Positions 1 through 64,000 of a DNA stretch of 64,000 nt are shown piece after piece (position 1 is the first letter of the stretch; each line of letters opens with the position of its first letter). The notes below the pieces were generated by a model. That model was not told where the DNA came from. It did not search any database and worked only from the letters and a program-made list of their open reading frames with translations. Source of the stretch: Citrus sinensis (taxonomy: Eukaryota > Streptophyta > Magnoliopsida > Sapindales > Rutaceae). The stretch is from assembly GCF_022201045.2 (NCBI RefSeq), contig NC_068560.1, positions 29,839,501 to 29,903,500 of the forward strand, given 5' to 3'. A program made the position numbers and the translations under genes.

Positions 1-8
1 GGTTAAAA

Positions 9-695
9 TAGGGATGACATAATCCTACACGAGTTTAGGGTCTTATGGAGCTTCATTCCAAATATGGTAAATTTTGAATAATGTTTGGAGAATGAAAGAA
101 AAATAATCTCCAAATTCTTAATGGGCGCGATATTTGGTTTTGTACTCCCCACCTCACCTCCACCCTAATCCCCATTACATCTAAATGTTTTTCAATTTTT
201 TATTTAATAATTTTTGTTTTATCAATTGCATTGTTAGTTAATAAATTTTATTTTTCTTTTTCTTTTTCCTTGATATAAACAGGTTATAACTAAAAGAAAA
301 CTCTATAATATTATTTTTATTTAACGTTAAAATATTGTTATATTTTTTTTCTCTTAAGATACTGTTCTCTTCAAATATTTTTCAATTTTAATATCATTTC
401 AAGATATTGTTTCAAATATTTAGAGATTTCTTAAATAATTTAAATATTTTATAATGTAGTAATGATTTTATTTAAGTATTTAATTTTTAATTTATTGAAA
501 TCATATACCTATATTTGTTATAAAATAAATAAATAAGGATTGGGAGTAGGAATGGATAAATCATCCTCTATGTAAGGATTCTCTATCCACACCCCCACAA
601 AATTTATTAGGAGATGAGGTCGAGAATGAAGACAAGATTTTTAATGAGATGAGGAATAATGGAGGTCTCCGCACCCCACCCTATTGCCATTCTTA
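9..695. mobile_element. non-autonomous hAT-type element (family A)
   Basis: The left end begins TAGGGATGAC and the right end finishes GCCATTCTTA, an imperfect inverted pair. The flanks share an imperfect 8-bp duplication (GGTTAAAA on the left, AGTTAAAA or GTTAAAAA on the right). No transposase is encoded. The interior is AT-rich with subterminal stretches about 'cacgagtttagggtc..atggag'. The same subterminal sequence recurs in reverse orientation in the element at 62704-63382, so the two are one family. The left end touches the window edge, so the outer flank cannot be checked. Confidence 0.65.
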
Positions 696-880
696 GTTAA
701 AAAAAAAATATTTTTAACCGGTTTTTTATTTAAATACTCCCCATTTGTACTAAAATAGCAAATTTATACTCCATTACATATATATACCTCATAAAAGTGT
801 AAAAAGTAAAAAATATCCTAAAAACCCCCATTTATTTATATTTTCTTTCTCTCTCATGTCTTTTACATAATAATATAATC

Positions 881-1232
881 AAAGTCGAGTATAGTTGACT
901 TTTTACCGAACTTAATTAAAAGAAAAATTTTCATTTCAATTTAAGTCGAGTATTCTCGACTAATTACCGAACTTTCATAAAAAGTCGAGAATTTTTATTG
1001 TATGAATATTGGATAAGGTTAAATTAAGGTAAAATATTCCCGTCTCTTTACTCGACTTATTTGAAAAAATCGAAAATTCTCTAAATAATTTTTATTTCAA
1101 TTGAAGTCGAGTATTCTCGATTATTTACCCAACTAGCATGAAAAAATTGAGAATTTATATTGAATTACTAATTATGCATGATTTGGTTGAAGTCAAGTAT
1201 TATCGACTATTTACCCGACTTTGAAGATATAT
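881..1232. repeat. degenerate array of GTCGAGTATTCTCGAC palindromic units
   Basis: A motif close to AAGTCGAGTATTCTCGAC, followed by TATTTACCCGACTT, recurs near 883, 942, 1103 and 1188. Partial or inverted forms occur near 980, 1048 and 1145. Each unit is itself a near-perfect palindrome. Spacing is irregular (about 60 to 160 bp) and copies differ, so this is an old array and not a satellite. It ends about 300 bp before the PPR start codon. The other bases between 696 and 1533 are AT-rich and show no gene. Confidence 0.6.
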
Positions 1233-1533
1233 GTTCAATTTCATATTACTTAGTTATGATTATTTTTATACTTTCTTTAGTTTTTTAAAATATATATATA
1301 TGTAAAACTTAAGACTGTTATAATTTAAGGTGTATATTAGGTATTTTGAAGGGAATGGGGGTATATCCCACGTAATTCTCTCTTTTTAAACCTAAAAAAT
1401 CGCTCAAGTGACATGGTCGAAGTCGAAGGAGTCCATTGCTTAATTAAAGTCCATTCTATCACTTTATTCAAGATAGCTAAGTGCAGAATCCCCTGCTTGT
1501 AGTAAGAAGCTTCATTTCTGTCCATTCACTCTT

Positions 1534-3930
1534 ATGACTTTGGCAACAAAACTGGCCCATCTATCCTCTACGATCAAATCTTCTGTAAATGCGAAACCCA
1601 TCTTCAAACCAACTATCAACCTCTCAATTTTAGAGACCCATTTGCAAAAATGTCAAAGCTTCAAACAGTTTACTCAAATACTTTCTCAAATGATTCTGAC
1701 AGGCCTTATCGCAGACACCTTTGCCGCAAGCAGACTTATCAAGTTCTCCACTGATTTGTTACCTTTCATTGAAATGAGTTACTCTTTTAAAATCTTTGCT
1801 TTCCTTGAGAGCCCAAATGGGTTCATTTTTAATACCATGATGAGAGCTTATATTCAGAGAAATGTTCCACAACAGGCTATATGTTTATATAAATTAATGT
1901 TGAATAACAATGTTGGTGTTGATAATTACACTTACCCACTTCTAGCTCAAGCTAGTGCATTACGTTTATCTGTTTTCGAAGGCAAGTTGATTCATGATCA
2001 TGTTCTCAAAGCTGGTTTTGATTCAGATGTGTATGTAAATAATACGTTGATAAACATGTATGCTGTCTGTGGGGATTTGAGCGCTGCGCGTAAACTATTT
2101 GATGAAAGTCCTGTGTTGGATTTAGTTTCGTGGAATTCGATATTGGCAGGCTATGTTAATGCGGACAATGTAGAGGAGGCGAAGTTTATTTATAATAAAA
2201 TGCCGGAAAGAAACATAATTGCTTCAAATTCCATGATTGTATTGTTTGGTAGGAAGGGTAATGTGGCCGAGGCCTGTAGGTTATTCAAAGAAATGCCCAA
2301 GAAAGATTTGGTTTCATGGAGTGCACTGATTTCTTGCTATGAGCAGAATGAAATGTATGAGGAGGCTTTGGTTTTGTTCATGAACATGATTGATCATAGA
2401 GTTATGGTGGACGAGGTTGTGGTGGTTAGTGTTCTATCCGCTTGTGCGAATTTAACAGTTGTTAAGGCCGGAACATCGGTCCATGCATTAGCTGTGAAGA
2501 TCGGAATTGAATGTTATATTAATCTTCAAAATGCATTAATTCACATGTATTCAAGCTGTGGGGAAATAACAACAGCTGAAAAGCTATTTGATGCAGGACA
2601 CAACTTGGACTTGATATCTTGGAACTCTATGATATCTGGATACTTGAAATGTGGGTCAGTTGAAAAGGCCAGGGCTCTATTTGATGCCATGATTGAGAAG
2701 GATGTTGTGTCATGGAGTACAATGATATCCGGGTATGCTCAACATGACCAATTCTCTGAGACCTTATCATTGTTCATGGAGATGCAGCATCATGGCATTA
2801 GGCCGGACGAAGCCACTTTGGTGAGTGTCATCTCAGCTTGCACTCACTTGGTTGCTCTTGACCAAGGCAAGTGGATTCATGCCTATATAAGGAAGAATGG
2901 ACTCAAGATTAATAGCATTCTTGGTACAACCCTTATAGACATGTATATGAAGCTTGGCTGTGTGGACAATGCATTAGAGGTCTTTCATGGCATGGAGGAA
3001 AAGGGGGTTTCTTCTTGGAATGCTCTCATTATTGGCTTTGCAATGAATGGGTTGGCGGACAAGTCGCTTGAGATGTTTTCAGAGATGAAGAAATCAGGTG
3101 TAACTCCTAATGAGATAACCTTTGTTGGGGTTCTTGGGGCTTGTCGACACATGGGCTTAGTAGATGAAGGGCACCACCATTTTAATGCTATGATTCAAGA
3201 GCACAGATTAGAACCTAATAGTAAGCACTATGGATGCATGGTTGATCTTCTTGGGCGTGCAGGTATGCTTAAAGAAGCAGAGGAACTCATTGAAAGCATG
3301 CCTATGTCACCAGATGTTGCTACTTGGGGCGCTTTGCTTGGGGCCTGTAAAAAACATGGTGACCATGAAATGGGGGAGAGAGTAGGAAGAAAGCTTGTTG
3401 AGCTTCAGCCTGATCATGATGGGTTCCATGTATTACTGTCCAATATACATGCTTCAAAGGGTAGATGGGACGATGTTCTTGAGGTTAGGGGGATGATGGT
3501 GCGGCGTGGGGTGGTAAAGATCCCAGGCTGTAGCATGATTGAAGCAAATGGAATAATTCACGAATTCCTGGCAGGAGACAGAACTCATCCTCAGATAAAT
3601 GAGATTGACAATATGTTGGATGAAATGGCTAAAAAATTAAAGCTTGAAGGTTATGCACCAGACACACTTGAAGTTGCATTTGACATTGATCAAGAAGAGA
3701 AGGAAACAACTCTGTTCAGACATAGTGAGAAGCTTGCAATTGCCTTTGGTCTTATCACTATAAGTCCACCGAACCCCATAAGGATAATGAAGAATCTGCG
3801 AATTTGTAATGATTGTCACACAGCAGCAAAATTCATCTCCAGAGCTTTTGACCGTGAAATTGTAGTGAGGGACCGTCATCGTTTTCATCATTTTAAACAT
3901 GGCTCTTGTTCGTGCATGGATTTTTGGTAG
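1534..3930 (+). CDS. PLS-class pentatricopeptide repeat protein with E and DYW domains
   Basis: This intronless 798-residue protein belongs to the plant organelle RNA-editing family. An N-terminal leader of about 60 residues precedes a run of P, L and S type PPR motifs, seen in repeated phrases such as 'DLVSWNSILAGYV' and 'LINMYAVCGDLSAARKLFDE', up to about residue 600. E/E+ motifs follow ('GALLGACKKHGDHEMGERV', then 'GCSMIEANGIIHEF'), then a DYW cytidine-deaminase-like domain. That domain keeps the HSE catalytic signature (residues 730-732), CNDCH (758-762) and the closing HGSCSC. The last three residues are DFW instead of DYW. Members normally act in mitochondria or plastids, where the PPR tract reads RNA and the DYW domain deaminates a cytidine. 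The RNA target cannot be read from sequence by eye. I do not assign an Arabidopsis orthologue with confidence. Confidence 0.93.
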   Translation: MTLATKLAHLSSTIKSSVNAKPIFKPTINLSILETHLQKCQSFKQFTQILSQMILTGLIADTFAASRLIKFSTDLLPFIEMSYSFKIFAFLESPNGFIFNTMMRAYIQRNVPQQAICLYKLMLNNNVGVDNYTYPLLAQASALRLSVFEGKLIHDHVLKAGFDSDVYVNNTLINMYAVCGDLSAARKLFDESPVLDLVSWNSILAGYVNADNVEEAKFIYNKMPERNIIASNSMIVLFGRKGNVAEACRLFKEMPKKDLVSWSALISCYEQNEMYEEALVLFMNMIDHRVMVDEVVVVSVLSACANLTVVKAGTSVHALAVKIGIECYINLQNALIHMYSSCGEITTAEKLFDAGHNLDLISWNSMISGYLKCGSVEKARALFDAMIEKDVVSWSTMISGYAQHDQFSETLSLFMEMQHHGIRPDEATLVSVISACTHLVALDQGKWIHAYIRKNGLKINSILGTTLIDMYMKLGCVDNALEVFHGMEEKGVSSWNALIIGFAMNGLADKSLEMFSEMKKSGVTPNEITFVGVLGACRHMGLVDEGHHHFNAMIQEHRLEPNSKHYGCMVDLLGRAGMLKEAEELIESMPMSPDVATWGALLGACKKHGDHEMGERVGRKLVELQPDHDGFHVLLSNIHASKGRWDDVLEVRGMMVRRGVVKIPGCSMIEANGIIHEFLAGDRTHPQINEIDNMLDEMAKKLKLEGYAPDTLEVAFDIDQEEKETTLFRHSEKLAIAFGLITISPPNPIRIMKNLRICNDCHTAAKFISRAFDREIVVRDRHRFHHFKHGSCSCMDFW

Positions 3931-5658
3931 TAGATCATCATGTTTTCAGACTGATTTTGATATGGTCACACCCCAAGAGCTTCTCCAGTTATACCAGCAC
4001 TAGATATGCATTCTTTTCAGTCATGCAATAGGTCTCCCTGCCATAATGTTGATGTTTATCTTTCGTTCTAGCAAAGATTTGTGGCGGCAACAAATAGCTC
4101 ATTTGGTAATGATAAGTACGGCCTCTTTCTTTGAGAAGTGAAGGTAGTCAGTACTGTAGTGCCAAAATGAAAGGATATTTGCGAGGTTAGACCATCAATT
4201 GTGGATTATATTGGTGGATCACTGCTGATCTTGAATTTTATGAGGGTTCCATTTGTCAATCACATCATGACTGCAATAGATGTCAAGCACATGGATGAAG
4301 CATCTTTGCTTGTTGCTGATTCCGAAGATGCCTGATTCAGAACTCGGAAGATGCTTAGAATCCAGATATTAGCAATTTCCACCGTTCCAAATGTTTAGCT
4401 GCACATTACTGATTGATGTTAAATTGTTGACACTTTGATGAACTGGGAATTGCTTTACCCAACATGAGAGCATTGGTACAGAGCATTTAAAAAACTTGTT
4501 TCCATGTCGAGCATGGAAATTGGTTTTAATATTATCGGAAAAACACTTGAGCCCAAATGAGGAACTTTCAGTGGAGACTTGGTGAGATGGAAAAAAATGA
4601 CTCCTGGAAACATATATTTTTAGCCTTTTCTGTTGTTGCCTATTTATTGTTGCTAATTCAATGACACTTCTGTATTGTGTTGCAGATTTGCATATAGATC
4701 ATCTTGTAGAAATTCATCAGTTGCTTACTGATGACTAATGAGATGACGCTTTGGAGATAAAGTTTTCCCTTAATTGTCCATTCAGTCACTAATATCAAGC
4801 GGAGGTCTTTATTATCCTTGGGATTTTTTGGTGGGATTTTTTTTATTTCTAATGTTAATTAAAATAGAACCAGCGGAGTTATGAAGCAATTTATGCTCTC
4901 TTTTTTGAAACGTGTATCATTTTACTCAATAAAATGTATCTGCTGTTTAGTTCAATTTTGTTTGTTTGTTCTGGCAGTGGCTTGTAAGTCCATGTTCTTC
5001 TCAATGTTCATCCACCAACAGACCAACTTACAATATTTTGGATCTTAGATCTTTAAACGGTGTTGGTGAAATTGATAACTCCTAATAAATTTTATTGTTA
5101 TTAGAATTTGCAAGGGCGGAGGCTATAGGATTTCTCTGCTAATCAACTGTGCATGTTGAGTCTTTTTAAACCGGCATCTTATATATTCATTCCTGCTGTA
5201 ACATGCTAACTCTGTCTTTGTAGAAGACAATATCACCTCGACACTCATCATAAAACAGAGAATGAAAATGAAAAGTTGATAAGAATATTTATTGAACTGG
5301 TATACATTTTCGTCGGCTTAACGTACAAGATGAATGACATTCCATTAGTATGTAAAGTTAGAAAACTTTAAGAGTAAATTAAGTAATATCGGTCAAATAC
5401 AAAGATCTCAGAAAATTATCAGGAAGAATATTTTAAATACAAAAATATGCCTTTTGTCAATATCCCCGGATGCCTTCTCCATCTGGCTTTAAACTGGAAT
5501 ACACAAACCTTTTCAAAGAATTCCACCTCTAACAACATTTATCTTCCATGTCAGCCAACATACAGTTATTCTGGAGCACCAAAAGATTTTTTGGAATTCC
5601 CCCATTTCCACCGGTAAAAATAACTAAGGTTTCTCAGTTCTTCAGCTTCCAATTCTTT
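3931..5658. other. intergenic region between two convergent PPR genes
   Basis: The stretch contains the 3' flanks of the PPR gene on the plus strand and of the PGN-like gene on the minus strand. It is moderately AT-rich, has no ORF of note and no repeat that I recognise. The first part probably includes the DYW gene's 3' UTR. Confidence 0.5.
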
Positions 5659-7781
5659 TCAAGTTTCGCCTTCAAGATCATGTATCAAGCAATCTATGTC
5701 AGGCTCATAGGCTGTTTCGTTCATATGTCTGATCAACATTTCCAGAACTCCATACACATACTGTGTATGAGATCCCATCTTGTCATTAGCAATAAAACCA
5801 CAAACCTTGTCCCTTACCTCAATCCAACTCATCCCAACCTCTTTCTTGCTCCCCATTCCTCTCATAATCTTCCTAAATTTTGCAAACTCCTCCCATTTAC
5901 CTTCAGCCGCATAAATATTTGACAGAATTATGTAAGTCCCCATAATGTTAGGCTTCAAATCCAATACTCTCAATGCTGCCAATTTGCCTAAGTTTGGAAG
6001 CCTGTGTTCTTTACAAGCACCGAGCAGTGGTCCCCAGACAGACTCATCTGGTTTGAATGGCATACTTTTTATCAGTTCATATGCCTCCTTGACTCTGCCA
6101 GCACGGCCTAGCAAATCCACAACACAGCCATATATCTCTTTATTCGGATTGACATTATAGTCATTCATTGATTTGAAATATTTCAAGCCTTCATCCACAA
6201 GTCCAGCATGGCTACATGCTGTCAGAACTGCCATGAACACAATCCTATCGGGTCTGACACCAGATTTAACCATCTCATCAAACAACTCGATAGCCTCTTT
6301 TCCATGCCCATGGGCTCCATATCCAATCATCATTGAAGTCCAAGTAACCAAATCTCTGTCAGACATTTCACTAAAAATTTTCTTGGAGTCAGATATGTTT
6401 CCGCACTTGGCATACATATCAATGAGGGCATTAGCCAATGCCAAGTTTCCATCAAGGCCTCGGCGAACAATTCCAGCATGAACCTGTTGTCCACAACTCA
6501 AAGCTGCCAAAGTTGCACAGGCAGCTATAATACTGGTAAATGTGAAGCAATTTGGACTAAATCGTTCTGACTTCATCTTTGAAAACATATTGAGACACTC
6601 ACTAGAACCTGACTTTTCATATCCAGCTATTATTGTGTTCCATGTAATCAGATCTTTTTCAGTCATCTCATCAAAGTATTGATTTGCATCAGATAAGCAG
6701 TCAAACCTGCAATACATATCTAATATGGAATTCATTACTGGAAGATTGGATCCAAAACCATGTTTAATTACTGCTGCATGTATTAGCTTGCCAAAACTAA
6801 CCCAGCCAGTTGAGGCACAAGCTCTAACAGCAATCGAAAAGCTATATGGGTTCATTTCTACTCCCTCCTGTTTGCCATAAAACACAACATTATACGTACT
6901 AGATCTACGGCACACATTAAAAATCAAATAATTTAAGGTAAACAAGTTTGTTAAATTAGCTTTTATTTCACAATACTGAACATGCTATTTCTGTTCAAAA
7001 AAGCAAATTTTGCTGTGGGCTACAAACTTAACTCTTCTATTTAGAGCAATATCTTTCTTTAGACTAACCAATCATATCCTTTTCTACTATATTTATTATT
7101 TGTCTTAAAAAACCGAAAATGTATTAAAAAAGCATTAATTTAACTGATTCAATTACTTACCAATAGCATTTCCTTAAAGACGCCAAGTCCTCCATAGCCA
7201 TTACCACTATGAGCGTAGCCAGTGATCAGGGTAGTCCATGACACATCATTCTTCCATTTCATATCATTAAACACCAGACGCGCATTATCCATGCTAATGC
7301 AACACGTAGCATACACGTCCATAAGTGAATTTTCAACGTAAATAGACCCTTCCAAGCCTTCCTTTATAGCCATCCCATGAACCAGAGCTGCATTCGAAAG
7401 GCTCTTCATGCCCTTACAAGCTTTTAGAACGCTCGATAAAGTGAACGCATTTGGGTTTACTTCATTTCTCACCATTTCAACGAACACGGTCCATGCTTGA
7501 TTGTGACAATTAAAAGACGTATACCCAGCAATCATGACAGTCCATGAAACCACGTCTCTTTCGGGCATTTCATCGAACAGTGTACGTGCTTCTTCTATTA
7601 GGCCTTCATCAAAATATGACTTGATGAGATTTGTGGCTAAAATGGAGGGTCCCTTTGGTATTAATGGTGGGTCTGATTGGATAGAGGATTTCTTGACTGA
7701 TTGAAGAGATTGTTTTATTATGGGTGGGATTTTATGGCAGTGAAAAGTGGCGGCATATGATAGCAGTCGTTTAGTTCTCAT
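5659..7781 (-). CDS. PGN: PPR protein orthologous to Arabidopsis PGN (At1g56570)
   Basis: Two exons (7781-7161 and 6867-5659) are joined across a 293-bp intron with donor GTAAGT and acceptor GCAAACAG, in phase 0. They give a 609-residue protein. The join reads MLL|EGVEMNPYSF. Long stretches match my memory of At1g56570, for example 'ATNLIKSYFDEGLIEEAR' near the start and 'FKPDESVWGPLLGACKEH' near the end. The architecture is PLS repeats plus an E domain with no DYW tail. In Arabidopsis PGN is a mitochondrial protein linked to germination under salt and to defence against a fungal pathogen. That role is carried over by orthology only. Its neighbour at 8450-12508 is the orthologue of At1g56560, which adjoins PGN in Arabidopsis too, and this supports orthology. 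Confidence 0.9.
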
Positions 7782-8449
7782 GAAACAGAAAGCTCTTTTT
7801 GGCGGGACTAACTAACTACGGAGTGTAGAGAGGCCGAGTTTTAATAAAAGCCATTTCGTTTTTTCCCATGTGGCGGGTAAAAGGTCAAACCTTCAATTTT
7901 GTAAAAGCCCACATTAATTAACAAATTTTTCTTTTCCTATTGTAATAATTCATCTTCTAATCCACACAATTAATTCCTTTCATAGACACATATTCATGAC
8001 AATGATGAAGAATTTCCTGAATTTTCACATCATCATGTAATGGCCATAATTGAATTTCAAGGTTAAGGCATGAAGTGTTGTGTAAACTGAATCCATGAGA
8101 AGCAAGATATCAACAAAGACAACCAACTCAATAATAAGATTCAGTCCACTGTTTATAATGTAAAACAATTGTTTGACAAAATATATACATAAAGATGAAC
8201 CTGGGAAATTCATTATAATATCATGAAGTTCCCTCTGCAGTCTACACTGTCATTTCAAAAGCATCATCGACGATGGGATGAATATAAAATATACTAAATG
8301 CTTATCGTACAGTAACCAAAAAAAAAAAGAGGATTATATATGTGTTACACTTTGAGGTTTGGGTATTGTTCTTCATCAAAATGATTGTAACTCTAAGCTA
8401 AACGTGTGGCTGTACAATGCAAAGGCACCCGTGAAAAAATGGTGTCCTG
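7782..8449. other. gap between PGN promoter and invertase 3' end
   Basis: This interval holds the upstream region of the PGN-like gene and the 3' flank of the invertase gene, both on the minus strand. No ORF, repeat or RNA gene is recognisable in it. Confidence 0.5.
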
Positions 8450-11400
8450 TTAGACAAGAATTTGAGACTTTGCGGCACCGCGAGAGCATTTCTTCCGCCC
8501 ACTCTTGCTAAGTGCACAAACACAGATCTCAAGAAGTTCATAATCCTCCTCCCAGAATAACACAGAAGCCATTTCTGGATTCTCCACGAGCATTTTAGAA
8601 GTCAGGAACCCAGCAATAGTCCATGTCTGGAAAAGTCGGGATTGTTTTCCTATAAACCTCCCTGTTCGCGTATCATAATATTCAGGCCAATGATCAAGTG
8701 GAAGCCTATTCTCAGCCAAGGCAACTGCCTTCTGAGCTAATCCTAATCTTCCCATCTTGATGCATGCCAACGTGAACTGAAAATGAAGCAACCATATTAG
8801 GGGGGAAAAAAATTCAGTTCAAGGAAATTGCAAACACCTACAATGCCCATAATCCAGGATATTAGTTTGAATATACAATCAGAGCAATTATCCTGCCTTA
8901 TCTTGATTGTCATTGCCATCTACTTTTGACATCATTATGTCATTGAGTAAAATTGGCTGACTTAACAAATGAACCAAAAAAAATGACACCTTGCGATGCC
9001 CAAATGCATAGTGATTCAAGAAGGAATCCAAGAGAAGGTTGAGTGGAACTTTTAGGCAGAAAAATTCCCAAAAAAATGGAATAAAGGGGCATTGAGCATA
9101 AAAATAGATAATCTATCAGAGGACCCCGTGACAAATAGTTGTTTATCAATATTGTGGCCACTAATTCTAAACGCACGGGCATTACAATTTACAACAGCAA
9201 ATTCATAGTCAAATCTATATGTGCTGAGCATTCCTCAAAAAGCCAAAACAATATACGTAACAATATCTGAGCTTACCTGCCACAAAAGGGTTGGCCAAGA
9301 TCCACCATTATGATATGACCAAGGGCTGCATTGGATCCATCATAAAAATATAATTCAGCATCAATGAAAAATTTCAAATGACCCACAGGACCATTAGCAG
9401 AAGCTATTATCTCAGGATATCCACTAGAGAAGAAAGATGCATTTTATTTGTGTGTGCATGTGCGCAAGAGCACAGATGGAGAACTCACGTGTTCTTTGGG
9501 TCACTTCCAGTGATTATACGCCAGTCTTCTGACTCCAAAGCTGGGTAACATATCTTAAGAGGCATATGCCCGACAAGATCATCCCATTTGGCTTCAATAA
9601 GATTTAAGATAGATTCATTTTGTTTTGGTGTACCTAACGATGAAACAATGGACCATAGGTTTCCAAGTGTAAAGAACCTAAAATCCATGTGAGCTGGCTG
9701 TAGATTGCCAATGAGATACCCGCCTTCCTCTGGTATCCAATCCATTAGCCATGAAGGAATCTGTTCAGGATATATATTGAACTTGTTGGTTGCATCTGTG
9801 GAGTACTCTTCTGTTTTGTATCGATATATCTCATTTATCTTCTTCATATCCACCCAATAATATTCTCTGATATGGAATGACAGTGCACTGAGTCTATTAT
9901 TGATGGCTCGAACTAAATTATTGGATCCAGATCCATCACTAACTGTAAGCATCTCACGGGAGCATCTTAGGGCCGTATAAAACAAGGCCTGCAAAATTAT
10001 ATATGTAAGGTCAACTAAAAGCATTAACAGAGGCAAACGGGAATGATCTAATATCACATGATTCAGCCACGAGATGCCAGATAAAAGAAAGTAGAAAAAA
10101 GATATGGCCTGGTATAGGGAAAAGAATTGGTATTAGAGCATATCAATAAGCACAAAAATGACTAAGGCAGTAAATAAGACAAAAGTAAATTATTCTTCTA
10201 TTACTTCAATGTGCAAGCAAATACTCAGTAATACATGAACCCCAAAATCCAGTTAAATAAGCAGTACTCAGGAAAAGAAGCAAATTAAACTCACTTGGAT
10301 CTCAAGGGGGTGACCATGTATACCCATCCGCCGGTCTATCATGCAGGAGCCATCAGTGACTAGTAGAGAAGGAAACATATCAAAGCCATCAGCTAAACAC
10401 AAGTTCATAATCAATTTTATGCCAGTCTGAACATCCACCCTTTCTTGTAAAGCATAGTCACCAGTGATCTTTCCATATGCCCTCAACAGAATAATCCACC
10501 ACAAACCTACCATCAGAAAAGAAAAGTATAAAAACCAACAAACTCGAGTGTTAATTGCTGCTATAACGGAAAAGAAACCTCTAGGAAGAATAAAAAAAAT
10601 CAGAAGGCAGATAGTGCTATAGTGTGACATCTTTACAAAAAAATGACACAAATTGAGTATTATTTGCATCACCATAAAGTTATAATGTACTAACCAGAAT
10701 CCACAGGTGCAACACGGCCAATTGCTGATTCACCAAAATCTGGATCTAGAACTTCTTCAAACTTATTGCTTTCGAGAGGTACATTTCTAACTTTAAAACT
10801 AGCAGGCATCAATCCCTGCCCTGGGCTATAGCAGTCCACTGTTTTCTCCCAGCTCTACCATGAGAAACTGATTGTAAGTTCAAATCTACCATGAGAAAAC
10901 TATATGGCTACAGTTCGGTAACATGCAATCAATACAAATGGATAACCAACATAGCAAATAGATAATCAACTCCAGGGAGCAGAGAAGCAAGAAAGTTAAT
11001 AAAATGGCAAAATAATAATAGGAACAGTTATTATAGTGACAACAACACCCTCCACCTCCCCTGCTAAGAAGAAATAGTAAATTATTTCAACTAGTGACCA
11101 CTCATCCCCACCCACTCCATACACAAAACCCCAATCACAATGCCAGAAAAGCTCATGATATTTCATTGCTGATGGAAATGAAGATACTTTCCTAAATAAA
11201 CATAATGAAAAGACAGTGACCATGCAACCACATCAATTAAACACCAAAATATTATCACTAAAATATTCTAAATTCCAAGGAGGGAAGAAACTTGCATTTA
11301 ATACTCAATCATCGATCAAAAGCAGGCTTCATTTTTGGGAACAGAAATCATTTACTTATGAGGCAATTAGAAACTAGATAAAAACAGAGTTGAGTATCTC

Positions 11401-12508
11401 TCTTCAGTAACTTTTAAGCGACTTTGCATCAAATATTAGCCATCACCAAAATCATAAAACTGTCATCTGAAAATGATATTGTCTGTAAAGATTGTATATT
11501 TTTCATCTCCTAAGTGAATATAATACTTAATCTTGCACAAAGACATTATTCAATCCTAACTAGCATATTTAATGAGAAATTCAGTATAAGCTAACATTAA
11601 AAATTCACAATCAAACACAAGTCATGTACAAGATAATTGGTGCACATTTAGTACTCAAGCCAGAACACAAAATAAAAAACTGAAATAAAATGAAAGCAAT
11701 AAATTGAATAACTAATTATTACCTGCAATTGCAAAGTATGAAGGAGGAAATTCCTGACGATTTCCCCCTCTCCTTTAAGCAAGAAAGCCAGAGCTGAAGG
11801 CACAAAGTCGCGAATAAACACTTGATCATAATTTAAGGGTTGCTTATCACCGGGATCATTAGCAGCAACAGTCCCTATAGGACTCTCACAATATGTCACA
11901 ACAGCTTCTTGCAACAATCTCCATGCCTCCTTTTCAATTTCAGTCTCTTCTCTCTTAGTTCTAACACCCTCTAAATTATCTTTACCAACTTTCTCATCAT
12001 CATTAACTTCAACGCATGATTCTTCCTGCCCCACAATGTTTTCATCCTTATCAATTCTTTCAACAACCAAAGGCTTAACATTTAAACCATTTTGAACATA
12101 AATCCTCTCAAAGTTGCCATCATTCACACGAGTCTCAACAGAAGTTGAGAAGCTTGAAACATTTGATGCTACCCTAGAAGCTACAAGATATAGACCTCTA
12201 CTTTTTGTTGAAACAACACTAAAAGGCCTTGAATTAACCCTGATTTGGCCACAACTAGGGCCAAAAACGCATAAAGGTTTCTGGGTATCTTTCAAAATGC
12301 GTTGAAAGCCCGAAATTTTATAAGGGTGCGCTTGGATTTGATTGATTTGATCAAATTTGAAGCAAAAAGTTGATGATTTGTTGGATAAACAATGATGATT
12401 GGGGTGTTTTATAACTATGAAGGCGGAAAATGAAGCGTTTCGACAAGGGATCAGGAACCTACCAGAGAGCTTCATTGTAGAGTTGCCCAGAAGATTGATT
12501 GAATTCAT
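8450..12508 (-). CDS. A/N-INVA: alkaline/neutral invertase A, GH100, mitochondrial type
   Basis: Six exons can be read, all in phase: 12508-11723, 10854-10695, 10506-10295, 9988-9489, 9325-9277 and 8776-8450. They give 677 residues. The enzyme hydrolyses sucrose to glucose and fructose. Residues 1 to about 200 are a diverged, Ser/Asn-rich targeting and linker region. After it comes the conserved GH100 domain: '[20 protein letters not shown]', IRDFVPSA, '[20 protein letters not shown]', '[17 protein letters not shown]', [29 protein letters not shown] and '[19 protein letters not shown]'. I chose the start at 12508 because [13 protein letters not shown] aligns with the Arabidopsis A/N-InvA start (MNS...AMK). 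An in-frame ATG 46 codons upstream exists but lacks that support. The Arabidopsis orthologue At1g56560 is mitochondrial and linked to redox balance. The location here is inferred. Confidence 0.93.
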
Positions 12509-14767
12509 AACAAAGAAATGATTTTGATTCAACAACAAAAACAGATAACGCAAAGCATGTGTAAAAAAGTTTGAATCTTTATGAATAAAATACAACGAGT
12601 AGGTTAAAAATGAAAGATTTTCAGAAGATAATTGAAAGACTTGCAAAAATAGAAAGTAAGAGAAGGATTTGTGATTCGGAGATGAGGATTTGGTGAGAGA
12701 AAATGGCGTCTAAAATTATAGCAGGCCAAGGATAGTTGCAACAATAGGGGCTCCCTTCTTTTTCATATATAGGCTTCGATGTTAGTTAAGACTTATGAAA
12801 CTAGCCGAGTTTTGTGCAAAAATAAAATTTGTTTTCTGCCCATTTTTAATTTGTCTTTTTTTAAGTCTAATTTCTATTTTAATAAAATATTTAATAGAAG
12901 AGAGGGATTGAGGTTAGCAGATAGAAATAGAATGTGGAGTTTTATGGATGAATGATGAAATTAACCAGTTCATTAATTTCTATTTAAACTTTAGGCAAGT
13001 CGTAATTGTAAGTCAATGATGCTATATATAAGTCTTTTGAATAGGACAAAACTACGTTACAGAATCTGTAAGGTACAGACTGCAGCATCAGCCGTTGGAT
13101 GTGGTTGGATGTGGAGTGAGAAACTAAACAAAAGAAAATCGGATGGTGGGATGACGGGAGATGTTTGTTACAGAATCTGTAACATAGACAGGTCCCTTTT
13201 GAATATATTGAATCAAATAAGCAAATTTTTTTTTTGGGGGGGAGTACTATTCTTGCGTAAAAAGTAAAAGCAAATAATCTCCACCTTGGTTGCTTCAATG
13301 AAAGATTTGTAATGTGGAGACAAGAGGCAGATAGTATTGGTGACGTGTAAAGGGCGTTTGCTATCCATTATACTTATATTTTAATTTTTCGTACCCGATT
13401 CTTTTCGACCATTGACTTCTTGCCACGTTTCATCACTTTTGTGGGTTCATGACTTTATTGCCACGTGGAAAAGTGCAAGAAAAATTTGAAGATCAATCAT
13501 AAATGGAAATGGTGGTTCTTACTTCTTAGTTCTTATCTACATAGGGATCGCTCTGTATCAATCCACGTTGTTATCATGGCCAAATGGTTGCAGCAAAATC
13601 ACAGCCAAGCATTGTAAACAAGCACATGGTTTTTGAGAAGAGTAATGATACAGCCACAAACTCTTGTACAAATTTATTTTGTACAAACTGACGTGACATT
13701 AATTCATTGGTTGAATGAAAATATAAATTAATAAAAACAAATCATGTGGGTCAAGTGATATTTAATTCAACCAATCTTATCATGCCACATCAATTTGTAC
13801 AAAATAAGTTTGTACAAGAGTTTGTGGCTGTATCATTACTCTTTTGAGAATGGAGCAAAAGCCAACGACTTGTTCAACCAACATTTGGGCAATTTTAGCT
13901 TCAGGGGTCACTTTCATGGAATGAAACAAACTGCACATCTCCATGCTCTGCACATGTTGGTTTACTCGCTTATGACAATTGATAAACCAACTATAAAGTT
14001 TTACATCATCTTATCTTAATCCCACAATTGTAACAGGTGCTCTTGGTAATATTTTTTAATGAGTGTTTTTGGCTCTTATTTTATATAACAATAATTATTT
14101 TTTTGATGTGATGTCTTTTAAAATAAAATTTTATTTAGTAGTTTGTTTTCAAAATAAGATATGAAAATGAAAATAGTAAAAATGTGTTTAAAGTTGTTTG
14201 TTTAAAAATATAATTTGTTTGAAAATATAGAATTTTCTTATAAAATAGTTTTCTTCACTAAATTTAAATAAAGTAATTTAAAATAAAGCATCATTATTCA
14301 TTCATATCAGGTAAAAATTGTTAAAAAAAAAAAAGAGTGATCTTCATTTTATATTTGATATAATACAAAATTATATAAAATTTTAATGAACATAAATATT
14401 ACCTGAAACTTGGCTATAGTTGAAGAGATTTTTACGACTGAAGAAGAAAAAGATTGTAGTTGAATGCAGCAAATGGTTACAAGAGAAAGAATTGCTAATG
14501 AAATAAAATAATGATTAAATAAACAAAAGAAAGTACACCACCTTTTTCCTTAACTTTTTTTTTCTCCATTTTTGTAAACAAATTGGCGTTCTCAACGTTT
14601 GTTCTCAGAAGTTTATTTTGTTCTTTAAATTTTTCGGTGATTATATCAGGGAATGATCTTATCAAACATATTTTTGCAATTTTAATTAAAAACAAAAAAT
14701 ACCCAACACAATGTGTTAAGTGTGTTACCAAACTCATCTTTATCTTTTGTCCGAATCTCCACAACCC
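12509..14767. other. intergenic region between invertase and PNSL1 (divergent promoters)
   Basis: The two genes diverge, so both promoters lie here. A motif GTTACAGAATCTGTAA, nearly palindromic, occurs at about 13053 and again at about 13167, and may be the ends of a small element. A palindromic MITE sits at 13639-13842 (listed separately). The remainder is AT-rich with no gene that I can support. Confidence 0.5.
13639..13842. mobile_element. 204-bp foldback MITE
   Basis: The ends form a long, almost perfect inverted repeat of about 49 bp, beginning AGAGTAATGATACAGCC and returning as GGCTGTATCATTACTCT. TTTGAGA flanks it on both sides (13632-13638 and 13843-13849) as a target duplication. The interior is AT-rich and non-coding. 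The arms are nearly identical, so the insertion looks fairly young. I cannot name the superfamily from a 7-bp duplication alone. Confidence 0.8.
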
Positions 14768-15145
14768 AATGAGAGGCTGTGGAGATATAACCCAAAAGTG
14801 AAGTGGGTCAGTTTCTTATCCTCACTGCAAGCAAGGAAAAGTGGGCTAATGGGCAGAGTCGAAGCCTCTCAAAAATCCTAACACCAGCCACCACCACCGC
14901 CATCAGCAATCAGCATGGCAAGGATGGTGATGATGCAGCACCAAACACACCCTTGTTTCTCTATCCTTACTTCTACACTCTCTGGCTTCAATGGTGCCAG
15001 CCTCCATTCTCAAGTCCGTCAGCAGCAGCAGACTCCACTGCCAAGAGAAGCACTTCACGTTACAGCTTCAAATGAAAAGAAAAATCCTGTCATGGCCGCT
15101 ACTCAATTTGCAGGTAAGACTCCTAATCGAAGAGGGTTATGAGGT
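14768..15145 (+). repeat. copy of the CSP41b 5' UTR and first two coding exons (intron 1 absent)
   Basis: This block aligns with 26502-26777 plus 26955-27093 of the CSP41b gene. Shared landmarks in order are AATGAGAGGCTGTGG, AGTGAAGTGGGTCA, the ATGGCAAG start, GCAGCACCAAACACA, GACTTCAATGG/GGCTTCAATGG, TTACAGCTTC, GAAAAGAA, AAGACTCCTA and AGAGGGT. Over the first 99 coding bases I count about 21 differences, near 79% identity. CSP41b intron 1 (26778-26954) is missing from the copy. The homology runs past the PNSL1 splice donor into what is coding exon 2 in CSP41b, which shows the direction of copying. Confidence 0.85.
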
Positions 15146-16171
15146 ATCAGCCATCCCTTTTTCTCTTTATGATTTTCATGATAAATATCGAATTCAAGAC
15201 TTTGTTTCTTGTAAATATCTCATAAATTCAATCCTGCATCCATTTGTCCCATTATCCGATAAACAAATTCCTCGTGAAACAGGGCAGTCGCTGTAGATAT
15301 CAACTGAATTTTCTTCAAGTTCACTTGCTACAGAACCTATAATTGGCTTCTCACTATACATTTTCTTAAGGCTTTTGCAGTTCCAAGGAGGAATGCAATG
15401 GCATTGATCTTATCGAGTTATATCTTCTCGGATTTTGGTTTTCGCAACACCGCATTGGCTCAACAATCTGTTGGGTTCAGGGAATACATAGACACATTTG
15501 ATGGTTATTCATTCAAGTATCCTCAGAACTGGATTCAAGTCCGAGGTGCCGGCGCTGACATTTTCTACAGGGATCCTTATGTTCTTGATGAAAATGTTTC
15601 TGTGGAACTGTCCTCTCCATCGTCTTCTAGGTACAAGAGTGTCGAAGACCTGGGCCCTCCTCAAGAAGCTGGAAGGAAAGTACTCCGGCAGTATTTGATA
15701 GAGTTTATGTCTACAAGACTTGGAGTCCGGCGTGAGTCTAACATTCTTTCCACTTCCTCGCGGGTTGCTGATGATGGCAGGCTCTATTACCTAGTCGAGG
15801 TAAGCTGTTTTTGGTGTTGGAACATCACACAGCTGTTAGTAACTAGGATTTTCATTCTCTCATTATTTGAGCTTTGACTTGAGCATGCATAAACTTGTAA
15901 TTGATAGTTTTCTTGTGATAGCATGTTCTGAAAATTCATATGCCATCAGGTGAACATAAAGTCATTTGCAAACAACAATGAGCTAGCTGTGATGCCGAAG
16001 GATCGAGTAGTTAATTTGGAATGGGACCGGCGGTATCTTTCAGTTCTTGGAGTTGAAAACAACAGGTTGTATGAGTTGAGATTACAGACGCCAGAAAATG
16101 TATTTGTAGAAGAAGAGAATGATCTTAGGCAAGTTATAGACTCCTTCAGAGTAAATAAGGTTTCCGCTTGA
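14915..16171 (+). CDS. PNSL1: PsbP-like protein PNSL1 (PPL2), thylakoid NDH lumenal subunit, with captured transit peptide
   Basis: Exons 14915-15113, 15381-15799 and 15950-16171 join in phase to give 279 residues. From residue 67 the protein matches the PsbP-like subunit of the photosynthetic NDH complex (Arabidopsis At2g39470): 'YIDTFDGYSFKYPQNWIQV', RGAGADIF, 'EFMSTRLGVRRESNILSTSS', 'NELAVMPKDRVVNLEWDRRY'. VPRRN (67-71), a hydrophobic run and ALA-Q (91-94) form a twin-arginine lumenal signal. Residues 1-66 do not look like a normal PNSL1 leader. They match CSP41b, including its ASSEK..ILIMGGTRF segment, here changed to ASNEK..NPVMAATQF. The donor CAG|GTAAGA lies within that copied piece. 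The chimeric leader therefore has a stromal transit peptide from CSP41b and the lumenal signal of PsbP. The ATG at 14915 corresponds to the CSP41b start. No stops are seen, so it is probably functional; whether another PNSL1 exists elsewhere is unknown. Confidence 0.9.
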
Positions 16172-16598
16172 TCATTTCGGATAGCAGCAGAAATTCTGCT
16201 CCTTTTGGTGACCCAAGGCTCTTTGGTCGTTTCAGCAATAATTTGTAATACAATCCCCGGCAACACAGATGGGTTTTGCATTGTTTTGCGGATATATCAA
16301 GATAATCGTGCAATGAGTTTATCCCTTTTGTCCGTGTGGAGTGTACATCCCCTAATGAAAAGTCATTAATTTGTTCAAGCTTTACAAAGCAGTGCTGATG
16401 TTCTGTTTGTCAAGGAAAATGAGCTACCATTGAAGTTAAAGCCAATTCAAAATCACTAAATTCAATTGAATGCATTCCTGCAATTGTCAAATTTCATGAA
16501 TTACTGCAGTGCTGAATCCAGCTGCAATATATAATACATAACAACTTTGCATCCAGTAGCACAATAAGTTGAAATTCATCTTGATACAAAATATAGCA
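16172..16598. other. gap between convergent PNSL1 and AP3M genes
   Basis: This is 427 bp of 3' flank shared by two tail-to-tail genes. I see no gene or repeat in it. Confidence 0.5.
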
Positions 16599-19391
16599 TC
16601 ACGACCTCACTTCGTATTCACCTGCTCGTGTTACAGCTCGAAAACCTTTGTAAAGACGATTTGGGACGTTCTGTAGATCCAGTTTATCAATTTGCAAGCC
16701 AGACAGGGCGACACCCATAATCCTAAATTCGACTTGAAATGTAGGAAATACACGAAGAGTCTCCAATCCTGTCTCAAGCACCATTGTTCCACTCAATGAA
16801 GGGGCTTTATCTTTTGGAATTCTCCCAATTGACCAAGTGCAAATCTGCATGTTAATGACAAAATAAACAATCAAATTCATCCTTTTGTCCAAAAATTAAA
16901 AGAGAGAGAGAGAGAGAGAGAGGAAGGAAGGAAGGAAAGAGGGGTGAGGGTTGGGAGGGACAAAAAAACCAGCATGGATTCTATAAAAATTCATGCATTC
17001 TCTTTTCCATGCCCCAGGTATATGCCAAAACAAATTGCAACTGCTAAGGCAGACCAGCAGCAGCTAATGTATGCAAATGGTTCCAAATGAGTACCTTATT
17101 GGAAAGAACATTCACTGTTCCATGATTTGAAGTCAGATCAGCTGATAAAATGCAAGGAGGTAATTGAAATTGCAGTATTATGGAGTCGATTGTCTTTCCA
17201 GGATCATTTCGTATTCCAACCATCACACTAATGCGACATGTTCCAGCATCGGAGGTTAGCTGCGGCTTTACATATATTGGGGTACTTTTCAACTTTTTAA
17301 CCCTGCATAAAGGTAACTGCTTTGTCAAATAATGCCGTATATTCAGTGTCAGGAAGGTGGCTGAGAAAAAGCAGGCTCATACATGCCTTGATAAAATACA
17401 AATACATCTACCAAACAGTTGTTTTAAGCTTCATTATACAAGACTGCATTAGTAGGGTCAATACCCCAGTCAGTATCTCATACATTTCCCATTCAAAGAA
17501 GAAAATTTAAGAATGAATTCCTCATTAACACCACTCACCTGTAACTCATGAGCTTAAACTGTCCATCAGGAGGCACAAATGACAGAATTTGATGGGACTC
17601 CCAAGGTCGAAACCGAACACAGGGATGAAATCTCACATCATGCAAGATAGATGGGTTTGCAAAAGAAAGAGTCAGATCAGGAAGACCTGAAAGGAGGCAG
17701 TTCACTTGAACTTCACCATAAATCTCACATTTCACCAATACCCCATCCCTGAACCGTGCGTGCAAAAGAGAAAATTGCTTAGTGCTGTAGTACAAAAACC
17801 ACTCAGTAAAAAGTATGAAAGTACAATATGGAAAACTTGGATAATTAATCCAACCAAAGCATTGAAGTACTTCTAACTAAAAGTGAAGTTTGAGCCAAAT
17901 GTAAGGATAGATATACACCTATTTATAATTGCATCCATTTCTTCGACAAGATCAACGTATACTTCATTGTTAGCATATTTCACATCTGTTGGTCGCCATG
18001 GCACACAAGATGCTGTTGCACCTGGCAGGATGTCACTCACATTAGAGCTGTTCCCAGTCACAACACTCAACATTTTGCTAACAATATTTGGTGGAGCTAT
18101 CATTTCTCTAAGGATGTTAGGTTCTGTAGTGAGCGGGAAGCCATTGTCTATCATCTCATCCAAAAGCTGTCACTCGTAATCAGTATATTTGTCAGTAAAC
18201 ACAACAACACTTTATAAGAAAACAGAAGCAGCATTTAACTATCATCAAAAAGCCTATATAACAATAAGAAATAATGACGTAGTGAATTGAAGGAAGAGTG
18301 AAAACTGTGGACTGAGAACTTTCTCATCTTCTACCATTTTTAATGAGAAGACAAGATAAATTAACATGTCAGTAGTGCACAACTTTATTGCTACCTACTT
18401 ATCTACATCTGCAGAATGTATTTAAAATAAGTTGGAAAAGAATAGCAATTGAAATAATGCCTGGCACAAAACATGAAATACCTCGTAAACAATGACAAAG
18501 TTATCCTTGATCAAATCTTCATTCAACTCACCAAGGTAATCTGAGAGGATATCAGCAACCCTACAAAGGAACTAAAATATCAAGTACATAAAGGTCAAGG
18601 ATCTAACATGCTCAACCAATAAATCATCTCATTCTGAATTCTAAAACACATAGAATTTGAACATTTACCTCAATACCCATCAAAGGCGGCATTTCAACTT
18701 GGGTGCAAGCTAAAAAGGTAATCCCCGCTCGAACGATTTGGAATATGTAATGTGTTGGTGAAGCAATTACTGGCATCGACTATCAACAAACAAGTAAAAA
18801 TTACATATAATACCAAACAGCAAATTCAGAGAGCATCTAAATCAACTTGAATTGCAATTATCAATCAAGACACAGAGAAAACTTGATAGATAAAAATGAG
18901 CCAGGCCAGCATAAAACTACAAGATACAGACATCGGGAACATATATCTGCTAAATAAACTTAATTCGACTAAAGCTGCATGTATATAAAAACAACTGACT
19001 ATTTGTCAAAACATGATCAAAGAAACTTCAAAAACAAAAACTAAAACAACTTGAAATGCTTTAACAGTGAAAATTAGACGAAACACAAGCATAGGTACCT
19101 TGAAGGAATCACCTTGAGAAATAACATGATCCCAAAACCAATCACAAATAGATCGGTCAACGCGATGCCCAGTTAGCTGTTTCTCCAGTATCACCGCTCT
19201 GTTACAGTTTCAATTCCAACAACAAAAATCAATAATTCAAGCTCAATTCAGACCCATTTGATTTAGTCACTATAAAAAGGACTAAACTCTGAGAACCCAG
19301 AGGATAAAATGAACAAAATTTGATTGAAAGGAAGAAATTTTGGAGATGAATCTTACCCATTATCAGCAAGAAGAAATATACACTGCAACAT
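16599..19391 (-). CDS. AP3M: AP-3 adaptor complex mu subunit (ZIP4/AP3M, At1g56590 orthologue)
   Basis: Eight exons are read with consistent phase: 19391-19357, 19198-19099, 18779-18669, 18571-18482, 18166-17919, 17748-17539, 17302-17095 and 16844-16599. They sum to 415 residues, the same length I recall for the Arabidopsis protein. The N-terminal longin-like domain starts MLQCIFLLADNGAVILEK and runs through 'CTQVEMPPLMGIEFLCRVAD'. The mu-homology domain follows: 'DGVLVKCEIYGEVQVNCLL', 'RPWESHQILSFVPPDG', 'NDPGKTIDSI', GRIPKDKAPSLSG, and the closing LYKGFRAVTRAGEYEVRS. It is the cargo-binding medium chain of AP-3, which sorts proteins from Golgi or endosomes to the vacuole. The first exon is only 35 nt. 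The (AG)n tract at 16901 lies in the last intron. Confidence 0.95.
16901..16937. repeat. (AG)n/(GAAG)n microsatellite
   Basis: About 11 AG units are followed by GAAG units inside AP3M intron 7. It is likely polymorphic in length. Confidence 0.85.
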
Positions 19392-19578
19392 CTCTCTGTT
19401 ACTCGAAAATCTGCTGTTGCTTTCTGTTTACAGTGAATGGATCGATGGAATTTGGTGCGGGAGGATTTATATAAATCGGACTTTTTAACAGAATTTTCAA
19501 ATCTGTGGCCACTAAAATATATTTAGCTCATTTAAGGGGTATCAATGAAATTAAGTTTCTACTCTTTGTTTTTCGGGG

Positions 19579-19952
19579 TGGGATATTTCCACCGTCACAT
19601 ATTTTTTAAAAATAATCGCAATAAGTTCTCGTTATTTTTAAATATAGAAATTAGTTAAAAAATTAAAAAATTATTCAATTAAATTATTCTTGTAATTTTT
19701 TTATTTTGGCTTTTTTACCGGTTGTTTTAAGATAAATTTTATTTAACTATTTTATCTTTATAATATAAAAATGGCCAAATTATTTTAAAATATATATATA
19801 AACTCTTATATCTAATAGTTTAGGTAATTAGTTATTTAATTAAATTATTAAAATTCTTCTTTATTTGTATTTGTTTTAAAATAATGTGAATTTATTGTAA
19901 TCATTATTGGGAATGGGGTAAGTTTGCAAAAATTGTAGGGTAGAAATATCAC
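19579..19952. mobile_element. MITE-like AT-rich element, copy 1
   Basis: The left end (GGGATATTTCCACCG) and the reverse complement of the right end (GTGATATTTCTACCC) are imperfect inverted repeats. The interior resembles copy 2 at 20157-20587. There is no ORF. It lies upstream of AP3M in the interval shared with the ECH 3' end. The superfamily is not clear and I found no secure target duplication. Confidence 0.5.
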
Positions 19953-20156
19953 TATTTTTAAATTTCTATACATAAACAATATTTTACCACAACTGTTTAG
20001 CTAAAAAAAATTAATTTCTAATCTTAAATATTATTAAAAATTAATTTTAGATTTTAAATTTTTATTAAAGATGATTATTTAATTACATAGCTTAAATTTA
20101 AAACTTACATTCATGTAGAAGAGTAGGATATGAAATTAGACATATGTGATTAGAGC

Positions 20157-20587
20157 GGTGATATTTACACCCCACAATTCTTGTAAATTCACCTCGCTTT
20201 TTAAAACTAATTATAATAAGTTCACAATATAGTTAAAAAAATATAAATAAAGAAAAAAGTTTGGAGGTTTAATCAATTAAAATTAAATATCTAAAACATT
20301 GGATATGAGAACTTGTGTTTTTTGAAGTAATTTTGTAATTTCATATTTTTAAGGTAAAATAATCAAATAAAACTTATCTTAAAACAATCTTAATAGTTAA
20401 AGATGCATAAAAAAATTATAATTCAGATTTAATTCTTTAATTATCAAAAAAATTTGTTGATTTGTATATTTCAAAACTAATGTGAACTCATTACAATCAT
20501 TTTATGAGAGTATGGTGGATTTAAAAAAAAATGTAGAGTAGAGAGTATGGTGGATTTCAAAAAAAAAATGTAGAGTAGAAATATCTC
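20157..20587. mobile_element. MITE-like AT-rich element, copy 2, with internal duplication
   Basis: The left end (GGTGATATTTACACCCC) and the right end (GTAGAAATATCTCC) are inverted, as in copy 1. Near the right end a segment of about 38 bp containing GAGAGTATGGTGGATTT plus an A-run and TGTAGAGTAG is present twice in tandem (about 20503-20580). The rest of 19392-21116 is AT-rich non-coding DNA. Confidence 0.5.
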
Positions 20588-21116
20588 CAACCATATGACC
20601 ATTTTGTTAGATGACCTAACTTATTTTTCTATTCAATGGGCCTTTTCTCTTCATTTTTTTCCAGCTAAGAGTAATTTTCCCCGCTTCTATTAATCACAAA
20701 AAAATCATTAATCACAAAAATCAATTTTCATATTTTCTTAATGGGGTGTACTAAAATAGAATAGATGTCTACATTTTGCACAAAAGTGTTAATATAGGAA
20801 TCAAGCTCCACATTATCCTCAACTTTGATAACAACCAAAAAGATTGATTACAAAGGATTGAAACAAGAAACCAAGTACGCTAAATGCCAAAAAAGAACTT
20901 ATTGTTCTATAAATGAATTTTTCCTGTAATTTCATTATACGAATACCAGTAACTCCAGAAGGTTATACAAATACATCTACTAATTTGTTTTCCCATAGAG
21001 TTCAAAAATAAGCCGATCCATACAGGCAAGTTTGTACAAGGCCACCACTCCCTTCTCAACATATCTTCCACGAGCAAGTTTACTGGTCCACCTTACACCC
21101 AGCTTCTCTAACTGAA

Positions 21117-23387
21117 TCAGACAACACTGAAAGCTGACTGTAGGGTAGATGTGAATCCGGATGCGATGGTCTGGGAGGCAAATTGTTGGATCTGCTTCTT
21201 AGCATCTGAAAATAGCATTAAGGATTTTAATTATAATCAGCTTTAAAGAAATAAGTAATTAGCAGTAAAACTCATGCATGGTAGCTGCAACAACAATAAG
21301 AGGCAATAGGGAGCCTTAATGCTGCAACAGCAATGTCAACATATATCGTGGCAAGAAAAGAACAAGTAAAGCTGCTCACCTTTTCGGCATTTGGTAAAAC
21401 CAATAATGTTTGCAATGCTGAGGGTCAAACAGACACCAACAACCAGGAGATAATCAGCTTGGAACCTAATGAGAGAAAATATCCCAAGCACAATCCAAGC
21501 AACAGCCTACATTGAAACAAATAGAAATTGTCGGATGTAGATTTACATTAAAAGTACGAAAAAGAAAAGCAGAGAAGCCAAACTGTCAAACTATATGAGA
21601 ACACTCAGCCCTTCAAGATCATTTCTATATCTTCCCTCCCAGCTTGTATTAGCATTTCCATATCCTTTCTAATTAATCCTATTCCAAAATTTCAGTAACA
21701 TTTTACTTCAAAATCTACGAGTCTTTCCTCTTGCATTAATTTGAATTAGTGAGCTTAAATTAAACCTACATGTGAATGGATACATATTCTGGCTCACTTA
21801 GTAACAGGCTAATGTCAAACAGTATTTTACTTACCGAAAGGTAAAGGGTCCACCAGAATAGCCACGAATCTTTCTTGTTCATGCGAGCCATGGACTATAG
21901 AAACAACAAGGGTAACAATGTGTGAGACTTAAGTAGCACTTATGCAGGAGAACAACTATCAAGAAATTGAGAGTGATCCAATAGTGAAAAGAAGATAAAT
22001 GATATTAAGCAAACATAAAGTAGGCAATACCAACCTCATGGTCAAGGCACTCAAACTTCCACACACTCTCACCCATATCATTTATTTCATTCCACCACCT
22101 CAAACCAACTAATATACGCCCACTAACATTCTTGACTACCCAAAAATCAAGAGCAGCAAGAAGGACAGTCACCACAAAAATGATGACAAAGCTGTCGAAA
22201 AAGAGGGCAGAAAGTATGTAAAATGCCAAAGCTGCACCCTGCCAAAAACAACAGAATGTCAAACTATGAAATACGATTATAGAGCAAAGATACATAACCT
22301 AAATCAGATAAAATATACCTTGAAGAGAACATGAAAGAAGCATGTCTTTGGGTTCGCATAATTTTCACCAGGAGGCTACAGATGATGAAAACTAGGTCAG
22401 GAACAACAAGAATTGAATTCATTATAAGAAACAATGAAGCAATTTAAATTTGCCTCTAGAAAATCCCAATGTTAAATGCTAACAATCATAAACAAAATGA
22501 GTCATATGAGAGGTTCTACTTTTCTTCAAAGAGCAAAAACATTCAATGTTCCATAGGTATGTATCTCTTTTGCATATCACTTAGAGAGGTATTTCAAACT
22601 TCATTGTTACAGGAAGTGTTGAAATTAATCAAAAAGGTATAGATTCTAAAACTCTTGCACTCACGACAGAATTCATAGGGTCAAGGGCAAATGACTCTTC
22701 CATTTCATAGGAGTACCGACACAGGCTCCCACAAGCTCTTTACTGATAATGAAAAATAACAAAATCACGCATGAGACAGTCATTGTCAACACGGTATCCT
22801 AATTCCCAAATAACTGATTAAACTAAAGCAAAAACCTTCAGAAAGGCCCACATATGGTCAAAGACAATCCAAATTGATCTCCAAGAAATCATTAATATCA
22901 CGAAGAACCAGAAAAAAAGTATCCCGCAAATAATTTCCTTGATCAGTCGAAAGAGTTAAAATATTCCTTCATAAATAAGCCTGTTCAAGCTTTCTCGGAC
23001 CCTTTAAAGACTTAAAATGTAAGAGCATATTCCTAAATTTTGTCCGCAACCAAACAAAACCCAGCTTAATCTCAACAAGTTCACTACTATATTGAGATTG
23101 AAGCAACATATAATTCACAACTATAAGATCTTTAGACTACCGAGACGCACAACACTGTATCAAGCATTTGCTAATCTTTAATCAGATTCCCGAGAACCAA
23201 ACAGATGCTATATATAATTTCTGATTACATAAGGGGGAAAAAAACAAATGGGCATATTCAAAATCTTCGGAAAACACAGATCTAAAATCCTACTGAAAAA
23301 TATCACAAAAGAATTAGAGAATGAATCGATTGCGACTCAAATTAACTATGAAATGATAATTATGTAACTCACCTGATTGAGATCCAT
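21117..23387 (-). CDS. ECH: ECHIDNA, TVP23-family trans-Golgi membrane protein (At1g09330 orthologue)
   Basis: Six exons (23387-23373, 22375-22319, 22238-22035, 21894-21835, 21506-21380, 21205-21117) give 183 residues, close to the 186 I recall for Arabidopsis ECH. The first exon encodes only MDLNQ and is followed by an intron of about 1 kb. Conserved blocks are NYANPKTCFFHVLFKG, 'AALAFYILSALFFDSFVIIF', 'LAALDFWVVKNVSGRILVGL', RWWNEINDMGESVWKFE, MNKKDSWLFWWTLYLS and 'NIIGFTKCRKDAKKQ'. Hydrophobic stretches fit about four membrane segments. ECH works with YIP4 proteins at the trans-Golgi network in secretion of cell-wall polysaccharide and auxin carriers. In Arabidopsis it adjoins CSP41b (At1g09340), as it does here. 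Confidence 0.95.
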
Positions 23388-23795
23388 TACGCGAATCTAT
23401 TTTCGCAATTTAAATCTTGTTGGGGTTTAATTTTGAGAGTCGAGAAATTTTCAGGCGAAATATTTCTCGGAATTGTTTTTGTGTTTAAGGTCCTTTTGTT
23501 CGTTGTAGATCCAAAAGCGTGTGAGATTTCTGAAGGAAGGCCTTGTATTTCCAAACAATTTTGTTTTGCTCCTTAACTTCTGTTCTATATTTTATTAGCT
23601 GGAAAGACTGTTACCATAATTTCCTTCTTTCTTTCTTTTGATGGTTTAATTAAAAAAAAAAAACTTTGACTTAAAAAAAATCAAAACTTTGAATTATTTA
23701 TAAATTAAGATATAAATGAAAAATATTAATATTAAAAATATTAATTAGCTAATGCCTAATAGCTACAAGTTCGATCGAGTAGAAGTCTATTTAAA

Positions 23796-23798
<3 letters not shown>

Positions 23799-23829
<31 letters not shown>
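23799..23829. repeat. (AT)n microsatellite
   Basis: About 15 AT units lie in the ECH promoter side, roughly 410 bp upstream of its start codon. The flanking 23388-24351 interval shows no gene. Confidence 0.85.
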
Positions 23830-23831
<2 letters not shown>

Positions 23832-24351
23832 AAGTTTAAAGTGTGTGCGCTTGGGCTAAGAATATATAGCTACATATGAAAACTCAAACAAGTCTTATAA
23901 GAGCAACAACTAAAGGTCTTGATATTTAGCTAACCAATATCTATATATATATTTTAAAGGTGAGGGGGTGAGCAAGCCTAAATATAATTTTTAGCCCAAT
24001 ATATCTATATACTGGTTGTATTATGTTTCTAAAATCCATTAATTAGTTTGAAATCATTCTACTACTACAATAAGAGTGTGTTTGTGTGTATCTTGAACCG
24101 TTTACTTCTTACTTTTACTGTAAGAGACAAACCTATTGAATTGTTTTAATCATCACATTATAAATTATAAGTTTATAACTGCATTCAATAATTACCAAAC
24201 CATTATATTATTAATACGTATCTTAATTGTTACATTCCATTTATCAACATTAGAGAAATAGGGCGCTCTAGTCTCTAGGCTCGAGCAATATTTTTCTTGA
24301 ATAAGATCTTTTGTCCTTGTCCCTTCTACAAGAACATTCACTCGTCTTGCA

Positions 24352-25053
24352 TAGGGGTGGGCATATTTTAACCGAACCGATCCAAACCGATCCAAACCGA
24401 CCTTTTGGATCGGTTTCATTAGTAAAAAAATTGGTTTCGGTTTATTGGATTGCAAACCGATATCACTCGGTTTGAATTTCGGTTTGGAAAGATTCCAAAC
24501 TGATTCAAACCGATCCAATCCAAAAATATTATATAATTACATTATATTTTAAGTTAAGCAATCTAACTAATTATATTTATCATTTTATGCAGATTTTGAC
24601 AAATCAAAAGTAATTGGGCTATAAATTTTGACGGACAAGATGCACAATATTTTAATTGTCAAATGTTGTTCAAGTTTATTTTAATTTTGTGAGTTTGTTT
24701 TGAATAAACAAGTTAAGAATTTGTTTATTAGAATGTATTATGCTGTAAACTTGTATGGATGTATCTTTGAATTGTTATGTAGATATCAAAGTAGATATGA
24801 ATAATATAAAAGAGGTATCAATTTAGATTACGGACACAAAAAAATAACAAATAATTTAGGTAAAATAATATAAAAGAAGTGAAATTTTAGCTAATAAATT
24901 CAAACCAGATCCAAACCGATCCGGTCGATTTGGATCGGTTCAGTTTGAAAAAATTTTAGGTTGATATCGGTTTGAAAATATTTCAAACCGATTAGTTTGG
25001 ATCGGTTTGAGAATATGTCCCAAACCGATCCAAACCGAATTTGCCCACCCCTA
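24352..25053. mobile_element. non-autonomous hAT-type element with AACCGATCC subterminal repeats
   Basis: Perfect 12-bp ends TAGGGGTGGGCA and TGCCCACCCCTA are flanked by a perfect 8-bp target duplication GTCTTGCA (24344-24351 and 25054-25061). Both subterminal regions carry many copies of CCAAACCGATCC or its complement, which would pair the two ends over more than 100 bp. There is no transposase ORF. It inserted exactly at the acceptor of the SDI1-like exon that follows; removing it restores CTTGCAG|GG. Confidence 0.9.
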
Positions 25054-25061
25054 GTCTTGCA

Positions 25062-25470
25062 GGGAAATTTGGGCTGGGCCTACATGCAAAAATCAAACTT
25101 CATGGCAGCCGAGATATTGTATCAGAAAGCCCAAATGATTGATCCGGACGCCAACAAGGCATGCAATATGGGCCTCTGTCTAATCAAACGCACCAGATAC
25201 AACGGAGCGCGTTCGGTACTGGAAGACGTGTTGTACGGTAGAATACCCGACTCCGAGGATGGCAGGACTAGAAAACGGGCCGAGGAATTGTTACTGGAAC
25301 TGGAATCAAAGCAGCCTCAGCCCGACTTGTCGGATATTTTAGGCCTCAATTTAGATGACGAATTTGTTAATGGGCTTGAGGAGATGGCGAGGGTATGGGC
25401 TCCATCAAGATCCAAAAGGCTTCTCATCTTTGAAGAGATTTCTTCCTTTAGGGATCGGATTAGCATGTTA
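25062..25470 (+). pseudogene. 3' exon remnant of an SDI1/MS5-like TPR gene
   Basis: The reading frame (GNLGWAYMQKSNF, ILYQKAQMIDPDANKACNM, CLIKRTRYNGARSVLEDVL, FEEISSFRDRIS) matches the last exon of the SULFUR DEFICIENCY-INDUCED 1 / POLLENLESS3-MS5 family, whose members carry TPR repeats. About 130 codons survive without a stop. The upstream exons, which should carry the start and first TPRs, are not found between here and ECH. The normal stop after the RDR.. ending is gone, and the frame runs on into the next element. A hAT element sits on the acceptor and a Mutator-like MITE begins just after the exon. I read it as a dead fragment. Distant exons spliced across the hAT cannot be fully excluded. 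Confidence 0.75.
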
Positions 25471-25488
25471 ACTCCATCTTACTATTTA

Positions 25489-26200
25489 GGGGATTGTCAC
25501 TTTTCACATACAGTAATTAACATATATCATTTATCTCCCTTTTATTTTTATAATAACCAAAAATCTCCCTAACAACATAAGTTTACAATATTACCCTTAA
25601 TTTTTAATTACTCTTTTATTTACATTTATTATAAAATAAATAAATTACATGAATAAAAACTAAATAAAAAAACTAAATATTAAAAACAAGAAATATATGT
25701 TTTGATATGAGCAAAAAAATTAATAATAATTTTTTTGTAATTATTTATTCTGTGAACATTTTCTTATAATAAACATTTTGTAATATTTTAAAATTAAATG
25801 TAAAAAATATAGGCAAAATATTTTATTATTTATCTTATAATAAATTTTTATTTGTCATTCAAATTTTCTTATTATAATTTTTTTATCATTTTATAATAAA
25901 TTTCTTATATATTTATTATAAGAAAATTTGCACAAAATAAATAAGTACAAGAAAAAAAATTTATTATTAATTTTTTTCTCATATCAAAACATATATTTCT
26001 TGTTTTTAATGCTTAATTTTTTATTTAGTTTCTATTCATGCTATTTATTTAATTTATAATAAATATAAATAAAAGAGTAGTTGAAAATAATGGTAATATT
26101 ATAAACTTATGTTATCAGGGGGGTTTTTACCCATTATAAAAATAACAGGAGAAAAAATAGTATATGTTAATTAATGTAAAGAGGAAATTGGTAATTTCCC
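25489..26200. mobile_element. Mutator-like long-TIR MITE
   Basis: A perfect 9-bp target duplication TACTATTTA (25480-25488 and 26201-26209) flanks long imperfect inverted arms: GGGGATTGTCACTTTTCAC on the left, and the right arm read in reverse begins GGGAAATTACCAATTTCC. The arms can be followed inward for more than 100 bp (AATTAACATATA, TTATTTTTATAAT, ACATAAGTTTA). A 9-bp duplication and long arms are typical of Mutator-like elements. The interior is AT-rich and non-coding. Confidence 0.85.
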
Positions 26201-26672
26201 TACTATTTATGGAATCAAAGAGGGTGTCAATAAAAATTATCTATGTTTCAAATTTTTTTATGGGGTATATTTGGAAAAGGGTTTTAAGAGGATAATGGTG
26301 GAGTGCCAATAGTACAACTCTCAGAACAAATGTGTATGCCATGCTTATGGGTTGGATTGAGCTGTTCATTTGTCCAAAACAATTGCCCAATGGTCCAATA
26401 TTTTTGCTCTGCGAAGTTCAGAGCCATGTACTGCTGACAGTTTTTCCACCAGGCAACAAACATTCAACATAACAGAAAATAGAGGAGGTGATGAAATATA
26501 GAATGAGAGGCTGTGGATATAACCAAAGTGAAGTGGGTCATTGTCTTATCCAAACTGTAAGAATGAGAGAGAACCCAGGAGTGATGAAATGGGCACAGCC
26601 AGAATCTTTCAAAATTTCATTAAACCAAGTCCCTCCAATACCAAGTTGAGAGGCAGAGGCTAAGCAGCAACC

Positions 26673-29600
26673 ATGGCAAGCACGGTGGTTGTGCAGCACC
26701 AAACACAGCCTTCTTTCTCCACCCTCACTTCGTCTCTTTCTGACTTCAATGGCACTAGAATCCACTCTCAAATTCAGGTCCCCTCATCTCTCTTTCTCTA
26801 TATCGCATATTAATAATTTAACCTTGATATGTTAAAAGTTGTCAACGACTATGGTATTGCTGATTTTTAGTGGTTTTAGTTTCTTGTCTACTTGAAAAGT
26901 TGCCAAAAATGAATTGTAACAAAATTCTCGATATGTTACATATACATATAGCAGTATAGGAGAAAGGTGTTGCAGCCAAAAGTAGGGCTGCAAATTACAG
27001 CTTCTAGTGAAAAGAACATTCTTATAATGGGAGGAACTCGATTCATTGGTGTATTTCTTTCAAGACTCCTAGTCAAAGAGGGTCATCAGGTATATGAGTA
27101 TTGCCAATTTCTTGTGTTTTCTTGTTTCCATTTTTTTTCCCCCCATATTGTTGTATCGGGTAAGTTTTGAGTTCATATCACATTGTTCTCAATTCAATTG
27201 TTTCTTTGGCAGGTGACCTTGTTTACTAGGGGAAAGGCACCAATCGCCCAACAATTGCCCGGTGAATCAGACCAGGAATTCGCCGAATTTTCTTCCAAGG
27301 TATAATTACATATGTTTGAAAAGTGTGTTTGACATATTGGATTACCTTTCAAAGGTGTGAATTAGCATGCAACAAGTATTAAAGGTTTTTTATTAATTAT
27401 TATTTTTTTCCCAGATCTTGCATTTGAAAGGAGACAGAAAGGACTATGATTTTGTGAAATCCAGTCTCTCTGCCAAAGGCTTTGATGTTGTTTATGATAT
27501 AAATGGTATGTCCAGTCTTATTAGTGCACTCTTTTTTAACTAACAGACTGTAAATCTCACTCTCTTTTCTTCAACATATTGAATATTTTTTTGTCATATC
27601 TTCAGGACGAGAGGCAGATGAAGTCGAACCCATATTGGATGCACTGCCAAATCTAGAACAGTATGCTAAAGATATTTATAGAGTTTAATTAGCTATTTTA
27701 AAAGTCATTTCTTTCATTTTAACCCATCAGGTCTTTAGTAGGGTTAATAGTTAAACATTTTTTAAGTCTTTTAAATAAGATGAATTCCAAAATTTGACAT
27801 GAAGTTCCTTTAATACTGTTAAGAATACAGATCAAATTGGAATGGGCACAGTTAAATAATAAATTTTGCAGAAGAGAAATCCCACTCAGTGTAGATAGGC
27901 ATGTCAACACTGATGGTGAGCAAAAAGTGAAATAGCTTGCTTGATTTAGTTGAATAGATAATTAAATAATAACATGGATATATTTAGTTGCGTAATGTCT
28001 AACAGTACTACATTCCTTAGAGTGAAGAGGCTGAAAACCTTCATTAGCATGTTAGTAATGAAGTTGGCAGCAAATAAATTGAATAGTATGAGCTAACAGG
28101 ATAGATAATCAGTATTTCCAAGAACCTTCCGTTTATGCTTTTATATCTAAGCTCACTAACAATCCTTTCATTATTTTTCATGATCTCAAACAATTAGGAA
28201 ATCTCTTTTCTGCTGATTCTCAGGTTCATCTACTGCTCCTCAGCTGGTGTTTATCTAAAATCTGACCTTTTACCACACTGTGAGGTAAGTCCATAGATAT
28301 AATTTTGTTTTAGAATGCTTAAACCAAAGATTTTGATGTAATGAAATTTTTGACACAAAATCATTTGTAGCTTGTCCAAATGTATTCGGGGAGATCTTTT
28401 GAAAGTAGGAAACCAAAGTAGTTGCATTTAACATTACTAGCATATCAAAACAACTTTTTTTTCTGAAGTTTATACCCTCCTCTTTGTTGAACGGCCCTGT
28501 TAGCTCATTAGCTAGTGCCATTATTGAGAGGTCTGAAGATTTTCCTTAGGCTAGGGCTGAGTGCATAGTCTGAATATAATTAGTGTCAACTACTCTACAA
28601 CCACAAGTAATAATGAGTTTCAAGTTAAATGATGAGACTACCCTCTCTGTTTTTTGTTCTTCCACTTCAGCCAACCCTTGCCTTTTCTAGTCCAGTTTTG
28701 GCTTCTAAAATTTCATCTTTTCCCCTGCCATACACTCTGAAAGCAGAAGCTCTATTATACTCTAGCATGCTGTTTTCTTCCCATGTATTTCTCATGTGGC
28801 TGACGGTGGTTCTGCACTTCTGCCCAGTGGTGTGAGATTTTAAATATTTGTTACTTGCAAAAATGGCGAAACTGTTGCCAACTTGTTTTTTCTTTTCATT
28901 TATGGTTATTGCTATGTTTTCGTAACTTGGTGTTTCTTTCTTAATCTAATTTTCCCTTACATATCTTCTAATCAATTATCTGCTGATTATTAGACCGACA
29001 CTGTTGATCCAAAGAGCAGGCACAAGGGAAAGCTTAATACAGAGTCCGTACTGGAATCAAAAGGCGTGAACTGGACTTCTTTAAGGCCAGTCTATATATA
29101 TGGTCCCTTGAACTACAACCCTGTTGAAGAGTGGTTCTTCCACCGTTTGAAAGCAGGTCGCCCAATTCCAATCCCAGGCTCCGGAATACAAGTAACCCAG
29201 CTTGGTCATGTAAAGGTTAGAAAACTATAAATCTCTATTAATTGCTCATGTACTTCGAAGCAGCTCTTATATGAATCACTTTAAATCAACTTTTCATATA
29301 TAAATATATAATTAGGTTTATTTCTCCTTTCTAGAGAAATTATAGCCAAATAAGAAGTTAGTTTGCAAGTAACTCCAGTTAAAATTTTAACAACAAGAGT
29401 CACCTCTATTTGATAATTTCTATACAGTGTACATACTACTAAACCAATGTTCTTCTGCTAATAGTCGTCCACCAGTGCTTATAATATTTGTAAAAATAAT
29501 GTCTATAGTAAGATGCAATTTTACAATTGCAGGACTTGGCTAGGGCCTTTGTTCAGGTTCTTGGTAATGAAAAAGCCAGCAGGCAGGTATTCAACATCTC

Positions 29601-30435
29601 AGGAGAGAAGTATGTCACCTTTGATGGATTAGCCAGGGCATGTGCAAAGGTGACAGGGTATTGTATTGCTGGTAGTGTCGAACATAGAATGCCAGATGAT
29701 TGAAGTTAACTAACAGAAAGATTCTCTCATTTTCTATTTTATTTTTCCTCAGGCTGCTGGATTTCCGGAGCCTGAACTTGTGCACTACAACCCCAAAGAG
29801 TTTGACTTTGGTAAAAAGAAGGCTTTTCCATTCAGGGACCAGGTAATTGCAAGCTTAAAAACTGCATTTTCAGTCAACATGGTTAAGAGATCGATGCTGG
29901 CATTCTATATTTGCATATAATCCAAAAATCTTGGAGACCTTGAAAAATAGCATTATTCAATACTCCTCTGAAAATGATATTCAAAGGATAAGGCTCCTAT
30001 CAAGAAGAAAATTCTTTAAGGTGAGATCAGCATCTAGAAAGTAGAAACTAGGAACTTTTCATGGTAATCTTTTTCTTATTCATCAACATGGTCAAAGGTT
30101 ACCCAGAAATGGAGGAGAAATGTTGTTTCCAAATTTGCCATTTATTTTAGCATGATGGTTTTTCAGCCAATATCATTGTTATCACCTTGCCAAAATCAAA
30201 GGAAAATTTTTGGGAACTTTTTATTTTATTTTATTTTTGTGTGTAATGCATGCAGCATTTCTTTGCGTCAGTTGAGAAGGCAAAGCATGTGCTCGGATGG
30301 AAACCTGAGTTTGACCTGGTGGAAGGTCTTGCAGACTCATACAACCTAGACTTTGGCAGGGGCACATACAGGAAAGAGGCTGATTTCTCCACAGATGACA
30401 TGATTCTCGGCAAGAAACTCGTTCTTCAGGCCTAG
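26673..30435 (+). CDS. CSP41B: chloroplast stem-loop binding protein CSP41b (CRB, At1g09340 orthologue)
   Basis: Ten exons are read in phase (26673-26777, 26955-27089, 27213-27299, 27415-27505, 27606-27660, 28224-28284, 28994-29215, 29533-29649, 29753-29842, 30256-30435). They give 380 residues, against 378 recalled for Arabidopsis. A transit peptide of about 50 residues precedes an atypical SDR/NAD-epimerase fold with the nucleotide-binding loop GGTRFIG (61-67). Further blocks are 'KGDRKDYDFVKSSLSAKGFD', IYCSSAGVYLKS, RPVYIYGPLNYNPVEEWFFH, 'NISGEKYVTFDGLA' and the C-terminal 'FASVEKAKHVLGWKPEFDL'. The protein binds and stabilises plastid RNAs and associates with stromal ribosomes, affecting photosynthesis and circadian output. 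Its 5' end is the source of the PNSL1 leader at 14768-15145. Confidence 0.96.
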
Positions 30436-32738
30436 TTCATTCACACATTTCCTAGGGTTTTTTTTTTTTCCCTCCTTATAGTTACTTTGTTGATCATTTT
30501 CATCCAAGCTCTAGGCTGCCTACTGTTCATGGTTTATGGTTTCAACTGAAAATATTTGAGTTCCACATGTATCGTAAACCTTGTATGAGAATTAATAAAT
30601 CAATGCAAGTCATTTTCTCGACTTTTATGTTTCTTGTAGCATAGGCAACTACAGGTTCTCAATGTTTGAACTTTGAACATCATCCTTTGCAAGCCATGAT
30701 GGTTTGAAAATGGTTAAAGGCCATGGATCCTCCGACTCCGACTCCCCGTCGTAGTTTTGAACTAAAGCCCATGAAATGTGCCACTGTTTTATCAGCCTAT
30801 GTAGCGAGCCCAGATGTAGTAGGGCAGCAACAGCCGCAGGGTGAATGAAATTTTCGATCTTTTACAGGGCAAAACGGACATTGTATATGGAGTATACAAT
30901 ATTCGTCTCCCTTGACTTTATTTAATAGTTAATATTAATGCATGGGAACGTCATGTCAATATTATATAGTCATTTTGAGACACGTAATGCTGAAATCCTT
31001 TTCCCGTTTTGCTGGGAAATGACTAACACCTCTATAACAAACGCGTCACACTCAAGTCTTAATAGATTCATTTGCAGCAAAGCCTCGTAGACATCGATTA
31101 GTGCATTTGCATTTGCATTTGCATTTTGTGGGTGGACGCGACGTGTAAAAGTAAACTTGAATTTCACTTGATGATCTTATTATTCCTGGTATGGGTATAA
31201 CAAGAGCATTATCACTTTTGACTCTTTTTCTCAATAAATAAAATATTGTAAATAATCCAACCGATATGGGGAACTAGAAAGTTGTAAAATAAAACCCCTC
31301 AAAGTTGAAAGTTATCTCCACAAATCTCGTAAAATCTTGACTGTTGATTATCTTAGTTTCCTTAAACAAAACAATACAAAACAAAGTTATAAAGGTATGT
31401 AGCTCAACCAATACCATGCCCACTTAATTAGGCTTCCCATAAGAAAAATTAACAATGGAAAACAACATTACTTTTCTTGTTTAAAAAATATTACCTATAT
31501 GATTATAAGTGGTAAAATTTTTATAAAGGAGGTTAAAGAAATTTAGGGTTCAAAATCTAAGTAGATAGAGGGCCATGTTTACATCCTCAGAATGCCGTAA
31601 ATTAATAATAATACTTACAAACATGAGAAATGGTGCATTGGTTTCACAAATATATAGGAAAGATGACACGATAAATCAATATGATCATATCATATAAACG
31701 CTTGAATGGTAATGTTAGACTTATAAATTTGAAACTCAAAATTTGTCTAACATTATATGTCAATAATTATGAAGTTATTGATAGGTGTCTTATTAGTTAG
31801 AATGTAAATTTTGGATCTCCGTTTTCCAAACTTAGCAACGCCTAATATGATTACAATTTATTAATATCGATATTATATTTCTGTTTATGGAAGATTGTAT
31901 TCATTTGATTATGTACCTATATCAATTCCGCATCTTAATTTTCTAAGCTTACCATTTAAGTAAGAAAATATTTATTAATAGAACTAACATTCTTATTGAG
32001 ATTGAAACTATCAACGGTATGTATAATTTTTGGAGAATGCTAATCTATTTATCCATATACATCATCATCTCTCTTTTTCAATTAACTAACTCGAATAAGG
32101 AATGTAATCACTTGGAATTTTCTATCATATTAACTGCATTAAAATGGCAGTAGATCAACTATTGATGAAGTTTCCTTAAAATTTGGCAGCTCTTGATTCA
32201 TGTAATTTCATGAACATCAAGAATCTTGGAGCATATTCCCAAAATGTGAAAGTTCCCTGGTCAAATTATACATACAACTTTTCTTGATGTTGATTTGAAA
32301 CCACAAAAAAATATTATCCGTTAAAAATTGGTCGGTTTAGTCTAAAGTTGAAACATTATCTTAAAACTAAGTCTAATTTCATTATCTAGTAATTAATTGT
32401 AGGGCCCATGTCAGGCCCAACTAACTTAACTACATTTACTAGGAAAAGTCCCTCATCGTTGTTCAAGGAAGTTGCTTCTATTTGTGCCAGCATGGCTTCA
32501 CACCGTCCGCTAAATTAGATGCTGAAACGTGTCAGCTCTTCGTACAATCGGACCCCTCTGAAATGGACACGAAACGGGTATCTGTGGGGCCCACCGGAAA
32601 CACGCTTGTGGTTGCGGTTATGAACGGTCGTGCGGGGTCGCCACGTAGCAAAGTAAAAAAGACTGCGTGGCTGTTTTTGGACTGGACCCCAGTGTGACTT
32701 TATTAAATCTCTTGAAAAATAGTGCCCTGTGGGCCTGC
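30436..32738. other. CSP41b 3' flank and distal galactinol synthase upstream region
   Basis: There is no gene here. A short hexamer array of four ATTTGC units is at about 31104-31126. The remainder is AT-rich, with no inverted-repeat element that I could delimit. Confidence 0.5.
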
Positions 32739-32763
32739 CACGTGCCGTATCCGAATACGTGGC
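32739..32763. promoter_or_regulatory. G-box and ABRE-type ACGT elements upstream of galactinol synthase
   Basis: CACGTG (32739-32744, within GCCACGTGCC) and ACGTGGC (32757-32763) lie about 880 bp upstream of the start codon. Both match bZIP/ABF binding cores known from stress-induced genes. This is motif matching only. Confidence 0.45.
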
Positions 32764-33094
32764 GTCAAACCGTGTGGTTTTCGTGGGAAGTAATTAGAGG
32801 GCCCGGGTTTGGTGGCGGTGGAAGCTAAAATGGTAATGTAAATTAATTTTTAAAACACGCTTTTTCCCTTTTTATTATTAAAGGGATTTTGATATTGGAT
32901 TAATAATATAGAAAGGTCTCTCTCACTGGACAAAAATACCATCACACTTGTCTTGTAATAAAGGGCCGATTACGATGTCTGAAGCTGTAAAACAAAGGAT
33001 AAATAAAGGGTGTTTCCATAATACGCGAAGAGATTGACGGAGGATCTTCGAGGATATTCTCATTAACTATATTAATTTTCCCCCTTTTTCGTGC

Positions 33095-33100
33095 ACCGAC
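33095..33100 (+). promoter_or_regulatory. DRE/CRT core ACCGAC upstream of galactinol synthase
   Basis: ACCGAC lies about 330 bp upstream of the TATA box. DREB/CBF factors bind this core, and galactinol synthase genes are well-known cold and drought targets of that pathway. A 6-bp match alone is weak. Confidence 0.4.
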
Positions 33101-33427
33101 TAGATCTAGAATTGTCTTGTTGTAACCGTCAGATCTAGTCGGCTGCCACACGTAGAGTGCGATCTCTTTGGTGGAAAGATAACGCATTCAAGTTTTGAGT
33201 AACGGCAGTCAAGCCAATACAGTTGCAAGTCAAATACCCAAACGTCGGCGTTTCGCTCTTAAAAGCGGATAAAGTATTTAACAAATCTTTGTCCTTTAGC
33301 GATTTTTTTTTTTTGACTGGGTGGGAAAAGATTTCAAACAGATCAGCTTTCCCTAACCTAGAAAATTCATTAATTAAAAAAACCAAAATTTCAGTTTTTT
33401 TCCAGAATTACACCAACCCCGAATTCC

Positions 33428-33435
33428 TATAAATA
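33428..33435 (+). promoter_or_regulatory. TATA box of galactinol synthase
   Basis: TATAAATA lies 193 bp before the ATG. A C- and A-rich leader with no upstream ATG clearly in use follows it. Confidence 0.7.
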
Positions 33436-33620
33436 CATACCCCCACCATCCCCTTTATCCTCACATCACAAAACACAAGAACCTTAAAAGAAAAAACACT
33501 CATTTGTCTTCAAACAACCTTCAAAAAGTCTCCTTCGTTTTCTGTCAATCCAAACACTTTCACTCACTCTTCTTCAATACTCATTTCATATCTTCACTTC
33601 CTCTCAGAACCCTTTTCACC

Positions 33621-34865
33621 ATGGCCCCTGATATCACCCCCACCACCATCACCAAAACCACTTCCCTGTCCAAAACACCAAGTCTGCCAAAGCGTGCGTA
33701 CGTCACGTTCTTGGCCGGCGACGGTGACTACTGGAAAGGAGTCGTTGGCTTGGTTAAGGGCTTGAGAAAAGCCAAAAGCAAGTACCCTTTGTTGGTCGCA
33801 ATGCTCCCTGATGTCCCCGAGGAGCACAGAAAAATCCTCATCGAACAAGGTTGCTTCTTGAGAGAGATCGAGCCTGTGTATCCTCCTGAGAATCAGACTC
33901 AATTTGCCATGGCCTATTATGTCATCAACTACTCCAAGCTTCGTATTTGGGAGGTAAGCTGTGTTTTTTCCTTTTATTTTAATTTTTCCTTTTTTGCATG
34001 TGTTACACGTACGTACGTTCCTTTTTTTCTTTTTTTTTTGTCGGTTACTAATTTGGTCACTGTCTTTGCAGTTTGTGGAGTATAGCAAGATGATATACTT
34101 GGATGGTGACATACAAGTGTTTGATAATATAGACCACCTGTTTGACTTGCCTGATGGATACTTTTATGCTGTGATGGACTGCTTCTGTGAGAAGACGTGG
34201 AGCCATACCCCTCAGTTCAAGATCGGTTACTGCCAGCAGTGCCCTGATAAGGTCAAGTGGCCAGCTGAGCTTGGCCCCAAGCCTGCCTTATACTTCAACG
34301 CTGGCATGTTTGTGTTTGAGCCAAGCCTCTCCACTTATCATGATCTCCTTGAGACTGTCCAAATCACTACCCCGACCTCTTTTGCCGAGCAGGACTTTCT
34401 GAACATGTACTTCAGGGACATTTACAGGCCCATCCCTCCCATTTACAATCTTGTCGTTGCCATGCTCTGGCGCCACCCAGAGAACGTTGAGGCAGACAAA
34501 GCCAAGGTCGTTCACTATTGTGCTGCTGTAAGTACCATATTATGACTTCGCTTCATGTTTTCATAAATTAATTTAATATATCTTGTCCTCGTGATGTAAA
34601 AAGAAATCTGATGATTCATTTATATATCATAAAGGGGTCTAAGCCATGGAGGTTTACTGGCAAGGAAGAGAACATGCAGAGGGAGGACATCAAGATGCTG
34701 GTGCAAAAATGGTGGGACATATTCAATGACGAGTCACTGGATTACAAGAACTATGTGCCTCCAGATGAGGATGCTGAGGACGAGGCCGCGAGGGCGCAAC
34801 CGTTCCTGATGGCACTTTCGGAGGCCGGTGTTGTTTACTACGTTGCCGCCCCGTCTGCTGCTTAG
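33621..34865 (+). CDS. GOLS: galactinol synthase (GT8 family)
   Basis: Three exons (33621-33953, 34072-34527, 34635-34865) give 339 residues. The enzyme transfers galactose from UDP-galactose to myo-inositol, the first committed step of raffinose-family oligosaccharide synthesis, in the cytosol. Diagnostic features are RAYVTFLAGDGDYWKGVVGL near the start, the metal-binding DGD (122-124) in MIYLDGDIQVFDN, CFCEKTWSHTPQ, 'FNAGMFVFEPSL', 'FAEQDFLNMYF' and the family's hydrophobic C-terminal APSAA. The start MAPDI fits other family members. An in-frame ATG 39 codons upstream is preceded by the TATA box but would add an untypical leader. Arabidopsis GolS2 (At1g56600) and GolS3 (At1g09350) sit beside the orthologues of this window's neighbours. 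Confidence 0.96.
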
Positions 34866-36069
34866 AGATGGATTGATGCATGCATGGCTAGTTGAAAGTT
34901 GGAAATATGGAAGCTAATTATTATATATTAAGTTGCATAGGAGTATAGTTTTTTCCCCGCCTCAAAAAAGCAAAAAAAAAAAGAGAATTTTTACTCTGAT
35001 TGTGCTGGTGGCTCTTCCTTATGGTGGAAGAAGAACACCTACTTCTTTTCTTTTTTTCTAAAAATGTATTATACAGGAGGTTGAGGTTTTAATTCAATCC
35101 TCCTTTTTGTAATTGTCTGGTTTGTTAATTATTTTTAAATTAATATATGAACAAATATTCAGTGTATAATTGGTGTACATGCTCTTTTGTTTCGTTTGCT
35201 TATATGTTTGTTTATTTCTTCCTTTCCTTTGTTTTTTCTTTTAACCAAATGAGCTGTAATGGGATTCGAGGGATCTGAGTTCAAAGCTTGTAATCTATTC
35301 ACAGAAGTTTTAATTGAAGTAACTTGTACAATCAATAGCTCAGTCAAGTTGGCAAAGACATTCGAGCTCAATAAAGAAGAGGAAACGCATACACAGTACG
35401 CGTAACACAACTACAAATTTTAGGTTGTGTTATGAGCCATTTAAGTATTTAGGGATTTATCGCAGTGTAGAAGCTCCTTGTCCTTGATGCCATATCTATT
35501 ACAAAACTTGCAAAATCACTTGGGATAATTCAGCAGTTGTATGAAAAATACACAAAACTACTGAAAGATTTCGAAAGTTTAGTTGTCTCTGGTATGAATC
35601 TCGATGAAGTCTGGTTATTGTTACAAATGGTTGAATAACCACAAGAAAACCTTCTTGATCTGCTTTTTCTCAAAGGATTCATGATGCCAATCTCAACCGC
35701 GGGATTCGATAATTTTTTTAGTATCTTATCATCGCAAAATTCTACGCTGCGACATTTTGGTGAATGATATATAATGTTGTTTTGCGATCCAGTGCTTTTG
35801 TGGTGAAGATTCAATTTTTTGATGAGAAACGTGGTTGAGCATCTGGGATTTCGTGTTTGAATTTTGTCGTACTCTTTACATCAGTAGAAGAAACTGGATT
35901 AAGGAGAGTTTTTGATGAAATGAATCAACAGTGTTAAAATAGACTTTTGTTAATCGTGCTCTTTCACATTGTTATTTATTCAATTAATCATCATTTCGTG
36001 GATTAGTCGTTAAACTTACAGGGAGACAGCGATGGCCCCATACAGATACATGGAAAACACCAGTTCCTA
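34866..36069. other. galactinol synthase 3' flank and intergenic DNA
   Basis: The first 150 bp or so is probable 3' UTR. I recognise no gene, RNA or delimited repeat in the remainder. Confidence 0.45.
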
Positions 36070-38465
36070 GCAAATGAAAGATCAAGAAAACCCCTGAATT
36101 TGGAATCAATATCTGAAGAAATTAAAAGATCCATGTTATTGATTATCTCGAAGTATCTATGAAAATTTTATTAAGAAAACTTAGAATGAAAGAAGTACTG
36201 ACTACATTATTATTCCAAGAGCAATATTGCCCAATCGTTCAAACAATAATATTAATCACTTAATGGTATCCTAAAAATTTGCTTCAGCACCTTAACCAAG
36301 TTCCAGTCTTTACGAGACATATCAGCCTGGAAAATTTGAAGCAACCGTAAACATTTATTAAATTTAAAAACTAAGCTTTCAATTACTTTATTTATTATTT
36401 TACTTTAAAATATTTATTTTCTTTAATTTATCTATGATTATAACAACTTATTTTATTATTAAATTATTTTTAATTACAATAATTTAAAAAATAAATAAAG
36501 TCTAAGCCCAACCCAAACCTGCAATCAGCCCTAGCCACCACACGCCCCCATGATTTAATTAAGGTGGGCTTAGATCTGAGGTTGAAAAAACCCGGCGAAG
36601 TCCGCTTTATGCTACCACTATACAAAACATTTTTTGCATCTCCTCAGAAGTCAGAATTGCTTCCTTCTATCTGGAAGACGACAAAAGCACCCAGTTATAT
36701 CAATTCCATCAAGCTTAAAAGCAAAACACAGCACTCATTCGTACTTTATCCTACCAGAAGCATGCTAGAATATACCACAAAAGTGAGATCATCGCGTTCC
36801 TTGATGGATACTTCCTGGCCTTTCTTGGCAGCATCAACAGGTTTATCGTTGTTCTTTATTGATGCAACTCTGCCAACATCAATAAGCTCATTCTCTCGAG
36901 TAAAACAAATTGGAGTTCCAACCTGTACAGAAATTGGATAAAAGACATCATGAGAGATGATGAGCTGGCCACAAAAGAGCAAGTAACCCAAAACGGAGAT
37001 ACGATAATTATACCTTTACCATGCCTTCAAGAACAACAATCCCCAGTATAACTCGATCTTTTCTCCCAAAAATGAGTGAAATCTTGAGAACACATGGGGA
37101 GACTGCATCCGCAGCAACTTCCCTCTTCTTCATCTCCATGATATTTTTAGTATAAGCTTCAAGTTGATTATATAAGTGATAAATTGTATCAGCATTGAAA
37201 ATCTTCACACCCAGTTTATTTGCAAGTTCCTGAGCCTCCGGTGTCACTTTGACATCAAATGCCAAGATAGCCGCATACTCCTTTTTCTTGTCAGGCATTG
37301 TGCTGGCCTTTACCACATCCTTCTTATGCACAGGACCTGTGCTTATATCCCTAACAGGAATGCTCATTTTTTAGGACACGAAAAATGCCAGCAGTGCTTC
37401 CAATGAGCCCCAAGTAGATGCTTGCATACAAACTCCCTCACAAGTTTTGTCAACCTTGCTCCTGACTGATTTCATACCTTCCGAAGCAGCTTCTGTGACA
37501 GATTTCATCTCTTCCATAGCTGCTTTCTTGACGTCTTCCAAGTCATCATTGGGACCAACCACATACAGACTCGTGCCTGCAATAGCATCCTGGAGGCCCT
37601 GCATTATGATATAAAATCTGTATGAAACAGATAATTCTTTTGACGCTTTGAAAGCAGAATAATTTGCCACTTCATGGAGTTGCAAAACTAAAATTGACGT
37701 TAACAGCTCTGCTCTGTACGTTAACAATTACCCGAGCGGTGATCTTAATACCCTGTGCAGCCTTGATTTCTTCATGATGCTGATAAGCACCCTGAAATTA
37801 AACAGGCATTGAATCATCGTGATGGTCAAAAGAGTAAAAGATATACTACTTTTGACATAGCCTATTAGCCTTAACAAATTTAGGAAAAACTGGATGCAAA
37901 AACATTGAAATATAGGATGCAATCCGAAAAGGTGAAGTCAATTCTGAAAGAAATCAAAATTACCTTAACTCGGAGTTCCTTCATTGGATGGGGAGTCAAT
38001 AAGGCTTGAATTTTGGCAACAATAGGTTCCTACAACGAAAATTTTTATTCGTGAGATATAGAAACAGCATTCCATTAGAAATATGCACAAGAGGGATTTT
38101 CGTATGCTTGCCTGTAAACCACAGACCACAATTTTATCTCCTTCGTGAATACCTTTACCTCCAAAATTGTACACCTGATTATGCAGAACCAAAAGAAAAT
38201 AAGAATTCTCATTTCCATATGACAGTAAAGCACTTACATTAGGTGAGAAAAAGGAAAAGACAAACCTGGACTTCATTTCTGAAGGCAAGTTTCTTGACCA
38301 TTGTTTTCTGAGTCCAATGAACCAGTACTAATAACAAACCAGGAATGCCTTCTCCAATGTATCATGGCAAACAAACAAACAATGTAATCAGGATAGTCAC
38401 CAAAGTTAATTTAAGATATTTGCAGGTGAAATACATGCAAGAAGTCATAATAGAGCTAGACATAC
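36070..38465 (-). pseudogene. truncated duplicate of the eIF5B-like gene (C-terminal half)
   Basis: The sequence is collinear with 43930-46275 and very similar to it, including introns and flanking non-coding DNA. It is therefore a DNA-level direct duplication about 7.9 kb away, not a retrocopy. It covers the exons after the GTPase domain ('[20 protein letters not shown]', '[18 protein letters not shown]', '[20 protein letters not shown]'). Damage relative to the other copy: an in-frame TAA after LAFFVS (about 37373), loss of about 50 bp in the exon near 38145, replacement of the penultimate exon by a mobile-element fragment (36345-36625), and loss of the final stop codon position. No start or G domain is present. 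I consider it dead. Confidence 0.85.
36345..36625. mobile_element. fragment of the hAT-like family seen at 63414-63915
   Basis: A run starting TTTATTTATTATTTTACTTT and ending AAATAAATAAAGTC is shared with the right half of the 63414-63915 element. Here it interrupts the pseudogene where the other copy has an exon. The right part holds AAGGTGGGCTTAG and CCCGGCG, compatible with a decayed end of the same family. Both termini are uncertain. Confidence 0.55.
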
Positions 38466-40710
38466 ACGTCTCTGTATTTCTGATAAATACCTATCTCCAC
38501 AGAAATAGTTAACGGACATGTGATTTGTGAAGAAAAAGATTTGTGAAGTAGTAATTAGCCGGTTTTTGTTTGATTTTTCATTTAGATGCGATTCTTTAAC
38601 CCGAGGGAAACAAATAATGTCCTCGATTCTGCGGCCCCCTGAACAATACGGCGGGGTAAAGGCCCTGAAAAAGCTTGAAAACGAAATCAGATTTTATAGT
38701 GTCCCTAAACCTGAGCCGAAACAAGTGAAAAAGATTATTAATTTAAGATTTTATTATTTTAACAGTAAAAATATTAATCATAGATTCAAATTAATTTAAT
38801 TTTATAAAATTACTAAAATGTAAATCCCTAATTTTGCCGGTTTTTTATTGGAACATGTAAATATAATGTGAATGGCACGCATGAATATCAGTATTTTTTT
38901 TTTGACATATTTCCATCGTTTTTAATTAATTTCTTTTGGCGTGCCGTTTTATCAATTGACAGAAAAACGAAACGACGTCATATTGAATAGTTCTGCATCG
39001 AGAGAAAGCACTGAATCAATATTAAATATCTTAGGGCCTGTTTGATATCCTTTTTCGGCCGTTGTTTTCATTTTCGTTTTCGAAATACAGATATAATAAA
39101 TACGTGTTCGGTGGGCTGAATTCAAAAAATAAATTACAAAACATGAAATTCATATTCACTTTTATAACTAATAAGGTGAAAACATGTTAAACAAGTTCTC
39201 CATAAATTACAAAACTAAACTCAAAAATAAATTAAAAAATAAAACCCAAAAGCTCGTTAACATCTTATCTTCATCCTTATCTCTTCATCAACAGCTCTCT
39301 CTCGCTCCTCATATCTCCCAATCTAGTTACAACGACTCTTCATCCAACAACGCTCCCTCTCTTTCTCCTTATCTTCATCCAACAACACTTTTTCTCCTTA
39401 TCTCTCCCGGTCTACAATCTCTTGGTGTGTCGACTGTTGTACTTTGTCTCCACCGCCGCTGCTACTTCATCTCGGCCATTGCCACTACTTCGTCTCCACC
39501 ACCACCGCTACTCCATCTCGATTGCCTCGACTGTTGCTGCTCTCTCGACTACGTCTCTTGCTGTTATTTATTTTATTTGAGTAATTTAAGTAATTATTTT
39601 TAGAGCATGTAAATATGATATTATTGTCTTACGAGTGTCACTGCAAATGCCAAAGAGGAATTTGTTTGAAAGCAATAAACAATTTAATGGAAAACAGATA
39701 GCCGCTATTCTTTACAGAGTCTCTGAATGAAAAAAGCAAACCGACATCCTTTAACGGTGATCTGACAATTCAAATTGCTACATAATTATTTTGTTTAAAT
39801 TATTTATGGTATGCTTGTGAATGTATTAGTTAAACAATTATTATTAGGCCAGTGCTACGTTACAATTAACGTAACGTACGCCCACACACAACAATAATAG
39901 TGGGTCTCACCAATGGGTACTGTTGTTGTGTGTGGGTGTACGTTACGTTAATTGTAACGTAGGGGGTTCCTTATTATTATCGCCTTAAATGTTTAATAAA
40001 AATTATTTTAAAAAATAATACTATTAAACACATATTCTCTATTTTAATCATTTTTAATTGTGTCAACTGAAAATATATTATTGTTTTCAGTTATAAAATA
40101 CAGGATAAAGAAAAATGATACTAGATGCATACTAAATTTCGAAAAACAAAAACTACAAAACACTATTTTCATTCTTATTTCTGTTTTTAAAAAATACAAA
40201 TTCAGAAACAATACCGAATATACCCTTGAATACTGCATTTTACGAGATGATTTAATGCTCATTTAGATAGTGCTCAAGGCTGCACGTGACGTCTATGTTA
40301 ACAGATGATTACCTCAGTTTGACAAATAAAATCAATAATGTGTGTGATTTTAATTGTAATGATTATTCTATCTTTTTTTTAAATTTAAACGAATACTGGA
40401 AAAGGGCCTAACATTCAACTTGTGATGAGGTCAATGACCATTCAGCTTTTTTATATTTGAGCCCAGAACAAACAAAACAACCATTATTTTGTGTTTATGA
40501 TATTGCGAAAGTTAAGATCAGATCATAAATAACATAATTTGTTTTGGCTGGCAGCAGAACATACAGTAAGTGGAGCTAAAAGAATGACGATTCCGGATGA
40601 TTCTAAATGCGGCGCACACTGTTCATCATTCTTCCTTTTCCTCAAATTAATAAGTTTCAAGTTGGCCACATTCTTGCTACCCTGTCAAGAAAGCAATCGC
40701 CTTTGAGACA
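38466..40710. other. intergenic DNA with a possible large inverted-end element
   Basis: A possible element runs from about 39032 (GGGCCTGTTTGATATCC) to about 40225; its right end read in reverse begins GGGTATATTCGGTATTG, only loosely similar. A CT-rich tract at 39260-39560 gives an accidental open frame. A clear foldback MITE sits inside it at 39849-39967. No gene is supported. Confidence 0.35.
39849..39967. mobile_element. Tourist-like foldback MITE, about 119 bp
   Basis: Two arms of about 38 bp, CTACGTTACAATTAACGTAA and its complement, each continue into CCCACACACAAC or GTTGTGTGTGGG and enclose a loop of about 28 bp. The ends GGCCAGTG and GGGGTTCC are each next to TTA, which fits the 3-bp target duplication of PIF/Harbinger (Tourist) elements. 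The arms remain nearly perfect. Confidence 0.7.
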
Positions 40711-42000
40711 ATGAGAAGCATCTCCGCCAAATTTTACGTCCTCCTAGTCCTAGCTTGTCTCGTTGTCAATACTATGGCGCAAAATACCAACACAGAGGCA
40801 CTAGGATTTGTCATTGGTGGCAAACGTATAAGCTTAACCAAAGGCTGTGCCCTTAAGGATCAAAATATACCCATTACGCTCGAATGTCCGCAGCCGAAAA
40901 CCTCAATATCTTTACCGCCTTTGCCTCTCAAAGATGAAATTTTGCAATTTGCTGAGCAAAGGCTTGCCGTTGTGTATCCTATAATCCAAGAATTCAAGTC
41001 CATAATCACATCCGACCCTCTGGGCATCACCAAAACTTGGGTGGGCTCAGATATATGCAATTACAAAGGATTCTATTGCGAGAGCCCGCCGGACAACGAG
41101 ACTGCCATAGCTGTCGCTTCCATTGACTTCAATGGATTCCAGCTCAGTGCTCCTACTCTTGATGGTTTTCTTGATCAGCTACCAGATATTGCGCTCTTTC
41201 ATGCAAATTCCAACAACTTTGCTGGTACTATCTCATCAAATATAGCCAAGCTTCCATATCTCTACGAGCTTGACATTAGCAATAACAAATTTTCAGGTCC
41301 ATTTCCTGCGGCTGTTCTCGGGATGAATAACTTGGAATTCTTGGACATCCGGTTCAATTACTTCACTGGGTCAGTCCCTCCTCAAATATTCACGCAAAAT
41401 CTCGATTTTCTCTTCATTAACAACAATGGTTTCATGATAAAGCTGCCTGATAATATTGGCAGCACTCATATCCTATTTCTTACTTTGGCCAATAACAAGT
41501 TCATTGGTCCACTTCCAAGGAGCATTTTCAAAGCATTCTCGGAGTTGACTGAGGTGCTGCTGGTGAACAACCAGCTAACAGGTTGCTTACCTTATGAGAT
41601 AGGGTATCTAAAAGAGGCCGTGGTGTTTGATGTTGGCGACAATCAATTAACAGGGCAATTACCGTTCTCATTGGCCTGTCTAGAGAAGGTGGAGCAGCTC
41701 AACTTTGCTAACAACCTTTTGTTTGGTATGGTGCCGGAGGCGGTATGCGGGCTGCCGAATTTGCTGCATTTTTCCTTGTCCGACAATTATTTCACGCATG
41801 CAGGGCCGCTATGTAGATTTTTGATAGAGAAAGGAGTGCTTGATGTTAGAAACAACTGCATTCCTGATCTTCCATTCCAAAGATCAGTAGCTGAATGTGC
41901 AGACTTCTTTGCCCACCCAAGATTCTGTCCTCATATGTGGTCTTACACTTACATTCCTTGTAAGCCTTATTATATTCCGGAAATGGCACCTTCACCTTGA
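40711..42000 (+). CDS. secreted leucine-rich-repeat protein, At4g06744/extensin-LRR-like without extensin tail
   Basis: This single-exon gene encodes 429 residues. A signal peptide (about 1-23, [17 protein letters not shown]) is followed by a leucine-rich region of about 90 residues. Then comes a cysteine-pair cap [20 protein letters not shown], typical of plant LRR N-caps. About ten LRRs follow, such as [50 protein letters not shown] and [18 protein letters not shown] cysteine-rich end ([19 protein letters not shown]) closes the LRR domain. This layout matches the LRR half of leucine-rich-repeat extensins, but the Ser-Pro-rich wall-anchoring tail is absent and the protein stops at EMAPSP. 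It is probably an apoplastic protein; its binding partner is unknown. I see no membrane segment or kinase. Confidence 0.88.
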
Positions 42001-43929
42001 CCTTGGTTTGAGCTTGTATTTGAAAAATGGTCGGTCATTTTTTCCCTTCATGTTCTGCAACGAAATACCTTGTTGCTGTAATAATCCAATTTCCTGAAAG
42101 TTTGGGTTTTGAGAATTGCGTCTTCTTTTCTTGAAAATTGAAATGCAGTAGCGTGAGACGTTGTTCAGCACGCAAACACGTAGAACGTGCACTTGACTAT
42201 CCAATGATGCCGATTGTTACATACGATGGTGATCACAGTCACGCCTTCGGTATTCATGATGCACCTGCTGCTATGGTCCTCGAGTCATCTTAGTCAACCC
42301 ATCCAATGGCCAGAACCAGCACTTCCGAAAGATGGAAATTGGGTGGGGGCAGACCAGGCATTCAGTACCGCGCTGAGATATTCAACGTAGATGCTGTTGG
42401 GGTATGGCGTGTCTACGAGAATATTGGTAAGCAAGGTTACTTTGGCGTTTTTCTTTTTTTTTTTTAATAATCTACTGAAGGTGGGGGGTTAGGCGAGAGC
42501 CCCTTATCTGTAGATTATTAAAATAAAAATACAATTACATATCGAAGGGCAAATAAGAAGGTGAAGATAATTAATTAATGCAAATATCCAGACTTTTGTT
42601 TAAGGAGATTCAAGAAGAAATAGTAAAACGTGTAGAAAATGTGGATTTTGGTGGGAGTTGGATCTTGCAAGTAGTGGTTCGTTTTTTTTTTTTTTTAATT
42701 TTTAATTTTTATTGTTCTTATACTCGAATGGAATTTTGCTTTTCATATGAATTGTATGTGGTGGTAGTGGGGGTGGATGTTGTAGGATGCTTACTTTATT
42801 TTATCCCAGTTTCCACTCAAATTATGTGCAATTTTAAATGAGAAAATGGGGGTTGCAGTCAATGGGCACAGAAGAATGTTTGCCACTTTAGATGCCTATT
42901 TTAATTATGATAAAAAACAATTAAAAAAAAAAAAAAGTTGAAGAGAAGGACAAGTCTTGGTGGTGGTTTTGTCAAAGTTGCAATTGGCGTATGTTACTTG
43001 GTTGCTTTTAGAATAAAGCGTTAAGCGATATGTTTCTTTTTAAGGCTTTTCCGATAAAGCATTTGTGGGTTGTAACAGTGACCCCCACTAAAAATAGAGA
43101 GAGAGAGAGAGAGAATACATTGCAAAACCAAAGTGGCCAGTTTTCCACTAATTGCTTACTGTTCTCATGCACTTTAGAATTCATTATTGCTTTAATAAGG
43201 ATTAATCGCATTTGCTTGGTTATTGTTTTGCTGGAAGAAAATAGAGTTGATAAAGATGGAAGTTCGGAAGGCACACTTGCTCAACAACATACATGGCTTG
43301 GCACATTTTGTAGCTTGAACCTTTGGCCGTATTTGAGATGTCATATGTTACTGTTCTCTCTTTTTTTCTTTCTTAAATTTATTTTAAATGAATCATTGGC
43401 TGTCCAAGGTACTTGTCGCAATTTAAAACTGCCAATATGTTCGTTTGGCTTCAGGCTGTCAGCTGGTAACTTTTTTGAATTATTACGTGCACAGTTCATT
43501 GCTATATGGAATCTGTTGGAGTCTAAACACATTTATTTGTTAGCAATAGTTTAAAAATCTGTTCACCTATAAATATGAGGGTGGTGTCTGTCTTTAGAAG
43601 AAAAAAATTAGTCTCTAGAGACTTGAATTCACATCCTCAAAATTAGGATTTGATGCATAAAAACAATTCACATGATTCTATCACGATAGAGAAAATGCCT
43701 ACAGTTGAATTTTTCATTTAGATTCATAGTTTTTAAATTATAACGATAGCCTTAAAAATGGGGCTGTTTTTGTGGACACAGGGTGATTTTATTTGTCTAA
43801 GATTTATACAATAATATTGAATGCTCATTTATATCATCTAAGATTTATCTACATTTTATTGGTCCTTTCTTTTCTCTGCTCTTACAACACCCAACCCCCC
43901 CCCCCCCCCCACCCACAAGAAAGCATCAA
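42001..43929. other. intergenic DNA downstream of the LRR gene
   Basis: Contents: a short hairpin (TAATAATCTAC ... GTAGATTATTA, 42466-42520), a GA microsatellite at about 43097-43114, and a run of 16 C at 43895-43910. A G+C-richer patch at 42290-42430 has a short open frame that I do not recognise. No gene is supported. Confidence 0.45.
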
Positions 43930-44128
43930 TTTCTAACAAATGAAAGATCAATAAAATCCCAGAATTTGGAATCAGTATCTGAAGAAATTAAAAGATTCAT
44001 GTTATTGATTATCTCAAAGTATCTATGAAAAATTTATTAACAAAACTTAGGATGAAAGAAGGATCGACTGCATTATTCCAAGACCAGTACTCAACTGCAC
44101 AATCGTTCATAGCACAATATTCATCACT

Positions 44129-47100
44129 TTATGGTATCTTAAAAATTTTCTTCAGCACCTTAACCAAGTTCCAGTCTTTACGAGACATATCATCCTGAAA
44201 ATTTGAAGCAACCGTAAGCAGACCAATATTACTGACATTTACCCTGTTCAAATAAATGAAAAAAAGCAGCAAAGTGCAAATTATTTTACCTTATAATAGG
44301 CTTTAAGTAAATCAATGGACCTCCTGGAAATGTGACTGACAAGTTCATCACCAACTCCAAAGTTCCTAAAAAAATTTTTTTGCATCTCCTCAGAATTGCC
44401 TCCTTCTATCTGCAAGACGATAAACGCATCCAGTTATATCAACTCCATCAAGCTTAAAAGAAAATCACAGCACTCATTCGTACAAGTAACCTTTATCCTA
44501 ACAAAAGCATGCTAGAATATACCACAAAAGTGAGATCATCACGAACCTTGATGGATACTTCCTGGCCTTTCTTGGCAACATCAACAGGTTTATCGTTGTT
44601 CTTTATAGATGCAACTCTGCCAACATCAATAAGCTCATTCTCTCGAGTAAAACAAATTGGAGTTCCAACCTGTACAGAAATTGGATAAAAGACATCATTA
44701 GAGATGATGAGCTTGCCACAAAAGAGCAAGTAACCCAAAACGGAGATACGATAATTATACCTTTACCATGCCTTCAAGAACAACAATCCCCAGTATAACT
44801 GGATCTTTTCTCCTAAAAATGAGTGAAATCTTGAGAACACATGGGAAGACTGCATCCGCAGCAACTTCCCTCTTCTTCATCTCCATAACATTTTTAATAT
44901 AAGCTTCAAATTGATTATATAAGTGATAAATTGTATCAGCATTGAAAATCTTCACACCCAGTTTATTTGCAAGTTCCTGAGCCTCCGGTGTCACTTTAAG
45001 ATCAAATGCCAAGATAGCCGCATACTCCTTTTTCTTGTCAAGCATTATGCTGGCCGTTACTACATCCTTCTTATGCACAGGACCTATGCTTATATCCCTA
45101 ACAGGAATGCTCATTTTTGAGGATATGAAAAATGCCAGCAGTGCTTCCAATGAGCCCCAGGTAGATGCTTGCATACAAACTCCCTCACAAGTTTTGTCAA
45201 CCTTGCTCATGACTGATTTCATACCTTCTGAAGCAGCTTCTGTGACAGATTTCATCTCTTCCATAGCTGCTTTCTTGACGTCTTCCAAGTCATCATTGGG
45301 ACCAACCACATACAGACTAGTGCCTGCAATAGCATCCTGGAGGCCCTGCATTATGATATAAAATCTCTATGAAACAGAAAATTCTTTTGACTCTTTGAAG
45401 CAGAATAATTTGCCACTTCATGGAGTTGCAAAACTAAAATTGATGTTAACAGCTCTGCTCTGTACGTCAACAATTACCTGAGCGGTGATCTTAATACCCT
45501 GTGCAGCCTTGATTTCTTTATGATGCTGATAAACACCCTGAAATTAAACAGGCATTGAATCATCGTGATAATCAAAAGAGTAAAGATATACTACTTTTGA
45601 CATAGCCTATTAGCCTTTGGTAACATGAACAAATTCAAATTTTGGAAAAACTGGATGCAAAAACATAAGGAATATAGGATGCAATCAGAAAAGGTGAAGT
45701 CAATTGTAAAAGAAATCAAAATTACCTTAACACGGAGTTCCTTCATTGGATGTGGAGTCAATAAGGCTTGAATTTTAGTATCAATAGGTTCCTACAATGA
45801 AAATTTTGTTCGTGAGATATAGAAACAGCATTTTATTAGAAATATGCAAAAGAGGGATTTTCAGATGCTTGCCTGTAAACCACAGACCACAATTTTATCT
45901 CCTTCGTGAAGCACCCCATTAATTAACACAACATCAATTGTTGTCCCGTAGCCTTCACATACCTTTACCTCCAATATTGTACACTGATTATGCAGATCCA
46001 ACAGAAAATAAGAATTCTCATATTCACATGACAGTAAAGCACTTACATTAGGTGAGTAAAAAGAAAAAACAGACCTGGACTTCATTTCTGAAGGCAAGTT
46101 TCTTGACCATCGTTTTCTGAGTCCAATTAACCAGTACTAATAACAAATCAGGAATGCCTTCTCCACTGTATCATGGCAAACAAACAATACAATCAGGATA
46201 GTCGCAAAAGTTAATTTAAGATGATTAATATTTTGCAGTTGAAAAACATGCAAAAAGTCATAATAGTGCTAGACATCAAATTTTAGCACATGCCTAATAG
46301 CACTAGTAGGTACAATACTGAAAGTCTTTCCCATTTCTTTGTTTTTGTAGTATAATTCAGTATTCAGCCCTTGCTCCTTAAACTGAGTGATTATCTGACA
46401 AACCAAAGAAGAGAAAAGGTAAGAATATGAAAGCAAAACAGGCAAACCAATCAAAAAAATAGTTAAAGAAATGGCTGATTGTATTAGACATTTCTTAGCC
46501 TCATTTTAAATTCATCTTCTACATCTTTAGATTGTTGTTCCAATGCTTTCTTAATAGGTGCATTCTTGCAACTTTTCCACCCATAGAGTTTGTCCGCCTA
46601 AGAAATTAAACGGATAAGGAAAAGGAGAAAAAAAATAATAACCATCAACTGAAAAAAGAACAGCTACTGCAGCGCAGTGATGAGACAACACATTGAACTT
46701 ACCTTGCTCAATGCAATGATGAAATCCACACTCCTCTCTTTCAAAAGATCAAGTGATTCTATAGTCTGTGGCTTTATTCCATCCATAATGTCAACAACTA
46801 AAATTGCAATATCGCAGAGACCTGGACCCCATGATCTTAGATTAGTAAAAGACTCATGGCCAGGTGTATCAACGACCAATAAACCTGGAACCTTCAGCTT
46901 TGCATCAGCGTTTAATTTCTCAGTTCTTTTCTGTATGTTCTCGACCGGGAAATATGTCGCACCAATTTGTTGTGTAATACCTCCAGCCTCACCTTCCTGA
47001 ACATTAGTACCCCGGATACAATCCAGTAGCCTTGTTTTACCAGCATCAACATGGCCCAAAATGCAGCAAATTGGTGAACGAAGATTTTCTTCTGCCTGTT

Positions 47101-48197
47101 TAAAGGTAGCATCTGCACTAGGTGTTTTATTTTTAGCAGTAGCATCTTTCTTCCTTGTCTTGTCTGCAACCTCAGGTTGGCTGTTCTTTGTCTCAGTATC
47201 CTGAGAATTCTCTGGCTGCAGAGGAATGGCTTTCTTGATAGCAAACTTTGGATTGGCAACTGCAGGACCTGTAAAATAAAATAAAAAATATATAAGCACC
47301 GAAATGAAAAAGGAAAAGGATGCAAGGGGAAAAGCATCAATAGCTACTCAAAAGGAAAACACAAAGCAATAAGTCTCACCTGCATCATTTGGAGACAGTA
47401 CACTACTCTTTATCTTTTTCTTCACCTGTACAGAATCAACCTCTTCATCATCAAATGTATCGTTGAAAGTAAAAGTAAAATCATCCATGGTCTTTGCATC
47501 CCATTCCTCATTGGTATCTTCTTCTTCTTCTTCCGGTCCAATTTCCTTGGAGGCATCAGCAATTTCCAGATTATTTTCCACAGTAAAAAATTTCGTCCAA
47601 CTGTCACTGTTTCAACAGAATCAACTTTGGCGACATTTTTTGCTGCTCTAGGTGCTTTTTATTTGCTTTTACACTCTCCTCCACCTCGGCATATTGCTTT
47701 ACTGCATTGGCCTGAAGCTGGTTCCTCCTAGACTCCAATTGTCGTTGTTGTTCCCTCTGCTTTGCTTTCTGTTTCTTCTCCTTTTCCTTTTCCTTCTTCC
47801 TAAGCTTAGCCTCTTCAGCTTGCCTATCAAGTTCTTCTTGCCTCTTTTGTTCTCCTTTTTCCCTTAGTCTCTTCTGAATGGCATGGTTCCGTCTATCAAT
47901 TTCCGCTCTAATAAACTCTAACCTCTTATTAGGTGCTTTAATCTTTTGGGGTTCTTCTGCTTCAGTTTCCATCTCTTGTTTTTCTGCTGCAGCAGCTGCC
48001 TTCTTCTCCTTTTGTTTTTCTTTCCTTTTCCTGTTCCTATTTGTTCTAGCAGACTCCTCTTTCGGCCTAGGCTGAGGCCGAACCTCAACCTTCTCCTCTA
48101 GTGGAGGAGTGGCAGAAACTTCCATCTTTGAAAACTCAGCGAGAATCTTGTCAATGTCGTCTTCTTCTTCAAAAAAAGTCCGCTTCTTTTGACCCAT
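44129..48197 (-). CDS. eIF5B-like translation initiation GTPase, N-terminally shortened, possibly broken
   Basis: From 47268 to 44129, eleven exons stay in phase with no stop, about 665 codons: 47268-46703, 46597-46490, 46394-46294, 46165-46075, 45983-45873, 45791-45726, 45537-45478, 45345-44761, 44669-44547, 44409-44290 and 44194-44129. They hold the G domain ([26 protein letters not shown]) and eIF5B domains II-IV up to [17 protein letters not shown]. eIF5B promotes 60S joining. The G4 motif, normally NKVD, reads SKAD. Two introns use GC donors (46293 and 45872). The upstream part (48197-47380) is a lysine/glutamate-rich coiled stretch starting [19 protein letters not shown], which aligns inside the usual long N-terminus. 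Its frame shifts twice, in an A-run near 47660 and a T-run near 47590. Either this is a young pseudogene or homopolymer base calls are wrong. Confidence 0.65.
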
Positions 48198-49089
48198 TTA
48201 ATTATAAGTCTCTCAAAAACCTGATAACAGATCAAAATCAAAGTAAGCAATTAATTGGCATATATCTACAAATAAAGCACTAATTTAGGGACATAAGCAA
48301 AAAAGAGAGGTTTCTTCACACATTATTAAAAATACAATAAAAATGTAATAATAGTAATAATAAGTACAAAAGATTAAAATACTAATCGATAATATTCATA
48401 TTTCGCATTTTCTTATGTTCATTTGTTTCATTATGAATTCATAATATCCCTTATAACTATACATTTTTTCTCCTTCACATGAATGCAATTAAACTGTCGC
48501 ACATGTACCAGATTCTCATCTAATTTGCTTTCCCCCATAAAGAAAAAAAAATCTCGTCTAATTAACCTCGTAAATTCATATTTCATAATGTTCAAATAGA
48601 AAATTTTATTATTCATCAAATTCAAATTTTAAATTAAAATAACTACTTGCGCATATGAGAGTACAGTACACCCTAATTTCACAAATATCATTAATTAAAA
48701 CCAAACATAAATATAATGCATGAAGATAAACACATTAAGAGGGAAATAGAGTCAGAAAGCAAACTTGAATCGGTGACGAGGACGGTGAAACAACGGCAGC
48801 AAGCGAACTTTCAGTCGATAAAATATCAGAATGAACCCTAACGGCGTAACTTGCATATTGTGTAAAAACGAACGATGAGCAATTCGACAACGAGCTAAAG
48901 CAAGAAAGAGAGTCGCGGTAGCAGGAGTGCGATATTGAATATTCAAAGTCTAGCAGGTGAAGGCTGGTATTATTATAGGTTGGTTTCCCGCGCAGTGGTA
49001 GGATTTGTTCTTTGCAAAAGTATGCTCCTTTTACTCCAGTAAAAGTAATTTGACTAAAATATCCTCCATTCAACTTCTTTTTTTTTTTG
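48198..49089. other. upstream region of the eIF5B-like gene
   Basis: The region is AT-rich. A more GC-balanced patch at 48770-48980 could be a non-coding first exon, but I could not find convincing splice sites. There is no other gene. Confidence 0.35.
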
Positions 49090-49823
49090 AAAAATTATCG
49101 ACCATATACCCTTAAATGATACTAATATCAAACGTGCTACAACACTTTTCAAATATATTATTTGTATACCCTAAGTTGAGACAACACTTCTGTCGTTCGT
49201 CAATCCGTTAACTGTTGTTTGCAAGCGCTGATATCATAAGAGTAATCTAGTCTTTTTTAAAAATGACATGTCATCTCATTTACCTAGTAAATAATGACAT
49301 GTTATCCCATTTATTGGATAATTGTTAATAATTACTTAAAAAAAGTTACTTTACAATTGAATCTACTCCTCCAAAATTTAACCTAAATTTTTTATGATCT
49401 ACTCCTCCAAGCTCCAATTGGAATATTTTATGGTATAATATGTATAATTGTAAATAATATGTTGTTAATAATTTTTTATGGTATAATATGGATATTTTTT
49501 ACGGATAATTGTTAATAATATGTACTATTAATAATTCAATATCTTTTTAATAAAAGATGCATTGTTAATAACAAAATTTAAAAAAATTGTGTATTGAAAA
49601 TTTACGTTAATTTTTGGGGTAAATTTATATTTTTATCTTATTTTAAGTTTCAAGGGCGAAATAGTCAATTTGGCACAGTTCTATTAACTTTCTAATAGAA
49701 GTTAACGGATTAGTGGATGGCAGAAGTGTTTTGTCAACTTAGGGTATACGAGTGATACACTTAAAAAATATTGTAACACGTTTGATACGGGTGTCATTTA
49801 AGGGTATATGGCTGATAATTTTT
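49090..49823. mobile_element. long-TIR MITE, about 734 bp
   Basis: The left arm AAAAATTATCGACCATATAC and the right arm read in reverse, AAAAATTATCAGCCATATAC, stay similar for about 130 bp. Shared blocks are CCCTTAAATGA, TATCAAACGTG, TATACCCTAAGTTGA and GTTAACGGATT-type sequence. The centre is AT-rich with repeated GTTAATAAT. There is no ORF. Poly-T flanks hide the target duplication. A Mutator-like origin is possible from the long arms. Confidence 0.75.
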
Positions 49824-51105
49824 TTTTATATACAAACAATAAAAAAAATTTTCCTGCTTCATTTGTCACATCGATCTATTGTCAAAATTGCAATAAACAT
49901 ATATCATTAGTGCGTATACTCTCCCTCGTATGATGGGAAGGTAATTAGGGTCGCATTAAACTAAATAATTAAAAAGTTATAAATTTATCATTAAAATATT
50001 TGATTTGAGTAGAGCTTCTAACACCCATTTTTAACTCTTAAGAAACCCCAATTTTCATTTTTACACCTTTTTGTTTTGCAAAACTACAAAATAAGACACA
50101 AAATTATAATTAAATTTCACTATCATTTAGAATAAAATTTATAAACATACTTGTTCATAATAAAATCATTGTTATTAGAATTTAAATAATTTATTTCTTC
50201 ATTATTTTGATTTTATCCACAAAAAATTAATCATATCATAAATTAAGATTAATAAATAGTTAGGATCCGAAGAGTTGTAAAAGTTATTTTTGTTAAATTA
50301 AATTTATATTTATCTTTTTATGTAATTTGAATAGAAGAACTATGCTTACGAAAGTGGAGTGGAATGATAAAAGGATTATTGTAGGGGTGTGAAAAGTATT
50401 ACTGAAATAATTGTCATACGGTGTCGTTTCAGGCCCAGTCTTATTGTTTAAGTTTCATACGGTACTGGGCCGAAATCCCACATTCTAGTTCCTCTGGGAA
50501 ATAAAATGTTAGCTGTTTTAGAATTGAAGAGGGTGTATGTAGTTTATATATAATATACTGCAAATGTAGCCCAAGAGGAGCGCTCTTGTTATCTTGACAT
50601 ATACGTGTCAGTGATTAGTTACAGTTTCCACCAGGCGCAACGTTAGAATTTTGCGCGGAAAATTAAAACCCAAAAAAAGGCAGCGCCAAACAGCTCTAAA
50701 TTAGGAATCACTTTGGAGCCAAATTGTATTCCCTTAGTGGCGGGAAAAACGAAAATAATAATTTTTTTTGAACACTCAATTAATAATAAAATAAATTAAA
50801 AAAATAAAAACAAACGCCTTTGCGCTGTGGCTTCCACTCAAAGATTAAAGAATCCCATCCTTTTGAGTTTGTAAAAGAAATTATAAAAAAATAAAATAAA
50901 ATAAAGAATCCCGTTAAACCAACCAAAAAAAGTTAAAAAAGAAAAAAAAAATCGATGAAATGTTGAAATCAGAGAGAAGAATAAAACGCCTTTCTTGTTT
51001 CTGACAAGACTATCATCTTCTTCTTCCAACTGTAACCCCAAACCCTAGATCTCGAAAACGCCGTCGTTTTTGGTCGTTTCTTTGTTTAATATACTGCCCA
51101 GGGAA
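49824..51105. other. FAS1 upstream region
   Basis: AT-rich DNA up to about 50600, then a more GC-balanced promoter and leader. TTTTGCGCGGAAAATT (about 50650) and TAGTGGCGGGAAAAAC (about 50735) both resemble E2F sites (TTTSSCGS). That would suit an S-phase gene such as FAS1. No other gene is seen. Confidence 0.45.
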
Positions 51106-54100
51106 ATGGCGGATACGGCCACAATGAGCAACGTTGAAGATCGGCCGAGCAAGACACTGAAGCGTAAGAGAGCTTGGTCGGCGCTCACTGGGGAAGATAA
51201 AGAGAGTCGAATCAGACGGTTAAATGAAGAAATGAAAGGGCTTTTCGGGTACTACAAGGAAATGATTACTAACCAGAGGTTAACAATTGATTTGAGTGAA
51301 TGTGCTGGCTCGTTAAATGGGATGGTGGCAGCGTTGATGGAGGAGAGTGAATTGCCGCTGACGAAATTGGTGGAAGAGATTCATGTGAAATTGAAGGAGA
51401 ATGGGAGCGAGAAATTGGGTGTGGGTTTAGCCGCTGTGAAAAGTGCGGTCTTGTTTGTGGGTCAGAGAGTGATGTATGGAGTTTCCAATGCTGATACTGA
51501 TATTTTGGAGGATGATGCTGAGGCTTCTCTTTGGTGCTGGGAGGTAAAAGTTTTATTTCTAAGGGCTTTTAGTTGCTGGGTATTTTTTGGTTATGTATAA
51601 ATCATTTTAGTTAGTTAATTGATTTTGCTTGCAATTGTTTTAGACAAGAGATGTAAAGTTGTTGCCGAAATCTGTACGTGGATCATTGAGAATTCGGCGG
51701 ACATGTAGAAAGAAAATTCATGAGAGGATTACAGCTGTTTCTGGTAATCCATGTTTTATCCTAGTCTATTGTGGATTTTATGACATGATTAGAGGAAAAT
51801 ATGTTGTTGGTTTTGATGGATACTTCTTAAATTATGATGGATTTTGTCACAACTACACAGGTGGGCTCTGTCTTTTATTGCTTGTGTGCAATTTCTGTAC
51901 TAGTATTTTCAGTTTTATTTGTGAGCAGTTGTCATTGACATAATGAATTGGTGACGGTGATGATTATCACATGGCATTGTCTAAATGATCATCACTTGAG
52001 GTATTTGACCTATGGGCAATGCTTGATGATATGAGTTTTGCCCAACTTCTGTGGCATATTTATCTTGTAAATTTAATTGGCTACTTATACTCTTAGATGG
52101 CTTCATTTATTGTCTTTAATTTGGAATGATATGCGCAATTTCTTATTTCTATCCAATTTTTGTATTGATCCACAGCATAGTAGGGACACCCTTCTTTTGA
52201 GATGTTCTTAAATCACGTGGATTTATTCTCCCAATTTAGGTTACTGACACTTTTAGCTTATTTTAGCAATGATAACTGCGCTACAAAAGTCAGAGAGTGG
52301 TCCTAATTTCATAAATGATCTGATGAAAGCATCCGAGAAGCTTGGTAAAGTGTTAAGCGAGGCAAGTATACGTGTGTTAGTGGATAGCACGTTGAAGAAA
52401 AATGGTGCAGAAATGTATGTACTTACAGCATCTCTATCAAGTTTTTTCATTCAATTTTCTTTTCCTCTGTTGAAGTTTTCATTATTGTTGCAGAGTCGAG
52501 AAGGATGCAAAGCGAGAAGAGAAAATTCTTATCAAACAATTGGAAAAAAACAAACGAGAAGTTGAAAAGGAGAAAAAGAGAATGGACCGTGAACAACAAA
52601 AGGAAAAATTGCACAGTGTAGGTGCAAAATTTTCAATCCTTTTACAAGTGTTTGGTTGCAGCCTCTTTCTTGTGTTTTTTGGCTTTTTGACATGTTGCTT
52701 GAATCCATTTAATTCCCCCATAAAGATCTAAATGGTTGAACCAACTATGTTTTGTTTGGTTTGAAGGAGTATACTGTGGCATTAATATGTTATATGTTTT
52801 TTTTGATCTATCCGGATGTGTAAATTGAACAATTTGATGCACTAAAGTACTGTTTGAGAACAATTTGATGCACTAAAGAACTGCTTGACATGATGGATTA
52901 TGTTGTTCCCAACTTAACATTTGGTAAGTTTATCTGCTTGACATTTATATTATGTGATATATATCAGGAAAGGGAGCTAAAACGGTTGCAAGAGGAAGCA
53001 GAAAGAGATGAAAGGCGTCGTGAAAAAGAAGAGGCTGACATTAGGAAACAGATAAGAAAACAGCAAGAGGAAGCTGACAAAGAAAAACGGCACCGTGAGA
53101 AGGAAGAAGCTGAAATGAAAAAGAAACTTGCTTTACAAAAGCAGGCCTCTATGATGGAACGCTTTCTCAAAAGAAGTAAAATTTTGACTTCGTGTCAGAA
53201 TGACGAGTCTTCTCCTAGAGCAATTACTTCTGTTTTGTTGAGTAAGAACAGTGAACAGTTGCCTGAAGCAGTTACTAAGCTAGTGGACTCTACTCTTTCA
53301 TCAAACGATGAGATCAATATTGATGATATTCGCAGGTAGATTGCTATCTTTTTGTTGGCCTTTTGCCGATAAATTTAGTTTTGTCCTTCCACTTTTAAGA
53401 TTGCTTTTACTTTCAGGTCTCACCTATCTTCCTGGCATCGATTTGGTCATTTTGTTCGTTCAAATCGAAATCAGCATTGGGGAATTCGTAGAAAGCCTAA
53501 GACTGAACTTTTTAAAGAACTTAAGCTTACTAATAGAGGTTTAGGTCACGATGATGATTTGAGCATGGAGAGGTCAGAAGATCGATGTGAGGCTCAGACC
53601 GTGGATGATAAATCTTGCATTACTAGTTCTGATAGTTCTTCTGCTATTACCAAATGTAAAAGGTGGAAGCAGCTATTGCAGTTTGATAAGAGTCACAGAC
53701 CTGCATTTTATGGTATTTGGCCCAAGAAAAGGTAAGCTCCTTCATGACCCTTTTATTGTTATTTTTCACATGCCTATTATAGTCTGCATTTCAATGAAGC
53801 ATGTCTACTTATTAACATGTTCTGTGATTCGTCTCCTTTGAGGTTTAATGAAGGTATGCTTTGGTTTTGTGATAATGAATAACATCTTGGATAATTTGCT
53901 TGTTTGCTGGGAAAAGGCATTTTCTTTAGCTTAGGTTGTTGATAGGCGGAAACATCAAGTTGGAATGTGGATCTCTCTAGAACTTTTTTTGGCATGTACC
54001 TTGTTATGTATAAGGAAAATGAAAGCACTTCCTAGGTGTTCTCTGGCATAGCAAATAACCTTCTAGAGGGGACAAAACATCATTGCACTCATGGCGCTTT

Positions 54101-56519
54101 ATCTCTTTTTCCTGGAAAAGGTCAATGTAATGCGCGTATGCATAATCCTCTCTTGCATTGTTGTCCACGCAGTTGCAATTAGTATTCAATGGCGGATATA
54201 TGTTTTCTTATACTATGTAGTGAGGACAGGAATTAATGGTTTTACCAATAAGATTGTACTATCCAGAGAACCTATGAATGAAAAAATTTAGGTGGTTAAA
54301 CTGAGAGTTTTCTCCTCTAATTAGCAACTAAATAATTCCATGGAATCATTTAAGGTGTAGCATTATCTGATTGTTTAGCTTGGATTTCTCTTTATTGGTG
54401 ACATCTCACTTCATTGGTCATACTTAAAATGCACTTTATATGAAATGGAATAGAAAAGCTTTAGTACTACTGTTTTTTTGTGGCCTTGTGAATTAGCATT
54501 TAAGTGGAACAATGGGACATATTTTATTAGGTTCATTTTCTTATGACGGTGGGAATTGATTTTAGCTGTGTTACCTTTTTTTCCCCTTTTACATCTTACC
54601 TGGGAGAATTTTTTCAGCCATATTGTGGGACCACGCCACCCTTTAATGAAGGACCCAGATTTGGATTATGATATTGATAGTGATGAGGAATGGGAAGAGG
54701 TACTATAAGTTTTTCCCCATTTTATATTAAATAATTATACGATTTCATCAGTTACATCCAAATGCCATTTTCACTGTACAGGAGGAACCTGGGGAAAGCC
54801 TATCTGATTGTGAAAAAGATGGTGATGAAGAAGGTTGTTCAAAAGCTGATGATGAAGATGAATCTGAAGATGGCTTTTTTGTACCTGATGGTTATCTCTC
54901 AGAAGATGAGGTGAAAAATTAGATCTCATGTAACTTGCCTGATGGTTTTGAGTTATTTTAGTCACTCATAGCCTGTTGTTTCATAGAAGGCAAACTGTCC
55001 GGTTATGTGTGCGTGTGTGACCGCTACCACTAGTCAAGGCCCTAGTTTGATATGAGAGTAGGATTTGATCCCAAAATCTCGTGTACAACTGCAAGAGATC
55101 CAACCAGCTAAAGCTAATTGGCACTCGTATCCATTTACAGATAAAGCTAGGGAGCATATAGAATTTTTGGTTCTTGTCACTGGACACCTCATGTCCATAA
55201 TGCATGCACTTCTCCCTAGAGATGATGATTTGCCTGTAATTTCAGTTGAATCCTCCTCTCAGATACATCTTTCCCTAGAGCCCATGTTTAATAACCTTTC
55301 ATTTTCCCCTTAATATTTGTACATACCCAATAACATCTGCAAATAAAGCTTTTCATGTAACTTTGTCCTTACATGCAGGGTGTACAAGTTGACAGAATGG
55401 AAATTGATCTCTCTGCTGAGGATACTAAAAGTTCACCTAGCTATAAGCAAGAGTTAGAGAGTAAAGAATCCTGTGCATTAGTTCGGCAAAGAAAGTATCT
55501 AAGCAGTTTAACAGAGCAGGCTCTTCAGAAAAATCAGCCCTTGATTATATTGAATCTAATGCATGAAAAGGTCCCACTTTTAATGGCTGAAGATCTCAGT
55601 GGTACTTCTAATATGGAACAAAAATGCTTACAAGCTCTGAGCATTCGCCCATTCCCTGGTGACCTTCATGTGGAGATCACTGTTGATATCATGGATGCTG
55701 AGAATGAAAAGGATTGCCTATCAAATGGCAAGGGAAGCACAACACTGATTTCAGAATCAGATTTGCCTGCAATTGTAAGTTGCATTGTTGATTCTTGGAT
55801 TATTACGGGACATCATTACATGGAATTTTTGCATAACTTTCTACTAAAAATTTAGATTCATGGTACTATCTTAAGTTTTAAGGGGCTGTGTTGTCTTCTG
55901 AAAACTCCTATCTTTTTGCCTTATGACAATATGATGATTGGAAGCTAATATAATCTTTGTGGATTTTTCAGGTATCTGTTATACAGTCATGCTCAACAAA
56001 TATGAATAAGATTCTAGAAGCTTTACAGCAAAAGTTTCCGTCTATTTCAAGAGCTCAGTTGAGAAATAAAGTGCGGGAGATATCAGATTTCAACTTCACA
56101 GAAAATCGTTGGCAGGTTAGTTACCAATTTCTGTCCATTATTCCCATGAGCTTGTTACTGATGAAATGAGATGTGCCAATCTAAATGGTAATTATCTTGT
56201 GATGTAGGTCAAGAGAGAAATTTTGATTGAGCTTGGCTATTCTCCAGGTATGAGAAGTTGAGAACCTCATTATATTCTTCATCAGGTCATTTCATCATCT
56301 GATCTAACTATTTCCCTAAGATTAATCTGTTTTTTTTTTTTCCTCCGACTGGCAGATAAGAATGGAGGAAGGGCAAAAGGTATTGCTACCTTTTTCTCAA
56401 AAAGGTGCTTGCCTCCTGATGGTAAAAGTCTCAACCCAAATGAAGCTTCTCCCTTGTCATCCCTCAAGCCAGGTTCTGCCGTTCATGGACAGCATGGTTG
56501 CACATATAATGGACTATAA
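51106..56519 (+). CDS. FAS1: FAS1, large subunit of chromatin assembly factor 1 (At1g65470 orthologue)
   Basis: Twelve exons join in phase: 51106-51543, 51644-51743, 52267-52414, 52494-52617, 52968-53335, 53417-53731, 54618-54699, 54782-54910, 55379-55774, 55972-56115, 56208-56247 and 56356-56519. The total is 815 residues, equal to the Arabidopsis length I recall. MADTATM and KTLKRKRAW open the protein. A long charged KER coiled coil follows (REEKILIKQLEKNKREVEKE, ELKRLQEEAERDERRREKEE), then 'SSWHRFGHFVRSNRNQHWGI' and RPAFYGIWPKKS. An acidic ED segment (YDIDSDEEWEEEEPGESLSD) and the C-terminal 'KREILIELGYSPDKNGGRAK' close it. CAF-1 deposits H3-H4 on newly replicated DNA in the nucleus; FAS1 is the PCNA- and histone-binding scaffold. 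I took the ATG at 51106 because MADTATM fits other plant FAS1 starts. A start 12 codons upstream at 51070 is less likely. Confidence 0.95.
54985..55125 (-). repeat. tRNA-like SINE remnant in FAS1 intron 8
   Basis: On the minus strand TAGCTTTAGCTGG (55116-55104) fits a pol III A box, and GGATCAAATCC (55071-55061) fits a B box, with about 32 nt between them, the spacing of a tRNA. The sequence around them does not fold as a full tRNA, so I read it as a tRNA-derived SINE. No clear tail or target duplication was found. Confidence 0.4.
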
Positions 56520-57602
56520 TGACCTCACTCATGTATTGGCGCTTTAAACCTTTTGGCTCCCTCTTATGAGTACTTCCCCTTGTAAACTGCAGTAAAAGTT
56601 TTGGTTTCAGATGCTGGTGTTAAATCAGATGGGGCTACCTAAAACTTCTTTTGGTTAGTGTATAAATCTGGCTTTTGTACTAAATTATATGATAACTGTT
56701 CTGTGTGCATATATCATGTACGACGGGTTGTTTAAAATTTTACAAAAGGAAACGCCTAAACTTATGTCTTTTTAACTTGCTTCTTTATTGTAGAATTTTA
56801 TATGTATATGCGATTTGAGATGCTATGACAGTGTGGTCTACTCAATTCGCATTGAAGCTTGAAGCATGAAAAATTTCGGATGCACAAACGGTCCAAATAA
56901 ACCTGGCTTTTAAGTAACTCGAAGTAAATAAGAAATGCGTTAGAATACCACTCAAAACTAAAGTATGGGCTTTTTCACTGAATAATATCGAGCTTTTAAG
57001 AAAAGTTCTCGTCAGGAGGACAAAACCTCATATTTGATCTTAGCCAAAAGGGTATGAACTTGAAGCAAAAAAAGGAATCATGAAACATGACTTCACAAAA
57101 TAAAGAATTAACTTCCCTTTGAGTTCTGACTGGTCTAAAAACAACTACTCTATAAGATAAATATATTGTAATAATTAAACAGAGAATGTAATCATTTTGT
57201 CTTATTATAATCTAATATAGTTTGTGTTTTTTTGTGTTGCCATTTCTAAAATTACTCTTACAACACACACAAAAAACACACGAACCTTGATCTTCAATTC
57301 TTCACCATTAGGATAGTTCGCAAATTTTTAATTCTTTACAGAACCTTGATCTTGTACTACATAATAATACAGACTGGAAAAATGCATCTTCAATTATTTT
57401 GATAAGATATTTATTGATTTAGATTCAGTAATAATATCATTTTTTATCTTTATTTTCAGAGAATTATCATTGATAATTATTAAATGAGAATAAATAGATA
57501 ATTAACTCTTACCTGTCTAAATTTTAATACTTGTGTTGTGTGAACCAACTTCTATTGAATTGTTACCATATTATTATTTTACGCTGCTTTGTGCTGTGTC
57601 AG
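56520..57602. other. FAS1 3' flank and intergenic DNA
   Basis: The first 250 bp or so is likely 3' UTR. A short U2 snRNA-like piece is listed separately. The remainder is AT-rich with no recognised feature. Confidence 0.45.
57033..57055 (-). pseudogene. U2 snRNA 5'-end fragment
   Basis: On the minus strand ATACCCTTTTGGCTAAGATC closely follows the start of U2 snRNA (ATACC...CTTTTGGCTAAGATCAA), with the TCTCGGC part missing. There is no plant USE upstream (RTCCCACATCG) and the homology fades after about 25 nt. It is a fragment if it is U2-derived at all. Confidence 0.35.
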
Positions 57603-58584
57603 TAGGGATGGCAAAAATCCCCACGGGGATGGGTACCCTCGGGGATTTTTCCCAATCGGAGAGGGTATGAGGATAATTTCATACCCAATTTCTTATTTGG
57701 GGAGGGGATGGAGAAATTTTTTTACCCAATTTCTTATTCGGAGAGGGGACGGGGATGAGGTGGAATCCCCATCCCCTACCCATTTCTCCATTTTAATTTT
57801 TAATTTTATTTTAATTTTTTAAAATTACTAGTAAATAAATAATAAAATTATAAATATTGGTAAAAATAAAAAATATTAAAATATTTATATTATTAAACTT
57901 TTAGGTCTAATTAACTAATTAAAGTCCTAAATTTTTATTTAGGACATTAAAAAGATCGAGTAGATTCTATTAGCCAAACATTTTTTTTTAAATTTTAATA
58001 TTCTTTAAATATTTTAAACTTAAATCTATTTTTTATTTATTTTTAGATGTTATAATTGCCCACAACGAATCACAATTTTAATATCTAATCTAATATTTAC
58101 TTTTGATTTGCTCTGATTTAACTATTGTGTTGTAAATGGAATAGTCCACATTTATAAAGTGCCCACGCCACCATTGAGAAAGTTAATTTTGAATCTAAAT
58201 TCGATTTTATTTGTAACAATTTTGTATTAATTATTAATTTGTTCATGATAGTTTGTAAAAGAAGTTTGTATTCATTGCATGTTGCGTTACTTACTAATTT
58301 AATGTATGTGACTTTTGTAATAGATATTAATGTAAGATATATTTCGAATTTTACTTTTATTTGAATTTTTTATTTTAATATAATTAACTCAAAATTAAAA
58401 AAAAAATGTATTAGTTATTCGGGGATCGGGGATCGGGGACCATCGAGGATCCCTTGTTATTATTCAGGGAAGGAATGAAGATTTTCTCAAATAATTCTGA
58501 TGGAGATAAAAAAGAGATGAAACATACGCAAAATATCAGGGGATGGATGCGGGGAGATCGGTCCCCTCCCCGTTGCCATCCCAA
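57603..58584. mobile_element. non-autonomous hAT-type element (family B), 982 bp
   Basis: The ends TAGGGATGGCAA and TTGCCATCCCAA are flanked by a perfect 8-bp duplication TGTGTCAG (57595-57602 and 58585-58592). Subterminal G/C-rich blocks (GGGGATGGG, CCCCATCCCC) and an AT-rich interior without transposase are typical of hAT-derived elements. It ends about 180 bp before the TATA-like run of the desaturase gene, so it lies in that promoter. Confidence 0.9.
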
Positions 58585-58861
58585 TGTGTCAGTGTGGTTT
58601 CAACTTTCAAGCAACCAAAGCCAAAAAAGACTATTGAACTAAAATCAAGGTAACTCCTAGCCCAGGGAAAAATAATTCATAAATTAGACACCCGAAATTA
58701 GACCATTGTTTTTTTAAAACTTCGAGACCACTGTTTTGTAGAGCGTTACACACTTCTACTTTTCTATATATATATATATAAAGGTGCTCTCTGGGTCTCA
58801 GCGGTTACACGAAGAAAAAAATAAAAAAGGTTCAGGAAAATCCCAAGGGTGAAGAGAAAGA

Positions 58862-60810
58862 ATGGCTCTGAAACTAAACACACTCTCCTCCTTCGCATCA
58901 AAAAAGCTCCCTTATTCTCAGTCTCACCGGAGGAGCATCATCAGAATCAGATCATCTCCTCCGGTGATGATGTGCTCTGCTCTTGGTGCCAAAACTAAGT
59001 AAGTTTATTTATTTACTTTTAATTATGATTTTTATTGTCATTTTTGTACACAGACCAAGTTGCTTTCCGCTAATATCGAAATGTGTACTTTTGCATAAAT
59101 ACAGTCTGTGAAGTAAGTGATCAGTTTATACAAATATCTATATATTTTAAAGGGCACGCATGGTTAAGTGATCGGTTATTTTGAACTCAAAATAGTTCTT
59201 CGATTGGTGATCATCATCGCAGGGACGTCGTGACGCATTCCATGGCACCAGAAAAAGTTGAAATATTCAAATCGTTGGAAACCTGGGCTGAGCACAACAT
59301 TTTGATTCACCTGAAACCCGTCGACAAAAGCTGGCAGCCAACTGATTTTCTGCCGGACTCCGAATCATCAGAAGGGTTCTACGAACAGGTCAAGGAGTTG
59401 AGAGAAAGATGCAAGCAGCTCCCTGCTGAATATTTCGTTGTGTTGGTTGGAGATATGATCACAGAGGAAGCTCTGCCAACGTACCAGACAATGCTCAACA
59501 CTATAGATGGTGTTAGGGATGAGACTGGTGCAAGCCTCACTTCCTGGGCAACTTGGATTAGGGGTTGGACTGCCGAAGAAAACAGACACGGTGACCTTCT
59601 CAATAAGTATCTCTACCTCTCTGGCTGTGTAGACATGAAGCAGATTGAGAGATCCATTCAGTATCTTATCCGCTCAGGAATGGTAACATCTGTCAATCTT
59701 TCTTCTTTACTTCCTTAGTGTCGTACCCTTAATTATAGGGTAAATACTTGTTTAGTTCTTAGGATTTTGGCTAATATTACCTACTTAGCTTTTCTATTTT
59801 TAAAAAAATTATTCAAACATTTCTATGAATGTTACTTCCATTTTTATAGCTGTTGAATTTTTTGACTGATATATATATATAGGCAAACGAAAAGATAGAG
59901 TATTATTAAGTAGATTTTAATGAAAACTAGTATACAATCGGGATATTTTGCACTTTTTTTAATAAAAAAATAACTGGTCAATTGACTTAAACTTTATGGA
60001 TGAATAATTTAAAAGAAAAAAAAATCTATAATTAAAAGAGCATTTTACATGTACTCATTTACTCAAAAGTCCAAAATATCACTATTGTTTGTCTGTGTTT
60101 CCTGAATTGTTCTCTGCGTTTAACTTGTTAAATTTTAGTAATATTTTGAGTAATTTTTTTAAATAACTACTCTAAAGTGTGAGGACTAAAGACGAATTTA
60201 TCCATATACTTTTCAAAATTTAATTTGATGTGATCTATTGTAGGACCCTAAATTTGAAAACAATCCGTACAATGGATTCATCTACACATCATTCCAAGAA
60301 AGAGCAACATTCATATCACATGGCAACACAGCGAGGCTAGCCAAGGAGCACGGGGACATGAAGCTAGCACAAATATGTGGCGTCATTGCCTCTGATGAGA
60401 AACGCCATGAACTTGCCTACACCAAGATTGTTGAAAAGCTCTTCGAAATCGACCCGGACGACGCCATCTTAGCATTAGCAGGCATGATGAAGAAAACGAT
60501 CAAAATGCCGGCACATTTGATGTATGATGGGCAAAATGATAAAATTTTTTATCACTTCTCAGCTGTTGCACAAAGGCTCGGAGTGTACACTGCCAAGGAC
60601 TATGCTGATATCTTGGCGTTTCTGATTGAGAGATGGGAAGTGGAGAAGTTGATGGGTCTTACAAGTGAAGGGCGTAAAGCTCGGGATTTTGTGTGTGGAT
60701 TGCCTTCGAGGATTAGAAGATTGGAGGATAAAGCTCAGGCAAATATGGCTAAGAAAGCGTGCAGTACTGTTCCTTTCAGCTGGGTTTTTGGCAAAGATAT
60801 AAGGGTTTAA
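58862..60810 (+). CDS. plastidial acyl-[ACP] desaturase, S-ACP-DES6/FTM1-like
   Basis: Three exons (58862-58998, 59223-59682, 60244-60810) give 387 residues. A Ser/Arg-rich transit peptide (about 1-40) is followed by the soluble diiron desaturase fold. Both metal-ligand motifs are intact: EENRH (164-168) and DEKRHE (250-255). Family blocks '[20 protein letters not shown]', [12 protein letters not shown], '[20 protein letters not shown]', '[12 protein letters not shown]' and the end [13 protein letters not shown] are present. The enzyme inserts a double bond into acyl chains on ACP in the plastid stroma using ferredoxin. Divergence from the main SAD (SSI2) sequence, for example the short leader and [18 protein letters not shown], suggests the DES6 (At1g43800) subgroup. 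Substrate position is not predictable by eye. A TATA-like run (58764-58782) lies about 80 nt before the ATG. Confidence 0.93.
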
Positions 60811-60969
60811 TTAAGGGCTTCTTATGGCTGTATGCCTATTTATTAATAGCCAAATTGAACACTTGCCTTCTAAGCAACTTCTTTTTGTTTTTATTTTCGT
60901 TTAAAGGATGTTGAGGATTAGTTTATTAATAAATATTAGCGATAGAGGAATAGAGAGTGCAATGGAGCT

Positions 60970-61560
60970 AGCTAGGGGTGGCCGCCTATGTTTGGTTGGC
61001 GAAACCGCGAAAGTACTCACGAGGAGAGTACGAGTCAGGTCGATTCAAAGACCTAGTCAAGGGGGCGATCAGCGTATTCCCGCGAAAGATCTGGACACGA
61101 AGCCCACTCACCAGCAGTTATGCTACCCACTCATCAGCAGTTGCATTTCCCACTCACCCACGATCGTACAACTGACTATCGTGGGGGGAGAGAGGAAGTC
61201 GGTAATTCCAGCTGAGTATAAAAGCCAAGAAGGACGAAGGTAACTAGGTAAGGGGGTTGGACAATTTTTTACTAGACTTCCACATATTTACTCTTGTTAA
61301 AATATTCGGTGTTTATTTCCATCCTTTCTTTTCTTTTCTGAACTTAAAGATTTTCAACCAAATTAGTTGTAATTGAGCCACGATTGTTTGTGGCAAAAGT
61401 TTTCTCCACAATACCCAATTAATGACTTGAGGCGTTGGAGGGTTTTCACCGGAAAAACATTCGACACCCCTCTAACTGGTTGTTGTGAGCGTGAGTATTC
61501 TCGAGGGAGGTGCTCGTGGTCGCACATTTCTTCTCAATAGTGAAACAGCAGAACAAAATC
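60970..61560. mobile_element. possible LTR-retrotransposon fossil (LTR fragment)
   Basis: This GC-richer island stands out from the AT-rich flanks. It carries a promoter-like GAGTATAAAAGCC, a pyrimidine-rich tract and no coding similarity, which together resemble part of a plant LTR. No internal genes, partner LTR or duplicated target site are seen in the window. It is broken and probably old; family not assignable. Confidence 0.3.
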
Positions 61561-61637
61561 ATCTCTCCAGCAACTACAAATTCAAGTGTTGGTGTGACTT
61601 TCTGGTCATTACGCAACTTGACCAGAATTCAGCATCA

Positions 61638-61991
61638 ACATTCGGTTTGATTTATATGGTTCAGTTCATGAAATTTAATAATTTTTTTCTTTTATATGAA
61701 CCAAATTTTATATTTTCACCAAAATGGATTATATTTTTTAAGTTCAATTAAATTATAATTACTAATCATTCATCTTTTATGCAAAAATACTAATAAAAAA
61801 TATTATTGTATATATAAATTGAAATTTTTCTTTTTTTTAAAAAAAAATTTAACATTGAACCAATTAGTTTTTAGTTTGATTCATTTCAAAACTAAAAATC
61901 GATTAGTTCACATTTCTTAGTTTTGACTAATCAAAACAAACCAACATATCATTTCAATTTAGTCAGAGCCGAACCGAATGCCCACCCTTAC
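61638..61991. mobile_element. decayed hAT-like element
   Basis: The right end GCCGAACCGAATGCCCACCCTTA resembles the ends of the 24352 element, and ATTCGGTTTG near 61640 is its inverted counterpart. No target duplication is visible and the left end is missing or overwritten. Confidence 0.4.
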
Positions 61992-62314
61992 TTCACGGAG
62001 CTTCCCTTAGTGCTTTTGTGGAGCGAAATAAGAGTTACCGCAACTCAATCCTTGCACTCTCAAAAAAAATATCATCAAAAGTAGAGTAAATGCAAGCAAT
62101 TGAATGTCTCAATCAAAGACGAGGGAGAGATGTCTTTACTTAGTATGTTGTTGGCGAGTTTCATGGTATAGAAGAGGCTACCTATTCCACCATGTTGCCT
62201 GTATCGTTAATAATAAAAAAAGAAAAATCTCAAATTTGAACCAATCAAATTCGAACCTAATTTGTTTGATTATTGTGAGAGGAAGGCAATATTGGCCGAA
62301 CCTAATGGCAAATT

Positions 62315-62429
62315 CTTGTAGTGACCACATGCAGGCACGTGTGAATCTTTTCGTGACCTTATTATTATGTTGCTTTCTAATTCTAAACAAGGGAAACGGA
62401 GCACGCCGCCTGCATGTGGTCACTACAAG
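62315..62429. repeat. hairpin with a 22-bp perfect stem and 71-nt loop
   Basis: Positions 62315-62336 (beginning CTTGTAGTGACCACATGC) and 62408-62429 are perfect inverted complements. Pairing continues inward with one bulge (ACGTG against CGTGC-type sequence). The proportions fit a microRNA-like foldback or the ends of a tiny MITE. There is no obvious target duplication. The surrounding 61992-62703 interval has no other feature. Confidence 0.6.
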
Positions 62430-62703
62430 GCATATTTCTTTATTAACCAAAGTTTTTTCAATTTGTTTGATTACGCAAAGTTTGTTTATTTCTTTTCCTC
62501 GTTCTAAAAGAGTAAGATAAGATAACACAAGGCATATTTGAAATTAACACACATAAGCACGTGATATGTATGTATCATCAAATATAGTTTTTTACGTTTT
62601 TCTCAAGTTGGCATACATAAAATAGAAACGCATGTGAAATAAATTTCATGAAAGTGACTCAATAGCATACGTATGTAGCAATGACACATTCATTTCTCAC
62701 ACA

Positions 62704-63382
62704 TAGGGATGGCAATGGGGCGAGGTGGGGGTGGGGATGCCTACCCCATTCCCCACCCCATTAAAATTTTTTGCCTTCATTCCCCACCTCATTCCCCAAT
62801 AAATTTAATGGGTTGGGAATGGGAAATCCCCACGTGGGGAATGATTCCCCCATCTCCACCCCATTCCCCATTTACTTATTTTTTATAATAGATATAAAAA
62901 TATGATTTCAATAAATTAAAAATTTTAAAATAAAATCATCACCAGATTATAAAGTATTTATTTTTTAAAAAAATCTTTAAAAATTTGAAACAATATCTCA
63001 AAATGATATTAAAAGTGAAAAATATTTAAAGAGAGCAGTATCTTAAAAGAGAAAAAAAAATAATAATGTTTTAAAATTAAAAAATATTGTAAGGTTTTCT
63101 TTTATTCATATTCTATTTATATTACATAAAAATTAAAAAAATTATTAATTGACATTATAGTTGATAAAATAAAAATTATTAAATAAGAATTAAAAATATA
63201 TTTATATATAATGAGGATTGGGGTGGGGTGGGGAGTGCAATACCAAACCCCACCCTGTTAACAATTTAGGGATTACTTTTCCCCCATTCCCCACTCCATT
63301 CCCCAAAAATTATTAAAAATTTTTTTCATTTGGAGTGAGGCTCCATGGGGCCCCAAACTCGTGGAGGATTTTGCCATCCCTA
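62704..63382. mobile_element. non-autonomous hAT-type element (family A), 679 bp
   Basis: Perfect 12-bp ends TAGGGATGGCAA and TTGCCATCCCTA are flanked by a perfect 8-bp duplication CTCACACA (62696-62703 and 63383-63390). The subterminal CCTCCACGAGTTTGGGG and ATGGAGCCTCACTCC, read in reverse, match the element at 9-695, so they are one family in opposite orientation. The interior is AT-rich and there is no transposase. Confidence 0.92.
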
Positions 63383-63413
63383 CTCACACAAGTCTGTGAA
63401 TATTAGTGTGAAG

Positions 63414-63915
63414 TAGGGTGGGCAAAAAAATCCGGCCGGGCCCAAGAAAAAAAATCCAGGCCAGGTCTAGGGCAACTATTTTTTAAAAATAAATTTATAA
63501 ATTAGAGTAATATAATTAAAATTAAAAGTAATTTAAAAATAAAAAAGAAAACTTAAATTCTTAACTTATAAATTAATGATGATTCAAAAAAGTTAAAATT
63601 ATAATACTAAACTTTTTTTTGTGTTAATTAATTAAAAGAGCGTTTGAATTAGAGAATCCAGTATTTAAAAAAATTAAAATTATGAGCTTCTATTTGATTT
63701 ATTTATTATTTTACTTTAAAATATTTATTTTTTTTAATTTACCTGTAATTATAATAACTTATTAATTATTAATTTTTTTCAAACCTACAACAATTAAAAA
63801 AATTTTAAAAAATAAATAAAGTCCAAATGCAGCCGAAGCCCTCTCGCTAAACGTAAAGTGCGTTTGGGCCTGAACTTAAAAACATCCGACCCAAACCTAC
63901 TGTTTGCCATCCTGA
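63414..63915. mobile_element. hAT-like element (family C), about 500 bp
   Basis: The left end TAGGGTGGGCAAA and the right end TTTGCCATCCTGA are an imperfect inverted pair. AGTGT-type sequence on both sides may be a decayed duplication. The subterminal blocks are CGGCCGGGCCC-like and ATCCGACCCAAACC-like. Its right half matches the fragment inside the pseudogene at 36345-36625. It lies within 35 bp of the family A element. Confidence 0.6.
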
Positions 63916-64000
63916 AGTGTATCGATTTCAACTGTCTCTATGAGATCCTATGCATATGCCGGCTAATTAAGGGCGATAATTCATATCTTATACTTGTTCA

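Follow-up and report, generated by a model that had tools for sequence, protein, structure and literature searches.

A probable replacement of the first exon of citrus PPD1 by the 5' end of the neighbouring CSP41b gene

The citrus PPD1 (PsbP-domain protein 1) gene has at its front a diverged copy of the CSP41b 5' end. CSP41b itself lies intact 11.6 kb downstream in the same orientation within the window, i.e., the whole 64,000-nucleotide stretch of Citrus sinensis DNA analysed here. The copy, at 14768-15147, corresponds to 26502-27093 minus CSP41b intron 1, and it takes in upstream DNA, the start codon and the transit peptide, continuing through CSP41b exon 2 to the old splice donor. We consider it very probable (roughly 0.85) that the original first exon of PPD1 was replaced by this neighbouring sequence, which brought upstream DNA, 5' UTR and transit peptide together. 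The citrus chimera is real; it is older and wider than first proposed, and such chimeras were probably made several times. No earlier report of a PPD1-CSP41b chimera appeared among the open-licence PMC titles listed.

Homology, gene identity and splice anatomy in citrus

Self-BLASTN of the 64-kb window aligned 14768-15013 with 26502-26771 (69% identity, E 2e-21) and 15040-15147 with 26975-27093 (68% identity, E 4e-6). A query of 14700-15160 against the whole genome (300 Mb, 11 contigs), a search in which repeat counts are lower bounds, returned itself, the CSP41b 5' end and no third place. Once CSP41b intron 1 (26778-26954) is taken out, a single local alignment spans 14768-15147 with a score of 170, as against a mean of 20.7 (sd 2.5, maximum 29) for 200 base-shuffles; under a second scoring scheme the real score was 990 and the shuffles averaged 376 (maximum 466). 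The earlier note had claimed that exon 1 and about 147 bp before its ATG align with the CSP41b 5' end, so that leader, 5' flank and start codon are CSP41b-derived. BLASTN and the shuffles bear out its coordinates, the pairwise alignment of both blocks that it proposed is significant at the two E values given, and the DNA alignment confirms the derivation of all three elements. Its account of the extent of the match was right up to the coding exon but stopped short, since the match continues past the donor into the intron; it had also not seen that the copy is without CSP41b intron 1, while the homology itself stands.

Conservation varies along the copy (identities are over ungapped columns, with all-column figures in brackets). 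Conservation is highest in the upstream block 14768-14833, at 56/62 or 90% (85%), and all DNA 5' of the ATG gives 117/141 or 83% (66%, with many gaps). The coding segments 14915-15019 and 15020-15113 are identical at 82 of 105 (78%) and 63 of 91 (69%) positions, respectively, and the intronic relic at 29 of 34, or 85% (74%). The upstream block holds GATATAACC and CTTATCC, which we take to be candidate TATA-like and I-box elements, and its being the best-conserved part fits a moved promoter. Over 66 leader codons, comparison of PPD1 with CSP41b gave dN 0.33 and dS 0.80 by NG86 and 0.38 and 0.57 by YN00, and over the first 34 codons dN 0.19 and dS 0.59; these values compare two genes and are not attributable to PPD1 alone.

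The recipient gene is PPD1 and not PNSL1, the name given by the earlier note. Many of the 120 homologs listed (of 549) are named ‘psbP domain-containing protein 1’, with E 1e-110 or better. The spliced citrus protein matches Citrus unshiu protein P0001 at an identity that rounds to 100% (one residue different, by eye); this record has the same CSP41b-derived exon 1 and contains a PsbP domain (PF01789, 136.2 bits). A twin-arginine lumenal signal, identified by eye, precedes mature PPD1 (AVPRRNAMALILSS...TALA). PNSL1, an NDH lumenal subunit, is likewise PsbP-like and lumenal, but its similarity to the citrus gene is weak: solved PNSL1 chains match at E 3e-7, 2e-6 and 2e-4, as against 3e-18 for a generic PsbP chain. 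In the genome, the PPD1 mature domain finds one locus, with two matches that are its exons 2 and 3, so that the chimera is the sole PPD1 seen in this Citrus genome; whole-genome searches returned neither a second PPD1 nor other CSP41b 5' copies.

Within the copy, CSP41b exon 1 runs straight into exon 2, intron 1 being absent (junction near 15019/15020), and the donor GTAAGA at 15114 arose from a net 11-nt deletion immediately before it, in former exon 2 (Table 1). This donor is of phase 1 and pairs with the acceptor at 15381, which lies 10 nt downstream of the usual start of exon 2. CSP41b introns 1-3 and the usual PPD1 acceptor are of phase 0 and therefore compatible; the citrus join is of phase 1 and uses the shifted acceptor. 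In most listed non-chimeric PPD1 proteins the leader meets exon 2 as K/AFAVPRR in phase 0, and citrus DNA keeps a phase-0 AG acceptor at 15371 that matches this place. The frame and splice sites give one protein, as annotated in Citrus records. The 279-residue citrus protein takes the second (phase-1) acceptor, and annotated C. sinensis isoform X2 (P0004, 257 aa) takes the first: acceptor 15371 combined with an out-of-frame ATG at 14991 reproduces 60 printed residues. Isoform X2 thus reads 14991-15113 in another frame and has a different leader on the same mature protein; in our view this model derives from a frame-shifted transcript.

Table 1. Features of citrus PPD1 and CSP41b (positions in the window; slashes mark splice sites)
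Feature	Position	Strand	Basis
CSP41b-type upstream DNA / 5' UTR before PPD1	14768..14914	+	self-BLASTN, alignment; promoter role putative
PPD1 exon 1, CSP41b-derived: start codon, transit peptide, first residues of former mature CSP41b	14915..15113	+	alignment, Citrus record P0001
Relic of CSP41b exon 2 and old donor (GAG/GTAT), now intronic	15114..15147	+	alignment
10 nt between phase-0 acceptor (AAG/GCTTTTGCAG) and phase-1 acceptor (GCAG/TTCC) of exon 2	15371..15380	+	
PPD1 exon 2: twin-arginine lumenal signal (~15383-15460), PsbP domain start	15381..15799	+	
PPD1 exon 3 with stop codon	15950..16171	+	
CSP41b upstream DNA / 5' UTR, source of copy	26502..26672	+	self-BLASTN, alignment
CSP41b exon 1 (transit peptide), ends in phase 0	26673..26777	+	
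CSP41b exon 2 (acceptor GCAG/TATAGG), ends in phase 0	26955..27089	+	
CSP41b exons 3-10	27213-27299, 27415-27505, 27606-27660, 28224-28284, 28994-29215, 29533-29649, 29753-29842, 30256-30435	+	

Some Myrtaceae models join QQLP to VPRR or VSRR, from which we infer, on protein sequence, use of the same second acceptor. By a rough tally of what stands ahead of the twin arginine, 108 of 130 proteins were of AFA type and 22 were not, a figure that mixes acceptor use with other RR motifs. An old PPD1 first exon was sought in the window by TBLASTN with the first 70 residues of 17 other-type PPD1s and did not appear among the best 25 matches, which comprised PPD1 exon 2, CSP41b exon 3 (via an insert in the Francoa query) and elsewhere none better than E 0.004; this search is uninformative because other-type leaders diverge fast. 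TBLASTN likewise gave no match to CSP41b exon 3 in citrus PPD1 intron 1.

Several other features lie in the surrounding DNA. Pfam matches indicate an adaptor-complex medium subunit between PPD1 and CSP41b (17047-17876, minus strand), a neutral invertase and a PPR protein upstream (8453-8818 and 5662-6984, both minus) and a glycosyltransferase family 8 protein downstream (33378-34082, plus). Self-BLAST also found a 1.9-kb direct repeat (36621-38463 and 44367-46276, 90% identity) and a second pair at 36053-36353 and 43919-44220 (87% identity). In Citrus sinensis, record P0122 (524 aa) couples a TPR-like fragment (~25015-25392) directly to CSP41b exon 2 (region 26955-30435) and bypasses exon 1; it holds about 53 residues beyond the CSP41b model used here and may be a gene-model error.

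Distribution of the chimera and number of captures

The distribution was assessed in 134 PPD1 proteins drawn from the best 120 of 549 and the best 120 of 704 matches. Leaders were scored in 131 of them (P0103, P0253 and P0254 were not cut by the pattern) against a CSP41b profile built from 107 of the 120 listed CSP41b matches (370-390 aa). Thirty-seven leaders matched with E 2e-6 or better, and the next stood at 0.27; this proportion (37/131) is not a natural frequency, because the queries favour chimeras. Among the 37 are unnamed entries and species represented by more than one model; the named genera number 21: Citrus, Pistacia, Acer and Xanthoceras (Sapindales); Eucalyptus, Syzygium, Rhodamnia and Corymbia (Myrtaceae); Prunus, Malus, Pyrus, Rosa, Rhamnella, Cannabis, Humulus, Parasponia and Ulmus (Rosales); Vigna, Arachis and Stylosanthes (legumes); and also Lonicera. 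The event is not confined to Citrus, and the earlier framing is incomplete in this respect. At the other extreme, a CSP41b-like leader is not general among PPD1s: many of the remaining leaders are of the type MATILDSLPPP...TKAFAVPRR, and those of Magnolia, Tasmannia and many eudicots do not match that of CSP41b.

The captured portion differs among lineages. In Eucalyptus and Prunus, CSP41b exons 1-3 are joined to PPD1 exon 2, a larger capture than in citrus; Pistacia retains the end of CSP41b exon 2; the Xanthoceras match is limited to the exon-3 part, and that of Corymbia is without the exon-1 part. In Vigna the fused part resembles CSP41b exons 1-5 or 1-6, with exon limits taken from citrus. 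In Francoa, a piece of CSP41b exon 3 (29 aligned residues) comes after a PPD1 leader of the other type. Chimeric models outside citrus, and the Vigna one in particular, may be gene predictions.

A tree of 19 chimeric leaders and 37 CSP41b N-termini, from which three of 22 chimeric rows (Acer, Xanthoceras and Lonicera; long or short, with very long branches) were dropped before clade tests, placed several leaders with the CSP41b of their own lineage. With lengths of 57-178 aa these leaders are short; citrus has residues in 44% of the alignment columns, and several branches are long. Myrtaceae leaders grouped with Myrtaceae CSP41b (98/88), legume leaders fell within Fabales CSP41b (95/87), and the Vigna leader grouped with Psophocarpus CSP41b (95/78); three Sapindales leaders lay near Sapindales CSP41b, weakly (87/51; 87/81 with Solanum). 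The Citrus and Pistacia leaders formed a clade (97/96), which dates the citrus event to their common ancestor or earlier. Forcing all 19 leaders into one clade cost 46 log units and was rejected (AU p 0.0036). In further tests, with groups chosen after seeing a tree, one clade of Sapindales and Myrtaceae was rejected (p 0.0096) and one of all but Vigna weakly rejected (p 0.033); single clades were not rejected for Sapindales with Rosales (p 0.29), Rosales (p 0.41) or the two legume groups (p 0.35), and the number of captures is uncertain for this reason. The leader tree required six changes, of which starred branches force three (also six, with two forced, when Acer, Xanthoceras and Lonicera are included). 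An independent tree, of mature domains from 81 of the 134 PPD1s, with 21 coded chimeric and Francoa and Sesamum coded non-chimeric, required seven changes of leader type, three of them forced by starred branches; in this tree Vigna and Lonicera sit among other-leader PPD1s, which for Lonicera is the one indication of an independent capture. Judged on these sequences, similar chimeras probably arose more than once.

Linkage of the two genes, judged outside citrus from locus tags, varies. PPD1 and CSP41b tags are 1-3 apart in Malus (FF1_010242/010240) and Pistacia (Patl1_22453/22456), and likewise 1-3 apart, without a chimeric leader, in Bauhinia (L6164_010430/010428 and 034935/034934), Psophocarpus (VNO78_18266/18264) and Cinchona (ACH5RR_001675/001676). 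Tags are far apart in Stephania (three species), Oxalis, Acacia, Escallonia, Hibiscus, Populus x canadensis and Vitis piasezkii; Ulmus has the chimera, yet its tags are far apart as well. Arabidopsis (At4g15510) and tomato (Solyc01g106090) PPD1 are the same kind of mature PsbP-type protein (PMC11449065, PMC10493611), and by locus number PPD1 and CSP41b are on different chromosomes in these species (PMC10493611), unlike in citrus.

A single ancient capture in an early eudicot, followed by loss in many lineages and by conversion of the leader from the adjacent CSP41b, is the main rival account of this pattern, and we regard it as a tentative and rather unlikely reading. Loss would mean that the old first exon came back into use, provided that old and new had persisted side by side as alternatives, and gene conversion could mimic separate captures by giving leaders a lineage-specific look. 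Sapindales, Rosales and Myrtaceae all have the same kind of fusion, in which CSP41b exons are joined to PPD1 exon 2; Francoa indicates that the two leader types can coexist; close tags in several genomes would allow conversion; and the clade of Sapindales and Rosales was not rejected. Against this reading stand the rejection of one clade of 19 leaders, the position of Vigna and Lonicera in the mature-domain tree, the exons 1-5 or 1-6, rather than 1-3, that appear in the Vigna fusion, and the many losses needed.

Mechanism and direction of the transfer

Repeated local DNA duplications most likely fed CSP41b leader exons into PPD1 intron 1. In the proposed sequence of events, a duplication would have set the CSP41b front (exons 1 and 2 and the intron 2 donor, and in relatives a larger part) within PPD1 intron 1 or ahead of it. 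A tandem duplication with one end in PPD1 intron 1 and the other in a CSP41b intron could do this in one step: the CSP41b front exons would come to lie ahead of PPD1 exon 2 and on the same strand, with the join in frame because the phase-0 introns match. Phase-0 introns on both sides also fit the exon shuffling that the earlier note had proposed. The old PPD1 first exon would then have fallen out of use. In the citrus lineage, intron 1 of the copy would have been lost, and the net 11-nt deletion would have made the phase-1 donor, paired with the second acceptor. In the resulting protein, the CSP41b leader would direct import to the stroma and the PPD1 twin-arginine signal transfer to the lumen, while the copied upstream block probably supplies the promoter. 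Similar captures would have occurred separately in several eudicot lineages.

Retroposition, i.e., the copying of a spliced CSP41b mRNA in front of PPD1, would explain at once why CSP41b intron 1 is missing from the citrus copy, but later loss of the intron explains this too. The copy reaches 147 bp before the ATG (171 bp in CSP41b), with its best-conserved block there, a point whose force partly depends on the start of transcription, and the match ends at the exon 2 donor (GAG/GTAT) with no exon 3 after it. Because both upstream DNA and the old intron-2 donor are present, a spliced-mRNA copy is disfavoured, and we judge it very unlikely. DNA duplication from CSP41b to PPD1 is the direction indicated by the distribution of the leader, which is general in the 120 listed CSP41b matches (of 4281), including magnoliids (Tasmannia, Aristolochia), and is without a match in the PPD1s of Magnolia, Tasmannia, Nelumbo and many eudicots, so that CSP41b was rightly named as the donor at the outset. 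The reverse, with PPD1 as the source of the CSP41b leader, or descent of both leaders from a common old one, has nothing for it beyond the similarity itself and is extremely unlikely, given this distribution and the dead end of CSP41b exon 2 in the citrus PPD1 intron.

PPD1 intron 1 and the exchange of transit peptides

Other pieces seem to have entered the leaders of some predicted PPD1 proteins. The Sesamum PPD1 leader contains a TatA/Hcf106 segment (PF02416, 40.7 bits in P0082 and 28.6 in P0093; cut-off 21), and P0108 looks like these two; the segment is present although PPD1 has its own twin-arginine signal. Lonicera PPD1 (P0042) carries a DnaJ-like piece (24.2 bits, below the cut-off of 27.8; E 4e-5) after the CSP41b-like start and just before PPD1 exon 2. 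Escallonia PPD1 (P0242) aligns with this piece after a different first exon, with no Pfam DnaJ match and 13.5 bits only in NCBIfam. The Sesamum and Lonicera cases suggest that PPD1 intron 1 may be a general leader trap. On balance we lean towards a recurrent trap of this kind, in which the pair of acceptors 10 nt apart, seen in citrus DNA and deduced from protein in Myrtaceae, would take either donor phase. CSP41b captures (upstream DNA, seen in citrus only, and transit-peptide exons) would then have been independent in at least Myrtaceae, Sapindales with or without Rosales, Vigna and Lonicera; Sesamum would have gained a TatA segment, and Lonicera, perhaps Escallonia too, a DnaJ-like exon.

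Two known systems offer comparisons. In Populus, Euphorbia and Viola, rpl32 acquired its transit peptide from SOD1 (Cu-Zn superoxide dismutase) by exon shuffling or fusion (PMC8018952, PMC8429499), and as in citrus a plastid protein thereby got its transit peptide from the gene for another plastid protein. However, rpl32 was newly moved from the plastid and needed a first leader, whereas PPD1 is an established nuclear gene whose leader was replaced, and the PPD1 swap brought upstream DNA, came from a neighbour and appears recurrent. For chl-fus (chloroplast EF-G), intron phase was proposed to allow transit-peptide recruitment (PMC4522979); that recruitment was inferred from phase and the abstract names no source gene, whereas the citrus source is CSP41b. 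In Arabidopsis, PPD1 is a photosystem I assembly factor in the thylakoid lumen, and its loss is lethal on soil (PMC11449065).

The rpl32-SOD1 and chl-fus cases present transit-peptide capture as a step for genes moving from organelle to nucleus. In PPD1, a long-established nuclear gene, the leader, and perhaps the promoter, seems to have been replaced several times by the same partner. These chimeras may serve as natural replicates in which to compare local duplication with selection for shared expression as the force behind such swaps, and they bear on how freely transit peptides exchange ahead of a twin-arginine signal.
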